From contig NZ_CP085135.1 in assembly GCF_020616515.1 (NCBI RefSeq), forward strand, positions 1,674,001-1,738,000: a stretch of DNA of 64,000 nucleotides, in the 5' to 3' direction. Under the pieces are notes generated by a model that did no database searches, was not told the origin of the DNA, and saw nothing but the letters and a program-made list of their open reading frames with translations. The stretch is from Mesorhizobium sp. PAMC28654. GTDB taxonomy: Bacteria > Pseudomonadota > Alphaproteobacteria > Rhizobiales > Rhizobiaceae. Position numbers and translations under genes: made by a program. This document shows, piece by piece, positions 1-64,000 of this stretch; position 1 is the stretch's first letter; every line of letters begins with the position of its first letter.

Positions 1-127
1 GGACAATGTAAGGCCGGCTGAGCCCTTCCGAGCCATGCGAACGCAGTTCGCGGCGGGCTATGCGGCCACCGCCACGCTCGCGCCGCTTGGCGGGTTCGAT
101 CGTGACATCGGCGGCCGGTGCGTTCAT
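1..127 (-). CDS. Probable trimethylamine methyltransferase (MttB) family protein, N-terminal fragment
   Basis: Only the first 42 codons are inside the window; the gene runs off the left edge. The start codon at 127 is preceded by a strong ribosome binding site (AGGGAGGTTCC directly before ATG), and the frame is open to the edge. The N-terminus is basic and glycine/arginine rich (RRERGGGRIARRELR), followed by SRPYIV. From memory, this resembles the leader of MttB-family proteins in rhizobia, where a basic tail precedes a TPYI(T/V)R-like segment. The family methylates a corrinoid protein from methylated amines. The gene is divergent from the LysR gene at 219, the usual arrangement for a regulator and its target. 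A second MttB-family gene lies at 15596. The family call rests on about 40 residues and is tentative; that the frame is coding is more secure. Confidence 0.55.
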   Translation of the reverse strand, partial: MNAPAADVTIEPAKRRERGGGRIARRELRSHGSEGLSRPYIV

Positions 128-218
128 GGAACCTCCCTCTTGCTCTTGTGGACAATCTAGCCAGACGAATTTGCGCTGTGACGCTGGAAAATCCTGATCT
201 CTTGTATAAGCTGAGCTT

Positions 219-1121
219 ATGCGAAGCCTACGCCATCTGCTGCCCTCGGCCGGCAGCCTGATCGTTTTCGAAGCCGCCGGGCGGCTGTCGAGTTTCACCG
301 CCGCCGGGCGGGAACTCGGCATGACGCAGGCGGCGGTCTCCTATGCCGTGCGTGGGCTGGAGGAACAGCTCGGGGCCAAGCTGTTCCAGCGCCGTCACCG
401 GCAGGTCATCCTGACCGAGGCCGGCGAGCGCTTCCATGCCGACGTCTCGCTGGGGCTCTCCCACATTCGCAAATCGGCCGAGGATCTGCGCCTGCAGGCG
501 ACCGGCGGCCATGTGACGCTGGCCGCGTCGACGGCTTTCGGCTCCTTCTGGATGATGCCGCGCCTGCAGCAGTTTCGCGATGAACTGCCTGGCATCGATC
601 TGCGCATCCAGACCGCCGACCGTGACCTCGACATCATCGCCGAGGGCATCCCGCTTGCCGTGCGTGGCGGTGAGCCACGCGACTGGGCGGACTATCATTC
701 GCTGGCGCTGGCCGACGAGGAGATCTTCCCGGTCGCCGGCACCAGTTACCTGGCGAAGTTCGGCATGCCGGGGACCGTCGAGGAACTGGCCACGCACCGT
801 CTGATCCATCTCGAGGAGCCCTACCGCGAGGCGGCCAGCTGGGACGAATGGTTCCAGTCGGCCGGCGGCAGTCTCGACGATACCGCGCGCGGTCTGCGCA
901 TCAACGACTATGGCCTGGTTATCCAGGGCGTCATGGAGGGGCAAGGCATCGCACTCGGCTGGCGTCACCTTGCCGAGCGGCTATTGGCGTCGGGCCTGCT
1001 GGTGCCGGTGACGGATCATGTGCTGAGAACCGGCAAGGCGTTCTATATCGTCTGGCCGAAGAACCGGGAGCTCAGCGACAATGCCCGCAAGGTCAGGGAT
1101 TGGCTGGTCGCGCAGGCATAG
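219..1121 (+). CDS. LysR-family transcriptional regulator, GcvA-like
   Basis: 300-aa LysR-type regulator. A winged helix-turn-helix occupies about residues 8-66 (FEAAGRLSSFTAAGRELGMTQAAVSYAVRGLEEQLG), and a periplasmic-binding-like effector domain fills about 92-295. The SFTAAGRELGMTQAAVSY recognition helix and the short N-terminal extension are typical of the GcvA subgroup, which often controls amine or amino acid metabolism. It is transcribed away from the MttB-like gene fragment at 1-127, with 91 bp between the two starts, so it probably controls that gene and itself. The target is inferred from position only. Confidence 0.9.
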   Translation: MRSLRHLLPSAGSLIVFEAAGRLSSFTAAGRELGMTQAAVSYAVRGLEEQLGAKLFQRRHRQVILTEAGERFHADVSLGLSHIRKSAEDLRLQATGGHVTLAASTAFGSFWMMPRLQQFRDELPGIDLRIQTADRDLDIIAEGIPLAVRGGEPRDWADYHSLALADEEIFPVAGTSYLAKFGMPGTVEELATHRLIHLEEPYREAASWDEWFQSAGGSLDDTARGLRINDYGLVIQGVMEGQGIALGWRHLAERLLASGLLVPVTDHVLRTGKAFYIVWPKNRELSDNARKVRDWLVAQA

Positions 1122-1131
1122 GCTTGCCGAC

Positions 1132-1155
1132 GCAATCCGGCGCTAACCGGATTGC
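1132..1155. terminator. Hairpin between convergent genes
   Basis: GCAATCCGG (1132-1140) pairs perfectly with CCGGATTGC (1147-1155) around a 6-nt loop. It lies between the stop of the LysR gene (1121) and the stop of the convergent monooxygenase gene (1175). There is no T-tract on either side, so it is a weak or Rho-assisted terminator at best. Confidence 0.5.
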
Positions 1156-1174
1156 ATCCGCATGCTGAAGGAAA

Positions 1175-1483
1175 TCAGACCGAACCGTCGTTCTTCAGGC
1201 CGAGCACGTCGATCTTATCGATGGTCGGCGGGCCAACGAACAGCGTTTCGGCATTGGCCATCAACGCCTTGGCAATCTCGCCGGTGAGATGCGCCTGCCG
1301 ACCCGCCTCATCGTGAAAGGCATCGAAGACGCCAAAGACGCTGGGGCTTAGCTGAAGCGCGAACCAGATCGGCGTCTTGGCCTCCTGGTTGGCGAGTTGC
1401 AGACCGGTCTTGAGGAACGCGGCGACGTCCTTCTCCTTACCGGGCTTGGCTTCGAAGCGTGCGAACAATGCGAGCGTGATCAT
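1175..1483 (-). CDS. Antibiotic biosynthesis monooxygenase (ABM)-domain protein, putative quinol monooxygenase
   Basis: 102-aa single-domain protein starting MITLALFARFEAKPGKEKDVAAFL, the hallmark of the ABM/YgiN-like ferredoxin-fold family. The FEAKPGKE segment and the later WFALQLSPSVFGVFDAF segment fit the conserved beta strands. Members are small dimeric, cofactor-free quinol or aromatic monooxygenases or heme-degrading enzymes; this one has no heme-binding signature that I can see. It is divergent from the GlxA-type regulator at 1594 and shares a 110-bp control region with it, including the palindrome at 1561-1593, so it is the likely target of that regulator. The substrate is unknown. 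Confidence 0.8.
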   Translation of the reverse strand: MITLALFARFEAKPGKEKDVAAFLKTGLQLANQEAKTPIWFALQLSPSVFGVFDAFHDEAGRQAHLTGEIAKALMANAETLFVGPPTIDKIDVLGLKNDGSV

Positions 1484-1560
1484 TTATCTTCTCCTCGTCG
1501 TTTGCGCGGCCAAGGCGGCCGTCGAAACGACAGTCACAGCATCGAACCGAAAAACATATT

Positions 1561-1593
1561 GGCAATAATGACATCTTTGATATCATTATTGCC
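1561..1593. promoter_or_regulatory. 33-bp near-perfect palindrome, likely operator
   Basis: GGCAATAATGACATC (1561-1575) and GATATCATTATTGCC (1579-1593) form 15-nt arms with a single mismatch (1572/1582) around a 3-nt centre. The right arm abuts the ATG of the GlxA-type regulator at 1594, so there is no room for a normal Shine-Dalgarno sequence. Its position between divergent genes suggests an autoregulatory operator for the regulator and the monooxygenase. An RNA hairpin covering the translation start is an alternative reading. Confidence 0.7.
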
Positions 1594-2556
1594 ATGAATA
1601 TTTCCGTTCTCGCGCTTGATGGCGTCTTCGACACTGGACTGGCCACGATGCTTGACGTGTTCGGCACCGCCAACGAACTGGCTGGGATGCTGGCGTCCCC
1701 GACCGGCCGTTTCACCACGACCATTGTCGCGGTGAGTGATACCGTCCACACCGCGCAAGGCCTTCAAGTGCCGGTCGTCTCGATGGGCAGCGAGCCGGAC
1801 CCCGATTGGTTGGTGATTCCGGCGATCGGCCAGAAGATGCCAGGCCCGCTTGCCGACGCGCTAAAGCGAAGCGATGTCGCCAAAGCGACCAAGGCGTTGC
1901 GCGCCGCCGCCGATACGGGCACGCGTATCGGCGCCGCCTGCATTGGCACTTTCATCCTGGCTGAAACCGGCCTGCTCGACCGGCGGCCGTCAACCACGAC
2001 ATGGTGGCTGGCACCCATGTTCCGGCAACTTTATCCGCAAGTGCGGCTCGATGCCTCGCGCATGCTGATCAATGACGGGCAGTTCGCAACCGCTGGAGCA
2101 GCGCTCGGTCATATAGATCTTGCCTTGATGGTTATCAGGCAGACCAGCCCCGAGCTTGCGGCGCTGACCGCGAAATATCTGATCGTCGACAGCCGGCCGT
2201 TGCAGTCGGCCTACGCCATCTCCGATCATCTCGCCCATTCCAATCCGCTGGTCGAGCGCTTCGAGCGCTGGGCGCGTGATAACCTCGCCGCTGGCTTCAA
2301 CCTCGACGAGGCAGCCACGGCACTTGGCGCCAGCAAGCGCACCCTGTCGCGGCGTGTCAACGACGTGCTCGGCAAGACGCCGCTGTCCTATTTCCAGGAC
2401 CTGCGCGTCGAGCAGGCGGTGCATCTGCTGAAGACCACATCGGACAGCGTCGAGCAGATCGCTTCGAAAGTCGGCTATGGCGACGGGGTAACGCTGCGCA
2501 ACTTGCTGCGACGGCGGCTGCGCAAAGGCGTGCGCGAGATCAGAACGACGAACTGA
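1594..2556 (+). CDS. GlxA-family transcriptional regulator (DJ-1/PfpI domain plus AraC-type HTH)
   Basis: 320-aa regulator. The N-terminal DJ-1/PfpI amidotransferase-like domain covers about residues 1-165 and keeps a Cys at about 116 in [16 protein letters not shown], the position of the family nucleophile elbow. A tandem AraC helix-turn-helix covers about 225-315 ([19 protein letters not shown] and [24 protein letters not shown]). Such proteins sense small metabolites and activate adjacent enzyme genes. The start at 1594 fits the family's usual [16 protein letters not shown] opening, but no ribosome binding site precedes it because the palindrome at 1561-1593 lies immediately upstream. Translation may be leaderless. 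The divergent monooxygenase is the obvious target. Confidence 0.92.
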
Positions 2557-2617
2557 TCCACCGCCCCATCAATTCTGCCTCTCCCGCACCGCACACGAAT
2601 CCGCTTATAGTGGTGGG

Positions 2618-4492
2618 ATGCCCATTCGCCAGCTTTCCGAAACGATGATCAACCAGATCGCCGCTGGCGAGGTCATCGAGCGTCCGGCCAGCGTGGTCAA
2701 GGAACTGGTCGAGAATGCGCTCGATGCCGGTGCTGGCAGGGTAGAGGTCGTCACTGCTGGCGGCGGACTGAACCTGATCCGCGTCACAGACGACGGATCG
2801 GGAATACCCGAACAGGAGCTGGCGCTGGCCATCGCGCGCCACTGCACTTCCAAGCTTGCCGAGAATATCCATGACATCCGCTCTCTCGGTTTCCGCGGCG
2901 AAGCGCTGCCGTCCATCGGCTCCGTGTCGCGGCTGTCGATCCGGTCGCGCACGGCAAGTGGCGACAGCGCCGCCGAGATTGGCATCGAGGGCGGACGCGT
3001 CTTGCCCGTCAGGCCGGCGGCGGCCAATCGCGGCACCACGGTCGAGGTGCGCGACCTGTTCTTCGCCACGCCCGCCCGGCTCAAATTCATGAAGGGCGAA
3101 CGCGCCGAAAGCTCGGCGACCAGCGACGTGGTCAAGCGCATCGCCATCGCCTTCCCTGCCGTGCGCTTCACATTGGCGGGTTCCGACCGCTCGACGCTGG
3201 AACTGCCGGCGACGGACGATACGCCGGAAGGCAGCCTGCGCCGTGTCGCGCAGGTGATGGGTGCCGACTTTCCAGACAATTCCATTGCCATCGATGCGAT
3301 GCGCGAGGGCGTTCGCCTGACTGGCCATGTCTCGATCCCGTCCTTCACCCGCGCCAATGCTTTGCAGCAATACGCCTATGTCAACGGTCGGCCGGTACGC
3401 GACAAGCTGATCGCTGGCGCCATCCGGGGTGCCTTCGCCGACGTGCTGCCGCGCGACCGCCATGCGGTCACCGTGCTGTTCCTGACGCTCGATCCGGCCA
3501 TCGTCGACGTCAATGTCCACCCGGCCAAGGCCGATGTTCGCTTCCGCGATCCCGGCTTGGTGCGCGGCCTGATCGTCGGCGCCATCCGCCAGGCGCTTGG
3601 CGATGCCGGTATCCGTGCCGCGACCACCGGGGCGGCTGGCATGATGGCGGCATTCCGGCCAGGTGCCGCATCCTATGGCCACGGCGGCCCTGCCAACGGC
3701 CATCGCAGCTACGAGGCGTCGTATCGTGCCTCCGGCCCGGCCGGTTTTGATCCGGCGCGCTCGCCGCAACGGCCGCTAGATATGGGTTTTGAAGGCGCAG
3801 GCTTCGAGCATCGCGGTTTGCATGAGAACGAGCAGGCAGCGTTCGATGCCGGCCCGCTTGCCAGCGCCGATGCGCGCGCGGGACAAGGCGATGCAGTGGA
3901 CACGCTGCTTGGCACGGTGCTCGGTGCGGCCCGCGCCCAGGTGCATGAAAACTACATCGTCGCCCAGACCAGCGATTCCCTGATTATCGTCGATCAGCAC
4001 GCGGCGCATGAACGGCTGGTCTACGAGGCACTGAAGAACGCGCTGCATTCGCGCGCCGTGCCGTCGCAAATGCTGCTTCTGCCCGAGATCATCGACCTGC
4101 CGGAAGAGGATGCCGAGCGCCTGGCGATGCATTCGGAGACGCTCGCCCGTTTCGGGCTCGGCATCGAGCGCTTCGGCCCGGGTGCCGTGGCGGTGCGAGA
4201 AACGCCGTCAATGCTCGGCGAAACCAACGTCCAGCAATTGGTGCGCGACCTTGCCGACGAGATTGCCGACAACGACACGGTCGAGACGCTGAAGGACCGG
4301 CTGGACAAGATCGCCGCCACCATGGCCTGCCACGGCTCGGTGCGCTCCGGCCGGCTGCTCAAGGCCGAGGAGATGAACGCGCTGCTGCGCCAGATGGAGG
4401 CAACGCCGGGCTCAGGCACCTGCAACCACGGCCGTCCGACCTACATCGAGCTCAAACTCGCCGACATCGAGAGGCTGTTTGGCAGGCGCTAG
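2618..4492 (+). CDS. mutL: DNA mismatch repair protein MutL
   Basis: 624-aa MutL. The GHKL ATPase is at the N-terminus ([28 protein letters not shown], then DDGSGI and GFRGEAL), followed by the transducer domain with YVNGRPVRD. The linker around residues 340-430 is Gly/Ala rich. The C-terminal dimerisation domain carries the endonuclease motif [12 protein letters not shown] at about residue 459, plus ACHGSVRSG and CNHGRPT, so this is the nicking type of MutL and not the MutH-dependent E. coli type. It works with MutS in post-replication repair. The gene is monocistronic and ends at a strong hairpin terminator at 4501-4538. Confidence 0.97.
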
Positions 4493-4500
4493 TTTCGCAA

Positions 4501-4538
4501 ACTCAAAAAGAGCCGCGACCCAGCGGCTCTTTTTGAGT
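4501..4538. terminator. Bidirectional intrinsic terminator
   Basis: ACTCAAAAAGAGCCGC (4501-4516) and GCGGCTCTTTTTGAGT (4523-4538) make a perfect 16-bp stem with a 6-nt loop. The A-run and T-run inside the stem give a U-tract in either direction. It sits between convergent mutL (stop 4492) and the EamA gene (stop 4564), so it probably serves both. Confidence 0.9.
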
Positions 4539-4563
4539 CAGGAAACAACGCCAAGCTTTTGAA

Positions 4564-5457
4564 CTATCTCTTCAAATTCACCACGATGACACCGCCCAAG
4601 GCCAGCGCGCCGCCGATGATGCCGAGCAGCGTCGGCACTTCACCCAGCCAGAAGAAGCCGATCAGAGCAGACATCGGCGAGACCAGATAGAGGAAGTTCG
4701 AGGCACGGGACGCCGGCAGACGCGACAGTGCGGTCGCCCAGGCCGCATAGGCGATGAGGCTGGGCACGATGCCGAGATAGATGACGGCGCCAAGACCAGC
4801 GGTGTTGGCAACGGCGGCCTGCGACAGGGCGTTCGGCAGGAACGGAGACAGGCAGAGTGCGCCGAGCACCATGTTCGAGGCCGAGATGGTCAAAGGATGG
4901 TGACGGGCGAAGAGCGGTTTCTGAACGATGGTGTTGACGGCCGAACATAGCGCGGAGCCAAGCACCAGCAAAGCGCCGGCGTTGAAATGCAAACCGTGCC
5001 CGTCCGCCATGGCGATGACGCCGATACCGGCGAAGGAAATGGCCGTGCCCAGCCATGCTAGGCCCGAGAACCGTTCGCCCAGAAGTGCCATAGCCATGAT
5101 GGCGGTAAAGACCGGGCTGACATTGATGATGAAACCGGCCGCACCCGCCGAGACGGTCAGTTCGCCGAAATTGAGCATAGCCGTGTAGAGCGCGACGAAG
5201 ATGGCGCCACCAAAGGCGAAGCGCCATAATTCGTCGAGCTTCGGCAGCGCCGGGCGCTTGACGACAAGAAAGATCGCGGCCGGCAGGGCGGCGATAGCAA
5301 AACGCAATGCGCCAAGTTCCAGCGGTCCGAAAGCGGTGAGGCCGGCGCGGATCGCGGGAAATGCCGAGGCCCAGCCGACCACCGTCAGCGCCACCGCGAT
5401 GGTTGCCGTGGTGTCCATCCGCTGTGTCGAATTCAACGTACTGGTCGTCGCATTCAT
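4564..5457 (-). CDS. EamA/DMT-superfamily transporter (RhaT/YdcZ-like exporter)
   Basis: 297-aa inner membrane protein with about ten hydrophobic segments arranged as two EamA repeats. GWASAFPAIRAGL opens the first repeat, and LLGERFSGLAWLGTAISFAGIGVIA closes it, a typical DMT signature. The start at 5457 (MNATTSTL) is chosen because GAGGTAG lies just upstream; a longer reading to 5517 would lack a binding site. The family exports amino acids, purines or drugs; the substrate cannot be told. It is divergent from the LysR gene at 5546, a common exporter/regulator pair. Confidence 0.9.
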   Translation of the reverse strand: MNATTSTLNSTQRMDTTATIAVALTVVGWASAFPAIRAGLTAFGPLELGALRFAIAALPAAIFLVVKRPALPKLDELWRFAFGGAIFVALYTAMLNFGELTVSAGAAGFIINVSPVFTAIMAMALLGERFSGLAWLGTAISFAGIGVIAMADGHGLHFNAGALLVLGSALCSAVNTIVQKPLFARHHPLTISASNMVLGALCLSPFLPNALSQAAVANTAGLGAVIYLGIVPSLIAYAAWATALSRLPASRASNFLYLVSPMSALIGFFWLGEVPTLLGIIGGALALGGVIVVNLKR

Positions 5458-5545
5458 CTCACTACCTCGTACTTTCGGCCCTGAACTGCAGAAACGCCTT
5501 TTCCGGCCGATTGACAAACGACCAAATCGAGGATCACCTGTGACT

Positions 5546-6472
5546 ATGGATCACAGCTCAGACACTATGGTGCCACTCGAAACACTGCGCGCCTTCGACG
5601 CGGCGGCGCGGACCGGCAGTTTTTCGGCGGCCGCCGAAAAGCTCAACATCACCCATGGCGCCGTCAGCCGGCAGATCTCCAAGCTGGAGGATTGGCTTGG
5701 GTTGAAGGTGTTCGATCGCGGTGCGCGCGGCGTGACGCTGACAATCGAAGGCAACAGGCTGCACCTGCGCACAGCGGAAGCCTTCGCGCTGATTTCCAGC
5801 CATTCCGACCGCTGGGTCGAGCCGCGCGGCACCGCCGTGGTGCGGCTGACCTCCATACCCTCGGTCAGCGGCCTGTGGCTGATGCCGCGCATGGCGGCGC
5901 TGGAGAACAATCCGACAAAGCTGCGCATCGTGCTCGACGTCGACATTCGCCAAGCCGACCTTGCCGACGAAGGCATCGATCTCTCTGTCCGCTGTGGGCG
6001 TGGTGGCATTCCGGGCCGCGTCTCTGTGCAGCTTTTCGAGGAACAAGTGTTTCCGATCGCATCACCGGAGCTTGCCCGTGAGATCGGACGCGGCGATCCG
6101 GCCCGGTTGCTCAAGTTCCCACTGATCAATGATTCCGACGCCTCGGCCTGGCGCGCCTGGTTCGCCGCGCAAGGCATGGATTATCGGCCACGCCCGCAGG
6201 ATCGCCGCTTTGAGGACTACAATCTGGTCCTCGACGCCGCCGCCTATGGGCTCGGCATCGCGCTGGCGCGGCCGCCGCTGACCGGGCATCAACTGAAGTC
6301 TGGCCGGATCGTCGCCGTCGACCAGCGCACCGCGCTCAATCCGGTCTCCTACTGGCTCGACCGCCCCGTCGGACGTCCGCGCACGGCCGCCGCCGATCTG
6401 TCGCGACGCATCGCGGCGCAGGCCGGACTGACTGCGGAAAAGATCGAGGAATTCATCGACGCCGAACGGTAG
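5546..6472 (+). CDS. LysR-family transcriptional regulator, GcvA-like
   Basis: 308-aa LysR regulator. The DNA-binding domain is in the first 65 residues (ETLRAFDAAARTGSFSAAAEKLNITHGAVSRQISKLEDWLG) and the effector-binding domain follows. The frame is open far upstream (to 5201), but the LysR domain begins right after ATG 5546, with GAGG about 13 nt before; ATG 5567 is an alternative. It is divergent from the EamA exporter at 4564-5457 and probably regulates it. Confidence 0.9.
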   Translation: MDHSSDTMVPLETLRAFDAAARTGSFSAAAEKLNITHGAVSRQISKLEDWLGLKVFDRGARGVTLTIEGNRLHLRTAEAFALISSHSDRWVEPRGTAVVRLTSIPSVSGLWLMPRMAALENNPTKLRIVLDVDIRQADLADEGIDLSVRCGRGGIPGRVSVQLFEEQVFPIASPELAREIGRGDPARLLKFPLINDSDASAWRAWFAAQGMDYRPRPQDRRFEDYNLVLDAAAYGLGIALARPPLTGHQLKSGRIVAVDQRTALNPVSYWLDRPVGRPRTAAADLSRRIAAQAGLTAEKIEEFIDAER

Positions 6473-6493
6473 AGATCGCTTGCGAACCGCTGG

Positions 6494-7093
6494 TCAGCGC
6501 AACACCAGCAAGACTAGCCCGATGGCCGTGGCGACCAGCAGCCCGGCGGCAAGCGACGTGAGCCCGGCATTCATCGACCTATCCTGAGGCCGAGTCCCGC
6601 CGGCTGACCGGCTCGCCGCCGGTCCCTGCTGCGCCGTGGCATTGGTTGCGGAGGTCTTGCGCAAGGGCGAGTCCCGCGGTGACAGAAGCGCCAGCCATGG
6701 CTGGGCCGTGAGCCTCACGACTCCACCATCGTCAACCCTGGCGGGTGGTATCGCCGGACCTCGCTGCGCGTCATCACCATCCGCTGTCGGTCTCCTCACC
6801 GCTGCCGCGGTCGCACCGGCGTCATCAGCCAATTCATTTGGCTCCGCCAAGGCTTGATAGGCCTGCACAATCTGTGCCGAGGTCACCTGCTGAGCCCTTG
6901 CGACAAGCGCCGGCTCCGGCAACAAGGCCGGCAATGCCGATGCAATAGATTGTGGGCGGAGCGACGGCAGCGGCGGCTGGACCAGCGCCTTCACCAACGC
7001 CGACTTGACCGGATCGGCCTTGGCTGAAGGCAAGGCTTGCGGCGCGATCGCCTCTCTCAGCAGCGAGGTCAGGCGGGCAGTTGAAATATCCAT
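6494..7093 (-). CDS. Hypothetical tail-anchored, low-complexity protein
   Basis: 199-aa protein not recognised by family. The body is rich in Ala, Pro, Leu and Gln and probably largely disordered. Residues from about 178 to the end form one hydrophobic helix (LTSLAAGLLVATAIGLVLLVLR) with a terminal Arg, so it may be a C-tail-anchored membrane protein. The start at 7093 (MDISTARL) is supported by GAGGACAGT just before ATG; a reading to 7123 lacks a site. It stands alone between a LysR gene and DUF2093, both on the other strand. Confidence 0.6.
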   Translation of the reverse strand: MDISTARLTSLLREAIAPQALPSAKADPVKSALVKALVQPPLPSLRPQSIASALPALLPEPALVARAQQVTSAQIVQAYQALAEPNELADDAGATAAAVRRPTADGDDAQRGPAIPPARVDDGGVVRLTAQPWLALLSPRDSPLRKTSATNATAQQGPAASRSAGGTRPQDRSMNAGLTSLAAGLLVATAIGLVLLVLR

Positions 7094-7218
7094 ACTGTCC
7101 TCGCAGTGGCTGTTTCCACACACGAATAGTGCATCTGCGTTGCTTCAGGCTTGTCGCAAAGCTTGACCTCGCCGGCAATTTGTGGCGATGAAATCATCAT
7201 GACTCCTGGCGCCATTTC

Positions 7219-7452
7219 ATGATGAACCGCTTCGAAGGCCCCGGCGGCAAGGAAGCCCGTATCCGCTATCTCGACGGCGACTTCCAGGTCACCAGTCCCG
7301 GCTCGTTCGTGCGCTGCGCGGTGACCGGCGAGAGCATCCCACTCGACGAGCTGAAATATTGGAGCGTCGCCCGGCAGGAGCCCTATGTCAGCGCCACGGC
7401 CTCGCTGCGGCGCGAGATCGACGTGAATCCGGATCTGCGCAGCCGGCGCTAG
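7219..7452 (+). CDS. DUF2093 family protein
   Basis: 77-aa protein beginning MMNRFEGPGGKEARIRYLDGDF, with FVRCAVTGESIPLDELKYWSVARQEPY, the conserved core of DUF2093, a small alphaproteobacterial family of unknown function. The single CxxTG motif is not enough for a zinc site. Two ATGs at 7219 and 7222 lie inside an inverted repeat (TCATCATGA at 7194-7202, TCATGATGA at 7217-7225) and no clear ribosome binding site is seen, so initiation may be weak or structured. Its TAG stop overlaps the stop of convergent lpxK in a shared CTAG. Confidence 0.9.
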   Translation: MMNRFEGPGGKEARIRYLDGDFQVTSPGSFVRCAVTGESIPLDELKYWSVARQEPYVSATASLRREIDVNPDLRSRR

Positions 7453-8474
7453 CCTTTAAGCTTGCGCTGCCGCCATGCGTCCAGCGTCTCGTCGACGATG
7501 CGCTGCGGCACGTGATCCAGCTCGAAAACGGTGTCGATCTCCAGCACGTCGAGCCGCTCGAGGAATTCGCTGGAAACGCCGTGACGCAGCCGGACGGCAT
7601 CCTTGGCCGTGGTGATCAGGTCGAGATTCTCGACCCGTGCCGTCGCCGCCAATTCGGCAAGTTCGTCCTCGCCATAGAAATGATGATCCGGAAACGGTCG
7701 CGTCAGCACCACCTCGGCGCCGGCATCGCGCACCGTGTCGAAGAATTTTTCAGGATGGCCGATGCCGGCAAAGGCAAGGAACCGCTTGCCTGCCAGGCTT
7801 TCCGTGTTGCTGGGCTCGGTATGCGCCTCGAAGATCGGCCGTCCCGCGCGCGCGGCCTGCCGCACGACCGCGTCGGCCGCGGTGCCCTCGCCCATCTTCA
7901 GAAGGGCGCTGGTGAAAACCAGCTGGTCAACGATCCTGGCCCTCAACGGCCCGCCGGGAATGACGCGGCCATTGCCGATGCCGTAGCGCGCGTCGACAAC
8001 GACCAGCGCGAAATCGATGTGGACGCGCGCGCTTTGGAAACCGTCATCCATGATCAGAAAGTCACAGCCGTGTCGTTCCATCAGCAGCCGCGCGCCGGCG
8101 GCACGATTTGGCGTCACCGCGACCGGCGCGTGTTCGGCCAGGAGCAGCGGCTCATCGCCGACATGCTTGGCGGCATCGTGATGCGGATCGACAATATGCG
8201 CCTGCCCAAAGGAACCGCCATGGCCGCGTGACAGGAAGCCGGGATTGAGCTGCATGCGCTTGGCCTGCTTGGCCAGCGCGATCGCCACCGGCGTCTTTCC
8301 GGTGCCGCCAACCGTGAAGTTGCCGATACAAAGCACCGGTGCTTCAACCTTTTCGCGGCGGGCCGACCGCATGCGGCGGCCGGCAATGGCGGCGTAAGCA
8401 ACCGAAATCGGCGACAGCGCCCAGACCTTCCAGTCCGGCTCCTCCCACCAGAAGGGGGGCGCTTCGCTGGACAC
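7449..8474 (-). CDS. lpxK: Tetraacyldisaccharide 4'-kinase LpxK
   Basis: 341-aa LpxK. It phosphorylates the 4' position of the lipid A disaccharide at the inner membrane. The P-loop-like segment is IGNFTVGGTGKTPVAIALAKQ, followed by LSRGHGG and the DDGFQ motif (LIMDDGFQSARV), all diagnostic. The N-terminal hydrophobic stretch (PISVAYAAIAG) fits the membrane-associated helix. It starts with GTG at 8474, overlapping the waaA stop in TAGTG, so the two are translationally coupled. It is the last gene of the minus-strand envelope run that begins with pmbA. Confidence 0.96.
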   Translation of the reverse strand: MSSEAPPFWWEEPDWKVWALSPISVAYAAIAGRRMRSARREKVEAPVLCIGNFTVGGTGKTPVAIALAKQAKRMQLNPGFLSRGHGGSFGQAHIVDPHHDAAKHVGDEPLLLAEHAPVAVTPNRAAGARLLMERHGCDFLIMDDGFQSARVHIDFALVVVDARYGIGNGRVIPGGPLRARIVDQLVFTSALLKMGEGTAADAVVRQAARAGRPIFEAHTEPSNTESLAGKRFLAFAGIGHPEKFFDTVRDAGAEVVLTRPFPDHHFYGEDELAELAATARVENLDLITTAKDAVRLRHGVSSEFLERLDVLEIDTVFELDHVPQRIVDETLDAWRQRKLKG

Positions 8475-9790
8475 TACCGACCGTTGGCGCCCTTCAGGCG
8501 CGACTTGACGACCAGCGGCTGGATATAGGGTTCGAGCGACTTCAGCGTGCGCGCCAGCGCGCCGCGCATCTCATCGACGGTCGCGGCGCCCGCCGCCATC
8601 ATTTCATGGCGGGCCACCTCATTGGACAGAAGGAAATTGACGGCGCCCGCCAGCATGTCGCGATCACGCACCAGCTTGGCGCCGCCGCTGTCGATCAGGC
8701 GCTGATAGGCTTCGCGAAAATTCTGCACATTGCGGCCGGCAAGCACCGCCGTATCGAGCATCGCCGGCTCCAGCGGGTTCTGGCCGCCTTCGGACGTCAG
8801 CGAACGACCGACAAAGGCGATTTCGGTCAACCTGAGATAGAGCCCCATCTCGCCGATCGTGTCACCAAGCAGAATATCCGTATCGGCGGCGACCCTGTCG
8901 CCCTTGCTGCGCCGCGCGACTTTCAGGCCCATGCCGGAAATCTGCGCGGCCAAGGCTTCGGCACGATCTGGATGACGCGGAACGATGATGGTCAGGAGCC
9001 CATGATGCCGCTTGTGCAGCGTGGCGTGAACCTCGGCGGCGACAACCTCCTCGCCGTCATGCGTCGAGATCGCCGCCCATGTCGGGCGGTCGCCGATCTG
9101 GCGCCGTAGCGTCGCCAACGCTTTGTCATCGACCGGCGGCGGCAAGGTGTCGACCTTGAGATTGCCGGACACGGTGACCGGCCGGGCGCCCAGCGAGAGG
9201 AACCGCTCGCCATCGATATCCGACTGAGCGACGACATGGGCAAGGTTCTCGAACAACGCCTCGGCGATGTTGGCGCGTTTCTTCCAGGACTTGAAGGAAC
9301 GGTCGGACAGCCTGCCATTGACCAGGACCTGTGGTACGCGGCGAGCGCCAAGCTCCAGGATGGTCATCGGCCATATTTCCGATTCGGCGATGATCGCCAG
9401 GTCTGGACGCCAATGATCGAGGAAACGGCTGACCGCTGGCTTGAGGTCGAGCGGCACATATTGGTGGATGATCCGGTTGCCGAGCCGCTCATCGGCGACC
9501 TGCGCCGACGTGACGGTACCCGTCGTCAGCACGATGTTCACGCCGTAGTCGAGGATGCTTTCGACCAGTGGCACCACGGCGATGGTCTCGCCGACGCTGG
9601 CCGCATGGATCCAGATCACCGGCCCCTCGGGGCGCTCGCGCCCGGCGACGCCATAGCGCTCGCGGCGCCGGTTGCGATCTTCCTTGCCTCTCGACGTGCG
9701 CCAGGCGACGTAAGGCCCGACGAGCGGATAGGCGGCAGCGCCCGCGAACCGGTACGCCGACAACATGGCTCGCGCCCAGCGCTCGCTCAT
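8474..9790 (-). CDS. waaA: 3-deoxy-D-manno-octulosonic acid transferase (Kdo transferase)
   Basis: 438-aa WaaA/KdtA. It transfers Kdo from CMP-Kdo to the lipid A precursor on the inner face of the cytoplasmic membrane. The sequence shows the family features: an N-terminal membrane anchor, WIHAASVGE, then AESEIWP, LVNGRLSDRS and the C-terminal GGQNPLEPA nucleotide-sugar binding segment. Length matches the family. Its start codon overlaps the stop of the upstream DUF374 gene in ATGA, and its stop overlaps lpxK, forming a tightly coupled lipid A operon. Confidence 0.96.
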   Translation of the reverse strand: MSERWARAMLSAYRFAGAAAYPLVGPYVAWRTSRGKEDRNRRRERYGVAGRERPEGPVIWIHAASVGETIAVVPLVESILDYGVNIVLTTGTVTSAQVADERLGNRIIHQYVPLDLKPAVSRFLDHWRPDLAIIAESEIWPMTILELGARRVPQVLVNGRLSDRSFKSWKKRANIAEALFENLAHVVAQSDIDGERFLSLGARPVTVSGNLKVDTLPPPVDDKALATLRRQIGDRPTWAAISTHDGEEVVAAEVHATLHKRHHGLLTIIVPRHPDRAEALAAQISGMGLKVARRSKGDRVAADTDILLGDTIGEMGLYLRLTEIAFVGRSLTSEGGQNPLEPAMLDTAVLAGRNVQNFREAYQRLIDSGGAKLVRDRDMLAGAVNFLLSNEVARHEMMAAGAATVDEMRGALARTLKSLEPYIQPLVVKSRLKGANGR

Positions 9791-10578
9791 TGGCGGCCAT
9801 CCACAAGGCGATAAGCCTCGGTGGTTGCTGCGTTGAGCGCGACGGTAATCTCGAGGCGTTTGCGTTCCATCTCGGCTTCGTCAGCATCAGCAGGCACGAA
9901 GATCGGCGTGCCGATGACGATGGAGGAGCGGCCGAAAGGCAGGTTGATCGTGGTCTTGTCCCAACTCTTTTCCAGCACCTTGCGGCGGCTGGTGGTGATG
10001 GCGACGGGCAGGAGTGGCCTGCCGGAGAGGCGCGCCAGGAGAACAATGCCGAGCCCGGCATCGCGCGGCGTGCCGTGAGGAATGTCTGCAATCATGGCGA
10101 CGTTCTTGCCGGCAGCGAGCGACTTTTTCAGGGCGATGAGCGCCTTGGCACCGCCCTTGTCGAGATGCCTGGCATTGTCGCGCCCACCAGAGCCGCGCAC
10201 CGCCTCGATGCCAAACTTCTCCAGCATCAATGCATTGAGCTCGGCATCGGCGCTGCGCGAAACCATGGCGACCAGCGGCTTGCGCTTTGGATAATAGGCC
10301 GGAGTGAGGAGATGCTGACCATGCCAGAGTGCGATGATGCCGGGTTCGAATTGCGCATAGGCGCCACCCGAAAACCGCGCCGACCCGTCGACCAGGCGAT
10401 TGGTCAGACGCACGAGCCGCACGAATTGGGCGAACAGGCTGGCAATGGCGTTCTTGACGAATCGCGACTGCGCCAGCGGTTCGCGAATCTTGCGCCAGAA
10501 GGCTTTGGTCGTGCGATTGCGGCCCCTGCCCGTGGGCGCGGCCTCCGTGGCTGGCTCTTTCGCCAGATCATGCTCCAT
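9787..10578 (-). CDS. Lysophospholipid acyltransferase family protein (DUF374)
   Basis: 263-aa DUF374/LPLAT-like protein. LWHGQHLLTPAYY supplies the HGxxLL variant of the acyltransferase motif. DIPHGTPRDAGLGIVLLARLSGRPLLPVA matches the later conserved block. In alphaproteobacteria this gene sits next to waaA, and it is thought to act in outer membrane lipid maturation; its acceptor is not known. The start at 10578 (MEHDLAKE) is chosen because it follows the DUF4170 stop (10584) by 5 nt, giving coupling, whereas a longer frame to 10686 would overlap that gene. Confidence 0.88.
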   Translation of the reverse strand: MEHDLAKEPATEAAPTGRGRNRTTKAFWRKIREPLAQSRFVKNAIASLFAQFVRLVRLTNRLVDGSARFSGGAYAQFEPGIIALWHGQHLLTPAYYPKRKPLVAMVSRSADAELNALMLEKFGIEAVRGSGGRDNARHLDKGGAKALIALKKSLAAGKNVAMIADIPHGTPRDAGLGIVLLARLSGRPLLPVAITTSRRKVLEKSWDKTTINLPFGRSSIVIGTPIFVPADADEAEMERKRLEITVALNAATTEAYRLVDGRQ

Positions 10579-10583
10579 CGAAA

Positions 10584-10829
10584 TCAACCGACAGCCTTGT
10601 TGTCGGGGTCCAGCAGACGGTGAAGGTGAACGACGAAGTAACGCATATGGGCATTGTCCACGCTGGCTTGCGCCTTGGCTTTCCACGCGGTGTGCGCGGA
10701 TTGATAGTCCGGATAGATGCCGACGATGTCGAGCGCATCGAGATCGCGGAACTCCGTGCCACCGAGCTTCTGGAGTTCGCCACCGAACACCAGATGCAAC
10801 AGCTGCTTCTTTCCGTCATCTGCGGCCAT
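10584..10829 (-). CDS. DUF4170 family protein
   Basis: 81-aa protein with the DUF4170 pattern: HLVFGGEL, DIVGIYPDYQSAHTAWKAKAQASVDNA and YFVVHLHRLLDP. The family is alphaproteobacterial and uncharacterised, and usually lies in this lipid A neighbourhood. GAAGGATCG before ATG 10829 is a good ribosome binding site. It sits between the cysQ-like gene and DUF374 on the same strand. A 12-bp perfect palindrome (TGGTCTAGACCA, 10861-10872) lies 31 nt upstream of the start. Confidence 0.88.
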   Translation of the reverse strand: MAADDGKKQLLHLVFGGELQKLGGTEFRDLDALDIVGIYPDYQSAHTAWKAKAQASVDNAHMRYFVVHLHRLLDPDNKAVG

Positions 10830-10860
10830 GTCGATCCTTCACATATTGTGAGTTTGTGAG

Positions 10861-10872
10861 TGGTCTAGACCA
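10861..10872. promoter_or_regulatory. 12-bp perfect palindrome upstream of DUF4170
   Basis: TGGTCTAGACCA is fully self-complementary and lies 31 nt upstream of the DUF4170 start, in a 112-bp gap inside an otherwise compact run. It could be an operator for an internal promoter. No regulator can be assigned. Confidence 0.35.
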
Positions 10873-10897
10873 AAGCCACTGATTTTGGAACCTTCGA

Positions 10898-10949
10898 AAG
10901 CATCTTGCCTCCGTCCGTAAGCCGGTTTCCGGTTTTCGGCATCATGGCT
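10898..10949. repeat. Degenerate rhizobial palindromic repeat (REP-like)
   Basis: The pattern AAGCATCTTGCC ... GCCGGTTTCCGG ... GGCATCATGGCT has the arms and CCGGTTTCC/TTTTCGG centre of the short palindromes spread through rhizobial intergenic regions. The arms are no longer exact. Its right end overlaps the stop codon of the cysQ-like gene (10942-10944). Confidence 0.45.
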
Positions 10950-11751
10950 CATCCAGTCCGGCAATCAGGCCCGCCATGACGTCGAGCAGTTCACCACTAC
11001 CAGCAGCGAGTGCGCCGTGGCGAATGATTTCCCCGGCATAAAGGGGCGCGCGGCCATGCCGGTCGAGCAATTGACCGCCGGCTTCGCGCAGGATGAGATC
11101 GGCGGCGGCAATGTCCCAGTCATGCGCGTTCGTCTTGACGAAGGTCGCATCCAGCGCGCCGTCGGCGATCATCGCCAACCGGTAGGCAAGCGACGGACTA
11201 TAGGGAGCCCGCTGCAACCGGGACCGCCAGTCAGCCGGCATCAAGTCGACCATCGGCTTGGGCCCGGCAATCTCCGCCATCTGTCCCGGCTTGCGGACCG
11301 TGATCCGCCGGCCGTTCTTGAAGGCGCCTTCGCCGGGCAGCGCCCAGTAGGTTTCGCCCATTGCGGGGCATTCCAGCACGCCGCAAAGAGTGCGGCCGTT
11401 CTCGACCACCGCGACGCTGACGCACCATGTTCGCTGGCCTTCGAGGAAGCCTCGCGTGCCATCTATGGGATCGACGACGAAGGTACGGCGCGCGGACAGC
11501 CGGGCCGGATTGTCGGCGGTTTCCTCCGACAGCCAGCCATAATCGGGGCGAGCCGCCAGCAACGCGTCGCGCAGATAAGCATCAGCGGCATGGTCGGCTT
11601 CGCTGACCGGCGAAGTGCCGCCCTTCATCCATACTTGCGGGCTGTTACCGAAGTAACGCATGGCGATAACGCCAGCCTCGCGGGCGGCATCGCGCAGCAG
11701 CGACAGGTCCTGGTGAGCCCCAGTTGAAATGACCGGGTCAAGCTCCTGCAA
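10942..11751 (-). CDS. cysQ: Inositol monophosphatase family protein, probable 3'(2'),5'-bisphosphate nucleotidase
   Basis: 269-aa Mg-dependent phosphatase of the inositol monophosphatase superfamily. Metal ligands are visible in SEETAD, DPIDGTRGF (DPxDGT) and WDIAAADLI. Length and the GTRGF variant fit the CysQ branch, which removes 3'-phosphoadenosine 5'-phosphate from sulfate assimilation; an inositol or other sugar phosphate is possible. It starts with TTG at 11751, inside the end of pmbA (14-nt overlap), with GAAGG upstream. It is part of the minus-strand envelope run. Confidence 0.85.
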   Translation of the reverse strand: MQELDPVISTGAHQDLSLLRDAAREAGVIAMRYFGNSPQVWMKGGTSPVSEADHAADAYLRDALLAARPDYGWLSEETADNPARLSARRTFVVDPIDGTRGFLEGQRTWCVSVAVVENGRTLCGVLECPAMGETYWALPGEGAFKNGRRITVRKPGQMAEIAGPKPMVDLMPADWRSRLQRAPYSPSLAYRLAMIADGALDATFVKTNAHDWDIAAADLILREAGGQLLDRHGRAPLYAGEIIRHGALAAGSGELLDVMAGLIAGLDEP

Positions 11752-13081
11752 GGGTCATGCCTTCGATCAGGAGTGTGGGGGCCGCGGTACCAAAATTTCG
11801 GTCGAGATCGCTCGCCGGAACCATGTTGAGGAACATCGTCTTCAGGTTGGAAGCGATCGTCACTTCGGCGACCGGATAGGAAAGCTGGCCGTTCTCGATC
11901 CAGAAACCTGAAGCCCCACGGCTGTACTCGCCAGTCACCATGTCGACACCCTGGCCGAACACTTCCGTGACGTAGAAGCCGGTCTTGAGCGAGGCGATCA
12001 GGTCTTCCGGCGACCGTTCGCCGGGTTCGATGGCAAGGTTGGTCGACGAGGGCGAGACGGATGAGCCGCCGCGCGACCCACGGCCGTTGGTGACCAGACC
12101 AAGCTCGCGCGCGGCCGAGGTGGACAGGAACCAATGGTTGAGCACGCCCTTCTCGACCATGAACAGTTTTTCGCCCTCGATGCCTTCGCCATCGAACGGA
12201 CGCGAGGCCTGGCCCCGGCGCCGGAGCGGCTCGTCGGTAACCGTTATCGATGAAGCCGCCACCTGCTTGCCCATCATGTCGCGCAGGAAGCTGGTCTTGC
12301 GCGCCACAGAAGCGCCGTTGATCGCGCCGGCCAGATGTCCCGCGATGCCGCGCGCGACGCGCGGATCGAACACCACGTTGACCGGGCCGGTCGCCGCCTT
12401 GCGCGCGCCGATCCGCCGCACCGCGCGTTCACCGGCCTTGCGGCCGATATCCCGGGGCGCATCGAGATCGGAAAAATGCTGGCGCGAGGAAAATTCATAG
12501 TCGCGCTCCATGCCTGTGCCCTCGCCCGCGATGACGCTGGCCGAGCGCGAAAAGCGCGAGGCGACATAGTGGCCAAGAAAGCCATGCGAGGTGGCGAGAA
12601 CCAGTCCGCCAAGACCGGCGCTGGCGCCGCTGCCCGCGGAATTGGTAATGCCCTTGACGGCAAGGGCGGCTTCTTCCGCGGCAAGCGCGTCGTCCTTCAG
12701 CCGGTCGGCCGAGACTTCGGTGGCGTCGAACAGGTCGAGATCAGGTGTCCGTTTCGCGAGCAGCGATGGATCAGCCAAGCCCTGATAGGGATCCTCTGGC
12801 GACACCTTCGCCATCGCCACGGCACGTTCAGCCAGCGCCTTGGGGTCGGACGCAGCGGTCGCGGATACGCTCGCCACCCTGTTGCCAACGAAGACACGCA
12901 GCGAAACATCCTCGCTCTCGGACGATTCCGTACCCTCGACCTTGCCGAGGCGCACCGATACGCCGGTCGAGCGGCCGCGCACCGCCACCGCGTCGGCGGC
13001 GTCGGCGCCAGCCCGCTTGGCAGCCTCGACCAGGGCCGCGACGCGGTCGGTCAATTTTGCTGCGTCGAGCGTGTTTGTCAT
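11738..13081 (-). CDS. pmbA: TldD/PmbA family protein (PmbA/TldE)
   Basis: 447-aa PmbA homologue. PmbA (TldE) forms a heterodimeric zinc protease with TldD that processes peptides such as microcins and the CcdA antitoxin. This subunit lacks the HExxxH zinc motif, as expected for PmbA rather than TldD. The segments GRSTGVSVRLGKVEGTESSES near the N-terminus and NGRGSRGGSSVSPSSTNL near the C-terminus are family signatures. The start at 13081 (MTNTLDAAKL) has AGGATT upstream; longer readings run into a cysteine- and arginine-rich stretch unlike the family. It heads the run pmbA-cysQ-DUF4170-DUF374-waaA-lpxK. No tldD is in the window. Confidence 0.92.
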   Translation of the reverse strand: MTNTLDAAKLTDRVAALVEAAKRAGADAADAVAVRGRSTGVSVRLGKVEGTESSESEDVSLRVFVGNRVASVSATAASDPKALAERAVAMAKVSPEDPYQGLADPSLLAKRTPDLDLFDATEVSADRLKDDALAAEEAALAVKGITNSAGSGASAGLGGLVLATSHGFLGHYVASRFSRSASVIAGEGTGMERDYEFSSRQHFSDLDAPRDIGRKAGERAVRRIGARKAATGPVNVVFDPRVARGIAGHLAGAINGASVARKTSFLRDMMGKQVAASSITVTDEPLRRRGQASRPFDGEGIEGEKLFMVEKGVLNHWFLSTSAARELGLVTNGRGSRGGSSVSPSSTNLAIEPGERSPEDLIASLKTGFYVTEVFGQGVDMVTGEYSRGASGFWIENGQLSYPVAEVTIASNLKTMFLNMVPASDLDRNFGTAAPTLLIEGMTLAGA

Positions 13082-13253
13082 GTTGATAATCCTGCTTTTG
13101 GGCCTGCTTCGGGTGCGACCCGCTGCTGCACCATCTATTGTTCCGGTCCGGCTTGTGCAATGGGAGAAGCGGTAATCAAGATGCTTCGCTCCACCGACCG
13201 CGACTGGGCCCAAGTATCGCCGCCCTGTTGACAGACTGCTCGGAGCATACGCC

Positions 13254-13670
13254 TTGACGCCCTTCCACCTCGCCTTTCCGGTCCGCAATCTCGATGAAAC
13301 GCGCGCTTTCTATGGCGACATACTTGGATGCGCGATCGGCCGCTCATCAGCGACCTGGGTCGATTTCGATCTTTTCGGCCACCAGATGTCGGCGCATCTG
13401 CGACCGCAGGCATCCCAGGCCGCCAGCGACGGCAAGGTCGACGGCGTGACGGTCCCGATCCCGCATTTCGGCGCGGTGCTGCTGATGGACGAATGGGAGC
13501 GCCTCGCCGCGCGGCTCGAAGCACTTGATCATATCGACTGGCTGGAACGGCCAATGGTCCGTTTCAAGGGTGAGCCCGGCGAACAGGCGACGCTGTTCAT
13601 CCGCGACCCTTCCGGCAATGCACTGGAATTCAAGGGTTTTCGCTCGCTCGATCAGATTTTCGCGCACTGA
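13254..13670 (+). CDS. VOC family protein (glyoxalase/bleomycin resistance fold)
   Basis: 138-aa vicinal-oxygen-chelate protein: FHLAFPVRNLDETRAFYGDILG at the N-terminus and DPSGNALEFKGF at the C-terminus, with His and Glu ligands (the initial H and the E of LEFK). The start is TTG at 13254 with GGAG nearby. It is convergent with epmA. The substrate is unknown. Several relatives are annotated as dioxygenases, but nothing here decides between them. Confidence 0.85.
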   Translation: MTPFHLAFPVRNLDETRAFYGDILGCAIGRSSATWVDFDLFGHQMSAHLRPQASQAASDGKVDGVTVPIPHFGAVLLMDEWERLAARLEALDHIDWLERPMVRFKGEPGEQATLFIRDPSGNALEFKGFRSLDQIFAH

Positions 13671-13713
13671 ACTGTCGCGAACAGGCCGGGCAACGCGCGA
13701 TCAGCTCCGGCCT

Positions 13714-14760
13714 TCACATAGCCGCGACCGGCGTCCAGATCACATCCTCGATCTTTTGCGCGCCGGTGGCGAGCATGACCAGCCTGTCGAAGCCGAGCGC
13801 GATACCGCTAGCCCGCGGCATGATGGCGAGTGCCGCCAGGAAATCCTCGTCGATCGGATAGCGCTCGCCATAGATGCGCTGCTTCTCGTCCATCTCGACG
13901 ACGAAGCGCCGGCGCTGTTCTTCCGGATCGGTCAGTTCGCCAAAGCCGTTGGCAAGCTCGACACCGCAGCCATACAGCTCGAAACGCTCGGCGACGCGCG
14001 GATCGCGCGAGCTTGGCCTGGCGAGGGCGGCTTCCGCGACCGGATATTCGCAAAGGATGGTCGCGCGGCCCAGTCCGAGCGCCGGCTCGACTTTTTCCAC
14101 CATGACCCGGCTGAACAGGTCCGCCCAATTGTCGTCGGCAGCGGTCCGCAGCCCGGCCTGGCTCAAGGCGTCGTGCAAGGCATCGCGATCGGTGCCGCCG
14201 TCCGGCGCGATGGTGGCAAGTAGGTCGATCCCGGCATGACGTGTGAAGGCGTCGGCCACCGTCAGCCGTTCCGGCTCGGCGAAAGGATCACAGTCGCGGC
14301 CACGGAAGCTGAAGCGCGTGGCCCCTGCCCGCTCGGCGGCAAGCGCCAGCAGAGCGGCACAATCCAGCATCAGGCTCTCATAGCTCTCGCCCACCCGGTA
14401 CCATTCGAGCATCGTGAATTCAGGATGGTGCAGAGGGCCGCGCTCACGGTTTCGGTATACCGGGCCGAAACTGAAGATCCGTGGTTCGCCGGCGGCGAGC
14501 AGCTTCTTGCAGGCGAATTCCGGCGATGTGTGCAGATAGAGCGGTGAGCGTGTTCCGTCCGGCCCTATCGCCTCCGTGGCAAAGGCCGCCAGATGCGCCT
14601 CATTGCCGGGCGATATCTGCAAAGCGGCGGTCTCCACCTCGACAAAGTCGCGGCGTGAAAACCAGTCGCGCAGGCTGGCGGCAATGCCGTTGCGCAGCAT
14701 CAGTCGTGGGCGTCGGTCGGCGTGAACATGAGGCGTCCACCAGGGCGAAGCGTCGGTCAT
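13714..14760 (-). CDS. epmA: EF-P lysine lysyltransferase EpmA (PoxA/GenX)
   Basis: 348-aa class II lysyl-tRNA synthetase paralogue without the N-terminal anticodon-binding domain. Motif 2 is FGPVYRNRERGPLHHPEFTM and motif 3 is GIALGFDRLVML. EpmA attaches (R)-beta-lysine to a conserved lysine of elongation factor P. The start at 14760 (MTDASPWWTPHVHADRR) is the family's usual beginning. It is divergent from efp, 115 bp away, so enzyme and substrate genes are paired. The third partner, the aminomutase EpmB, is not adjacent and not in the window. Confidence 0.95.
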   Translation of the reverse strand: MTDASPWWTPHVHADRRPRLMLRNGIAASLRDWFSRRDFVEVETAALQISPGNEAHLAAFATEAIGPDGTRSPLYLHTSPEFACKKLLAAGEPRIFSFGPVYRNRERGPLHHPEFTMLEWYRVGESYESLMLDCAALLALAAERAGATRFSFRGRDCDPFAEPERLTVADAFTRHAGIDLLATIAPDGGTDRDALHDALSQAGLRTAADDNWADLFSRVMVEKVEPALGLGRATILCEYPVAEAALARPSSRDPRVAERFELYGCGVELANGFGELTDPEEQRRRFVVEMDEKQRIYGERYPIDEDFLAALAIMPRASGIALGFDRLVMLATGAQKIEDVIWTPVAAM

Positions 14761-14875
14761 GGGACAATACCAATGGTGAATTGGGCTGGCGGGATCGCCC
14801 AAGATGCGCTACGGCGCACACAGGACGGCTCTCGCAGCCGATTTATGACAATCAACGATTTCAGGATGTAAAGCC

Positions 14876-15445
14876 GTGGTGAAGGTTATCGCCAGTTCGC
14901 TCCGCAAAGGCAATGTCGTCGACAGGGATGGCAAGCTTTATGTGATCCTCTTTGCCGAAAACATCCACCCAGGCAAGGGCACGCCGGTAACGCAGCTGGA
15001 TATGCGCCGCATTGGCGATGGGGTGAAGGTTTCGGAACGCTACCGCACCACCGAGCAGGTGGAGCGTGCCTATGTGGAAGAGCGCGAGCACACGTTCCTC
15101 TACCACGACAGCGAAGGCTTTCATTTCATGAACCCGGAAAGCTACGATCAGGTGGCGGTGTCGGAAGCCGTGGTCGGCGACATGGCGCCCTACCTCCTGG
15201 AAGGCATGGCCGTGCAGGTGTCACAGTTCAATGGCATTGCCATTTCATTGGTGCTGCCGCAGCGCGCTACCTTCGAAGTGGTGGAAACCGAGCCGACGAC
15301 CAAGGGACAGACGGCTTCGTCGTCCTACAAGCCGGCTGTGCTTTCCAACGGCGTGCGCACGCTGGTGCCGCCGCACATCGCTCCCGGCACCCGCGTGGTG
15401 GTGATGACCGCCGACGGCGCCTATGTCGAGCGCGCGAAGGACTGA
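14876..15445 (+). CDS. efp: Elongation factor P
   Basis: 189-aa EF-P with KOW-like N-terminal domain and two OB domains. It relieves ribosome stalling at proline runs. The tip loop [13 protein letters not shown] carries Lys34, the site modified by EpmA, whose gene is divergent at 13714-14760. The start is GTG at 14876, followed by a second GTG at 14879; AGGA lies about 10 nt upstream. The stop codon is inside an 8-bp hairpin (15435-15454). Confidence 0.97.
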
Positions 15446-15484
15446 GGTCCTTCGTAGCTGCCGCCGGCCGATGGTCCGCGGCAG
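15435..15484. terminator. Tandem hairpins at the end of efp
   Basis: CGAAGGAC (15435-15442) pairs with GTCCTTCG (15447-15454) across the efp stop codon. CTGCCGC (15458-15464) pairs with GCGGCAG (15478-15484) just after. There is no T-tract, so termination would be Rho-assisted or weak. The rest of the gap to 15595 shows nothing further. Confidence 0.5.
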
Positions 15485-15595
15485 ACTGACCTGAGGTGAC
15501 GAAATCGCCTCATTGCCGGCTGAAGCGTTTTCAATTGCTCTTGATGGCCAAAGCCCCTCAACTCGCCGCCTGACATCAACCTCGGCGGGGCAGGC

Positions 15596-17116
15596 ATGCG
15601 AACGACGGCCAGAGTACGCAGGGTGCGCGACGGCAGGCTGGAATTTTCCAAGGAGTGGTTGCAGCTCCGCAATCCGCATGCGCCCATCGAGGTGCTGACC
15701 GAGGAACAGGTCGAAACCATCCACGACGCATCGATGTCGGTGCTCGAAGATGTCGGCATGCGCATCCAGGACGAAGAGACGCGCAACTTCTTCGCCAGCG
15801 CCGGCTTCTCCGTCGACCATGCCACCGAACTGGTGGTCTTCGATCGCGAGGGGCTGCTGGCACTGGTTGCCAAGGCGCCACCGGTCGTCACGGTGCGTGG
15901 CCGCGATCCGGCCAAAAAGCTTTTCATGGGCCAAGGCCAGGTCGCCTTCACTGCGGTCAGCGGCCCGCCCTTCGTTTCCGATCTCGATCATGGTCGTCGC
16001 GCCGGCACGTTTAGGGATCAGGAAAATTTCCTGAAGATGACGCATATGACAGACGTGCTGCAGATCGAAGGCGGCACCAGTGTCGAAGCCCAGGACCTGC
16101 CGGCCGACACACGCTATCTCGACTTCTACCTTGCCTGCTGCAAGATTTCGGACAAGCCGTGGAAACCGCTGACGATCGGCCGCCATCGCGCCCGCGATGC
16201 CATTGAAATGGCCAAGATCTGGTATGGCGAGGACGAGGACAGCCTCGCCGCCAACCCGGTGTTCTTCGTCAATACCAACACCAACACGCCGCTGGTTCTC
16301 GACGGCGAGATCGCGCAAGGCGTCATCGAATATGCGCGGCTGGGTCAGGTCGTCTGCGTGACACCTTTCGGTCTGGCCGGCGCCATGGCACCTGCGACGG
16401 TTGCCGGTGCGCTGGTCATGCAGAATGCCGAAACGCTCGCGTGTTGCGCGCTGACCCAGATCATCCGCCCGGGTTGCCCCTACATCTATGGCGGCTTCAT
16501 CTGCAACGCTGACATGAAGACGGGGTCGCCGGCTTTCGGCACGCCCGAATTCACGCTCGGCGCGCAGGCCACTGGCCAGATGGCGCGCCGCTACGGCCTG
16601 CCGTGGCGCTCGTCCAACGTGAACGCCTCGAATGCTCCCGACGCACAGGCGGCGTACGAATCCATGATGTCGCTGTGGGGCGCGCTGACCGGCCATGCCA
16701 GCGTGTTCAACCATGGCGCTGGCTGGCTGGAGGGCGGCCTGGTTGGTTCCTACGAGAAGTTCATCCTCGACATCGAGATGGTCCGCATGATGTGCGCCTG
16801 GATGACGCCGCTCACGGTCAACGCCGACACGATCGGACTGGATTCGATCAAGGAAGTCGGCCCCGGCGGCCACTTCTTCGGCACCGCTCATACGCTCGCC
16901 CGCTACGAAAACGCCTTCTACAAGCCGCTGGTTTCCGACTGGTCGAATTTCGAGAACTGGCAGGACAAGGGCAGCCCCGACGCCGCGCGCCGCGCCAATG
17001 GTATCTGGAAACAGATGGTCAACGAATATGAAGCACCAGCCATCGACCCGGCGGTGATCGAGCAGCTCGAGGACTACGTCGCACGGCGAAAGATCGAGAT
17101 CGAAGCCCTGCGCTAG
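15596..17116 (+). CDS. Trimethylamine methyltransferase (MttB) superfamily protein, non-pyrrolysine type
   Basis: 506-aa MttB-superfamily protein with a TIM-barrel fold. EVLTEEQVETIHDASMSVLEDVGMRIQDEE is the conserved N-terminal segment. NHGAGWLEGGLVGSYEKFILDIEMVRMM and GPGGHFFGTAHTLARYENAFYKPLVSDW near the C-terminus are strong family signatures. The frame has no internal amber codon, so it lacks the pyrrolysine of true trimethylamine methyltransferases, like MtgB (glycine betaine) relatives. These enzymes transfer a methyl group to a corrinoid protein. No corrinoid protein, RamA or methyl-tetrahydrofolate transferase gene is next to it; instead a FAD/GcvT oxidase follows after 49 bp, probably co-transcribed. 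The natural substrate is presumably an N-methylated compound. Confidence 0.9.
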   Translation: MRTTARVRRVRDGRLEFSKEWLQLRNPHAPIEVLTEEQVETIHDASMSVLEDVGMRIQDEETRNFFASAGFSVDHATELVVFDREGLLALVAKAPPVVTVRGRDPAKKLFMGQGQVAFTAVSGPPFVSDLDHGRRAGTFRDQENFLKMTHMTDVLQIEGGTSVEAQDLPADTRYLDFYLACCKISDKPWKPLTIGRHRARDAIEMAKIWYGEDEDSLAANPVFFVNTNTNTPLVLDGEIAQGVIEYARLGQVVCVTPFGLAGAMAPATVAGALVMQNAETLACCALTQIIRPGCPYIYGGFICNADMKTGSPAFGTPEFTLGAQATGQMARRYGLPWRSSNVNASNAPDAQAAYESMMSLWGALTGHASVFNHGAGWLEGGLVGSYEKFILDIEMVRMMCAWMTPLTVNADTIGLDSIKEVGPGGHFFGTAHTLARYENAFYKPLVSDWSNFENWQDKGSPDAARRANGIWKQMVNEYEAPAIDPAVIEQLEDYVARRKIEIEALR

Positions 17117-17165
17117 ATGCTGCTTCAAGCCTTCTGCAAACAACGAAGAATGGAATTCCGACGGA

Positions 17166-19583
17166 ATGGATACACATGCCCGCGTGGTGGTGATCGGCGG
17201 TGGGATAACCGGCTGCGCCATCCTCTATCATCTGGCCAAGAAGGGCTGGAAGGATGTGGTGCTGCTGGAGCGCTCGGAATTGACGTCCGGCTCGACCTGG
17301 CACGCCGCCGGCAATCTGTTCTCGCTGACCAGGCCGTCCAACGCCCAGCGGCTGCAGGTCTATACGATCAATCTCTATCCTGAGATCGAACGGGAAAGCG
17401 GCCAGGCCGTCGGCTATCACCCAACCGGCGGCATGCATCTGGCGGCCTCGAACGACGAGGTCACCACGCTCGCCATTGCCCGGGCGCGCGCACGGCGTAA
17501 TGGCGTCGAGGCGGAGTGGATCAGCTTCGAGGAAGCTAGGGAGCGTGCGCCGGTGCTGGACACCAGGAGCCTCAAGGCGGTGCTTTGGGAACCGATCAAG
17601 GGCCATGTCGATCCGTCCTCGGCGACCAACGCGTTTGCCGCAGCCGCGCGCAAGCTCGGCGCGAAGATCCATCGCCATACGCCGGTGACCGCGACGACGC
17701 CACGCGCCGACGGTGGTTGGGATGTCGAGACGCCTGGCGGCACCATCCATGCCGAATTCGTCGTCAACGCCGCCGGCCTATGGGCGCGCGAGGTCGGCGC
17801 GCTGGCGGGGATAAAACTGCCACTGCTGCCGGTCGAACATCATTATCTGGTGACCGAGGCGATCCCCGAGATCGAGGCGATGGACCACGAACTGCCGACC
17901 ATCGGGGAAAGTGAAGCCGGCTACTATTCGCGCCAGGAGGGCAAGGGAATCCTGCTCGGCGCTTATGAGAGCACTTGCCATCACTGGGCCTTCGACGGCA
18001 CGCCGCTTGATTTCGGCCATGAGTTGCTGCCCAACGACCTGGCCCGCATGGACCGTAATTTCGAGGTGGCGATGGACCGCATGCCCTGCCTCGGCGAAGC
18101 CGGCATCAAGCGCGTCATCAACGGGCCGATGATCTTCTCGCCCGACCTTGGACCTTTGCTCGGACCACATCCGGAGCTGAAGAATTATTTCTGCGCCTGC
18201 GGCGTGATGAGCGGCTTGAACCAGGGCGCCGGCATCGGCAAGGTGATCTCGGAATGGATCGTCGACGGTGAGCCGGAGATGGACGTGAATTTCTGGGATG
18301 TTGCCCGATTCGGCCGCTGGGCCGGCAAGCGCTTCACCTTCGAGCGAACCAGATATTATTACGAGAACCGCCAGGAACGCCCCTACCCGCATCTAGAATG
18401 CGCTGCCGGCCGGCCGCTGCGAACATTCCCGGCTTACGCCGCGCAGAAGGCCAAGGGCGCTGTCTTCGGCTTCAGCAATGGCTGGGAGCAGCCGCTGTGG
18501 TTTGCGCGGCCTGGCGACGAACAGCGCGACATCTTCGGCTATGCCCGCCAGAATTGGTGGAAGACCGTCGGCGAGGAATGCAAGGCGGTGCGAAGCGCTG
18601 CCGGCCTGTTCGAGATATCGACCTTCGCCAAATACCGGATTTCTGGCGACGCCGCATCCGGCTGGCTGAAATGGGTGCTGGCGGGGCGGATCCCCGAGCG
18701 ATCCGGCGCTGTCTCGCTGTCGCCGATGCTGTCGGAAAAAGGCCGGCTGATCGGCGACCTGACCGTCTCGAGGCTCGATGACGGCAGCTATCTGCTGCTC
18801 GGGGCCGGCACCATGCAGGGCCAGCACATGCGCTGGTTCGATGCGCACAAGACACCAGGTATCACCGTCGAGAACCTGTCCGACAGTTGGAGCGGGCTGA
18901 TGCTGGCTGGGCCGAACGCGCGAAAAATCCTGGCCAGCGTGACGTATGGTGACGTCTCCGGCGAGGCGTTTCCGTTTCTGTCGGTCAGACGCATGGAGAT
19001 CGAGGGAGCGACCGACGCCATTGTGCTCAGGGTCTCTTTTTCGGGCGAGCTCGGCTATGAAATCTACACTCCAGCCATGTATCAGGCTGGCCTCTACGAC
19101 GCACTGTTGCGCGCAGGCGCCGATCTCGGCCTGGTGCCTGCCGGCAGCAGGGCGCTGGCCAGCCTGCGGGTCGAAAAGGCCTTCAAGAGCTGGGGCCTTG
19201 ATCTGGCTCCGGACTACACCGTCATGGAGACGGGCATGGACCGTTTCGTGGACTGGAAACGCTCCGGCTTCATCGGCGAACAGGCGGCGCGCGAGCATAG
19301 CGCTCAAGGCGCCACCGAGCGCTTCGTCACGCTGGCCGTCGACGCTGACGATGCCGATTGCAGCGGCGGCGAGCCGGTATTCCTAGATGATGTCTATGTC
19401 GGCTATGTCACGTCAGGCGCCTATGGCTATGCCGTCAACCAAAGCCTGGCGCTCGGCTATCTCAAATCGCATGTCGCCGAGACCGGCTCAGGCTTCGAGG
19501 TCGAGATCAACGGCAAGCGCCGTGCGGCGTCCATTTCGGATGGGCCACGCTACGACCCGCAAGGGTTGCGCATGCGGATGTGA
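17166..19583 (+). CDS. FAD-dependent oxidoreductase/GcvT fusion (dimethylglycine/sarcosine dehydrogenase-like)
   Basis: 805-aa fusion. An N-terminal DAO-type FAD domain (VVVIGGGITGCAILYHLAKKG dinucleotide motif, then SGSTWHAAGNL) covers about residues 1-375. A linker domain of the FAO_M type follows. The GcvT aminomethyltransferase domain with its C-terminal barrel runs from about 430 to 800 (SWSGLMLAGPNARKIL, SFSGELGYEIY). The layout matches dimethylglycine and sarcosine dehydrogenases, which oxidise N-methyl groups and pass the one-carbon unit to tetrahydrofolate. Placed 49 bp after an MttB-family gene, it probably takes the next demethylation step of the same substrate. The histidine that binds FAD in many relatives is likely the one in GSTWHAAG. 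The exact substrate is not determined. Confidence 0.92.
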   Translation: MDTHARVVVIGGGITGCAILYHLAKKGWKDVVLLERSELTSGSTWHAAGNLFSLTRPSNAQRLQVYTINLYPEIERESGQAVGYHPTGGMHLAASNDEVTTLAIARARARRNGVEAEWISFEEARERAPVLDTRSLKAVLWEPIKGHVDPSSATNAFAAAARKLGAKIHRHTPVTATTPRADGGWDVETPGGTIHAEFVVNAAGLWAREVGALAGIKLPLLPVEHHYLVTEAIPEIEAMDHELPTIGESEAGYYSRQEGKGILLGAYESTCHHWAFDGTPLDFGHELLPNDLARMDRNFEVAMDRMPCLGEAGIKRVINGPMIFSPDLGPLLGPHPELKNYFCACGVMSGLNQGAGIGKVISEWIVDGEPEMDVNFWDVARFGRWAGKRFTFERTRYYYENRQERPYPHLECAAGRPLRTFPAYAAQKAKGAVFGFSNGWEQPLWFARPGDEQRDIFGYARQNWWKTVGEECKAVRSAAGLFEISTFAKYRISGDAASGWLKWVLAGRIPERSGAVSLSPMLSEKGRLIGDLTVSRLDDGSYLLLGAGTMQGQHMRWFDAHKTPGITVENLSDSWSGLMLAGPNARKILASVTYGDVSGEAFPFLSVRRMEIEGATDAIVLRVSFSGELGYEIYTPAMYQAGLYDALLRAGADLGLVPAGSRALASLRVEKAFKSWGLDLAPDYTVMETGMDRFVDWKRSGFIGEQAAREHSAQGATERFVTLAVDADDADCSGGEPVFLDDVYVGYVTSGAYGYAVNQSLALGYLKSHVAETGSGFEVEINGKRRAASISDGPRYDPQGLRMRM

Positions 19584-19712
19584 GGGCGCCCGACCGAGTC
19601 GGGATGGACAGGCTCTGGCCCGACAAAACCCAAATCTTCCACCACCTCGTGAAAACCCCTATAGGTGCCGCGTCGGAGCAGTTGGTTCCGGCGCGTGGAG
19701 GAGCTTCCAAGA

Positions 19713-20612
19713 ATGGCAAGGCGGTTACCTCCCTTTGCCGCGTTGCGGGCCTTCGAGGCGGCCGCGCGGGCTGGCAGCCTGGCCGACGCCGCCGAGGAGT
19801 TGCTGATTTCGAGCTCCGCTGTCAGCCATCAGATCAAATCGCTGGAGACCTTTGTCAGCGCCAAGCTTTTCCTGCGCGAGCAGACGGGGCTGAAACTCAC
19901 GGAGATCGGTGAGAAATATCTTGAGGGGTTGGGCGATGCGCTGGACCGCATCGAGGCGAGCACGCTGTCGGTGATGCAGGACACCAAGAATGGCGGCCTG
20001 ACCATTCATCTTTTCCAGTCACTGGCTCAGATGTGGCTGATCCCGCAACTCGACGATTTCCTGTCATCCAATCCCGAGATCACCGTCAAGCTGATCACCA
20101 AGCCGGACGACATCGAATTCTCAGGTTCCAGCATCGACATCGACATCCGCTACGCCATGACGGCGCCGTCGGAACACATGTGCGAAAAGCTGATCGACGA
20201 GGTCATCGCGCCCGTCGTGTCACCGGACTATCTGCGCCACAATGGTCCGATCGAGACCCCGGAGGATTTGCTCGGGCGGCGGCTCATCGGCTGCGAATAC
20301 GTGCCGCACGAGTGGGATTTCTGGTTCGATAAAATGGGTGTTCGGGGCGCGAACCAGGTGCCGAAGCTGATGTTCGATTCCCGCTCCCACGCCTTGCTTG
20401 CCGCCAGCGAGGGCATGGGGGTGGCGATGAACCGACGGCCCTATGGCGATACCTTGTTGAAACGAGGCTCGCTGATCGCGCCCTTCGCTGAAGAAGTACC
20501 AACCGGCGGCGCCTACTACTTCATCGCGCCCAAACGCTCGGCGGGGCTCGCCCGCGTCAAACATTTCAAGGCTTGGCTGTTGTCGCTCAGCACCGGTCTT
20601 CGCAGCGACTGA
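19713..20612 (+). CDS. LysR-family transcriptional regulator, GcvA-like
   Basis: 299-aa LysR regulator with the GcvA-style opening MARRLPPFAALRAFEAAARAGSLADAAEELLISSSAVSHQ and an effector domain after about residue 90. GGAGGAG is placed just upstream of ATG 19713, which decides the start over a longer frame to 19665. It lies inside the catabolic island, on the same strand as its neighbours, between the FAD/GcvT oxidase and the ThDP enzyme. Being co-directional, it may be an operon member that controls the whole island. Confidence 0.9.
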   Translation: MARRLPPFAALRAFEAAARAGSLADAAEELLISSSAVSHQIKSLETFVSAKLFLREQTGLKLTEIGEKYLEGLGDALDRIEASTLSVMQDTKNGGLTIHLFQSLAQMWLIPQLDDFLSSNPEITVKLITKPDDIEFSGSSIDIDIRYAMTAPSEHMCEKLIDEVIAPVVSPDYLRHNGPIETPEDLLGRRLIGCEYVPHEWDFWFDKMGVRGANQVPKLMFDSRSHALLAASEGMGVAMNRRPYGDTLLKRGSLIAPFAEEVPTGGAYYFIAPKRSAGLARVKHFKAWLLSLSTGLRSD

Positions 20613-20716
20613 CGGGCTTTTGCCGCCGGCCCGAAATCAATTCATCAGCGCCGAAATTTTATTCGATTGAGACGCTTCGACTGCGCCCCTACGGTCGCAC
20701 GAAAAGCGGGGCGATC

Positions 20717-22357
20717 TTGCGAAACGGCGGTCAGATTCTCATAAGCGCACTGTTGCAAAACAGCTGCAAGGCCGTCTTCGGCGTGCCCGGTGAAAGCTAT
20801 CTGACCGCGCTCGACGCGCTGTGGGAGCAGGCCAACGTCATCCGCTATATCACCTGTCGGCAAGAAGGCGGCGCCTGCTTCATGGCGGCGGCCTACGCCG
20901 ATGCAACCGGCGACCCCGGCGTCTGTTTCGTCACCCGCGGTGCGGGCGCGATGAACGCCGCGATCGGCCTGCATACGGCCTATCAGGGCTCGACGCCGCT
21001 CATCCTACTGATTGGTCAGATTGCATCCGCGCATCGTGATCGGGAAGCCTTCCAGGAACTCGACTATCGCCGCGTTTTCGGCCCGATGAGCAAATGGGTG
21101 GCGGAAATCGATCGCCCGTCGCGCATTCCCGAATATGTCAACCGGGCGTGGCGAACCGCGGTCTCCGGCCGCCCCGGCCCGGTGGTGCTGGTGTTGCCGG
21201 AAGATGTGCTCAAGGCGGAAAGCGACACGCCCGACCTGAAACCGGCAATGGTAACACCTGTCGCACCATTGGCCTCCGACATGGCGGGGATCGAAGCCAT
21301 GCTGGCGCGCTCGAAGCGGCCATTGCTACTGCTTGGCGGCGCCAACTGGACGCCAGCCGGCCACGACGCCATCATCCAGGCTTCGGAAAGTCTCGGGCTT
21401 CCCGTCGCCGTCGGCTTCCGCCGCCAAGGCCTGTTTCCCAACGACCATCCGAACTATATCGGCAATCTTGGTTTCGGCGGCGCGCCGATGCCCAACGACT
21501 ATTGCCGCGAGGCCGATCTCATCCTTGCCGTCGGCAGCCGTCTCGGTGACGGCACGACGCTGAAGTTCTCACTGATCCCGGCGCCGACCCCACACTGCCC
21601 ATTGGTGCATGTGCATCCGGGCGCGGAGGAGCTTGGCCGGCTTTATCAAGCCGACCTTCTGGTACAGGCCGATCCCAGCGCGTTTGCAATCGCCCTTGCC
21701 GGTTTGGCCTCGCCCGGTCGCAATCCAAGACGCGCCGCGGTTTGCGCCTCGGCACGCCGGCGCTACCTTGCCATGCTCGACCTTGCAGCGCAGCCGGGCC
21801 CTGTCGATATGGGCGTGGTGATGCGCTTCCTCAGCCAGCGGCTGCCGGCTGATTCCTTCATGACCACCGGTGCCGGCAATGCCTCCGACTGGCCCAACAT
21901 CCATTTCCGCTATCGGCGGTTTCGCGGCGCGCTGGCGCCGGTCTGCGGCGCCATGGGTTTTGGCGTTCCCGCGGCGGTTGCCGCAAAGATCGCCGACCCC
22001 GACGCGCCCGCCATCTACATCGGTGGCGACGGTGATTTCCTTATGAACGGCCAGGAATTCGCGACCGCCGTCCAGTACGGCCTCGACCCGATCTTCATCG
22101 TCGTCGACAACCAATCCTATGGCACCATCCGGATGCACCAGGAACGCGCTTTTCCGGGCCGCAATTCCGGCACCGGTCTTACCAATCCCGACTTCGCCAC
22201 CGTGGCGGTCGGCTACGGCGGCCATGGCGAGACGGTGGAGACGACCGACGATTTCGCGCCGGCCTTCGAACGCGCGCTGGCGAGCGGCAAGGCCGCGGTG
22301 ATCCACGTCAAGGTTGGCGTGGAGCATCTTGGGCCCAACATGACCGTATCGCCTTGA
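20717..22357 (+). CDS. Thiamine diphosphate-dependent enzyme (acetolactate synthase-like)
   Basis: 546-aa ThDP enzyme with the three standard domains. The catalytic Glu is in YITCRQEGGACFMAAAYA near the N-terminus. The central domain carries PLLLLGGANW. The metal/ThDP motif is GGDGDFLMNGQEFATAVQYG followed by DNQSYG in the C-terminal domain. The start is placed at TTG 20717 (RNGGQILISALL) because the conserved fold begins there and GCGGGG lies upstream; the frame is open to 20573, but that part overlaps the end of the LysR gene and looks non-coding. It could be a decarboxylase or carboligase of a 2-oxo acid. The substrate is unknown and no small regulatory subunit is present. Confidence 0.9.
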   Translation: MRNGGQILISALLQNSCKAVFGVPGESYLTALDALWEQANVIRYITCRQEGGACFMAAAYADATGDPGVCFVTRGAGAMNAAIGLHTAYQGSTPLILLIGQIASAHRDREAFQELDYRRVFGPMSKWVAEIDRPSRIPEYVNRAWRTAVSGRPGPVVLVLPEDVLKAESDTPDLKPAMVTPVAPLASDMAGIEAMLARSKRPLLLLGGANWTPAGHDAIIQASESLGLPVAVGFRRQGLFPNDHPNYIGNLGFGGAPMPNDYCREADLILAVGSRLGDGTTLKFSLIPAPTPHCPLVHVHPGAEELGRLYQADLLVQADPSAFAIALAGLASPGRNPRRAAVCASARRRYLAMLDLAAQPGPVDMGVVMRFLSQRLPADSFMTTGAGNASDWPNIHFRYRRFRGALAPVCGAMGFGVPAAVAAKIADPDAPAIYIGGDGDFLMNGQEFATAVQYGLDPIFIVVDNQSYGTIRMHQERAFPGRNSGTGLTNPDFATVAVGYGGHGETVETTDDFAPAFERALASGKAAVIHVKVGVEHLGPNMTVSP

Positions 22358-22416
22358 CTGACCGACGAACGCCCAAACGGCGTCTGTCCTATTGAGATTG
22401 CAGGGAGGTTTTCGAG

Positions 22417-23775
22417 ATGATCCGGTTTTCCGACTTTGCCCACAGCCTGACCTATGACGCTATTCCCGAAGAGGTGCGCTCCATCCTCAGACGCAGTTTT
22501 GCCGACATTCTGGGCGTGGCGGCGGTCGGTTCGACGACTGAGATGTCATCGATCACCAGGAAGATCGCAGACCGGCTGTGGCGTTCGTCGCCCGAAATCG
22601 GCGCTGCGCGGATGATCTTCGACGGGCGTCCAGTCAGCCCGGCCGGGGCCGCGTTCGCCGGCGCCTTCACCATCGACTCCATCGACGGACACGACTCCAC
22701 CAGCCCTTGCAAAGGCCACGCGGGTTCGGCGGTGTTTCCCGCACTGCTCGGCATCGCCGACTCGCTGCGCGCCACCGGGCAACCGCTTTCCGGCAAGGAG
22801 TTCATGGTCGCGCTGGCCGTCGCCTACGAGATCTCCTATCGCGCCGGCCTGACCTTGCATGGCACCGTGCCGGACTACCACACCTCCGGAGCCTGGACCG
22901 CGGTCGGTGTCGCCGCCGGTGTTTCGCGGCTGCTGGGGCTGAGCCAGGAACAGACGCGCCATGCCGCGGGCATTGCCGAATATCACGGTCCGCGCAGCCA
23001 GATGATGCGTTGCATCGATTTCCCGACCATGCTGCGTGACGGCGTTGGCTGGGGCGCGCCATCGGGGGTGATGGCCGCCTATATGGCCGAGCTCGGCTTC
23101 ACCGGCGCGCCTGCGATCACTGCCGAGGGGGACGCGGCCGAACCCTGGTGGCGCGATCTCGGACAGGCCTGGCGCATCGTCGAGGATACCTCCTACAAAC
23201 CCTATCCTGTCTGCCGCTGGGCACATCCATCGATCGATGCCGTCCGCGACCTGATGCGTGACAACAAGCTTTCCAGCAAGGATGTCACGCGGGTGCGCAT
23301 CCAGACCTTCCACTATGCGGTGCGGCTTGCCGGCCACAATCCGAAGACGCTAGACGAGATGACCTATTCGATCGCGTTTCCTGTGGCGACGATGATCGTG
23401 CGGGGCAAGATCGGACCGCTTGAACTTCTGCCAGAGGTCCTGGATGACGCGGAGATCCGCCGCATTTCCAACGCCACGGAGCTGGTCGAGACCGAGCACT
23501 ACACCCGCATCAGCGTCGGCAAGCGCTGGGCCGACGTTACCCTCTATCTCAAGGACGGGCGCGAGATCATGTCGGAGCCGCGCACGCCGAAAGGCGACCG
23601 CGACAATCCGATGAACGCGGACGAGTTTCATCAGAAATATGCCACCTTCACCGACGGCCTCATCAACAAGGCGCGCGCCGACGAGATGGAGGCGATGGCG
23701 CTCTCGTTCGACGCGCTGGACAGCAACGGGTTTAGCCGGCTTATCGATCTGGCGGTCGCGCCACTCGACCGCTGA
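22417..23775 (+). CDS. MmgE/PrpD family protein
   Basis: 452-aa protein of the MmgE/PrpD family (2-methylcitrate dehydratase, cis-aconitate decarboxylase, iminodisuccinate epimerase). Family segments seen are RRSFADILGVAAVG, DSIDGHDSTSPCKGHAGSAVFPALL and YKPYPVCRWAHPSIDAV. GGGAGG precedes ATG 22417. There is no other methylcitrate-cycle gene nearby, so propionate metabolism is unlikely. It is more likely a dehydratase or decarboxylase specific to this catabolic island. It lies 59 bp after the ThDP gene on the same strand. Confidence 0.9.
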   Translation: MIRFSDFAHSLTYDAIPEEVRSILRRSFADILGVAAVGSTTEMSSITRKIADRLWRSSPEIGAARMIFDGRPVSPAGAAFAGAFTIDSIDGHDSTSPCKGHAGSAVFPALLGIADSLRATGQPLSGKEFMVALAVAYEISYRAGLTLHGTVPDYHTSGAWTAVGVAAGVSRLLGLSQEQTRHAAGIAEYHGPRSQMMRCIDFPTMLRDGVGWGAPSGVMAAYMAELGFTGAPAITAEGDAAEPWWRDLGQAWRIVEDTSYKPYPVCRWAHPSIDAVRDLMRDNKLSSKDVTRVRIQTFHYAVRLAGHNPKTLDEMTYSIAFPVATMIVRGKIGPLELLPEVLDDAEIRRISNATELVETEHYTRISVGKRWADVTLYLKDGREIMSEPRTPKGDRDNPMNADEFHQKYATFTDGLINKARADEMEAMALSFDALDSNGFSRLIDLAVAPLDR

Positions 23776-23940
23776 CACGTGCCACAGCGCAGGCGAATGC
23801 CACCAAGGACATGGACGGAATTATTCTCAGTCAGCGCTGAATCCTTTTCGATCCCATACTTCCGGCCAATGTCTACGATGAGTCAACAGAGCCGCTGAAA
23901 GCAACAGCGCGTCAGGGATTGAAACCGGTGGGAGAACGCA

Positions 23941-25596
23941 ATGACAATGTCCAAGAACGATGGCGGCCGCATTCCCGATTTCGTCGGAGCGATGGCCGAG
24001 AGCGCCAGGGCAGGCGCGGTGGACCGCCGTGAGTTTCTGGCGATCGCCAGCGCTTTCGGCGCGACGACGGCTGCGGCCTACGCAATGCTGGGTCTCGCTG
24101 CACCGACCATGGCGCATGCCGAGGAACCAAAGAAAGGTGGCATTCTGAAAGTCGCGACGAGCGTCAAGGAACAGAAGGATCCACGGACCTACGACTGGTC
24201 CGAAATGGCCAATGTCACCCGCCAGACGCTCGAGCCCCTGGTCAAATACACCAACGAATTCACCTTCAAGCCGATCCTGCTCGAAGGCTGGGACATCAAC
24301 GACGACGCCACGGAATACACGCTGAAAGTGCGGCAGGGCGTCAAATGGAACAATGGCGACGATTTCAGCGCTGACGACGTGGTTTTCAACCTGACGCGCT
24401 GGTGCGACAAGTCAGCCGCGGGCAATTCGATGGCGGCGCGCATGGGCACGTTGATCGATGCCAAGACGGGCAAGCTGCTCGCTGGCGCGATCACCAAGGT
24501 CGATGACTTCACCATCAAGCTGAAGCTGCCGGCCTCCGACATCTCGATCATCGCCGGCTTCTCCGATTATCCGGCTCTGATCGTGCATCGCGATTACGAG
24601 AAGATGGGCAGCAATTTCGTCGCCCATCCGATCGGCACCGGACCGTTCGAGCTGGTCTCCTACGATGTCGGCTCGAAGGTCGTGCTGAAGCGCCGCGTCA
24701 ACGGCAAATGGTGGGGCGGCGAAGCCCATCTCGACGGCATCGAATTCATCGACTACGGCACCGAAGCCAACGCGATGATCAGCGCGTTCGAATCCGGCGA
24801 GGTCAACACCAACTACGAGACCACGGCTGATTATGTCGGCATCCTCGACAAGATGGGACTGGTCAAGCACGAGGTGGTCACCGCCAACACCATCGTGGCG
24901 CGCACCAACGTCAACAACAAGCCTTATGACGATCAGAAAGTGCGCCAGGCCATCCAGCTTGCCGTCGACAATGCGACGGTTCTCAAGCTCGGCTATGGCG
25001 ATGCCGGCACGCTGGGCGAAAATCATCACGTCTGCGCCATCCATCCCGAATATGCCGCGCTGCCGAAAGTGTCCCGCGACATCGCCAAGGCCAAGGCATT
25101 GATGACCGAGGCTGGTCATATGGACTTCGAACATGAATTGATCGGGCTCGACCAGGACTGGCACAAGAACACCGCCGATTCGATCGCGGCCCAGATCCGC
25201 GAGGCCGGCTTCAAGGTCAAGCGCACCGTCCTGCCGGGCTCCACCTTCTGGAACGACTGGACGAAATATCCGTTCTCGATGACCAACTGGAATATGCGCC
25301 CGCTCGGTGTGCAGGTCATCGCGCTGGCCTATCGCACCGGCGAATCGTGGAACGAATCCGCCTATTCCAACAAGGAACTCGATGAGAAGATCGGCAAGGC
25401 GCTGACCGTCGCCGATGTCGACAAGCGCCGCGACCTCATGGTCGATATCGAGAAGACCCTTCAAGAGTCCGGGGTCATCATCCAGCCCTATTGGCGCAAG
25501 ATCTACAATCACTCGACGAAGTCGGTGAAGAACTATGGCATCCACCCGACCTTCGAACAGAATTTCGAAAATGTCTGGCTCGACGAAAACGCCTGA
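23941..25596 (+). CDS. ABC transporter substrate-binding protein, family 5 (peptide/nickel/opine type), Tat-exported
   Basis: 551-aa SBP_bac_5 protein. A twin-arginine motif ([12 protein letters not shown]) at about residue 29 is followed by a hydrophobic stretch and a likely cleavage after AHA, so it is exported folded. LRQ-like family segments are seen as [26 protein letters not shown] and [27 protein letters not shown] lies just upstream of ATG 23941. The permease and ATPase genes expected next to it are missing: the next gene is an unrelated patatin on the other strand. It must either use permeases encoded elsewhere or be an orphan. The ligand presumably is the substrate of the upstream enzymes. 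Confidence 0.93.
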
Positions 25597-25689
25597 GCGA
25601 GAAGATGCGACGGTCGGGATACGGCACGCCCGTCTTCCGACCTGATTTTTCAAGTCACCTCGGGTGACCCACAGCTATCGAGGGACAGC

Positions 25690-26553
25690 TCAACCGGCGA
25701 CGCGCTTGCCGCGCTTGCCCTTGCCGGCACGCGCCTCCACCGCCTTTTCGATCTGCCGCTTCAGCTCGTCCTTGATATCCGCCGTCTCACTCATCAGGGC
25801 GTCGACCTTCATGAAGTCGAGCACACGGTATTTCGAGACCGCCGGGCGGATCAATATGTCCGGCTGACGCTGCTTCAGCTTGTTGGCGATGATCGACTGC
25901 ATCAGCAGTTGCGTGGCGCCGAACATCAGGTCGACCGACGTCGGCTGCTTGTGCTCGACCTCCTCGGGCGCGCCGACCACATCGACTGCGATGATGATGT
26001 CAGCGTCGTTCTCGATCAGGTCGAAAGGCACGGGATTGTAGATGCCGCCGTCGATCAGCAGCCTTCCGTCGCGCATCACCGGGCGAAACACCGCCGGTAT
26101 CGCGGCCGAGGCGGCAAGCGCTGAATGCAGATCGCCGTCGCTGATCACAGCGAGCTTGTGGCCGAAATAGTCCGTCGCCGTCACCTTCAGCGGGATTTTC
26201 AGCTCGGCAAAGGTTTCGGGAACCGCTTCGGGCAGGAAGGCCTTGAGAATGCGCTCGACATTGAACTGGCTGACCCTCAGCCCGCCCTGCATCGCCTCGG
26301 CGAAGGTTTCCGGCCGAGCCCGCCACATGCGGCTGGCCACCTCGGTGCGCCGGCCAAGGATCGAGCGGGCATAATCGTGGATCTCCTTGCCGGTCATGCC
26401 CGACGCCATGCCGGCGCCCATGATGGCGCCGATCGACGAACCGGCTATCGCCACCGGTTTTATCCCCAGTTCGTCCAAAGCCTCGATGACGTGGATATGC
26501 GCCAGTCCGCGCGCGCCGCCGCCGCCGAAGGCGATGCCGAAACTAGCCTCCAT
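25690..26553 (-). CDS. Patatin-like phospholipase
   Basis: 287-aa RssA/YchK-type patatin. It shows the oxyanion loop GIAFGGGGARGLAH, the nucleophile elbow GSSIG and the catalytic Asp in DGGIYNP. It hydrolyses acyl esters of phospholipids or similar lipids. The C-terminal tail is basic (GKGKRGKRVAG). ATG 26553 is preferred because GAGG lies 6 nt upstream; a TTG at 26559 is the alternative. The start overlaps the last codons of the upstream M16 gene by 11 nt, so the two are probably in one operon. Confidence 0.92.
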   Translation of the reverse strand: MEASFGIAFGGGGARGLAHIHVIEALDELGIKPVAIAGSSIGAIMGAGMASGMTGKEIHDYARSILGRRTEVASRMWRARPETFAEAMQGGLRVSQFNVERILKAFLPEAVPETFAELKIPLKVTATDYFGHKLAVISDGDLHSALAASAAIPAVFRPVMRDGRLLIDGGIYNPVPFDLIENDADIIIAVDVVGAPEEVEHKQPTSVDLMFGATQLLMQSIIANKLKQRQPDILIRPAVSKYRVLDFMKVDALMSETADIKDELKRQIEKAVEARAGKGKRGKRVAG

Positions 26554-27895
26554 TGGCAACCTCGCCGAGCTTCGGCCCGACGACCATGATAGCCGGTTCC
26601 GTGGAGAGCAGCTTCTTGGCCGCGGCCTTGACCTGATCGAGCGTCACACCGTTGATGTAGGCCGTCCGCCGCTGCATGTAATCGATGCCGAGCTTGTCAA
26701 CCTGCAGCTCAACCAGGGTCGCGGCGATGGCGCTGGAGGAATTCAGATTGTTGATGGCGTAGGCGCCGATCATGTATTTCTTGGTCGCCGCGAGTTCCTC
26801 CTCGGTCGGACCTTCCTCAGCCATGCGCCTCACAACATCGCGGACGATGCCTAGTGTCTGCGCCGCCCGGTCCGAGCGCGTCGCGGTGGTGATGATCAGC
26901 GCGTTGGCGTGTTCCTGGTTGATCAGCGACGAGTTGACGCTATAGGCCAGACCGCGCTTTTCGCGCACCTCGCTGAACAGGCGCGAGGTGAAGGTGCCAC
27001 CGCCGAGGATTTCGTTCATCAAGGCAGCCGCGAAGAAATCCGGAGCATCCCGCTTCACTCCCGGATAGGCGAGTTGCAGCGAGGTCTGCGGCAGCGCGTA
27101 GTTGACCTCGACATGCTGCGCCAGCTTTGGCTCGATATCGGCCACCGGCTTGAGCAGCTGCTTTTCCGGCAGGTCACCGAACAGCAGGTCGAGTTTTTGC
27201 TTTAGCGTTTCGGCGTCGATGGCGCCGACCACCGCGACACGCAGGCCGCCGCGGGCGAAATTCGCCTTGTGGAAGGCGCGCAAATCATCCTGGGTGATCG
27301 TGGCGATGCTCTGCCTGGTGCCTTGATCCGATCGCGCATAGGGATGGTTGCCATAGATGGCTTCGGCCCATTTGGTCTGGGCAATCGTGTCAGGGTCATT
27401 TTCACCGGCGATGATGCCAGACAGGATCTGCGAGCGGATGCGGTCGATCGGCGCCTGGTCGAAACGCGGTTGCGTGACCGCCAGCCGCAAGAGCTCGAAT
27501 GCCTCGTCCTTGCGCTCGGCCAGCATGCGCATCGACCCGTACGTGCCGTCACGCCGCTCGTCGAAACTCATTTCCGCGCCGACGTCGTCAAGGCGGATCT
27601 GGAAAGTCTCGCTGTCGAGATCGCCGGCCCCCTCGTCGAACAGTCCGGTCATCAGATTGGCAAGCCCCTCCTTGCCCGGCGGATCCTGCGTCGAGCCACC
27701 GTCGAAGACGAAGCGTATGGCGATGATCGGCACCGAATAATCTTCCACAAGCCAGGCATCGACGCCCTTCGACGACTTCACATCCTGGATGGCCACGCTG
27801 GCGCGCGCGGTGACCGCCGGCAAGATCAGGAACAACACCGACAGGAACAGGACCGCGATGTGCAGACGGAAGCGAATGGTGCCGAGCCGCGTCAT
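26543..27895 (-). CDS. M16 family metallopeptidase, catalytically inactive subunit type
   Basis: 450-aa M16 protein with an N-terminal hydrophobic export or anchor segment (LHIAVLFLSVLFLILPAVTARA). Both M16 halves are recognisable (GLANLMTGLFDEGAGDLDSETFQIRL and SEVREKRGLAYSVNSSL), but the HxxEH zinc motif is replaced by LFDEGA-type residues, so it cannot bind zinc in the usual way. It follows the active paralogue at 27899 directly, and the two probably form a heterodimer in the periplasm. RGLAYS near the C-terminus is the usual Arg-Tyr substrate-binding pair. Confidence 0.92.
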   Translation of the reverse strand: MTRLGTIRFRLHIAVLFLSVLFLILPAVTARASVAIQDVKSSKGVDAWLVEDYSVPIIAIRFVFDGGSTQDPPGKEGLANLMTGLFDEGAGDLDSETFQIRLDDVGAEMSFDERRDGTYGSMRMLAERKDEAFELLRLAVTQPRFDQAPIDRIRSQILSGIIAGENDPDTIAQTKWAEAIYGNHPYARSDQGTRQSIATITQDDLRAFHKANFARGGLRVAVVGAIDAETLKQKLDLLFGDLPEKQLLKPVADIEPKLAQHVEVNYALPQTSLQLAYPGVKRDAPDFFAAALMNEILGGGTFTSRLFSEVREKRGLAYSVNSSLINQEHANALIITTATRSDRAAQTLGIVRDVVRRMAEEGPTEEELAATKKYMIGAYAINNLNSSSAIAATLVELQVDKLGIDYMQRRTAYINGVTLDQVKAAAKKLLSTEPAIMVVGPKLGEVANGG

Positions 27896-27898
27896 CAA

Positions 27899-29269
27899 TC
27901 AGTTCCCCGCCTGGGTTTGCGGCAAGAGGTAGCCGGTCGTCGAATGGTCGAGGATGAGATAGCGGACGGCAACGGCCTTGACCTCATCGGCGGTGACCTT
28001 GCGGATGCGATCCGGCCATTGCTGGACATCCTGCACATTGCCGCCCGTGGCCAGCGTCGAGCCGTAGATGTTCGCCATCGAATCCTGCTTGTCGCGCGCG
28101 AATATCATCGAGCGCACATATCGGTCCTTGGCCTTTTCCAGTTCCTCGCTGGTCACGCCATCCTTGGCGATGCGCATCACCTCGGCGTCGACGGCCGCTT
28201 CGACATCGGCCAGCTTGGCATCGCCGCGCGGCGCGCCGTAGACGGTGAAATTGGTATCGTCGAGCATGGTACCCTGGAAGAAGGCGCCGGCGCTGGAAGC
28301 GATGCCCTGCTTGACCACGAGCTGCTGGTAGAGCCGGCTGCGCGTCCCGCCGCCCAGGATTTCGGCCAGCAGATCGAGCGCTTCCGCTTCGCCGTCCTTG
28401 CCTGAGTGATAGGATGGAACCACCCACTGCGTCGAGAAGCTCGGCACGCTGACGCGGGCGTCGGAGAGCGTTACCGTGCGCTTGGTGTTCTGCTCCGGCT
28501 CGACCGGACGAACGCGCGGCGGCAGATCGGGGCCGCGCGCCACCTTGCCAAAGGTCTTCTCGGCCAGCGCCTTGACTGCCTCCGGCTCGACATCGCCAGC
28601 CACGATCAGCACGGCGTTGTTGGGCCTGTAATATTTGTCGTAGAAGGCGGTGGCGTCGACGCGGTTCAATTGCTCCATCTCCTGCATCCAGCCGATGACC
28701 GGAATGCGGTAGGGCTGGTTCTGCCAGAGCGTGGCATCAACCTCTTCATCGAGCACCGCTTCGGGGTTGTTGTCGATGCGCATGCGGCGTTCCTCGAGGA
28801 TCACGTCGCGCTCGGTCTTGATGACATCGTCGGTCAGGATGAGATTGCGCATCCGGTCGGCCTCGAAGCTCATCATCTGCTCGAGCGCCTGCGGCGCGAC
28901 CGTTTCGTGGAAGGCCGTGTAATCGTAGGACGTGAAGGCGTTGTTGGAGCCGCCAATGTCGGACACGGCGCGGTCGAACTCACCGGCCGCATGGGTGGTC
29001 GTCGCCTTGAACATCAGATGCTCGAAGAAATGCGCGATGCCGGATTTTCCCGGCGGCTCGTCGGCGCTGCCGATCTTGTACCAGACCATATGCGTGACGA
29101 TCGGCGCGCGGTGATCGGGGATGACCACGACTTCCATGCCATTGTCGAGCAGGAAATCCGTCACCGTCCCCTCGCCCGACGCGGAATCGGCCAGCGTCGG
29201 GCCGGCTGCCACGAAAACCAGCGATGTCGCCAGTAATGTTGCCCGCAGCCATTCAGCCTGAAATGTCAT
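27899..29269 (-). CDS. M16 family zinc metallopeptidase, active subunit
   Basis: 456-aa M16B peptidase. A signal peptide ([20 protein letters not shown]) is followed by the zinc motif HFFEH at residues 80-84 in [16 protein letters not shown], with the distal Glu in ILEERRMR. These proteins act on peptides in the periplasm. The start at 29269 ([10 protein letters not shown]) has CGGAG upstream; a longer reading to 29323 lacks a site. The inactive paralogue starts 3 nt after its stop, and the patatin gene follows, so this is the head of a three-gene run. Confidence 0.94.
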
Positions 29270-29374
29270 CAATGGCTCCGGTTTTCCTGTTCGGACGATA
29301 GGCAAGGTGCCGGCGACAAGCAAAGTGAATTGTTCGTCATGTTGCCGGCAAAGGAGGCCGTAAAGAGGCCGAGT

Positions 29375-29929
29375 TCAGGTGGCCTCGATGAAGCGGATCA
29401 CCGTCTCGCCATAATTGCGCTCGTCGATGACAGAGAAGCCCGAGCCGGCATCAAAGGCGGCCACCGCTGCCTCCTCGACAACGCAGAGCGCGCCAGGACG
29501 CAGCCAGCCGCCGGCCTTCGCCGATTGCAAGGCGCGTTCGCCAAGGCCCTTGCCATAGGGCGGATCGGCGAAGACGAGGTCGAAAGGGGCAAGTGTGCCC
29601 GCCTCCCCCAACGCGGCGGCGTCGCGGCGAAATATCTTGGTGCGTCCGGTCAGGCCGAACGCCTCGACATTGTCGCGGATCAGCCCACGGCCTTCCGCCG
29701 ATTCCTCGATGAAGACGCCGTAAGACCCGCCGCGCGACAGAGCCTCGAGGCCGAGCGCGCCAGTGCCCGCGAACAGATCCAGCACGCGCCCGCCCTGCAG
29801 CCTGTCGGAAAACCGATGCACCAGCACGTTGAAGACGGCCTCACGGGTGCGGTCGGTCGTCGGGCGAATGGCGTTGGTGCGGGGCGTCGCCAGCGGACGC
29901 CCGCGAAACTCACCGCCGACGATTCTCAT
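29375..29929 (-). CDS. rsmD: 16S rRNA (guanine966-N2)-methyltransferase RsmD
   Basis: 184-aa RsmD. It begins with the family signature MRIVGGEFRGRPLATP, then RPTTDRTREAVFNVL, the SAM-binding VLDLFAGTGALGLEALSRG and the catalytic FADPPYGKG (DPPY). It methylates G966 of 16S rRNA. The start at 29929 is fixed by the family N-terminus; the frame is open much further upstream but that part is a basic repeat-like sequence inside the end of rluB. It follows rluB by 31 bp on the same strand. Near-identical ATGAGGCCCAG elements lie just before the start, one of which provides GAGG. Confidence 0.95.
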   Translation of the reverse strand: MRIVGGEFRGRPLATPRTNAIRPTTDRTREAVFNVLVHRFSDRLQGGRVLDLFAGTGALGLEALSRGGSYGVFIEESAEGRGLIRDNVEAFGLTGRTKIFRRDAAALGEAGTLAPFDLVFADPPYGKGLGERALQSAKAGGWLRPGALCVVEEAAVAAFDAGSGFSVIDERNYGETVIRFIEAT

Positions 29930-29960
29930 TTTGCTCTGGGCCTCATTTTTACCCTGGGCC

Positions 29961-32168
29961 TCATCTCGTCCTGGGCCCTTTCGGGCCGCTGCGGGGCCGC
30001 TCACCGCCACCCGCGCCGCCCGGACGCTCGCCACGCGGCTTGCCGAACGGTTTTGCACCGCCCGGTTTGCCACCGGGATTGCCGTAAGACGGCTTGAACG
30101 ACGCCTTGCGGGCCTTGGCCTCGGCCGCCTTGGCCGCATCGGCCTCGGCCCGGCCCTTGCCGATCGGCCGCGCGCCCGGCGCCATCCAGACATTGGCCTT
30201 GCGCTGACCCGGCGGGTCTATCGGCTTCTGCTCGCGCTCGGATTTTTTCCCGCCCGGCTTGCCGCCAAAAGCACCGCGAGGCTTGTCGCCAAAGCCGCCA
30301 CGGGGTTTGTCGCCGAAACCTCCGCGCTCGGGCCTGGGGCCACGCTCGCCAAAGCTCTTCTCCGGCCCCGCGCTCCTGTCGGGACTTGTCGACAGCTTGC
30401 CCAGCGCTTCGTCACGGCTGTTTTCGCGGCGCTTGCGGTTCTTGATCAGGCCGCCCTCGCCGATCGGGCGGCGCTCGCCGTCGCGGGTGAATTTCGGCCG
30501 CTCGGGTTCTTCTTCGCGCACGGCTTCACGCCGCACCGGCTTGTTGGAAAACGGCTTGGTGATCTCGGCGTCGAAATTGGCGCCGGATTCTTCGACCAGC
30601 CGCTCACCGAGTTGGTCGCGCAGCACGCGGCCTTTGACCTCCAGAACATGGCCCTCACGCAGATCGTCGAGCTGGAACGGCCCGTAGGAAATGCGGATTA
30701 GCCGCGTCACATCGAGGCCGAGCGAGCCGAGAATGTTCCTGACCTCGCGGTTCTTGCCCTCGCGCAGGCCAAGCGTCAGCCAGGCATTGGTGCCTTGCTC
30801 GCGGTCAAGCGTCGCTTCGATGGCACCATAAAAGACGCCGTCAACAGCGATGCCTTCGCGCAAGCCAGCGAGCGCGCTTTCCTCGACCTTTCCGTGGACG
30901 CGCACGCGGTAGCGCCGCAGCCAGCCGGTGGCTGGCAGTTCGAGCACGCGCGACAAGCCGCCGTCATTGGTAAGCAGCAGCAGACCCTCGGTGTTGATGT
31001 CGAGCCGCCCGATGGTCATCAGCCGTGGCAGATCCGCCGGAAGCACATCGAATACAGTCTTGCGCCCCTCGGGGTCGCGGTTTGTGGTGACCACGCCGGC
31101 CGGCTTGTGGAAAAGGAACAGCCGCGTCCGCTCGATTGGTGGGATCTCCATGCCATCAAGATGGATAACGTCGTCGGGCATGACATTGAAAGCCGGCGAG
31201 GACAGTGCCTTGCCGTTGACCTTGACGCGGCCAGCCGCGATCAGTTCCTCGGCGTCGCGGCGCGAAGCAAGGCCGGCGCGGGCCAGCCGCTTGGCGATGC
31301 GTTCGCCGGCTTCCTCGGTCGCTTCGGCTGGACGCGAGCGCGGCTTGAAGCCTCCGGCTGATGCTCCTTGAGGCCGATCGCCGGCAAAATCACGCTTGGG
31401 ACGGTCAGCGAAGTCTCGCTTGGGGCGATCGCCGGCGTCGTGCCGAACACGATCGCCGGCGTCACGCGGCGCGCGATCGCTGAAATCGCGCTTGGGGCGA
31501 TCGAAGCGCCGTTCGCCACTCTCAGCGGCCGCGGCCGGCCGGTCGCCGCGCGACGCGTAGGGTTTGCGTGGGCCTTCCCGCTTTTCATAAGGCTTGCCCT
31601 CGGGACGTGGTCCCTTGTGGAACGGCCTTTCGGCGCGCGGTGCGTCGCCTTCGCCAGTCACACGCGGCTTGTAGGCGCGTGCTGGGCGCTCGCCGTCGGC
31701 TGCAACCGGACGATCGCCACGCGGCGCATAGGGTTTGCGTGGACCTTCGCGCTTTTCAAAAGGCTTGCCCTCGGGGCGTGGTCTGCTGAATGGCCTTTCG
31801 GCGCGCGGTGCGTCGCCTTCGCCAGTCGTGCGCGGCTTGTAGGCGCGTGCTGGGCGTTCTCCGTCGGCTGCCAACGGACGATCGCCACGCGGCGCATAGG
31901 GTTTGCGTGGACCTTCGCGCTTTTCAAAAGGCTTGCCCTCGGGGCGTGGTCCCTTGCTGAACGGCCTGTCGCCGGCCTTGAAGTCACCCTTCGGCCGCTC
32001 ACCATCCGCCGCCATCGGACGGTCGCCACGAGGCGCGTAGGGTTTTTTCGCGCCGAAGGATGGCTTGCCGCCCTTGCCCGCCGCGCCGTCGCGACTGCGC
32101 GGTCCCGCCGATTTCGTGCCGTGGCCCGGACCCTTTTTGGGTCGGAATTTCTTGTCGTTGTCGTCCAT
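29961..32168 (-). CDS. rluB: 23S rRNA pseudouridine synthase (RluB-type) with long disordered repeat extensions
   Basis: 735-aa RsuA-family pseudouridine synthase. The core is ordinary: an S4 domain (ERIAKRLARAGLASRRDAEELIAAGRVKVNG) followed by the catalytic domain with GRLDINTEGLLLLTNDG, where the Asp is catalytic. The family is usually about 250-300 aa; here a basic N-terminal extension of roughly 270 aa and a C-terminal one of roughly 200 aa surround it. The N-terminal part contains three tandem units that begin KPYAPRGDRP (residues 42-88, 89-144, 145-201). The C-terminal part is rich in GGFGDKPRG and KPGG. Such tails probably bind RNA. The start at 32168 (MDDNDKKFRP) has AAGG upstream. 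RluB makes Psi2605 in 23S rRNA; RluE/F specificity is not excluded. Confidence 0.92.
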   Translation of the reverse strand: MDDNDKKFRPKKGPGHGTKSAGPRSRDGAAGKGGKPSFGAKKPYAPRGDRPMAADGERPKGDFKAGDRPFSKGPRPEGKPFEKREGPRKPYAPRGDRPLAADGERPARAYKPRTTGEGDAPRAERPFSRPRPEGKPFEKREGPRKPYAPRGDRPVAADGERPARAYKPRVTGEGDAPRAERPFHKGPRPEGKPYEKREGPRKPYASRGDRPAAAAESGERRFDRPKRDFSDRAPRDAGDRVRHDAGDRPKRDFADRPKRDFAGDRPQGASAGGFKPRSRPAEATEEAGERIAKRLARAGLASRRDAEELIAAGRVKVNGKALSSPAFNVMPDDVIHLDGMEIPPIERTRLFLFHKPAGVVTTNRDPEGRKTVFDVLPADLPRLMTIGRLDINTEGLLLLTNDGGLSRVLELPATGWLRRYRVRVHGKVEESALAGLREGIAVDGVFYGAIEATLDREQGTNAWLTLGLREGKNREVRNILGSLGLDVTRLIRISYGPFQLDDLREGHVLEVKGRVLRDQLGERLVEESGANFDAEITKPFSNKPVRREAVREEEPERPKFTRDGERRPIGEGGLIKNRKRRENSRDEALGKLSTSPDRSAGPEKSFGERGPRPERGGFGDKPRGGFGDKPRGAFGGKPGGKKSEREQKPIDPPGQRKANVWMAPGARPIGKGRAEADAAKAAEAKARKASFKPSYGNPGGKPGGAKPFGKPRGERPGGAGGGERPRSGPKGPRTR
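31566..32045 (-). repeat. Tandem coding repeat in rluB (units of 47, 56 and 57 codons)
   Basis: Three successive units encode KPYAPRGDRP, then AADGERP, and end in RPEGKPxEKREGPR. A degenerate fourth unit (KPYASRGDRP) follows. Units two and three are almost identical at DNA level over long stretches. The repeat keeps the reading frame. Copy number is likely to vary between strains by slippage or recombination. Confidence 0.85.
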
Positions 32169-32190
32169 GTGGCCTTTATCCGTTTGCGCT

Positions 32191-32286
32191 GCTACAGCGT
32201 GGCGCATCCTTTCGGACGCGCACAGGACGCCGTAGCACTTTTGATTTTGCGCATGATCCTTTCCGAAAACCGAGTCCGATTTTCGG
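32191..32286. repeat. Composite rhizobial palindromic element
   Basis: GCTACAGCGT (32191-32200) and ACGCCGTAGC (32227-32236) form near-perfect outer arms around a second stem (GCGCATCC/GGACGCGC). A further palindrome, CCGAAAA (32263-32269) with TTTTCGG (32280-32286), follows. This matches the mosaic palindromes found in many rhizobial intergenic regions. It fills the divergent promoter region between rluB and tadA. Confidence 0.75.
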
Positions 32287-32348
32287 ATTGTGGGCTAGAT
32301 AACAGGATCGCCGTCGAGTGGCGAGGAGATAATCGGAATGGAAACCGC

Positions 32349-32801
32349 GTGAAGCGGCCGGATTTCATGGCACTGGCACTGAAAGAGGCCAAGGCCGCCG
32401 CCCTGCGCGGCGAAGTTCCGGTCGGCGCGGTCATCGCCAGCGGGGTTACCGTCATTGCCAGCGCCGGCAACCGCACCCGCGAACTTGCCGACCCGACGGC
32501 GCATGCCGAGATGCTGGTGATCCGGGACGCCTGCCGCAAGCTCTCAAGCGAACGGCTCACCGGCCATGATCTCTACGTGACACTGGAACCCTGCGCCATG
32601 TGCGCCGGCGCCATTTCCTTCGCCAGGCTGCGCCGCCTGTATTTCGGCGCCGCGGACGAGAAAGGCGGCGCCGTGGTCAATGGCGCGCGCTTCTTTGCCT
32701 CGCCGACCTGCCATCACGCCCCGGACTTCTATCCAGGCATTGGCGAAAGCGACGCCGCACTTCTTCTGAAAGATTTCTTTCGGGAGCGGCGCGATCCCTG
32801 A
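32349..32801 (+). CDS. tadA: tRNA adenosine(34) deaminase TadA
   Basis: 150-aa zinc deaminase. Zinc and catalytic residues are in HAEMLVI (HAE) and PCAMCAGAI (PCxxC). It converts A34 to inosine in tRNA-Arg(ACG). The GTG start at 32349 (KRPDFMALALKEA) fits the usual family N-terminus; ATG 32367 is the alternative. The long open frame upstream (to 31368) runs antisense through the rluB repeats and is not coding. It is divergent from rluB across a palindromic element. Confidence 0.93.
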   Translation: MKRPDFMALALKEAKAAALRGEVPVGAVIASGVTVIASAGNRTRELADPTAHAEMLVIRDACRKLSSERLTGHDLYVTLEPCAMCAGAISFARLRRLYFGAADEKGGAVVNGARFFASPTCHHAPDFYPGIGESDAALLLKDFFRERRDP

Positions 32802-32833
32802 CCGGGACAGGCGACGCTGCCGGTATCAGGCCC

Positions 32834-33514
32834 TTACAGCGAAGGCAGCCAGTCGAACCAGCCGCTGCCCTTCTTGCCTTCCGCTTCCTTCTTGAGGCGA
32901 CGGTCCTTCTTGTACTCATCCTCGCCGAGTTCACCCTGTGGCGCGGTGTCGGCGGCGACACGATACGCCACCGGCGGTTCGCTGAGATACTTGCGGGTGG
33001 TCGGGTCGCCCTGCTTGCTATCGGCGACGCGGCGCTGGATTTCGGCGGCGCGACCCTTGTCGGAATCCGCCGGGGTCCAGGCAGGCGGGCGGCCCGAGGC
33101 TGACTCCGCCAACGCTTTCTTCACCGAAGCCGGATCGGTCTGGACGTCATCGACCAGCTGCGATTGGTAGGACGGATCATTCTGGTGAGCGGTGGCATCG
33201 GCACGCAGACGTGCGCGGCGCTGTTCGGGCGATTCGGGCCATTGAGCGCTGGCAGTCTGGATGCTTTCCTGCGGCGCCGGCAGCGCTTCCTTCTGCCCTG
33301 GTGCGGGCTTCACCAGCGTCGGACGCGGCTTGTAATCAATCGGGGTCTTGGTCTTCGGCGCGAACGAGAACGCACCGGTGATATCGCCAGCCAGCTGCGC
33401 GCCGGCGGTCTTGTCGGTTCCGTAGGTAGGCGACCCCATGCAACCGGACAGAGCGAGGCCCGATACGACAAGCGGCGCCAGCAGCGCAAGGCGCGCGTTA
33501 TATCTCTCGGTCAT
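32834..33514 (-). CDS. Putative lipoprotein of unknown function
   Basis: 226-aa protein with a lipoprotein signal (ARLALLAPLVVSGLALSGC, lipobox LSGC), so Cys is probably lipidated and the mature protein sits in the envelope. The body has no domain I recognise; it is rich in Pro, Ala, Lys and Gln, mostly polar, and ends in a basic stretch and GSGWFDWLPSL. The start at 33514 (MTERYNARLA) places the signal peptide correctly. It follows ileS by 198 bp of shared strand space and is convergent with tadA. Confidence 0.75.
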   Translation of the reverse strand: MTERYNARLALLAPLVVSGLALSGCMGSPTYGTDKTAGAQLAGDITGAFSFAPKTKTPIDYKPRPTLVKPAPGQKEALPAPQESIQTASAQWPESPEQRRARLRADATAHQNDPSYQSQLVDDVQTDPASVKKALAESASGRPPAWTPADSDKGRAAEIQRRVADSKQGDPTTRKYLSEPPVAYRVAADTAPQGELGEDEYKKDRRLKKEAEGKKGSGWFDWLPSL

Positions 33515-33712
33515 ATCAAAAAGTCCCACTCTAGACAGCCTCTCGATCGCCACCGGGCAAAGTCCGGTCCCCATCGCATATGCTCTTCCGACGGAAATCC
33601 GGCGACAATTTGTCGTCCGGAGTTTCGCCTATCTATCTCAACCACTCGTTAAGGGCAACGCGCGGACGGCCACAGGTCGCCCGCAGTGGCATTTGTGCAC
33701 CTGTTTGGCGCA

Positions 33713-36701
33713 TCAAATCCGTCCCAACGCCTTCAGCTCATGCAGAACCGCGGCATCGCGCGCCGAAACATCCGGGAATTCCGCATCTTGCCCGACATCG
33801 GCCGTGTAGCGCCAGGAGCGTGCGCATTTCACCAAGCCACGATCCTCGGCTTTTTCCACCACGACGGCAACGCCCTTGACGTCGTCGAGCGTGAAGGCGC
33901 CCGCCGGTGCCTTGCCATGAGCAATGACCAGATCGCTGGTGATGGCCATCTCGGCCATGTCGACATCGGTGATCGCCGCTTCGAGCGCGGCATCGTCGAG
34001 CGTGACGACAGGCACTGCTTCCAGCGACGAACCGATGACCTTCTGGGCCCGGGCAATCTCGAGCGCGCCGGTGACGACGCGCCGCACCTGCCGGACCTTG
34101 CGCCATTTCTCCGCCAGCGCATCGTTCTTCCAATCCGCCGGAATTCGCGGAAACTGGTCGAGATGCACCGATACAGCGTCAGGATGGCGGTCGAGCCAGG
34201 CTTCCTCGGTGGTGAAGGGCAGCATCGGCGCCAGCCACTTCACCAGGCAGTCGAACAAATGCCGCACCACCTGAACCGAGGCCTTGCGCTTCACGCTGGA
34301 AGGTCCATCGCAGTAGAGCGCGTCCTTGCGGATGTCGAAATAGAAGGCCGACAGCTCGACAACCATGAAATCGAGCAGTGCGCGCGTGACGCGCTTGAAC
34401 TCGAAGGCGTCATAGCCCGATCGGACGACTTCATCCAACTCGGCCAGCCGGTGCAGCATCAACCGCTCCAGCTCCGGCATTTTCTCCAGCGGCACCTCTT
34501 CGCCATCGTCATGGGCAAGCGTGCCCAGCATCCAGCGGATGGTGTTGCGCAGCTTCCGGTAGGCGTCGATGTTGGTCTGCAGCACGTTCTTGCCGAGCCG
34601 CTGGTCTTCCCAATAATCGGTCGTCACCACCCACAGCCGCAGGATGTCGGCACCCGACTGCTTGATGACGTCCTGTGGCACGACAGTGTTGCCAAGCGAC
34701 TTAGACATCTTCCGACCGTCCTCATCCATGGTGAAGCCATGGGTGACAACCGTCTCGTAGGGCGCCCTGCCCCTGGTGCCGCAGCTTTCCAGCAGCGAGG
34801 AATGGAACCAGCCGCGATGCTGGTCGGAGCCTTCAAGATAGACGTCGGCTGGCCACTTGAGGTCGGGGCGATCCTCCAGCGTGAAGGCGTGCGTCGAGCC
34901 CGAATCGAACCAGACGTCGAGGATGTCCATCACCTGCTTCCACTTGGACGCGTCGTGATTGCCCAGGAAACGCTCCTTGGCGCCGGCGGCGAACCAGGCA
35001 TCGGCGCCTTCCGCCTCGAAGGCATCCATGATGCGCTGGTTGACCGCTTCGTCCTTCAGTACATTGCCATCCGCGTCGGCGAACACGGCGATCGGCACGC
35101 CCCAGGCGCGCTGGCGCGAAAGCACCCAGTCTGGGCGCTCCTCGATCATGGCGCGAATGCGATTCTGGCCGGCGGCCGGCACGAAACGCGTATCGTCGAT
35201 CGCCTTCAGCGCGCGGCTGCGCAGCGTGGAGCCGTCGCCGAGGTCCTTGTCCATGTAGACGAACCATTGCGGCGTGTTGCGGAAGATGATCGGCTTCTTC
35301 GACCGCCAGGAGTGCGGGTAGGAGTGCTTCAGCCGGCCGCGCGAACAGCGCGTTGCGCTTGATCAGTTCGTCGATGACGGCCTGGTTGGCGTTGCCCTTC
35401 TTGCCGTTGTCGTCAATGACGCGCGCGGGCCCACCCTCGCGGTCCGGGCCAAAGCCCGGCGCATCCTTGGTGAAGAAGCCGCCATCATCGACTGTGAACG
35501 GAATCGCGGTGTCGATGCCGCGTGCGCGCAAATCCGACGCAGCATCCATCCAGGCGTCAAAGTCCTCGCGGCCATGGCCGGGCGCGGTGTGAACGAAACC
35601 GGTGCCTGCATCGTCGGTGACATGATCGCCAGCGAGCATCGGCACCGAGAATTCGTAACCGCCGCCGAAGCCCTTGAAAGGGTGCGAAAGCACAAGGCTT
35701 CCAAGCTCTTCGGCGCTGACGTTGCGAAGATGATTCAAGGTGACCTTGGCCTTGTCGGCCGAAGCTTCGGCCAGAGCCGCGGCGAAGATCAGCTTTTCAC
35801 CGGGCTGCGGACCGAAAGCATTCTCCGCGGCCGTGATCTCGTAGAGGCCATAGCTGATGCGCGGCGAATAATTGACGGCACGATTGCCGGGGATGGTCCA
35901 CGGTGTCGTCGTCCAGATGACGACATGGGCATCCAGCAGGTCCAGGGACTGCCCGCTCAGGCCCGGAACCAATGTTGCGGATTCGCCATCGGGAACACTG
36001 GCGATGGCGATATTGGCCACCGGGAACTTCACCCAGATCGTATCGCTCTCATAGTCCTGGTATTCGACCTCGGCTTCGGCCAGGGCGGTGCGCTCGACAA
36101 CGCTCCACATCACCGGCTTGGAGCCGCGATAGAGCTGGCCGGACATGGCGAATTTCAACAATTCGCCGGCGATCCGCGACTCGGCGTGGAACGCCATTGT
36201 CGTATAGGGGTTCTTGAAGTCGCCGATGACGCCGAGACGCTGAAACTCGCCACCCTGCACCGAGATCCAGTGCGCGGCGAACTCCCGGCATTCCCTGCGG
36301 AACTCGTTGACCGGCACCTCGTCCTTGTTCTTGCCCTTGGCGCGATACTGTTCCTCGATCTTCCATTCGATCGGCAGGCCGTGGCAGTCCCAACCCGGCA
36401 CGTAATTGGAATCGTAACCGCGCATCTGGAACGAGCGGGTGATGACGTCCTTGAGGATCTTGTTCAGCGCATGGCCGATATGGATGTTGCCGTTGGCGTA
36501 GGGAGGGCCGTCGTGCAGCACGTATTTCGTGCGGCCGGCCGCGCTTTCGCGCAGTTTTCGGTAAAGGTCCATGTCTTGCCAGCGCTTGACCAGCACCGGC
36601 TCCTTTTCCGGCAAGCCGGCGCGCATCGGAAAATCCGTCCGCGGCAGGTAAAGCGTCTTGGAATAGTCGATTGCGGAATTGTTGGGCGTTTCGTCGGTCA
36701 T
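33713..36701 (-). pseudogene. ileS: Isoleucyl-tRNA synthetase, interrupted by a frameshift
   Basis: The gene reads as IleS across two frames. The first part starts at ATG 36701 (MTDETPNNS) and carries HIGH in [20 protein letters not shown] and the editing domain. At 35335-35345 the frame breaks, and the sequence continues as [15 protein letters not shown] in the next frame, through the KMSKS loop ([11 protein letters not shown]) and the C-terminal tRNA-binding and zinc region to the stop at 33713. The gap is explained by loss of two bases (a CG from a CGCGCGG run) or by one extra base. Everything else is intact and full length (about 995 codons). IleS is essential, so a sequence error is more likely than a true pseudogene, unless a second ileS exists. 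Confidence 0.9.
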
Positions 36702-36758
36702 TGCTCTGCCATGTGCGTGCCCGGCCAGACGGCCCGCGGCGTTGAAGTCTTCGCTTTG

Positions 36759-36805
36759 ACGCATATCGTTTCCCAAAACCGGAGCCACTTTTGGGCGATA
36801 TGCGT
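36759..36805. repeat. Rhizobial palindromic repeat upstream of ileS
   Basis: ACGCATATCG (36759-36768) pairs perfectly with CGATATGCGT (36796-36805), and inside it CCCAAAA (36772-36778) pairs with TTTTGGG (36789-36795) around a 10-nt loop. The layout is that of the short palindromes repeated in rhizobial genomes. It lies in the 288-bp gap between ileS and the MipA-type gene; the rest of that gap shows no gene. Confidence 0.8.
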
Positions 36806-36989
36806 TGATGATCTGGAAAAGCGCGAGAGGCCGCGCGCAAGATTCCCGGCGGTTCCGGCAGCACTCAGGCTGCCCGAAACACCGGGCCGGTAATTCGTAT
36901 CGCAATGGCGATGGGACGCGAAAAGCTCGTCATAACCGGGCTTTTAGCGGACAAAGAGGCAAGAATAAAGCGTCTCTTGCTGGATTCGG

Positions 36990-37796
36990 TTACATCGTGA
37001 AGTCGAAGCGATAGGTGGTCGACACGCCGATCGTGAACTGGTTGCGATCGCCACGCTCCCTGACCAGGCTGGAAGCGGCCGCCGGACCCATGAGTCGGGA
37101 ATATTCGCCGAACAGGCTGGCCGTCATCGGGTCGGTCACCTTCCAGGTTATGGCGCCGCCAAGGCCTGTCGACTTCAGCCCACCTCCGGGATGATATTCG
37201 CTCAAGCCGGAAGCCGCTGCCTCCGCCGCGTTGACGCCGTAGTAGGCGTCGAAATAATTGGCCGAGGCGAACGAAACGCGCGGTCCGCCCGAAATCCTGA
37301 CCGTGGGCGTCACATCATAGAAGGCATCGGCGGCGATGTCGGCGACAAAGCCATTGTGGGCGCGAATGCCGTGCCGGAGTTCGGCGCGCGCGCGCAGCCA
37401 ATCCGTCGGATAGAATTCGAAGAAGCCGCCGGCCTCGCCGCCCCAGCGCACTGGGGCGAGACCCTTAAGTTCGTCGTCGCTGCTGCGCGAGAACAGGAAC
37501 TTGCCGGTCAGGCCGGCCCTCACCCCACCGTCGTCGATCAGCGCGAGCGAGATGTTGTCGTTGCGGGAAACGAAGCGGGCCTGCGGTCCGGCCTTGCCCA
37601 ACGAAATAATCGGCGAGGCGCTGAGCAGGTATCTCTTGCCGCCCTCGAAATTCGGCGCGACCATGCCGGTCGCTCCAAGCGTCAGGTACCAGTCGCCCGA
37701 TACCCAGCCTAAGGCGCCGTCACCAGCCTCGGCGACGCCGCAAGTACCCAGCATGAAGGTGGCCAAAACCACCGGGATCGTCCTGACAGAACGCAT
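36990..37796 (-). CDS. MipA/OmpV family outer membrane protein
   Basis: 268-aa protein with a signal peptide (RTIPVVLATFMLGTCGVAEA) and alternating hydrophobic strands. It ends in TYRFDFTM, close to the usual terminal aromatic of outer membrane barrels. DWYLTLGATGMVAPNFEGGKRY near the N-terminus is the MipA/OmpV signature. These are porin-like barrels that in E. coli bind lytic transglycosylase MltA and PBP1B; here the role is unknown. ATG 37796 has CGGAG upstream. It is divergent from the HdeD-like gene with an AT-rich control region. Confidence 0.88.
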   Translation of the reverse strand: MRSVRTIPVVLATFMLGTCGVAEAGDGALGWVSGDWYLTLGATGMVAPNFEGGKRYLLSASPIISLGKAGPQARFVSRNDNISLALIDDGGVRAGLTGKFLFSRSSDDELKGLAPVRWGGEAGGFFEFYPTDWLRARAELRHGIRAHNGFVADIAADAFYDVTPTVRISGGPRVSFASANYFDAYYGVNAAEAAASGLSEYHPGGGLKSTGLGGAITWKVTDPMTASLFGEYSRLMGPAAASSLVRERGDRNQFTIGVSTTYRFDFTM

Positions 37797-37995
37797 TGTT
37801 ACTCCGTACACTCACAAGGCCCGTCTTGATAGCAAGCCTTTGCGGCCGTTTGGTAAAATTTGATTTAAATTCGACACGATGCCGCAGCTTTTTTGGCGTG
37901 CGTCCATCGCAAGATGCTCGCTGGACGGGCAAGGCCTTCGGGGCTAACTTTCGTGTCGGCAACATGCCACGCGACATTTTATGGAGATGGCGGCG

Positions 37996-38550
37996 ATGAC
38001 CCTGAACGGCGATGCTCTCAAAACTGCGATTGGCCAGACACGCGCGAAATGGGGATGGTTCGTGGCGCTCGGCGTGCTGCTGCTCATCTTCGGCGGCATC
38101 GCATTCGGCAATCTGTTCATTGCCACGGTCGCCTCGGTCTATGTGGTCGGCTGGCTGATGCTGGTGGCGGGTGTCATCGAAATCGTGCATGCCTTCGGCG
38201 TAAAGACCTGGGGGCGCTTCTTCTACTGGCTGCTGAGCGGACTTCTCTATGCGGTCGCCGGCTTCTTTGCCTTCGACAATCCGTTGCTGGCCTCCACCGT
38301 GCTGACCTTCCTGCTGGCGGTCGCGCTCATTGCTTCCGGCGTGCTCAGGGCCTGGGTCGGCTACGGCCACCGGCCGGAAAGCGGCTGGGGCTGGGTCGTC
38401 GCGGCTGGCCTCATCAGCGTGCTTGCGGGCCTGATCATCGCCATGGGCTGGCCGGTCAACAGCGTGTGGGTGCTTGGGCTTTTCCTGGCGATTGATCTTA
38501 TCTTCCAGGGTTGGACCTTCATTGCCGTCGGCCTTGCCTTGAAGAAATAA
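37996..38550 (+). CDS. HdeD family membrane protein (DUF308)
   Basis: 184-aa protein with about six transmembrane segments in paired DUF308 repeats (FVALGVLLLIFGGIAFGNLF and VVAAGLISVLAGLIIAMGWP). HdeD of enterobacteria is linked to acid resistance, but the function of the wider family is unknown. Starts at 37981, 37987 and 37996 are in frame; 37996 is chosen because GGAG lies 9 nt before. It is divergent from the MipA-type gene and convergent with ribF. Confidence 0.87.
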   Translation: MTLNGDALKTAIGQTRAKWGWFVALGVLLLIFGGIAFGNLFIATVASVYVVGWLMLVAGVIEIVHAFGVKTWGRFFYWLLSGLLYAVAGFFAFDNPLLASTVLTFLLAVALIASGVLRAWVGYGHRPESGWGWVVAAGLISVLAGLIIAMGWPVNSVWVLGLFLAIDLIFQGWTFIAVGLALKK

Positions 38551-38570
38551 ATCCGGCGCGAAGAAATCGT

Positions 38571-39554
38571 TCAAAAAGCCATGGCTGCGTCGAGTTCGGA
38601 AAGCGGCTTGACGCCGTCCAGGAGCGCGCGCGCCTCGGCTTCGTCGCGCTTCATCTGCGCAACCAGAGCATCCAGTCCATCGAATTTCACCTCCGATCGC
38701 AGGAAGCCGAAGAAAGACACCGCGCAGATCTCGCCGTAGAGGTCGCCGGAAAAGTCGAAGACGAAGGTTTCCAGAAGCGGTGCGCCATTGTCGTCGATTG
38801 TCGGGCGGCGACCGAAACTGGCAACGCCATCGTGAATCGTGCCGTCAGCGCGGCGAAAGCGGACGGCATAGATGCCTTCCTTCAAATTGGTTTCCAGCGA
38901 AAGCCTCATATTGGCGGTCGGGAAGCCGAGCGTGCGACCGAGCTGCTGTCCGCCGATCACCTGCCCTTCAACCGTAAACCGGTAGCCGAGCAGCCCGGCA
39001 GCCTCGGCAACCTCACCTTCGCACAACAATGCGCGGATGCGGCTCGACGACACCACCTCGGCCCCCTCGTCGCGGAAGGCGTCGACCAGCGTGACGCCAA
39101 AACCGTGACGCTCGCCAGCCGCCATCAGATAGGCAGGGCCGCCCTGGCGATCCTTGCCGAAGTGGAAATCGAAGCCGGTCACGGCATGGGTGACGCCAAG
39201 ATTTCCATCCAGCACATCGGTCACAAACGCTTCGGCCGACAAGGAGGCAAAGTCACGGTCAAAAGGCTGCTCGACGAGCGCGGCAAAACCCAGTCGCGCG
39301 AGCAGCCGCGCCTTCATTGGCGGCGGCGTCAGCACAAAGAGCGGAATATCGGGCCTGAACACCTTTCTTGGATGCGGCTCGAAGGTCAACACCAGAGCCG
39401 GCACGCCGCGCCGGCGCGCCTCGGCCAGTGCACGCTCGAGCACCGCCTGGTGGCCGCGGTGAACGCCATCGAAATTGCCGATCGCCACGACGCCGCCGCG
39501 CAAATGGGCCGGTAGCGGTGAAACAGCCGAAACGCGTTCGAAGGCTTTCGTCAT
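38571..39554 (-). CDS. ribF: Bifunctional riboflavin kinase/FAD synthetase RibF
   Basis: 327-aa RibF. The N-terminal FMN adenylyltransferase domain has AIGNFDGVHRGH (HxGH variant) and SSSRIR. The C-terminal riboflavin kinase domain has RTLGFPTANM and GIYAVR plus LLETFVFDFSGDLYG. It converts riboflavin to FMN and FAD in the cytoplasm. It starts 9 bp after the HAD phosphatase gene on the same strand. That pairing is common in rhizobia and suggests co-transcription. Confidence 0.96.
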   Translation of the reverse strand: MTKAFERVSAVSPLPAHLRGGVVAIGNFDGVHRGHQAVLERALAEARRRGVPALVLTFEPHPRKVFRPDIPLFVLTPPPMKARLLARLGFAALVEQPFDRDFASLSAEAFVTDVLDGNLGVTHAVTGFDFHFGKDRQGGPAYLMAAGERHGFGVTLVDAFRDEGAEVVSSSRIRALLCEGEVAEAAGLLGYRFTVEGQVIGGQQLGRTLGFPTANMRLSLETNLKEGIYAVRFRRADGTIHDGVASFGRRPTIDDNGAPLLETFVFDFSGDLYGEICAVSFFGFLRSEVKFDGLDALVAQMKRDEAEARALLDGVKPLSELDAAMAF

Positions 39555-39563
39555 CGGCAGACC

Positions 39564-40424
39564 CTATCGCAGTCTCGGGATGACGGCGACGGGCCGATAG
39601 CCGTGCTTTTCCAGAAAAGCAGCGAGCATGGCGGGATCCGGCCGCTGCGAATCCCCATAGTCGCGGGCATGGATGCCACCCGACACATAGAGCACGTCGA
39701 AGCCGTTGTCGGCGGCGCCTTTCACATCGGTCATCATGCCATCGCCAATGGCCAGAACTTCCTTTCGTTCGACCGGACGGCCAAGGATGTCGGCGACCTC
39801 CGCCAGCGCGACCTCGTAGATCGGTGCATGGGGCTTGCCTGCGATCAGCGTGCGGCCACCGAGATGCGCATAGTCGCGAGCCAATGCCCCGGCGCACCAT
39901 ATGATCCGCTCACCGCGCTCCACCACGATATCGGGGTTGGCGCAGATGAACGGCAGGTTCCTGGCGCGCAACCGTTGCAAAAGCTCGGCATAGTCCTCGG
40001 GCTTTTCCACCTCATCGTCGAACAAGCCGGTGCAGACCACGCCGGACGCCTCGAACTCCTCGACAAGCTCGACGTCGAGATCATCATAGATGGTCAGGTC
40101 CCGATCGGCGCCGATGTGGAAGATCTTTCGCGGCCCTTCAGCGATCAGGTCACGCGTGACGTCACCTGAGGTCACCACCCGGTCGTAAGCTCCGGCCGGC
40201 ACGCCGATCGCGTTCATCTGCGCCACCACATCGGTATTCCTGCGTGGTGAATTGGTGATCAGGACAACAGGTATTCCCGAATTGCGCGCGGTCTCCAGAG
40301 CGGATGCCGCCACTGGGAAATGACTTTCGCCGTTGTGGACTACACCCCAGACATCGCAGAGGATTGCCGAATAACCCCTCGACACATCCGTGAGCGAGCC
40401 AATGATTTCAGGCGAATCCGCCAT
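39564..40424 (-). CDS. TIGR01459 family HAD-type hydrolase (NagD-like)
   Basis: 286-aa class IIA HAD phosphatase: CDVWGVVHNG (motif I), LITNSPRRN (motif II), GKPHAPIYEVAL and IGDGMMTDVKGAADNG (motif IV). Relatives dephosphorylate nucleotides or sugar phosphates; its position just before ribF hints at a flavin or nucleotide role, which is inference. The start at 40424 (MADSPEIIGS) has AAGGAAG just upstream; a longer reading to 40460 lacks one. Confidence 0.93.
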   Translation of the reverse strand: MADSPEIIGSLTDVSRGYSAILCDVWGVVHNGESHFPVAASALETARNSGIPVVLITNSPRRNTDVVAQMNAIGVPAGAYDRVVTSGDVTRDLIAEGPRKIFHIGADRDLTIYDDLDVELVEEFEASGVVCTGLFDDEVEKPEDYAELLQRLRARNLPFICANPDIVVERGERIIWCAGALARDYAHLGGRTLIAGKPHAPIYEVALAEVADILGRPVERKEVLAIGDGMMTDVKGAADNGFDVLYVSGGIHARDYGDSQRPDPAMLAAFLEKHGYRPVAVIPRLR

Positions 40425-40647
40425 GTTGCTTCCTTGAATCGTGATCATTGCGAGAGCCATCGCCGACGGTCCGCCACGGCCCGGTTGGAATTAACCGAAC
40501 CGCTTCGCGCTGTCACCAGCTTTCACCAAATGACATGGCGCGTCAGTGGCTGCCTCCCGCTTTGGCCAGATGGAGGCGACGCCACATGGTTAACGCGTGC
40601 TGAACAGCAGAACCGATCTTCTAGGCATTTCAGCAACCTGAAATTCA

Positions 40648-42609
40648 ATGATTAATGAGATGGTTTTCGCAGCAAGTGGGTCTTGCCGAGGGGCACTCAA
40701 GAGCATGATTGGCAAATTCTGCCGGGACCGACGCGGAAACTATGCGTTGGTGACAGCCATCAGCCTGGTGCCGATCATGGGCGCCGTGGCGCTTGCCGTT
40801 GATTATGCGGAACTGGTACGCCAGCGCCAGGTTACTTTGAACGCGCTTGACGCCGCCGCCATAGCTTCGGCCCGGCAGATTGCATCCGGGGCGAGCGACA
40901 ACGATATCAAAGCCTATGCAAAGAACTTCTTTGAGACAAATCTCGCGAAAATCGATCCTGCCAACACGGCGCTGACCGTCACCTTGCCCAACAACAACAC
41001 GGGCGGCGGAACGCTGAAGCTCTGCTCTTCCTTGACGTATCATCCTTATTTCATACCGGCTGCGGCGATGCTGATCAGCGGCTCCGCCAACTCTACCGAA
41101 ATCAACCTCTCGGCATGCTCGGAAGTCCGCCTCAAGAACACGCTGGAGGTTGCGCTTGTGCTCGACAATTCCGGGTCGATGAGCACCAATGGCTCGGGTA
41201 CCGGACAACCAAGAATAGACTTGCTCAAGACTGCCGCCACGGAACTTGTCAATACGCTTGCGAAGCAGGCCGAACAGATGAAACAGGTCGACAGGCCTGT
41301 GCAGTTCGCCCTGATTCCCTTTTCGGCATCGGTCAATGTGGGTGCCGACAACAAGGATGAGACCTGGATGGATCTCAAAGGGATTTCGCCGGTCCACCAT
41401 GAGAACTTCGATTGGTCGCAGATGTACAAGAACGCGACTGGCTACAACCCGAACAAATATATCGAAAAGGTAGGCGACGTTTACTATCAGCGCGGCACTG
41501 GTTGGGGGGCGGACAAAGACAAGGAGATGACCCGCTTCAGCCTTTACGCCGATATGACGGCCACAACCCGGACATGCACAAAGAAAGATAGTCGCGGCAA
41601 TTGCACAACCTCCGTTGACACCACCGCGCAGTACGAAGCCTGGAAAGGTTGTGTCGAGGCGAGGCCATATCCTTACAACAACGACGACACGATACCCACA
41701 TCAGCCACGCCCGCCAGTCTGTTCGTTCCAATGTTCGCCCCCGACGAGGCCGGCAACTTCTGGACCGACGGCACCCGCGTCAGCACCGCATCGTGGAGTT
41801 ATCCCAACAATTGGTGGATCGATTCTCTCGACAGTCTGGCTGTCGCCAAACGCCAGTCCGACATGCGGAAATACTTCCTTACGAAGCCTTATAACGCCGC
41901 TACCGCGTCTGATGGAGACGGTCCAAATTCGGGCTGCACAACCACCGCGATCACGCCGCTGCAGGACGTGACGACGACCTCGGGCAAAAAAGTCGTGACA
42001 GACGCCATCGGTGCAATGACGCCGACCGGCAACACCAACGTGCCCGAAGGGCTCGCCTGGGGCTGGCGAGCAGTGTCAAGTGGTGCGCCTTTCACCGAGG
42101 GCCGACCGGAGACCGAAAGGGGCAACGATAAGGTAATCATCGTGCTGACTGACGGTGCCAACACTTATAACATCGGCCCGCCCGGCGACAGCAACAATGC
42201 CAAGAACAGATCGACCTATGCAGCCTACGGTTACACCGGCTTGACCTACCCAGGGTCGGGGAGTGTAACGCGCATGTTCATGAATACGAGTACTTCCATA
42301 GGAAAGACCACATACACAGAAGCCAACTACACAGCCGCTTTGGACGAGCAGATGCAGACCCTTTGCACCAACGCAAAGAACGCGAACATACTGGTGATGA
42401 CCGTCTCGCTTGATCTCAGCACCACGAAGACCGCTGACAGGAAGGCCATCGCGGCGCTTACAGCCTGTGCTTCCGATTCGCGCTTCCGCAAGGACCCGAC
42501 CAATCCGAGCAAGCCAGCCAAGCTGTTCTGGAACGCCACCGGGGCGACACTGTCGGACAATTTCAAGGAAATCGCCGACGAGCTGTCGAACCTGCGCATC
42601 GTAGGCTGA
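40648..42609 (+). CDS. TadG-like pilus/secretion protein with von Willebrand A domain (paralogue 1)
   Basis: 653-aa protein. CRDRRGNYALVTAISLVPIMGAVALAVDYAEL near the N-terminus is the TadE/TadG-type signal anchor. A von Willebrand factor A domain follows with its MIDAS DxSxS motif as LDNSGSM at residue 173, and IVLTDGANTY later. It is probably anchored to the inner membrane with the rest periplasmic or surface-exposed. There are 7 or more Cys in the body. No other tad/flp gene is in the window. A close paralogue follows 200 bp later. Third codon positions are more A/T-rich than in the paralogue. An internal start at 40705 (MIGKFCRDRRG) is possible. Confidence 0.88.
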   Translation: MINEMVFAASGSCRGALKSMIGKFCRDRRGNYALVTAISLVPIMGAVALAVDYAELVRQRQVTLNALDAAAIASARQIASGASDNDIKAYAKNFFETNLAKIDPANTALTVTLPNNNTGGGTLKLCSSLTYHPYFIPAAAMLISGSANSTEINLSACSEVRLKNTLEVALVLDNSGSMSTNGSGTGQPRIDLLKTAATELVNTLAKQAEQMKQVDRPVQFALIPFSASVNVGADNKDETWMDLKGISPVHHENFDWSQMYKNATGYNPNKYIEKVGDVYYQRGTGWGADKDKEMTRFSLYADMTATTRTCTKKDSRGNCTTSVDTTAQYEAWKGCVEARPYPYNNDDTIPTSATPASLFVPMFAPDEAGNFWTDGTRVSTASWSYPNNWWIDSLDSLAVAKRQSDMRKYFLTKPYNAATASDGDGPNSGCTTTAITPLQDVTTTSGKKVVTDAIGAMTPTGNTNVPEGLAWGWRAVSSGAPFTEGRPETERGNDKVIIVLTDGANTYNIGPPGDSNNAKNRSTYAAYGYTGLTYPGSGSVTRMFMNTSTSIGKTTYTEANYTAALDEQMQTLCTNAKNANILVMTVSLDLSTTKTADRKAIAALTACASDSRFRKDPTNPSKPAKLFWNATGATLSDNFKEIADELSNLRIVG

Positions 42610-42817
42610 TCTCTTCGAAAGAACGATATGAACACCAGCCTTCGGGCGAGTTGATTGGTCATGGTTCGAAGGGCATCTCATGCACAGCCTTTGCCACCTT
42701 GGTTAGCGTTGGGTGAACGCCTGGCCGTACAATCGAGTGTTTTCCCACACTCGTCCTTCAGCGTTTTCTGAGACCTTGCCGGCATTGCTGATACGACGGC
42801 GGGGGCCGCTTCAAGAC

Positions 42818-44791
42818 ATGTGGGAATTCTGGCGCCAGTTCTGCCGCGACAGGCGCGGCAACTATGCTCTCATGACCGTCCTGGCGATGCTTCCGCTGGC
42901 GGGCGGCCTGGCGCTGGCGGTCGATTTCACGGAGATGAACCGGCAGAAGCAGATGGTGCTGAACGCGCTCGACGCCGCCAACGTCGCCACCGCGCGACGG
43001 CTGGTCGAAGGCGCCACCGACGACCAGTTGAAGGCCTACGCGCTCGACTTCTTCAACGCCAACCTCAACAAGGTCAACCCAGCCAACACCACGCTCAATG
43101 TCGTGCTGCCCAGCAACAGCACTGGCGGTGGTTTGATGCAGATGAGCGCGCGGCTTGACTACCAGCCCTATTTCTACCCTGTCCTTGCCCAGCTCGTCGG
43201 CCAATCCGAAGCGGATGGGAACAAGAAGATCAGTTTCGATGTCGCGTCGGAAATCCGCCTGAAGAACACGCTGGAAGTCGCGCTCGCGCTCGACAATTCC
43301 GGATCGATGATCACGCCCGGCACGGGTTCGGGACAAAAGCGCATCGACCTCCTAAAGACCGCGGCCAAGCAACTGGTCGACACGCTGGCCTTGCAGTCCG
43401 CGCTGATCAAGCAGATCGACAAGCCGGTCCAATTCAGCCTCGTGCCCTTCGCGGCCTCGGTCAATGTCGGAACAGGAAACGACAATGCAGCCTGGATCGA
43501 CACCTACGGGTTGTCGCCAGTGCACCACGAGAATTTCGACTGGTCGACGATCAACGCAGCCGACAGATATGCAGAGAAAGCCAATGGCATCTGGTACAAG
43601 CGAGGTACTGGTTGGGGCGCCGGGGAAGGCCAGATACTGACCCGGTTTTCGCTCTATCGCGACATGAAGGTCGTCACTAGCCACGAGCGCATCGCTGGCA
43701 GCAAGCGCGTCGTTTGCGACGAATACCGTTCGAACCACACATGCACGCGCAGCCATGACGAATTCGACTATATCGACACCTATGGTCCTTTCGCGAGTTG
43801 GCAGGGCTGCGTCGAGGTGCGGCCCTACCCCCACAATGTCAGCGATACGCCGGCTTCAGGTGGCCCCAACAACACCGGCACCGGCTTCGGCGACCCGGCA
43901 ACGATGTTCGTGCCAATGTTCGCCCCGGACGAGCCCGGCAACCACTGGAGGGTGACGCAGGATCCCGATGAGGACAGGCCAAGGACCTACAGTGCCGCGA
44001 ACAGCTGGTGGAACGACGACCCGTCGAGCACAACCGGCAAAACCCAGCAGCGCAACATGGCCAAATATTTCATGCCCAGACCAATCGATGCGCCGGTGCT
44101 CGGCAAGGGCGCCGGGCCCAATTACAGTTGCACGACAACGCCGATCACACCGCTGACCGACGTCAGCAAGCCGGAAGGCCTGACTGCGATCAAGGCGGCG
44201 ATCGACCTGATGGCGCCGAACGGCAACACCAATGTGCCGGAAGGCATGGCCTGGGGCTGGCGCACCGTCTCCAGCGGCGAGCCTTTCACCGAAGGCCGGT
44301 CGGAGACGGAAAAGGGCAACGACAAGGTCGTCATCGTGCTGACCGATGGCGAGAACACCTATTCAGTTCCAGTGAGCGATCCCGCCGGCAACAAGTCCAC
44401 CTATGCCGCCTATGGCTATACGGGCCTCGGCTACAACAGCACTTCGGTCACCCGGCTGTTTGGCGGCACATCGAGCGCCATCGGCCAGTTCAACTATTCG
44501 AACAGTAACTACACGGCCGCGCTCAACGAACAAATGACCACGCTTTGCAACAATGCCAAGGCGGCCAACATCATGGTCATGACAGTGGCTCTCGACCTGT
44601 CACTCACCAATGCCGGCGACAAGAAGGCAATCGAGGCGCTCAAGGCGTGCTCCTCCGAATCGCGGTTCCGCAAGGATCCAGCGGACCCGACCAAGCCAGC
44701 CAAACTCTTCTGGAATGCGACCGGCGCCTCGCTGTCGAACGATTTCAAGGAAATCGGCAACGAGCTGTCGAACCTGCGCGTCGTCGGCTGA
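42818..44791 (+). CDS. TadG-like pilus/secretion protein with von Willebrand A domain (paralogue 2)
   Basis: 657-aa paralogue of the gene at 40648. It shares nearly every landmark in order: FCRDRRGNYAL anchor, LDNSGSM at about residue 159, SPVHHENFDWS, TRFSLY, FVPMFAPDE, NTNVPEGMAWGWR, IVLTDGENTY, and the ending GxELSNLRVVG. ATG 42818 is chosen because the conserved part begins there; GTG 42713 would add 35 residues with no counterpart upstream of the anchor. The pair is a tandem duplication. The genes are spaced by 208 bp, so may be transcribed together or separately. Confidence 0.88.
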   Translation: MWEFWRQFCRDRRGNYALMTVLAMLPLAGGLALAVDFTEMNRQKQMVLNALDAANVATARRLVEGATDDQLKAYALDFFNANLNKVNPANTTLNVVLPSNSTGGGLMQMSARLDYQPYFYPVLAQLVGQSEADGNKKISFDVASEIRLKNTLEVALALDNSGSMITPGTGSGQKRIDLLKTAAKQLVDTLALQSALIKQIDKPVQFSLVPFAASVNVGTGNDNAAWIDTYGLSPVHHENFDWSTINAADRYAEKANGIWYKRGTGWGAGEGQILTRFSLYRDMKVVTSHERIAGSKRVVCDEYRSNHTCTRSHDEFDYIDTYGPFASWQGCVEVRPYPHNVSDTPASGGPNNTGTGFGDPATMFVPMFAPDEPGNHWRVTQDPDEDRPRTYSAANSWWNDDPSSTTGKTQQRNMAKYFMPRPIDAPVLGKGAGPNYSCTTTPITPLTDVSKPEGLTAIKAAIDLMAPNGNTNVPEGMAWGWRTVSSGEPFTEGRSETEKGNDKVVIVLTDGENTYSVPVSDPAGNKSTYAAYGYTGLGYNSTSVTRLFGGTSSAIGQFNYSNSNYTAALNEQMTTLCNNAKAANIMVMTVALDLSLTNAGDKKAIEALKACSSESRFRKDPADPTKPAKLFWNATGASLSNDFKEIGNELSNLRVVG

Positions 44792-44905
44792 TCAGCCAAC
44801 AGCACCCTCTGGCGCAATGACTGGCGTCGCGATGCCCTTGCGCGCCGGCGCTGGCACATGCTTCATCGCCATGCGCCCGACACGGCGTGGCCGGAGATCA
44901 AGGCA

Positions 44906-45538
44906 ATGCCCGACACCGCCAACCATATCGCCTTCGCGCTGGTGTGCCTCGGCATGGTGCTGACGCCCGGCCCCAACATGATCTACCTGATCTCGCGATC
45001 GCTGTCGCAAGGGCCCAAGGCCGGGCTGATCTCGCTTGGCGGCGTGGCGCTTGGCTTTCTGTTCTATGTGCTGTCAGCGGCGTTCGGCATCACTGCGCTG
45101 CTGATGACGGTCCCCCTCGCATATGACGCGCTGCGCTTTGCCGGCGTGCTCTATCTGCTGTGGCTGGCCTGGCAAGCGGTGAAGCCGGGCGGCCGTTCGC
45201 CGTTCCAGGTTCGCGAACTGCCCAAGGACGGGCCGCGCAAGCTGTTCGTCATGGGCTTGGTGACCAATCTGGTCAATCCGAAGGTAGCGGTGCTCTATCT
45301 GTCGCTGCTGCCGTAGTTCATCAGCCTTGGAAAAGGGCATGTGCTGTCACAGCTTCTGGTGTTGGGCGCCACGCAGATAGCGATCAGCCTCACCGTCAAT
45401 TCCATCATTGCCGTGACGGCCGGCTCGATCGCCACGTTCCTCGCCGGCCGGCCGCTATGGCTGGTCGTCCAGCGCTGGATGATGGGTACGGTGCTGACCG
45501 CGCTTGCCCTTAAGATGGCGACCGAGGCGCAACGCTGA
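44906..45538 (+). pseudogene. LysE family amino acid/metabolite exporter, interrupted by an in-frame amber codon
   Basis: The reading frame is a LysE/RhtB exporter of about 210 residues: MIYLISRSLSQGPKAGLISLGGVALGF opens it, and VTNLVNPKVAVLYLSLLP is the conserved middle. A TAG at 45314-45316 falls where the family has Gln in LLPQF, consistent with a single C-to-T change (CAG to TAG). The frame continues without other faults to 45538 (FISLGKGHVLSQLLVLGATQ). Read as two pieces, it would give a 136-aa truncated protein missing the last membrane segments. It may be a recent nonsense mutation or an error. The start at 44906 follows GGAG/AAGG. Confidence 0.87.
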
Positions 45539-45570
45539 GATCGAAAAATGCGAAACGGCGATCGTCGCTC

Positions 45571-46426
45571 TCAACCGCCGAAGGCTTCTTTCAGAAAAGC
45601 ACGAGAGTCGCGGATGGATTGATCCGCGGCAGCCGCATTGTACTCCATCCGGTGACCATAGACCTCGGTACCGATCTTGAGTGCTGGGGAGGTAAATGCG
45701 TGACGAGCGCCTTGGAAGACCTCAAGCTGCACGGCGCTTCCCTTGCCGCTGCGCTGGGCCATCATCTCCCGGCATTTTTGGGCGGGGGTCCAATCGTCAA
45801 GCCCACCGATCAGGACCAAGGTCGGGACCGCCATGTCGCCATTCGCTACCGAACAATTCGGATAGTAGGCAATCGCTGCCTTGAACTTGCGCTCCATAAG
45901 CCGCTCATCTCCACCAAGTTGCGCGGCCTCGAGCGTTGCGATCCCGCCAGCGGAGAACCCCATCAACACTATCCGCCGCGGGTCGACAAAGCTGTACTTC
46001 GACAGGAATTCCAGAGCACCGTAAGCGTCATATACGCGATCAACAGAGTGGAGGCCATCACAGGTCGCCGCGCGTGCTGAAACTGTCGACAAAGAGTACG
46101 ACATAGCCCCAGGAAGACAGCCGCTCGGACCAGGCTTTCCTTTCACTTGGGAATAGACCCATACATCCGTGGAGAACGACGACAGCCGGGAACGGCCCCT
46201 CCCCCTGAGGCCGCGTCAGATATCCCTGCAGCGGCATACCGGAGGGAGTCTCCAGCACGACGCCTTGTTTTTGTGCCACGAGCACCCGAAACGGCGTTGG
46301 CTTCACAGCCTCGCTTTCAAATTGGACCAGTTGGTCAGCGCTTGCAGGCACGATATTGAGATAGCCGGCAACGCCGCAGCAGATCAGCAAAACAGTGTTT
46401 TTGAGCAGCCCCAGTTTGGACACCAT
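45571..46426 (-). pseudogene. Dienelactone hydrolase family protein, interrupted by a frameshift
   Basis: Secreted alpha/beta hydrolase. ATG 46426 starts a signal peptide (LGLLKNTVLLICCGVAGYLNIVPASA), then AVVVLHGCMG and VVLFVDSFSTRG. Around 46066-46084 the frame breaks, and the remaining two thirds continue in the next frame as AATCDGLHSVDRVYDAYGAL, with nucleophile elbow MGFSAGG, acid LDDWTP and GARHAF. Loss of one CG from a CGCGCGG run would restore STRAATCDGL. Either a real inactivation or a sequence error; the same pattern is seen in ileS. The gene is on the minus strand, convergent with the lysE-like gene. Confidence 0.85.
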
Positions 46427-46480
46427 GGGTCAGTCCTAGTCACTTAGTCGTTGAGAGCGCGCAATACCGAAGGCACGTCC

Positions 46481-47305
46481 CTACATCGGCCGCCTGATCT
46501 GTTGCACACGCTCGGGTTCGACAACCTTGCGGTAGAGATGCCAGGTCGCATGGCCAAGGACGGGCATGACAACGGCAAGGCCCGCGAACAGCGGGATCGA
46601 GCCGATGACCAGCAGCACCGCGACCAGCAGCCCCCACAACGCCATCATCAGCGGGTTTGCCATCACCGCCCGCGCGGAGGTCTCGATTGCCGACACCGCG
46701 CCGACATCGCGATCGAGCATCAGCGGAAAGGCGACAACGGTTGTCGCCAACACGATCACGGCAAAGACGAGGCCAGCCGCGTTGCCGAGCAGGATCAGCG
46801 TCCAGCCACGGCTCGTCGTCAGCACCTCGCGAATGAAGCCACCGATCGAGGCCGGCGGCTGGTCGCCAAACAGGCTTGTGTAGATCGATTGCGCGGTGAA
46901 CATCCACAGCAGGAACAGCGCCAACAGCATGATGCCGATCACCGCGATCGAGGGCAGTGCCGGCGAGTGCCGGACACTGAGTGCGTGCCGCCAGGAGGTG
47001 TTCATGCCGAGTTCACGCCGGCGGCTGATCTCGTAGAGGCCGATCGCGGCGAACGGACCGACCAGCGCGAAGCCGGACATCAGCGGGTAGATGAGCTGGA
47101 TGGCATTCGCCCCGGACGTCCACTGCGTCAGGATCAGGCCGACGACCGGGTAGATCAGGCACAGGAACACGTAGTGCGACGGTTTTGCCCAGAAATCCTC
47201 CGCGCCGAGACGCAAGGCGTCCCTCAAATCCTCGATGGTGATGCGTCGCACCGTGGGCTGAACGTGCATTCCACGCGCGTCCGCCATGACATGAAAGCCG
47301 GCCAT
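46481..47305 (-). CDS. DUF2189 domain-containing membrane protein
   Basis: 274-aa inner membrane protein with about six transmembrane segments. The N-terminus (VRRITIEDLRDALRLGAEDFWAKPSHYVFLCLIYPVVGLIL) and GFALVGPFAAIGLYEISRRRE match DUF2189. Function unknown; relatives occur near cytochrome oxidase genes in some bacteria, but nothing here suggests that. The start at 47305 (MAGFHVMADARG) has GGGAGGAAGG upstream, which settles it over a longer reading to 47410. Confidence 0.88.
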   Translation of the reverse strand: MAGFHVMADARGMHVQPTVRRITIEDLRDALRLGAEDFWAKPSHYVFLCLIYPVVGLILTQWTSGANAIQLIYPLMSGFALVGPFAAIGLYEISRRRELGMNTSWRHALSVRHSPALPSIAVIGIMLLALFLLWMFTAQSIYTSLFGDQPPASIGGFIREVLTTSRGWTLILLGNAAGLVFAVIVLATTVVAFPLMLDRDVGAVSAIETSARAVMANPLMMALWGLLVAVLLVIGSIPLFAGLAVVMPVLGHATWHLYRKVVEPERVQQIRRPM

Positions 47306-47478
47306 AACCTTCCTCCCGTGTGTCGGGGCGGTCATCGCCAGGATGGCCGCCCATAGCTGCCACTGCTCGTACCAAGGGATGATAGCCGATTTGCCGCAGG
47401 TTGTCGCCAAATGCGTCGCGCCTGCCCCGTCATCACGCCATTTTCATCATCGGCGAGTCAAATGCCGCCCGTCGGAAT

Positions 47479-47877
47479 TTATTCCGGCGAATTGAAAACC
47501 GCCTCGATGTGGTGGCCGTCGGGATCGATGACGAAAGCCGCATTATAATGGGGACCATAGTCTGGCCGGGGGCCGGGCGCGCCATTGTCACGACCGCCAT
47601 GAGCGAGTGCGGCGGCATGAAATTGCGTGATGCTCTGGCGATCCGGGGCAGCGAAGGCCAGATGAAAACCCGGACCGGGCGGACGCTGGCCGCTTGGGCG
47701 AAGCTTGATCGCCAGCTTATCGCCGCCGCCCGCAACACCGTAGCCTACGGCCTGGTCGTGTTCGCCGGGGTTTAGATCCTCCCAGACGCGACCATAGCCA
47801 AGCGGCGCGAGCACGGCGTCATAGAATATCGCCGAGCGCTCGATATCCGAAACCCCGAAAGACACGTGGTGAAGCAT
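47479..47877 (-). CDS. VOC family protein
   Basis: 132-aa single-domain vicinal-oxygen-chelate protein: MLHHVSFGVSDIERSAIFYDAVLAPLGY at the N-terminus and AAFVIDPDGHHIEAVFN at the C-terminus carry the His and Glu metal ligands. The start at 47877 has AAGG about 11 nt upstream. Unrelated in detail to the VOC protein at 13254. Substrate unknown. Confidence 0.87.
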   Translation of the reverse strand: MLHHVSFGVSDIERSAIFYDAVLAPLGYGRVWEDLNPGEHDQAVGYGVAGGGDKLAIKLRPSGQRPPGPGFHLAFAAPDRQSITQFHAAALAHGGRDNGAPGPRPDYGPHYNAAFVIDPDGHHIEAVFNSPE

Positions 47878-47948
47878 GTTGCGGAAATCCTTGTCTTTGA
47901 TCGACTGGTTTTCGCCGGCTCTCCCAGCCGGCACTGACGCGGCTTAAT

Positions 47949-48506
47949 TCAGGCGGCTTGATCGCTGGCGAGCCGCCCGAACATTCGGAAATCATGGAAG
48001 TCTCCCTTGAACCATGCTTTCTGCCGGAGTGTTCCCTCATAGCGAAATCCGGATTTTTCCAACACACGGTCCGATCCGGTATTTCCGGGCAGCGTCCATG
48101 CCTCGATGCGGTTGAGGCCGAAGAACCGGTGGCCGCAGACAGCGACCGCGACGGCGGCCTCGGTCATCAGGCCTTTTCCCCAAAAATCGGGATGCAGTTC
48201 ATAACCGATCTGGCCGCATTTCCATTTTGCCTCGAAGTGATTGTATCGGATCGCGCCGGCCAGCCGTTTCGACTCCCGATCCTCGATCATCCAGGCGCAT
48301 CCCTTGCCGCTACCGAAGGCCTTTGCCATCCATTTCATGACCCGCTCCAGCTGGGCTTTGCTCGGTGCCGTCGGCCAGTTCGAAAAGCGCGTAACATCGG
48401 GGTTCGACAGGATGCGGCCGAAAGCGACGGCATCCTCCTGCACAGGCGCGCGCAACACCAAACGCTCCGTGGACAGAATCGGGAATGTACGGACAGCCGT
48501 TCGCAT
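47949..48506 (-). CDS. GNAT family N-acetyltransferase (RimJ/RimL type)
   Basis: 185-aa acetyltransferase. TERLVLRAPVQEDA opens the family fold, IGYELHPDFWGKGLMTEAAVAV is the acetyl-CoA pyrophosphate loop, and GSDRVLEKSGFRYEGTLRQ the late conserved block. RimJ/L relatives acetylate ribosomal proteins or small amines; the target here is unknown. It lies 71 bp after the VOC gene's start region on the same strand. Confidence 0.9.
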   Translation of the reverse strand: MRTAVRTFPILSTERLVLRAPVQEDAVAFGRILSNPDVTRFSNWPTAPSKAQLERVMKWMAKAFGSGKGCAWMIEDRESKRLAGAIRYNHFEAKWKCGQIGYELHPDFWGKGLMTEAAVAVAVCGHRFFGLNRIEAWTLPGNTGSDRVLEKSGFRYEGTLRQKAWFKGDFHDFRMFGRLASDQAA

Positions 48507-48670
48507 CAGTTCCTCATATCGTATGAGCTCTCGGGACTACCGGCGGATGATGCCAGCCGCGCTCCCAATCTATGCGATGCGGCCAGCGGAATCTCCACTC
48601 CCTGCATATTCTTCCGCAAATTTCGTCCCCTGCCCGCCAAAAGCCACGATCGCGGCTATTTGGGTCAGCC

Positions 48671-49186
48671 ATGACTCTTGCAAAAAACGCTGATGACGCT
48701 CGCTCCCCCATAGACAGACGAATGCTGATCAAGGCCGCCGGCCTTATCGCATTGACCGGTCTTGCCGCCTGCGGCACGGTCTCGCTTCCGGCCGGCGAAG
48801 GCGCCGGTGCTTCATCGTCCGCGGCCGCCACGCTTGCCGGCATCCGGACCGCCGCCGGGCTTGGCCCGCTGGCGCCCGATCCGCAACTCGAACAGGCAGC
48901 CCTGCAACAGGCCAAGTATATGGCACGCAGTGGCCGCATGAACCATACGACCGGCTGGGGCAAGGATTTTGCCTCGCGCGTCAAGGACAACGGCATCGTC
49001 GGCGCCGCCGCCGAGAACATCGCCGAGGGGCGCTTCGACCAGCAGAAGCTGTTCGAGATCTGGATGAATTCGCCGGGCCACCGCCGCAACATGCTCGACC
49101 CGCGCTTCACGCGATTCGGCCTCGCCTATGTCCGCGACGGCCGCGACAATGCCGTCCGCTACTGGGCTCTGGTACTTGGGAAGTAG
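48671..49186 (+). CDS. CAP/SCP domain lipoprotein
   Basis: 171-aa protein. RRMLIKAAGLIALTGLAAC is a lipoprotein signal, with Cys after LAA. The CAP (cysteine-rich secretory, YkwD-like) domain follows: NHTTGWGKDFASR, ENIAEGRF and WMNSPGHRRNML carry its conserved His and Glu. Bacterial CAP proteins are secreted and mostly of unknown role. The start at 48671 follows a weak site. It is divergent from the GNAT gene. Confidence 0.88.
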   Translation: MTLAKNADDARSPIDRRMLIKAAGLIALTGLAACGTVSLPAGEGAGASSSAAATLAGIRTAAGLGPLAPDPQLEQAALQQAKYMARSGRMNHTTGWGKDFASRVKDNGIVGAAAENIAEGRFDQQKLFEIWMNSPGHRRNMLDPRFTRFGLAYVRDGRDNAVRYWALVLGK

Positions 49187-49335
49187 GATTCCGAAACGAC
49201 GCGGCCCGCGCTGATCATCGCTTTTGAACCTGCGAGCGCCACCCGCATCAAGCCCCGCGAAGCCGGCGCCCATTCACGCTGGCGCAACGATGCAATCCGG
49301 GCCGGAAAGCCTCCAGGACCAATCGACGGATAATC

Positions 49336-50871
49336 CTAGTCCATGTGTACGGCAGGCGCCCCGTCACCGGACGGTGCCCGTGCCGGCTTGCGCAGCAGGA
49401 AAACAAACGGGATGGCAAGCAGGGTCATCATCATCAGCAGTTTGAAGTCGTTGACGTAGGAAATCATCATCGCCTGGATATTGACCATGCCATCCACCTG
49501 CGACAGCGCCGTTGGATCGCCAGCGGCGGCGGCTGGCGAGGCCGCCCACAGATTCGGGTTGAACGGGTTGATGAAGGTCGACAACTCGGCGTGATTGACC
49601 TGGGTGTTGCGGACCAGCAGAACCGTGACGACCGACACACCAATCGACGAGCCAAGATTGCGCACCAGGCTGAACAAGGCCGTGGCATCGGTGCGGAAGC
49701 GCGCGTCAAGCGTGGCGAAGGCAATGGTGGACAGCGGCACGAACACCATTCCCATTCCCAGGCCCTGGATGACGCCGGAACTGATGATCAGCCAGTTGTC
49801 CATCTGAGGCGTGAAGCCGGCCATCGTATAAAGGGACTGCGCGGTCAGGAGAAAGCCGATGACGACGAGAACCCTGGCGTCGATCTTGCTCATGAGCCGC
49901 CCGACGACGAGCATCGAAACCATCGTGCCGACACCGCGTGGCCCCATGACGAGACCTATGGTGATGGTCGGATAGCCGAAAATGACCGACAGCATTGGCG
50001 GCAGCAGCGCCATGCTCGCCAAAATGAGCACGCCCATGACAAAGATGAACGCCAGCCCGGTCACGAAATTGCGGTCGACGAAAATCTTCGGGTCGATGAA
50101 GGGATGCTCCGCCGTGACCATGTGAATGATGAACACCCAGAAGCCGGTAATGGAAAGACCGAGCTCGATCCATATCTCGACCGAGGAGAACCAGTCGACC
50201 TCGCCGCCGCGATCGAGCAGCAGTTGCAGCGCGCCAACGCCGAGCGAGAGCATGGCGAAGCCGAAGAAATCAAAGCTCCGCACCCTCCGGGCAACGGCTG
50301 GCAAATAGGCGGCCATGCCGAGGAAGGCGATGATGCCGACCGGCAGGTTGATGAAGAACACCCAGCGCCAGTTGAAATTCTCGGTCAGCCAGCCGCCAAG
50401 GGTGGGGCCAAGGATCGGCCCCAGCATGATGCCGGCGCCCCAGATGGCCATCGCCTGCCCGTGGCGCTCCTTCGGGTTGATGTCGAGCAGGAAGGTCTGC
50501 GACAAGGGCACGATCGCCGCACCGAACACGCCTTGCATCAGCCGGAAGAACACCATGGTCTCCAGGCTCCATGCGATGCCGCACAGCATGGAGAAGACAG
50601 TGAAACCGACCACCGCCGTCAAGAACAGCTCCTTGCGGCCGATGCGGTCCGCCAGCCAGCCGGTCACCGGCGTCATGATGGCGGCGGCAACGATGTAGGA
50701 GGTGAGCACCCAGTTGATGTTGTCGGGAGAAGCTCCGAGATCGCCGGTCATGGTCGGCAGCGCGACGTTGGCGATCGTCGTGTCGAGCGCCTGCATGATC
50801 GTCGCCAGCATGAGCGCAACGGTGATCAGGCCGCGGTGCGGCACTTCCTTGAAGGGTTCTGGCGTGCTCAT
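49336..50871 (-). CDS. emrB: DHA2 family (EmrB/QacA) multidrug MFS transporter
   Basis: 511-aa major facilitator with 14 transmembrane segments. TIMQALDTTIANVALPTMTGDLG is the DHA2 motif D1, and GWLADRIGRKELFL and MQGVFGAAIVPLSQTFLLD follow. It exports hydrophobic drugs by proton antiport, usually with an EmrA-type adaptor and an outer membrane channel. Its adaptor lies just upstream (51186-52364) on the same strand, but 314 bp separate them, including a structured element at 50913-51032. A TolC-type channel is not in the window. ATG 50871 is chosen; a longer frame to 51006 would read through that element. Confidence 0.93.
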   Translation of the reverse strand: MSTPEPFKEVPHRGLITVALMLATIMQALDTTIANVALPTMTGDLGASPDNINWVLTSYIVAAAIMTPVTGWLADRIGRKELFLTAVVGFTVFSMLCGIAWSLETMVFFRLMQGVFGAAIVPLSQTFLLDINPKERHGQAMAIWGAGIMLGPILGPTLGGWLTENFNWRWVFFINLPVGIIAFLGMAAYLPAVARRVRSFDFFGFAMLSLGVGALQLLLDRGGEVDWFSSVEIWIELGLSITGFWVFIIHMVTAEHPFIDPKIFVDRNFVTGLAFIFVMGVLILASMALLPPMLSVIFGYPTITIGLVMGPRGVGTMVSMLVVGRLMSKIDARVLVVIGFLLTAQSLYTMAGFTPQMDNWLIISSGVIQGLGMGMVFVPLSTIAFATLDARFRTDATALFSLVRNLGSSIGVSVVTVLLVRNTQVNHAELSTFINPFNPNLWAASPAAAAGDPTALSQVDGMVNIQAMMISYVNDFKLLMMMTLLAIPFVFLLRKPARAPSGDGAPAVHMD

Positions 50872-50912
50872 GGTGCGGAACTTCCAACCGGTAACAAAAA
50901 CGTGTACGCAGG

Positions 50913-51032
50913 GTTTCCGGGCGGCGGCGCCTTCCTTGTGGAAAGACACTCGTCGCGGTGGGACGCGAGTATCGATGTGGGGGTTACATCGACAGAGCGT
51001 CCGCACACAAAGGGCGTTCGCCGCCCGGAAAC
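50913..51032 (-). other. Structured intercistronic element between emrA and emrB
   Basis: A 14-bp perfect stem (50913-50926 with 51019-51032) closes a 120-nt region. Inside it are three hairpins: TTCC/GGAA (50932-50935, 50940-50943), ACTCG/CGAGT with a bulged extension (50948-50952, 50966-50970), and TCGATGT/ACATCGA (50972-50978, 50986-50992) around a 7-nt loop. The layout resembles a multi-branched RNA fold, but it could be a DNA-level palindromic repeat. The remaining 51033-51185 shows nothing I can name. Confidence 0.45.
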
Positions 51033-51185
51033 TGAAGGGCCGAAGGGTCTGGCGTTGAACGGCTCAGGGCTCGACCAGGGTCAATACGGCCCAGTTCCAG
51101 CACCCCTACCCTTCCCCGGTCCCCATCGGACCAATTCCGCCTTTCATCCGCGCTTGCGCGCGGCGAACATTCTCACTGAAGCCGA

Positions 51186-52364
51186 TTATTCGGCCTCACT
51201 GGCAGTGGCATGACCGAATATGCTCGGAAACCCGCGGGAAACGCCGGTATCGACGGTGACGTCCGCGCTCATGCCCGTGCGCAGCATCATCCTGGATTCT
51301 GGATCAGTCAGTTCCAGCCGCACGGGGATGCGCTGTGTGACCTTGACCCAGTTGCCGGTGGCATTCTGGGCCGGCAGCAACGAGAACTCCGCTCCGGTGC
51401 CCGCGCCGATCGCCTTCACCGTCGCTTCGAACTTCTTGCCCGGATAGGTGTCCACAACGATTTCCGCCTTCTGGCCGGGCTTCATGTGGGTGAGCTGCGT
51501 TTCCTTGAAATTGGCGTCGATCCATGTGTCGCCGGTCTCGACCAGCGAAAACAGAGGCGTGCCCGAGCCGACATACTGGCCGACCTTGAACGAAGAGGCC
51601 CGACTGATGACGCCATCGGCGGGCGCCCTGACCGTTGTCTGCGCCAGGTCGTAAGAAGCCTTGTCACGCGCGGCCAGCGCGGCCATCACGGTCGGATGCT
51701 TGTCCGTCTCGATGTCGGGATTGCCGGCAAGTGCCGCCTTGGCACTGATGATGCCTTGCTGGGCCACGGTCGCCTGCTGCTTGGCCTTGTCGAGGTCGTT
51801 CTTGGCCTGATCGAGTGAAGACTTGGTATTGATGCCCTTCTGGGCAAGGTCCGAGGCCCGGTCGAATTGCGACTGCGCATAGTCGACCTCGCTGGTGGCG
51901 GACTTTTCCTGGGCCATGGACTGGCTGTAGGCGGCGCGAAGCTGCTCGACGCCAACGCGCGCGACCGCAACCGCCGCGTCGGCCTGCGCAAACGCGATCT
52001 GATAGGGAGCGGGATCGACAACAAAGAGCACGTCACCCTGCTTGACGACCTGATTGTCCGCAATGCCGACCTGAACGATACGGCCGGCCGTATCCGAAGC
52101 GATCGCCACCTTGGCTTGCTGCAGATTGGCGTTTTCCGTCTCCTGGTAGCGGCCACCGGTGACCCAGACATAGCCGCCGCCGGCAACCAGAGCCAAGGGG
52201 AGTGCAGCCATCAGCAGCAAACGGCCGGGACGGCGCTTCTTCTTCGGCGCGGCCGAAGCCGGCTGCACAGGGGGAGCTACAGCCACGGGGGCAGCAGCCG
52301 GCTGGGCCGGCGCTTCCATTTCCACCTTGGTTATGTTCTCGTCAATCTTGGCTACCGCGTTCAT
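51186..52364 (-). CDS. emrA: HlyD/EmrA family membrane fusion (efflux adaptor) protein
   Basis: 392-aa membrane fusion protein: a Pro/Ala-rich cytoplasmic N-terminus, one membrane segment (RLLLMAALPLALVAGGGYVWV), a barrel-sandwich (ASDTAGRIVQVGIADNQVVKQGDVLFVVDP), a long coiled coil of about 90 residues, and the second lipoyl half (TTVRAPADGVISRASSFKVGQYV). It couples the EmrB transporter to an outer membrane channel. Its ATG overlaps the stop of marR in ATGA, so the two are translationally coupled. Confidence 0.93.
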   Translation of the reverse strand: MNAVAKIDENITKVEMEAPAQPAAAPVAVAPPVQPASAAPKKKRRPGRLLLMAALPLALVAGGGYVWVTGGRYQETENANLQQAKVAIASDTAGRIVQVGIADNQVVKQGDVLFVVDPAPYQIAFAQADAAVAVARVGVEQLRAAYSQSMAQEKSATSEVDYAQSQFDRASDLAQKGINTKSSLDQAKNDLDKAKQQATVAQQGIISAKAALAGNPDIETDKHPTVMAALAARDKASYDLAQTTVRAPADGVISRASSFKVGQYVGSGTPLFSLVETGDTWIDANFKETQLTHMKPGQKAEIVVDTYPGKKFEATVKAIGAGTGAEFSLLPAQNATGNWVKVTQRIPVRLELTDPESRMMLRTGMSADVTVDTGVSRGFPSIFGHATASEAE

Positions 52365-52846
52365 GCTGCTGCGCCTTCCGCACTCTTGTTTTTGTCGCTG
52401 GACGGCTCGTCATCCGCGAGATTCTCCACCATCGCCTCTAGTGCCGTGATGAGGACGCGGCGGGCTTCCGGCGATACGCCAAACAGCGATTCTTCATAGA
52501 CTTCGCCGGCCATGCTCTTGATCTTGGCATAGGCTTCGCTCGCCTTCGGCGTCGGGAAGATCATGCGCACACGCCGGTCGGCGGCATCGGAGCGGCGCTC
52601 AATCCAGCCGCCCTCCTCCATGCGGTCGACCAGACGCGAGACGCTGATCGGCTCTATTTCGAGCAAATCGGCGAGGCGAGCCTGCGTTATCCCCTCTTCC
52701 TTGGCGACACGGACCAGAAGCCGCCATTGCGCCGAAGAAAGCCCAAGGCCACTAGCCCTCGCCTCGAAGCGCTTGCGCATAAGGCGCTGCACATCGTGGA
52801 TCAGGAAGCCCAATCTGTCTAAACCATCAGAAACCATGAGCGACAT
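52361..52846 (-). CDS. MarR-family transcriptional regulator
   Basis: 161-aa MarR repressor. LGLSSAQWRLLVRVAKEEGITQARLADLLEIEPISVSRLVDRMEEGGWIERR is the winged helix, and RSDAADRRVR the wing. It heads the marR-emrA-emrB run on the minus strand, so it presumably represses its own efflux operon in response to the drug or an aromatic. Two starts are possible, 52846 and 52837; neither has a clear ribosome binding site, so translation may be leaderless. A small inverted repeat (52853-52864) lies 7 nt upstream. Confidence 0.9.
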   Translation of the reverse strand: MSLMVSDGLDRLGFLIHDVQRLMRKRFEARASGLGLSSAQWRLLVRVAKEEGITQARLADLLEIEPISVSRLVDRMEEGGWIERRSDAADRRVRMIFPTPKASEAYAKIKSMAGEVYEESLFGVSPEARRVLITALEAMVENLADDEPSSDKNKSAEGAAA

Positions 52847-52852
52847 ATATAA

Positions 52853-52864
52853 TAAGCGTGCTTA
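52853..52864. promoter_or_regulatory. Inverted repeat next to the marR start, candidate operator
   Basis: TAAGC (52853-52857) and GCTTA (52860-52864) are separated by 2 nt and lie 7 nt upstream of the marR start at 52846, next to an A/T-rich TTATTATAT that resembles a -10 box. The position fits autorepression by MarR. The spacing is short, so this is suggestive only. Confidence 0.4.
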
Positions 52865-53106
52865 GTATTCAAGATACCCGCGGCGCCGGAAGCCGATAAA
52901 TATGCACGGCAGCCCAGCAATCGGGTCGCGCTTCACGAATGTCGGAGCGCCCTGCTCCAGGCACGGCAAACCAACATCCGGCGGCGTTCCACGCCCAAAG
53001 AGACCGGATCGCTGACACCCTGTTCGACAAAACCGCAACCGCGGTTGCAGCAGCGGTTCCACGTCGTGTATGGCGGTCGATGAAGATAGACCGTCGGGAG
53101 GATGAC

Positions 53107-54021
53107 ATGAAACTTGGATTGCTGACCGCTCCGTTTTCGGACATGCCGCTGGCCAGCGTCGCGGACTGGGCGAATTCCGCCGGCTTCGAGGCGTTGGAAA
53201 TCGCCTGCTGGCCTAAATCAAGCGGTACGGCACGCCGTTACGCCGGCACCGCCCATATCGATGTCGCGGCAATTTCGGCATCGGAAGCACGCGATATCGC
53301 CGCTTCGCTCGAAGCCAAAAACCTGTCGATTTCGGCGCTTGGCTATTACCCGAACCCGTTGCATCCGGACGCCACCCACCGGCAGGCCGTCATCGACCAT
53401 CTGAAGAAGGTCATCGTGGCCGCCGGCAGGATGGGCGTTGGCCTTGTCAACACCTTCTGCGGCGGCGATGCCTCCAGGAAACTGGACGACAACTGGCAGG
53501 ACGCACTGAAAGTCTGGCCGGATATCATCGCCTTTGCCAAAGACAACAACGTCAAGCTGGCGTTCGAAAACTGCCCGATGATCTTCAGCTATGACGAATG
53601 GCCGGGCGGGCACAACATCGCCTACTCGCCATTGATCTGGCGCCGTATCTTCGAAGCCTGGGGTGGCGATGTCGGGATGAATTTCGACCCCTCGCACCTG
53701 ATCTGGCAGATGATCGACCAAAACCGCTTCATCCGCGAATTCGGCGCCCATATCGTGCACGCGCACGCCAAGGACCTGATGATCGACCGTGACGGCCTCT
53801 ATGAGCGCGGCATTCTCTCGGCCGGCATCGGCTGGCAGATACCGCGCATGCCGGGCCTCGGCGAAGTCGACTGGGCTGGATTCTTCTCAGCACTTTACCG
53901 GGCGGGCTATGACGGGCCGGTCATCATCGAGCACGAGGATCGCAGATTCGAGGGTAGCGACGATTTGGTGAAGCGCGGCTTTCTTTTGGCCCGCGACGTG
54001 CTTCGGCCCTTCGTCAAATAA
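53107..54021 (+). CDS. Sugar phosphate isomerase/epimerase family protein (AP-endonuclease-like TIM barrel)
   Basis: 304-aa TIM-barrel protein. Metal-ligand segments are LAFENCPM (Glu), GMNFDPSHLIW (Asp and His), IVHAHAKD (His) and IIEHEDR (Glu). The family includes sugar and inositol isomerases, dehydratases and hydroxypyruvate isomerase; the substrate cannot be fixed. GGGAGGATGAC precedes ATG 53107, a strong site. It is convergent with the ABC importer and has no neighbours of clear pathway. Confidence 0.9.
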   Translation: MKLGLLTAPFSDMPLASVADWANSAGFEALEIACWPKSSGTARRYAGTAHIDVAAISASEARDIAASLEAKNLSISALGYYPNPLHPDATHRQAVIDHLKKVIVAAGRMGVGLVNTFCGGDASRKLDDNWQDALKVWPDIIAFAKDNNVKLAFENCPMIFSYDEWPGGHNIAYSPLIWRRIFEAWGGDVGMNFDPSHLIWQMIDQNRFIREFGAHIVHAHAKDLMIDRDGLYERGILSAGIGWQIPRMPGLGEVDWAGFFSALYRAGYDGPVIIEHEDRRFEGSDDLVKRGFLLARDVLRPFVK

Positions 54022-54084
54022 GGACCGCGGCCGCCGCATGCCACCAGCATTGATTTTGCGCGTTCGCAGCCCCTGACTGATCTT

Positions 54085-55098
54085 TCACAGGCGGTTGCGA
54101 ACAAGCATTGTCACGACAAAGAAGGCCCCGACCGAGCTGGTGATGATGCCGATCGGCAGTTCCTGGGGCGGCAGCAAAGTACGCGCCAGGAGGTCGCTGG
54201 CCAGCAGCAGGACCGCGCCGAACACGGCGCAGGCCGCGACAAGGCGAAGATGCAACTGGCCGGCCAGGGGCCGGGACAGATGCGGGATCATCAGTCCGAC
54301 GAAGCCTATGACGCCGGCGACCGACACGAGAATGGCTGTCGAGAACGCGGCGACTAGAAACGTCGTCCTGCGCATCCGCGCCACTGGAACACCCAGACTC
54401 TCGGCTGCGTTCTCCCCAGCCAGGAAAGCATCGAGCTTGCGGTGGTTCCACAGCGCGTAGCCAAGAATGGAACCCGCTCCCAGCACGGCAAGCGCGATGT
54501 TGTCCCATCGCGCCAGCCCCAGGCCGCCCATCGTCCAGAACAGCACCGAATGCGCCGCGCGCTGGTCGCCCGCGAAGACGAGATAGTTGGTCAAGGCTGT
54601 GAAGATGAACGAGACGGCGAGCCCGGCGAGGATCAGCCGTTCGGGGCCTTGCCCCCTCACCCGCGCGACAAGCAACAGGACGACGGACGTGGCCAGTATG
54701 CCGCCCGTAAAGGCCGCGACTGGCAACGTCCAGATGCCGAAACTGTCGCCAAAGACGGTGATCACGGAGACCGCGCCGGCGGCGGCCCCGGACGAGAGGC
54801 CAAACAGGAACGGATCGGCGAGATCGTTGCGCGTCACGGTCTGTAGCAGCGCACCGACGACGCCCAGTCCCGCGCCAACGCAAATGGCCATGATCGTGCG
54901 CGGCAGCCGCAGATCGACAACGATCTTTCCAACCGGGCCTGACACTGCGTGCCCGTCCAGCCCGACCGCATGTCCGAGCGCCGCAACCACGTCCGTCAAT
55001 GGTATCAGCGTCGACCCATAGGCGATCGACAGCAAGGCGAGAGCGGCGATCACCGCCGCTCCCGCCGCCATGGCCAATCCGAATGCCTTGTGGGGCAA
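54085..55098 (-). CDS. FecCD/BtuC-type ABC transporter permease
   Basis: 337-aa permease of the FecCD family with about ten membrane segments. LRLPRTIMAICVGAGLGVVGALLQTVTRNDLADPFLFGLSSGAA is the family signature, and SVAGVIGFVGLMIPHLSRPL the coupling loop. It imports cobalamin, heme or siderophores. It starts with TTG at 55098, 2 nt after the binding-protein stop. It is the last gene of the DUF1636-ATPase-binding protein-permease run controlled by the cobalamin riboswitch at 57372-57550, so vitamin B12 or a related corrinoid is the best guess. Confidence 0.93.
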   Translation of the reverse strand: MPHKAFGLAMAAGAAVIAALALLSIAYGSTLIPLTDVVAALGHAVGLDGHAVSGPVGKIVVDLRLPRTIMAICVGAGLGVVGALLQTVTRNDLADPFLFGLSSGAAAGAVSVITVFGDSFGIWTLPVAAFTGGILATSVVLLLVARVRGQGPERLILAGLAVSFIFTALTNYLVFAGDQRAAHSVLFWTMGGLGLARWDNIALAVLGAGSILGYALWNHRKLDAFLAGENAAESLGVPVARMRRTTFLVAAFSTAILVSVAGVIGFVGLMIPHLSRPLAGQLHLRLVAACAVFGAVLLLASDLLARTLLPPQELPIGIITSSVGAFFVVTMLVRNRL

Positions 55099-55100
55099 GC

Positions 55101-56048
55101 TCAGAAGGCTTCCGGGTGCATCGCCTTGGCGATTTTCTCGATCGCCTCGATGTTGGCTGGCCCGGGCGTCAGCTCGGCGTAGCGCAGGGCAACGAAATGC
55201 TTGTTCTTCACCGCATCCGTCTCTTTCATGGCCGGGTGGGCCTCCAGGAAATCGAGCAATTTCTGGTAACCGCCGCCGTCCTGGTAGTCGAGCAGGATCA
55301 GGAATTGCGGATTGCGCGACGCCACTGTTTCCCAGTCCGTCGTGCCCCAGCTGGTCTCCATGTCCGCCATGATGTTTTCGCCACCGGCAGCGGAGATCAT
55401 GGCGCTTGGGATCGCGAACTTGCCGGCGGTGAAAGGCTTGTCTTCGCCCGAGTCATAGAGAAACACCCGGGTGCCCTTGTGATCACCGACCTTTGCCGTG
55501 ATGTCGGCGAGCTGCTTTTGCCAGCCCGAAACAAGCTCCTGCGCCTTCGCTTCCTTGCCGAAGATCTTGCCCAGCTTTTCGACGTCGCCATAGAGCAGGT
55601 CCATCGACGCGGCGGGGCGGTTCTTGTCGAGATGGACGCAGCTTTCCGTCAGCACCAGGGTCTTGATGCCGTGCTGAGCGAGTGTGTCGGGCGTCACCTC
55701 GCCACCCGGCTTCATGCCGTAGTACCAGCCGGCAAAGAAGAAATCCGGATCGACCGCGACGAGGTTTTCCATTGTCGGATACTTTGGCGCAAGCTCCGGA
55801 ATCGACCCTTGCTCGGCCTTGAATTCGGGGCCGACCTTGTACCATCCGGTGATGCCGGTCAGGCCGACGATCGACGGCTGCAGCCCGAGCGCGAAGGTCA
55901 TCTCGGTCATGTTGAGGTCGTGGATGGCGGCGCGCTTCGGCGCGGCGTCGAACGTCAACGGCTTGCCGCAGCTGTCAACGGTCACCGGAAACGCAAAGGC
56001 GGTCGAGGCCAGCAATGAAAAGGCAAGGGACAGGACGAGACGTTTCAC
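55101..56048 (-). CDS. Periplasmic binding protein (BtuF/FepB type)
   Basis: 315-aa type III periplasmic binding protein. The signal peptide is RLVLSLAFSLLASTAFA. Two lobes follow: FDAAPKRAAIHDLNMTEMTFALGL (family start) and VDPDFFFAGWYYGMKPG, then the connecting helix and NIMADMETSWGTTDWETVASRNPQFLILLD. Binds the ligand of the importer. Given the riboswitch upstream, cobalamin is favoured, but iron chelates are not excluded. Second gene from the downstream end of the operon. Confidence 0.92.
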   Translation of the reverse strand: MKRLVLSLAFSLLASTAFAFPVTVDSCGKPLTFDAAPKRAAIHDLNMTEMTFALGLQPSIVGLTGITGWYKVGPEFKAEQGSIPELAPKYPTMENLVAVDPDFFFAGWYYGMKPGGEVTPDTLAQHGIKTLVLTESCVHLDKNRPAASMDLLYGDVEKLGKIFGKEAKAQELVSGWQKQLADITAKVGDHKGTRVFLYDSGEDKPFTAGKFAIPSAMISAAGGENIMADMETSWGTTDWETVASRNPQFLILLDYQDGGGYQKLLDFLEAHPAMKETDAVKNKHFVALRYAELTPGPANIEAIEKIAKAMHPEAF

Positions 56049-56084
56049 GGATGTTGCTCCTTTTTTGAATGAAAATCGGTGGGA

Positions 56085-56873
56085 TCAGGACGGCGACGAG
56101 GCGCGGTTCGGGACTTCGAAGACCGTCAGTTCGCGGTCCTCGGTTGGATGGCGCAGGCGAAACACATCGACGCCGAAAATTTCGCGGATCAGTTGCTGGG
56201 TCAGCGCCTCGCGCGGCGCCGCGAGCGCATGCAGCCTGGCCCTGTCCATAACCGCGACCCGGGTGGCAAAAGGCGATACCAGCGACAGGTCGTGCAGCAC
56301 CGCAATCACGGTCATCCCCAGCCCGGCCACGAGTTCGAGCAGTTCGCCTCGGGCGCGCGGATCAAGATGGTTGGTCGGCTCGTCAAGGAACAGTATCTTG
56401 GGCTCCTGCGCGATGGCGCGTGCAAGCTGGGCACGCTGCCGTTCGCCTCCGGACAGCGAGCCGATGGTGCGGGACAGCAGCGGCAGCAGACCGGTCCTGC
56501 GAAGCGCTTCGACGACGATGTCGCGTTCCTCGCTCCTTCGACGCAGGCCGGCATGCGGAATCCGTCCAAGCTCGACATAGTCAATCACGGCCAGCCGTGG
56601 ATCGGGCTGATCGGTCTGGCCGACGACGGCCATGTGAAGCGCGCGCTCTGCCGCCGAAATCCTGTCCAGCCGGCGCCCGGCGAGCTTCACCTCTCCGGAA
56701 CTTGGCCGCAGCATGCCGGACAGCATGCGCAGCAATGTGGTCTTGCCTGCGCCATTCGGACCGATGATCGCAAGGCGATCGCCAGCCGACACAGAAAGGC
56801 TTAGCGCCTCCACCAGACGCTGACCATTGACCGTCACGGTCAGGTCGCTCGCTTCGAGAAGAGGCACGGTCAT
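56085..56873 (-). CDS. ABC transporter ATP-binding protein (FecE/BtuD type)
   Basis: 262-aa ATPase: Walker A GPNGAGKTTLL, signature LSGGERQRAQLARAI, Walker B ILFLDEPTNHLD and a switch His in VIAVLHDLSLV. It starts at ATG 56873 (MTVPLLEASDL), overlapping the DUF1636 stop in ATGA, so the two are coupled. The C-terminal part (LIREIFGVDVFRLRHP) is that of the FecE/HmuV branch. Confidence 0.95.
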   Translation of the reverse strand: MTVPLLEASDLTVTVNGQRLVEALSLSVSAGDRLAIIGPNGAGKTTLLRMLSGMLRPSSGEVKLAGRRLDRISAAERALHMAVVGQTDQPDPRLAVIDYVELGRIPHAGLRRRSEERDIVVEALRRTGLLPLLSRTIGSLSGGERQRAQLARAIAQEPKILFLDEPTNHLDPRARGELLELVAGLGMTVIAVLHDLSLVSPFATRVAVMDRARLHALAAPREALTQQLIREIFGVDVFRLRHPTEDRELTVFEVPNRASSPS

Positions 56874-57265
56874 GCCCGACCCTCGACATTGCGCGGGCCA
56901 GGGATGCGGGCCAGTGTCTTGTCGAACAGCCCGGCCGGACGTTGCCCGGAATTGCACCAGCCATCGGCGAGCGACGCATAGAGTTTTGCGAATTCCACCA
57001 ATTCGGCGGCATCGGTCCGCCTGTCGATGGAACCGAAAAGATAGGAGGCTTTTCCATCGGCCTGGAAGGCGACCGTCAGGGGCCGGGCGCAGCCCGCCAT
57101 ACAGGCAATGCCTTCAACCGCGTAGTCCTGGAGAGCTCTCTCGTCGTCAGCCGAGAGCAGAGAACGCAAGTCGGCGCACAAATCCTCACCCGTCCTGATC
57201 CCGGTCGCGGGATCGCGGCAAAGCGTGCATACTATAATGCGGTGGATGGCCTGGAAGGCGTCCAA
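56870..57265 (-). CDS. DUF1636 family protein, ferredoxin-like, first gene of a B12-controlled operon
   Basis: 131-aa DUF1636 protein. Cysteines are arranged as VCTLCRD near the N-terminus, GEDLCADL, and IACMAGCARPLTVAF. CMAGCxxP resembles the CLxxC of thioredoxin-like [2Fe-2S] ferredoxins, so a metal or Fe-S role is plausible but not established. The gene starts with TTG at 57265. Just before it an RBS-masking hairpin is seen, and upstream lies a cobalamin riboswitch. Its stop overlaps the ATPase start. DUF1636 genes are often placed beside cobalamin genes in rhizobia, from memory. A direct role in corrinoid or metal handling is inferred. Confidence 0.87.
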   Translation of the reverse strand: MDAFQAIHRIIVCTLCRDPATGIRTGEDLCADLRSLLSADDERALQDYAVEGIACMAGCARPLTVAFQADGKASYLFGSIDRRTDAAELVEFAKLYASLADGWCNSGQRPAGLFDKTLARIPGPRNVEGRA

Positions 57266-57267
57266 TT

Positions 57268-57296
57268 TTCCGTCACTTTCTCAACTGGCGACGGAA
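57268..57296 (-). promoter_or_regulatory. Hairpin masking the DUF1636 ribosome binding site
   Basis: TTCCGTC (57268-57274) pairs with GACGGAA (57290-57296) around a 15-nt loop. On the minus strand the second arm, GACGGAA, carries the probable Shine-Dalgarno GGAA directly before the TTG start (57265). It is the likely translational expression platform of the riboswitch at 57372-57550: cobalamin binding would favour it. Confidence 0.55.
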
Positions 57297-57371
57297 GGAA
57301 GTCCTGGCAATCGGTCGACAAGACCAACGTCCACGTCTCCTCCCGGCACACCCCGTCCGGTCAACTCATGC

Positions 57372-57550
57372 TGATGGCAGGTCTCCTGGCTCACGGGTCG
57401 TTGCGCCATCCTGCCTTCCCAGCCTTGCCGGCCAGTGGCATTTCGGATTTTGCTCGCCGCTTACAGTTGCGGGGGCAGCCACGGCCTCGATCCAAGCGGA
57501 CCTCACCGTGTTCCCTTTTCACCCCTTGCCTTTCGGCGCGGGGACCATCA
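57372..57550 (-). ncRNA. Cobalamin riboswitch
   Basis: Minus-strand RNA of 179 nt upstream of the DUF1636 operon. All landmarks are present in order: a P1 stem (TGATGG at 57545-57550 with CCATCA at 57372-57377), GGGAACACGGTGAG, GCTGCCCCCGCAACTGTAAGC, GCCACTG, GGGAAGGC, and the B12 box AGCCAGGAGACCTGCC (57376-57391). In the family it binds adenosyl- or methylcobalamin and shuts off expression. It controls the DUF1636, ATPase, binding protein and permease genes, so the importer is B12-related. The gap between aptamer and gene holds an RBS-masking hairpin. Confidence 0.96.
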
Positions 57551-57627
57551 CTCCCTCACCGTAGTTTTCCCCCGAGCCCACCGCAATGAATTTTTTGATG
57601 AACCGCACCAGTCAGTGCGTCCTTTCG

Positions 57628-57645
57628 GTAATGTAATATCATTAC
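57628..57645. promoter_or_regulatory. Zur-like palindrome upstream of the riboswitch
   Basis: GTAATGTAATATCATTAC is an 18-bp imperfect palindrome with 6-bp outer arms. It lies about 78 bp upstream of the 5' end of the riboswitch and 201 bp upstream of the divergent AraC-type gene. The pattern resembles Zur boxes as I remember them from alphaproteobacteria. If bound by Zur, the operon would be zinc-responsive as well as B12-responsive. Other Fur-family or unrelated regulators are possible. Confidence 0.45.
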
Positions 57646-57846
57646 TAAGAAGATATTGCTTGCAGGTCAACCCTTTGGGGCCTGATGAATTCGACCAGCA
57701 GCACAAGGCTCGTGTGCCGCTGTCGGCTCTGGACGGCCGGATCACGTAGCGAGATCGCTTCGGTTTTGCGCGCTGCGCAATTTCGATCAAACTGGTCGTG
57801 AAGCCGAGCGTCACAATGAATGGCCGCGTCAATTGCGAGGAGATGC

Positions 57847-58680
57847 ATGAACCCGACCGAGAGAGCATTGTGGTTCGTCGAAAGCCATCTGCCGGAACCG
57901 ATCACGCTCGATGATGTCGCCGAGAGGAGCGGTGTATCGCGCTTTCACGTAACGCGCGCTTTCGGTGCAGCGACAGGCCGTTCGGTGATGGGCTACGTGC
58001 GCGCGCGTCGGCTGACAGAGGCGGCGCGCAAACTTGCCGCCGGAGCTCCAGACATTCTCTCGGTCGCGCTCGACGCCGGCTACAACTCGCATGAGGCGTT
58101 CACCCGCGCCTTCCGCGACCAGTTCGGCACCACGCCGGAACTGGTTCGCGCGCGCGGCAACCTCAAGAACCTCGATCTCGTGGAGCCGATCCTGATGGAC
58201 CAGTCTTTCATCCCCAGTCTCGAACCGCCGCGCTTCGAAACCAGCCGTGCCTTTCTGATCGCGGGTCTCGGCGAACGCTACAACTGCGAGACCAGCGCCG
58301 CCATTCCGATGCAATGGCAACGATTCGGGCCCTATATCGGCAACATTCCCGGTGAAACCGGCGACATCGCCTATGGCGTCTGTGTCAACGGCGATGACGC
58401 CGGCAATTTCGACTATATCGCCGGGGTCGAGGTGTCCGATTTTTCCGACCTGCCCAAGGAGCTTTCGCGCGTGCGGGTGCCGGCTCAGAAATATGCTGTC
58501 TTTGCCCATCGCGAGCACATCTCGACCATCCGCCGGACGGTCAATACGATCTGGAACAAATGGCTACCGGCTTCAGGTCATGAAATCGCCGACGCACCCG
58601 AGTTCGAGCGCTATGGCAGGGAATTCGATCCGCGCAGCGGTAATGGCGGGCTGGAAATCTGGATACCGGTGAAGGGGTAA
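57847..58680 (+). CDS. AraC-family regulator with GyrI-like effector-binding domain
   Basis: 277-aa protein. The AraC double helix-turn-helix is at the N-terminus (ITLDDVAERSGVSRFHVTRAF and DILSVALDAGYNSHEAFTRAFRDQFGTTP), and a GyrI/SOUL-type effector domain (about 130-277) ends it, the Rob/MarA-like layout. The start at 57847 (MNPTERALWF) has GAGGAGATGC upstream. It is divergent from the cobalamin-controlled operon, separated by about 580 bp that hold the riboswitch and the Zur-like palindrome. Confidence 0.92.
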   Translation: MNPTERALWFVESHLPEPITLDDVAERSGVSRFHVTRAFGAATGRSVMGYVRARRLTEAARKLAAGAPDILSVALDAGYNSHEAFTRAFRDQFGTTPELVRARGNLKNLDLVEPILMDQSFIPSLEPPRFETSRAFLIAGLGERYNCETSAAIPMQWQRFGPYIGNIPGETGDIAYGVCVNGDDAGNFDYIAGVEVSDFSDLPKELSRVRVPAQKYAVFAHREHISTIRRTVNTIWNKWLPASGHEIADAPEFERYGREFDPRSGNGGLEIWIPVKG

Positions 58681-58690
58681 AGCTACGCAA

Positions 58691-58758
58691 ATCGTGTTTC
58701 GGCTGTATTGGCCGAAACACGATGTAACGCTGGAACGGCACACCTTTTTGCCGCTCCA
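58691..58758. repeat. Two adjacent hairpins, palindromic repeat/terminator
   Basis: ATCGTGTTTCGGC (58691-58703) pairs perfectly with GCCGAAACACGAT (58711-58723), a 13-bp stem with a 7-nt loop. TGGAACGGCA (58731-58740) pairs with TGCCGCTCCA (58749-58758) with one mismatch. They lie between the convergent AraC-type and ATP-grasp genes, so may terminate both; the layout also resembles rhizobial intergenic palindromes. Confidence 0.6.
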
Positions 58759-58841
58759 ATATCCGTTTCGGCAACCTCGCTTTGGGGGCAACCTCTTGCG
58801 ATTGCCGCGATGCCTGCACTTCGTGGAGAGCGTGTCCGGCG

Positions 58842-59693
58842 TTATCTGGATTGCCGGATGAGAGCCTCAAACCCATCGGCCAGATGCGAGGCACCTGCCG
58901 CAAACGTCTTCGCGAGCTTCCTGGGACGGCCGGGCGTGTTGTTCGCATCCAGAAGGACCGCCCTGCCCTCATGCACCACGAAATCGAACTTGCCGTAGTC
59001 GAAGCCGAGTTCCTGTCGCAACGCACGCAATTCCTGGGGCACGGTCACGGGTTCGCGACGAATTGTTTCGGATGCCTTGACCAGGCGATTGGGCGATACA
59101 TAGCGGAAGCAGCGCTCATGGTCGCCGCAAAACACCCAGAACCGCGCGGCGAAACCGTCCGGTTCTATTTCTGGAATGAACTTTTCCACGACCAGATCGT
59201 CACGGTCAAAGACATCATCGGGAATGTCACCGACCGCTTCATAGATGTCATAGGCCTCCAAGGTCGACACATCAGGAAACGGCCGAGGCTTTCCTGCACG
59301 TTCCGATTGCCGGTTCAGAAATGCTTCCGGAATGCCTCTGTTATTGAGATTGCTCTTGACGATGACCGGACCTTGCCAGCCGTCGTCCTTCTTCAGCAGC
59401 GCTCCACTGACCCGCCGCTTGGAGATGTCGGCCGCCTCGACATTGAGGCAGAACGGGAATCTTGAAGCGTAGTCGACATAGACCTCGGGTGTTACCGTCG
59501 CATCGACATGCAGCACGGCAATGTCGGCGGCATGGGAGTGCGAAACGCCCTGCTGAACGCGAATAGAATGACCCCTCCTTTTCAACTCAGAAAGAATATC
59601 GAAAAGTAGATATGGGCTTGTCATACGCAGGAATGAATCTCTCTTGCCGAGAAATTTATCGTGCTCGTGCGTTATGACAACAACTCGTGCCAT
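58842..59693 (-). CDS. ATP-grasp domain protein of unknown function
   Basis: 283-aa protein with an ATP-grasp pattern: GPVIVKSNLNNRGIP in the middle (ATP-binding lysine), VVEKFIPEIEPDGFAARFWVF (second Lys/Glu block) and the C-terminal DFVVHEGRAVLLDANNTPGRP, which carries the Mg-binding Asp and Asn. ATP-grasp enzymes make amide or thioester bonds to carboxylates. The N-terminus (MARVVVITHEHDKFLGKRDSFLRM) is a Rossmann-like pre-ATP-grasp domain. The start at 59693 has AGAGG upstream. It is divergent from a probable methyltransferase (59777), with 83 bp between starts. The substrate is unknown. Confidence 0.8.
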   Translation of the reverse strand: MARVVVITHEHDKFLGKRDSFLRMTSPYLLFDILSELKRRGHSIRVQQGVSHSHAADIAVLHVDATVTPEVYVDYASRFPFCLNVEAADISKRRVSGALLKKDDGWQGPVIVKSNLNNRGIPEAFLNRQSERAGKPRPFPDVSTLEAYDIYEAVGDIPDDVFDRDDLVVEKFIPEIEPDGFAARFWVFCGDHERCFRYVSPNRLVKASETIRREPVTVPQELRALRQELGFDYGKFDFVVHEGRAVLLDANNTPGRPRKLAKTFAAGASHLADGFEALIRQSR

Positions 59694-59776
59694 CATCGAC
59701 CTCTTGGCATGATTATCGAGTTCCATTAAGCAGCTACGGATATGAGAATCCAGAGTTCTTTCATCCAAGCGGATTT

Positions 59777-60592
59777 ATGACCAATCACTGGGATAATTAC
59801 CACCGGCACTGGATGCTTCTTGAAGCACCGCTCCGGCCCACGCCCGAAACTGTCGACATATTCGAGCTTGAACTTGATCTGGACGGCGCTGATGTCCTCC
59901 TTCTAGGGGTAACTCCCGAACTGGCGGCTCTCGGGCGATCTTTGCTGGCAGTCGACCAATCCGCGGCGATGATTTCCGGTGTCTGGGCCGGCAATAATCC
60001 CTCTCGGAGGACGGCAATCGGAAACTGGCTCAATCTGCCTCTTGGCCCGGCGAGTACGGACGCGGTTATTAGCGACGGTTGCTTGTCGGTCGTCGATTCC
60101 AGAGAAGCCCGCAATGCCCTCCTTGCCGAGGTGGCGAGGGTGCTGAAACCCGGCGGCCGGGCGGCGATCCGCATCTTCGCCAGCCCGGAAACGGCCGAGG
60201 ATCTGTCCACTGTCCAGGACTTGGCAATGTCAGGCGGCGTCGAGAATTTTCATGCGCTCAAATGGCGAATTGCAATGGCGTGCACGAGTGGCGGCTGCGA
60301 CCACGCCATCGGTGTGCAAGCGATCCGCGACACGTTCGACGCTCTCTTCCCAGATCGGGAGGCTTTATCCGCACGAACCGGTTGGAGCATGGCGTCGATC
60401 AATACGATCGATGTCTATGCCGGCTCCAGCCTCAGATACAGCTTTGCAAGACAGAGCATGCTGATCAACGAGGCGGGCACCCATTTCAACGAGGTCCGCA
60501 TCGTGTCGAGCGGTCGCTATCCTCTGGCCGAACGATGCCCCCTGCTCGTGCTTGGATCGCCCAAAGCCCTCTCGATAAATGGTCCGGCTTAA
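59777..60592 (+). CDS. Class I SAM-dependent methyltransferase-like protein of unknown function
   Basis: 271-aa protein. LDGADVLLLGVTPELAAL is the motif-I-like region, AVISDGCLSVVDSREARNALLAEVARVLKPGGRAAIRIF matches the Methyltransf_11 core, and the C-terminal half is less conserved. The motif I glycines are altered (LLGVTPELA instead of a DxGxGxG), so SAM binding is probable but not certain. ATG 59777 is chosen because it follows CGGA; a longer reading to 59687 would overlap the start of the divergent ATP-grasp gene. It is 83 bp from that gene and 160 bp before groES, with no link to groES that I can see. Confidence 0.7.
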   Translation: MTNHWDNYHRHWMLLEAPLRPTPETVDIFELELDLDGADVLLLGVTPELAALGRSLLAVDQSAAMISGVWAGNNPSRRTAIGNWLNLPLGPASTDAVISDGCLSVVDSREARNALLAEVARVLKPGGRAAIRIFASPETAEDLSTVQDLAMSGGVENFHALKWRIAMACTSGGCDHAIGVQAIRDTFDALFPDREALSARTGWSMASINTIDVYAGSSLRYSFARQSMLINEAGTHFNEVRIVSSGRYPLAERCPLLVLGSPKALSINGPA

Positions 60593-60626
60593 TCGGATCA
60601 ATCTCGCCTTCTGTGCATATGCGCGC

Positions 60627-60655
60627 CTTGACTCTGGCAGGTCGCGGGCCTATCT
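60627..60655 (+). promoter_or_regulatory. Candidate promoter of groESL, RpoH-like
   Basis: CTTGAC (60627-60632) and CCTATCT (60649-60655) form a pair with spacing compatible with an alphaproteobacterial heat-shock or housekeeping promoter. The predicted start would lie just before the CIRCE operator, which is the usual order in this group. Confidence 0.5.
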
Positions 60656-60665
60656 CACCGGCACG

Positions 60666-60692
60666 TTAGCACTCGCCATTGGTGAGTGCTAA
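60666..60692. promoter_or_regulatory. CIRCE operator (HrcA binding site)
   Basis: TTAGCACTC (60666-60674), 9 nt, GAGTGCTAA (60684-60692): the exact CIRCE consensus. HrcA binds it and represses groESL until heat shock. It lies 62 bp upstream of groES. The hrcA gene is not in the window. Confidence 0.97.
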
Positions 60693-60754
60693 CCACAAGT
60701 CCGGCGCCGCTGGACAGAGGAACTGTTCTCACCGTTCTCATCGAGGAAGAAAAA

Positions 60755-61051
60755 ATGGCAAAGTCGAAGTTCCGCCCGCTTCATGACCGCGTGGTCGTTC
60801 GCCGGGTCGAATCCGAATCCAAGACCGCCGGCGGGATCATCATCCCCGATACGGCAAAGGAAAAGCCGCAAGAAGGCGAAATCATCGCTGTCGGCTCCGG
60901 CGCTCGTGACGAAGCTGGCAAGCTGGTCCCGCTGGACGTCAAGGCCGGCGACCGCATCCTGTTCGGCAAGTGGTCGGGCACCGAAGTCAAGCTCAATGGT
61001 GAAGACCTTCTGATCATGAAGGAATCCGACATCATGGGCATCATCGGCTGA
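60755..61051 (+). CDS. groES: Co-chaperonin GroES
   Basis: 98-aa Gro[13 protein letters not shown], then [24 protein letters not shown] (mobile loop) and the C-terminal [15 protein letters not shown]. It caps GroEL for protein folding. The start at 60755 has GAGGAAG upstream; the longer frame from 60686 runs through the CIRCE region and is not used. It is followed after 62 bp by groEL, forming the CIRCE-controlled groESL operon. Confidence 0.98.
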
Positions 61052-61074
61052 ATATCGGCCTCACCGTCAACTGA

Positions 61075-62769
<1,695 letters not shown>

Positions 62770-62803
62770 GAAGTCCATAAAGCACGCCCATGAACTGACA
62801 TTG

Positions 62804-62846
62804 CTCAAGCCCGCAAGCGGGCTTGAGTGGCGGCATGGATTTCTAA
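62804..62846 (+). repeat. Hairpin and duplicated groEL tail
   Basis: CTCAAGCCCGC (62804-62814) pairs with GCGGGCTTGAG (62817-62827). Directly after it, 62829-62846 repeats the last 18 bases of groEL (62752-62769, coding GGMDF and stop) with one change (GAC to GAT), 77 bp away and out of the groEL frame. It looks like the end of a second groEL copy left by recombination or duplication. Confidence 0.7.
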
Positions 62847-62870
62847 TCCAGCCAACTGGCTAGCTTACGG

Positions 62871-62897
62871 AAGGGCGGCAGCGATGCCGCCCTTTTT
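62871..62897 (+). terminator. Intrinsic terminator of groESL
   Basis: AAGGGCGGCA (62871-62880) and TGCCGCCCTT (62885-62894) form a 10-bp GC-rich stem with a GCGA loop, followed by TTTTT up to 62897. It lies 102 bp after the groEL stop, beyond the duplicated tail. Confidence 0.9.
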
Positions 62898-63210
62898 GTT
62901 ATGTTGGTACCCACCGCGCCAACAGAGCAAATCCCGGCTTTAAGCAACCATTAAGCATCAATCGCCAAATTCGGTTTCCGCCTGCGGCAAGTGCAGCAGG
63001 CAATCGATCGCGGTTATCTTGAACAACGCAGGCCACTTATGCAGTCACGGATCAGTGGGCGGCTTGCTGTTCAGGCTTTTACCAACAAAATCAGTGTTCG
63101 CATCGAGCCCTCGCCCCGACAGGCGAAATATGTCGCGAAAGCCGATTTTTAACAAATGCGCGCTTACTAAAGGAGCAGTTCACGCCAAGGTTGCGTCGGA
63201 GTGCATCGTT
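62898..63210. other. Intergenic region without a recognisable gene
   Basis: This 313-bp stretch between the groESL terminator and the gene at 63211 shows no convincing coding frame or RNA gene. It probably holds the promoter for the TadE/TadG-like gene. Confidence 0.6.
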
Positions 63211-64000
63211 TTGTCCATCAAGGCAGACATCGTCCGGATTTTCGGCAGGTTCGCGGGTAACCGCGACGGCAACGTGCTCATCATCTCGGCGCTGGTGATG
63301 CCGGTGCTGATCGGCATGGCCGCGCTGGTGACGGAATATGGCAGCGCCCTGGTCCAGCAGGCCCAAAACCAGCGTGTCGCCGACCTCTCGGCCTATGCGG
63401 GCGCGCTCGCCTACAACACGACGAAGTCAACGGACCAGATGACGGCGGCCGCGGTGAACGTCGCCGCTCTCAACGGTGTCCCGGCAGCAAGCGTCACGGC
63501 ATCGCTCATAGCCTCACCCAAAACCACCGGCGTCAACGCCGTCACGGTCTCGATCAGCACGCAGCAGAACCTGCTGCTGGCACGCGTGCTGCAGAGCCGC
63601 CAGCAATTGCAGATCTCGTCGAATTCGGTTGTCGAGGTCGGTGCTCAGCCACAGACCCCTGGCTGTGTTCTGGCGCTCGACGGTACTCAGACCGGCGTGA
63701 CGCTGAGCGGTGGCACCACCATCACGGCACCCAAATGCACGGTCTCGTCCAACAGCACCGTCACGGTCCCATGTGGCACCTACATCTCAGCGATCGGCGT
63801 CAACTATAATTCCGCGACCGCGCCTAGCCAGCCTTGCGGTGGCATCACTGGCCCGAACGGCACCGCTGCGGTGATCGCCAAGAAGTCGACAGCCGATCCA
63901 TTTGCCGGCAACGCCGCTGTAACCACGGCTGTCGCCCGCATCGCATCCGTCACGGCACTTTCGGCGACCACGCCACCGACGGCGCCAACCAATACGACCG
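63211..64000 (+). CDS. TadE/TadG-like pilus assembly protein, N-terminal part
   Basis: The frame is open from TTG 63211 to the right edge (263 codons, no stop), so the C-terminus is outside. GGAG lies 9 nt upstream. GNRDGNVLIISALVMPVLIGMAALVTEYGSALVQQ is a TadE/TadG-type single membrane anchor, like FCRDRRGNYAL in the two genes at 40648 and 42818. The rest is Ser/Thr/Ala/Val rich with scattered Cys (PGCVLAL, APKCTVSS, VPCGTY, QPCGGI), suggesting an exported, disulfide-bearing protein. A von Willebrand domain is not visible in this part. Confidence 0.8.
   Translation, partial: MSIKADIVRIFGRFAGNRDGNVLIISALVMPVLIGMAALVTEYGSALVQQAQNQRVADLSAYAGALAYNTTKSTDQMTAAAVNVAALNGVPAASVTASLIASPKTTGVNAVTVSISTQQNLLLARVLQSRQQLQISSNSVVEVGAQPQTPGCVLALDGTQTGVTLSGGTTITAPKCTVSSNSTVTVPCGTYISAIGVNYNSATAPSQPCGGITGPNGTAAVIAKKSTADPFAGNAAVTTAVARIASVTALSATTPPTAPTNTT

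Follow-up and report, generated by a model that had tools for sequence, protein, structure and literature searches.

A six-gene Mesorhizobium island probably dedicated to the catabolism of a quaternary ammonium compound

The B12-dependent demethylation of quaternary amines has long been associated with anaerobes. An aerobic corrinoid system, MtgBCDE of Ruegeria pomeroyi, was described in 2025 and is also located in Sinorhizobium meliloti (PMC12478193). According to the same account, such marine genomes carry up to seven MtgB-like genes of the pfam06253 family, for which other methylated substrates are suggested (PMC12478193). The window analysed here, 64,000 nucleotides of the Mesorhizobium sp. 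PAMC28654 contig NZ_CP085135.1 (positions 1,674,001 to 1,738,000, forward strand), contains six genes whose best reading is an island under joint control, probably mobile, that serves to break down a quaternary ammonium compound; the likeliest candidate is an amino-acid betaine. The probability of this reading is about 0.68. The initial annotation had proposed that these genes could demethylate and then degrade an N-methylated compound; this proposal is supported in part, in that a catabolic island with these two probable functions stands.

Gene content and borders of the island

The island occupies positions 15596–25596 of the window, where six co-directional genes on the + strand encode an MttB-superfamily methyltransferase, a dimethylglycine dehydrogenase (DMGDH)-type DAO-GcvT fusion, a GcvA-like LysR regulator, a ThDP-dependent enzyme, an MmgE/PrpD-family enzyme, and a twin-arginine solute-binding protein (SBP). 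A Pfam profile search of the island proteins recognises all six families, and the intergenic gaps, taken with the inferred starts, measure 49, 129, 104, 59, and 165 nt, confirming the co-directional mix with short gaps that had been claimed from the sequence. The occupied site is bordered on the left by the elongation factor P gene (14876–15445, + strand) and on the right by a patatin-like gene (25690–26559, − strand), both assigned by Pfam. The GC content of the island is 0.625 vs 0.624 in the remaining window, no direct repeat longer than 8 nt spans the two ends of the island, and an Rfam search gave no match. Two sigma-70-type promoters were found, with 2.1 expected. Neither a permease gene nor a deaminase gene is present in the island of this strain.

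The MttB-superfamily protein (15596–17116, + strand; 506 aa) is covered over nearly its full length by the Pfam MTTB domain (residues 8–502, 599 bits, E 5e-180), and its reading frame stays open for 506 codons without an in-frame stop, which places it in the non-pyrrolysine MttB superfamily. Trimethylamine methyltransferase MttB in the strict sense is rejected, as the protein scores 309 bits against the TIGR02369 equivalog cut-off of 525. Near full-length matches exist to PDB entry 4yyc (E 5e-102) and to the glycine betaine methyltransferase 9yce (E 1e-93).

The DAO-GcvT fusion (17166–19583, + strand; 805 aa) combines the Pfam domains DAO, FAO_M, GCV_T, and GCV_T_C in a single chain, the architecture of the dimethylglycine dehydrogenase type. 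Its best PDB match, near full-length, is the dimethylglycine dehydrogenase 5l46 (E 2e-185), the chain of which we take to be the human enzyme. The alignment to dimethylglycine dehydrogenase (5l46, 4pab) spans residues 4–795 and conserves a WHAAG segment at residues 45–49, aligned with that of 5l46, in which the histidine is presumably the flavin-linking residue. The island protein differs in being a bacterial paralogue that adjoins MttB, and its substrate is only predicted. These two likenesses, of MttB to 9yce and of DAO-GcvT to dimethylglycine dehydrogenase, are what would be expected if the island merely duplicated ordinary glycine betaine catabolism with a redundant MtgB and DMGDH, the other genes hitchhiking. 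Such redundancy is quite improbable, however, as the 6.70-Mb host genome already contains eight further MttB matches, nine paralogues with the island copy, and 20 GcvT matches besides that of the island; furthermore, we know of no role of ThDP and MmgE/PrpD enzymes in glycine betaine breakdown.

The ThDP enzyme (20717–22357, + strand; TPP_enzyme N, M, and C domains) belongs to the PRK08199 subfamily, passing the NCBIfam cut-off with 733.7 vs 539 bits, and misses the acetolactate synthase cut-off of TIGR00118 (311.5 vs 538 bits). Its gene most likely begins at the TTG at 20717 rather than at the ORF start at 20573, because the Pfam match opens at ORF residue 51 and a TTG or GTG start is kept in five other genomes. 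The MmgE/PrpD enzyme (22417–23775, + strand; Pfam MmgE_PrpD N and C) has as its closest solved relatives Bacillus subtilis IRG1, IDS-epimerase, and cis-aconitate decarboxylase (PDB 7bra, 2hp3, and 12vw), with which it has the family in common, but they are distant (best E 8e-18) and its reaction is not readable from them. Assignment as the 2-methylcitrate dehydratase PrpD fails at the NF042438 equivalog cut-off (25.7 vs 950 bits). The family-5 SBP (23941–25596, + strand; SBP_bac_5) carries the twin-arginine motif RREF at residue 29 and falls below the NCBIfam cut-off for the dipeptide-binding protein DppA (117 vs 1005 bits). At another MttB locus of the same genome (L022), an SBP paralogue with 65% identity lies beside permease and ATPase genes, the transporter genes there being located around 6.458–6.465 Mb.

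Conservation of the unit and a motif at three sites

The six genes occur in identical order in six Mesorhizobium genomes, the host included, in several genomic contexts, although in one of them (L002) neither the LysR gene nor the ThDP gene is contained in a single frame. All six genes are under purifying selection (dN/dS 0.023–0.120 in four comparisons). An aminotransferase gene lies inside the island of one carrier and an FAD-linked oxidase gene inside that of another. With MttB orthologues defined by an E limit of 1e-180, one was found in 5 of 146 genomes of the genus, in 4 of 397 of the order, two of them outside the genus, and in 1 of 385 of the class, the host itself. The complete set was met in Mesorhizobium only; outside the genus, within the stretches covered, L035 retains only MmgE/PrpD and L036 only a DAO gene in the opposite orientation. 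The full set in other Mesorhizobium and the partial sets in other genomes thus speak against the failure of the homologues to occur together, one of two outcomes named beforehand as fatal to the proposal.

The second such outcome, a lack of co-regulation, is countered by sequence signs of shared control. Perfect matches to a motif occur three times in the genome, all in the island, 60 nt upstream of MttB (15501–15535), 49 nt upstream of the ThDP gene (20633–20667), and 88 nt upstream of the SBP gene (23818–23852), all on the + strand, the motif having been built from upstream footprints of these same three sites. The putative operators share 16 columns, compared with at most 14 in 300 shuffles. 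Among the six carriers, a perfect motif precedes MttB and the SBP gene in 6/6 and the ThDP gene in 4/6. The LysR-type regulator (19713–20612, + strand; Pfam HTH_1 and LysR_substrate), which scores below the GcvA cut-off (265 vs 288 bits) and for which the ATG at 19713 is a more probable start than the GTG at 19665, would be the protein that binds the three sites.

Remote corrinoid genes and recurrent partners

A genome-wide Pfam search places the B12-binding_2 and RACo matches outside the window. The genome contains one RACo, two B12-binding_2 matches, one within a 1268-residue frame, and three pterin-binding matches, one of them at a hub that also holds one of the nine MttB matches. The corrinoid partner, absent near the island, and the reactivase lie 1.56 Mb from it, in agreement with the first of the two alternatives offered earlier, that the partner is encoded elsewhere. 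Corrinoid protein, pterin-binding methyltransferase, and reactivase are thus all present in the genome, an MtgBCD-type gene set. The pterin enzyme of the hub passes PRK07535 (394 vs 259 bits), the corrinoid protein stays below both MtgC cut-offs (209 vs 370 and 173 vs 310 bits), and the reactivase below that of AcsV (388 vs 800 bits). A single hub may be common to the nine MttB paralogues.

Among 58 sampled MttB genes, only two have a gene for a corrinoid protein within 3 kb, as would suit an MttB-like protein that bypasses the hub, for example as a direct transferase. Across 199 genomes, 73 have both MttB and RACo, 4 only MttB, and 8 only RACo, so that RACo is missing from 4 of the 77 MttB genomes; yet two of these four are listed as 56 and 61% complete and one as 88%, and the last, 99% complete, has a weak MttB match only. 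Together with the near full-length match of the island protein to solved MttB-family methyltransferases, the 73/77 co-occurrence makes a bypass very improbable.

The oxidative partner of MttB recurs widely. A GcvT, DAO, or OYE gene lies within 3 kb at 32/58 sampled MttB neighbourhoods vs 1/20 control stretches, the other 26/58 loci lacking all three at this distance; the contrast narrows further out (38/58 vs 3/20 at 6 kb; 39/58 vs 4/20 at 8 kb). The pairing gave a Mantel r of 0.647 (0/5000 permutations, 25 pairs), and of 1222 plasmid records the four best for DAO-GcvT hold four of the five best MttB matches, at distances of 0.9–1.4 kb. The gene combination, initially regarded as unique, is therefore less so: MttB with DAO/GcvT is common in the order, and plasmids of Rhodobacterales (L149, L159) likewise combine MttB with MmgE/PrpD, DAO-GcvT, and LysR.

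It is conceivable that the island falls into two halves of separate function that share a regulator, with MttB and DAO-GcvT demethylating one compound, ThDP, MmgE/PrpD, and SBP handling the uptake and breakdown of another acid and shared control as the sole link. MttB, the ThDP gene, and the SBP gene each have a motif site of their own, which would fit this, as would the sole ThDP relative inspected (L164), which is surrounded by hydantoinase, aminotransferase, and aldehyde dehydrogenase genes with no MttB nearby. Against it, four loci have MmgE/PrpD in the vicinity of MttB, DAO-GcvT, or both: it adjoins MttB at L035 and L149, is 5.9 kb from it at L159, and at L156 has close by an MttB that is broken and unannotated. 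In addition, an SBP relative adjoins MttB and DAO-GcvT at L162; partners from both halves therefore recur together, and the division is unlikely. In other Alphaproteobacteria, MmgE/PrpD is recurrently found with MttB, DAO-GcvT, or Rieske-type genes; at L157 and L163, the Rieske-type gene is accompanied by genes for betaine transporters. Two of seven inspected MmgE plasmid loci (L155, L158) show neither an annotated demethylase nor an MttB or DAO-GcvT match nearby, and proximity of MmgE/PrpD to MttB is rejected as a general rule (1/58 sampled loci within 8 kb). MmgE was not found among the matches listed from the literature searched.

A neighbouring paralogue locus (L018) was considered as a proline- or hydroxyproline-betaine locus. 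Its candidacy is weakened, as its enolase-superfamily protein scores 88 vs 500 bits on the cis-3-hydroxyproline dehydratase model, and 2pmq and 4h2h, presumably betaine epimerases, rank low among its matches.

Proposed route and relation to known systems

In the preferred reading of one betaine-catabolic island, the SBP would capture a betaine-like compound, and MttB would remove a single N-methyl group and load it onto the Co(I) corrinoid carried by the genome's only MtgC-like hub protein, from which the MtgD-like hub enzyme would transfer it to tetrahydrofolate. The MttB step would come before oxidation, since a flavoenzyme cannot oxidise a quaternary nitrogen, which lacks a lone pair. DAO-GcvT would then oxidise the remaining N-methyl groups and deliver them to folate as methylene groups. 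Once deaminated, the freed amino acid could supply the ThDP enzyme with a 2-oxo acid, MmgE/PrpD might dehydrate or epimerise the side chain, and LysR would control the three promoters. It is a tentative possibility, with the odds against it, that this constitutes an undescribed amino-acid-betaine route in which MmgE/PrpD catalyses a novel reaction, either of the betaine itself or of what demethylation leaves of it; in this view, one clade of MmgE/PrpD enzymes is coupled to corrinoid, flavin, and Rieske demethylases in different bacteria, and one B12 hub serves nine substrate-specific MttB modules in one soil bacterium.

The island and the order-wide counts suggest that many Hyphomicrobiales have one B12 hub and several plug-in MttB modules, and that many of these modules bring an oxidative enzyme of their own for the next step. 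If so, soil betaine turnover could be tested one gene at a time, and the three-site motif peculiar to the island would make it easy to screen for an inducer and hence for the substrate.

With MtgBCDE of Ruegeria pomeroyi, as described in its report (PMC12478193), the predicted system has in common a pfam06253 methyltransferase, a separate corrinoid protein, a pterin-binding methyltransferase, cobalamin reactivation, and later demethylation steps. The Mesorhizobium MttB differs as a paralogue located in an island, where it is accompanied by a dedicated regulator and by DAO-GcvT, ThDP, MmgE/PrpD, and SBP genes. Proteins of Eubacterium limosum such as MtyB and MtcB are likewise described as MttB-superfamily methyltransferases for different quaternary amines, but they come from an anaerobic acetogen, whereas in the Mesorhizobium island an oxidative follow-up enzyme adjoins the methyltransferase.

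A conserved and rare six-gene island

The island comprises six genes, all on the + strand and spanning window positions 15596–25596, and the gene identities proposed in the initial annotation (MttB, DAO-GcvT, LysR, ThDP enzyme, MmgE/PrpD and solute-binding protein, SBP) are each borne out by Pfam matches. It is real and coherent, with signs of joint control. The MttB frame of 506 codons is stop-free, and its closest solved structures are 4yyc, a putative trimethylamine methyltransferase, followed by 2qne and 9yce, the latter a glycine betaine methyltransferase; against the curated model of true trimethylamine methyltransferases it scores 309 bits, below the cut-off of 525. The DAO-GcvT protein aligns with dimethylglycine dehydrogenase 5l46 along residues 4–795 of 805 (E 2e-185). 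The LysR is GcvA-like, with a score below the GcvA model cut-off, the ThDP enzyme is a member of the PRK08199 subfamily, the MmgE/PrpD protein is distant from every named family member, and the SBP contains a twin-Arg motif.

An initial protein search with MttB retrieved four Mesorhizobium loci at 94–97% identity and three distant loci at 47–49%. On the strength of such close matches of the island proteins, the window's own genome is assigned to Mesorhizobium. All six genes are arranged in the same order in six distinct genomes, namely the window's own and those of loci L001, L127, L003, L004 and L002. The island is rare: at E 1e-180, its MttB orthologue is found in 5 of 146 genomes of the genus, 4 of 397 of the order and 1 of 385 of the class, the last being the window's own. 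The dN/dS ratios of the six genes range from 0.023 to 0.120 relative to L127, L001, L003 and L004, and from 0.051 to 0.189 relative to L002; purifying selection acts on all six. In L002, the LysR and ThDP genes are each broken across frames, the SBP shares 73% identity with that of the island, and an extra FAD-linked oxidase gene is present. In L003, DAO-GcvT and LysR are separated by an extra gene for a class I/II aminotransferase.

The MttB start is separated from an elongation factor P gene by 150 bp in the window, about 0.15 kb in L127, and 1.9 kb in L001, where other frames lie in between. A patatin-like gene comes after the SBP gene in the window and L001, and L127 stops short of that point; neither flank was found within the stretches examined of L002, L003 and L004. 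Eight further elongation factor P stretches lack the island at this site; one of these genomes, G105, carries it elsewhere. In six of these eight, the patatin gene is situated 0.1 to 6.6 kb off (nearest in genome G401, about 0.12 kb), and in two it was not seen.

A shared motif upstream of three genes

Alignment of the carriers' upstream regions reveals conserved blocks before MttB, ThDP and SBP, and the pattern GAAWT-N3-YTCA-N17-TTCRAT was written from these same blocks. The 6.70-Mb genome contains three perfect matches, at window positions 15501, 20633 and 23818; permitting one mismatch adds a single site outside the island, and the reversed pattern has no match in the genome. With up to two mismatches, the window yields the same three sites and no others, a count reached by 1 of 100 shuffles. 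Before MttB and before SBP, the pattern is perfect in all six carriers, and before ThDP in four of six, with two mismatches in L004 and no match in L002. Across 2.2 Mb of other loci there is no perfect match and there are three one-mismatch matches, including the extra site of the own-genome scan. Because the pattern derives from its own sites, the three upstream regions were also compared directly, giving 16 of 35 identical columns versus 10 to 14 in 300 dinucleotide shuffles. The island LysR is the predicted binder of the three putative sites.

Gene company and proposed pathway

The pairing of MttB with oxidative enzymes is general, not universal. A GcvT, DAO or OYE gene lies within 3 kb of MTTB for 32 of 58 sampled genes of the order versus 1 of 20 control stretches (38/58 versus 3/20 at 6 kb; 39/58 versus 4/20 at 8 kb), the 58 neighbourhoods being hand-picked out of a score-cut list; a corrinoid-protein gene lies within 3 kb in two of the 58. 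In the window's own genome, a strong GcvT match is located within 8 kb at six of nine MTTB loci, equalled in 21 of 20000 circular shifts. Pairwise distances among MttB proteins correlate with those among the adjoining DAO-GcvT proteins (r 0.647, 25 pairs, 0 of 5000 permutations), and shared species history may be a partial cause. On plasmids, the best 4 of 1222 DAO-GcvT records hold four of the five best MttB matches, each 0.9–1.4 kb from the DAO-GcvT gene; the remaining one (Mesorhizobium sp. B2-1-8) adjoins a different FAD-dependent oxidoreductase, with no DAO-GcvT match. The pair also occurs on S. meliloti 1021 pSymA (L161), accompanied there by LysR, M24 creatinase-like, AraC-type and ABC transporter genes.

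Other arrangements were observed around MttB relatives. At the own-genome paralogue locus L022 (10983–13402), DAO and GcvT matches occupy two separate frames, the usual form being a single chain. At paralogue locus L023, a DUF1989-GcvT fusion (2158–4797, 880 aa) lies upstream of MttB, with amino-acid permease and OYE-type enzyme genes in between. In a Hyphomicrobiales MAG, a cytochrome P450 gene (L007:11569–12810) immediately follows a distant MttB relative. A second MttB locus (L018, G000 C1:1672577–1674076) spans the left window edge about 15 kb from the island; genes there encode an SBP paralogue (68%), an enolase-superfamily protein and an FMN/pyridine-nucleotide oxidoreductase. In Mesorhizobium alhagi under salt, one report describes strong upregulation of fhs and an mttB gene, and no role of either in salt resistance from the mutants (PMC4302635).

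The SBP keeps similar company: a 69% relative adjoins MttB and DAO-GcvT on a Mesorhizobium plasmid (L162), own paralogues (65 and 68%) reside at two other MttB loci, and the L022 paralogue locus includes permease and ATPase genes.

The island could also consist of two functional halves, MttB with DAO-GcvT and ThDP with MmgE/PrpD and SBP, joined by one regulator alone, which is improbable given the company of MmgE/PrpD. In another family of the order (L035), MmgE/PrpD adjoins MttB (identities 40% and 67%, respectively), as it does on all 11 plasmid records common to both sets of matches listed, which are all Leisingera and hence not independent. In Leisingera M527 (L149) and Ruegeria SCSIO 43209 (L159), MttB, MmgE/PrpD, DAO-GcvT (45%) and LysR are clustered. 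On a Mesorhizobium mediterraneum plasmid (L156), LysR, DAO-GcvT (47%) and MmgE/PrpD are consecutive, and against the division into halves this cluster also holds a broken MttB upstream (2728–4105), fragmented over several frames and absent from the plasmid gene table. At L157 and L163, MmgE/PrpD is accompanied by genes for a Rieske-type alpha subunit and for betaine transporters, and around MmgE/PrpD of L155 and L158 none of these partners was found; five of seven inspected loci thus fit a demethylation context. Own paralogue locus L020 places MttB, sarcosine-oxidase-type genes and MmgE/PrpD (43%) inside about 10 kb.

For a flavoenzyme to oxidise the amine, the quaternary nitrogen first has to give up one methyl group by transfer. 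MttB, acting with the corrinoid hub elsewhere in the genome, would perform the first demethylation, and DAO-GcvT would take off the remaining methyl groups as methylene-folate. An aminotransferase, whose gene lies within one carrier's island and is also annotated in the Leisingera cluster, would then supply the ThDP enzyme with a 2-oxo acid, and MmgE/PrpD would act on the side chain; every reaction here is predicted. We give a probability of roughly two in three to a jointly controlled island for uptake, stepwise N-demethylation and breakdown of a quaternary ammonium compound, likely an amino-acid betaine, and far less to any single substrate.

A single corrinoid hub

Nine MTTB matches occur in the own genome. 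B12-binding_2 is matched twice, first in a 1268-residue frame, presumably MetH, which carries a pterin-binding match as well, and again in a 253-residue protein. The latter belongs to a hub at about 119–131 kb, 1.56 Mb from the island MTTB, together with a DUF1638 protein, a pterin-binding methyltransferase, MTHFR, DUF5981 and the sole RACo-type reactivase of the genome; the region further contains a single MTTB gene as well as some genes unrelated to these. The hub corrinoid protein scores below the MtgC model cut-offs.

Among 199 genomes of the order, MTTB is found in 77 and RACo in 81 (both in 73, MTTB alone in 4, RACo alone in 8, neither in 114; Fisher p 9e-40, uncorrected for relatedness). 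The 58 genomes with at least two MTTB matches, scored up to 7 per genome, contain exactly one RACo in 55 cases, four in one and none in two. These counts for the order are the contribution of the present analysis. The shared hub itself is already known or foreseen, since a 2025 study describes an aerobic MtgBCDE system in Ruegeria, with up to seven pfam06253 genes often present, possibly for other methylated compounds (PMC12478193).
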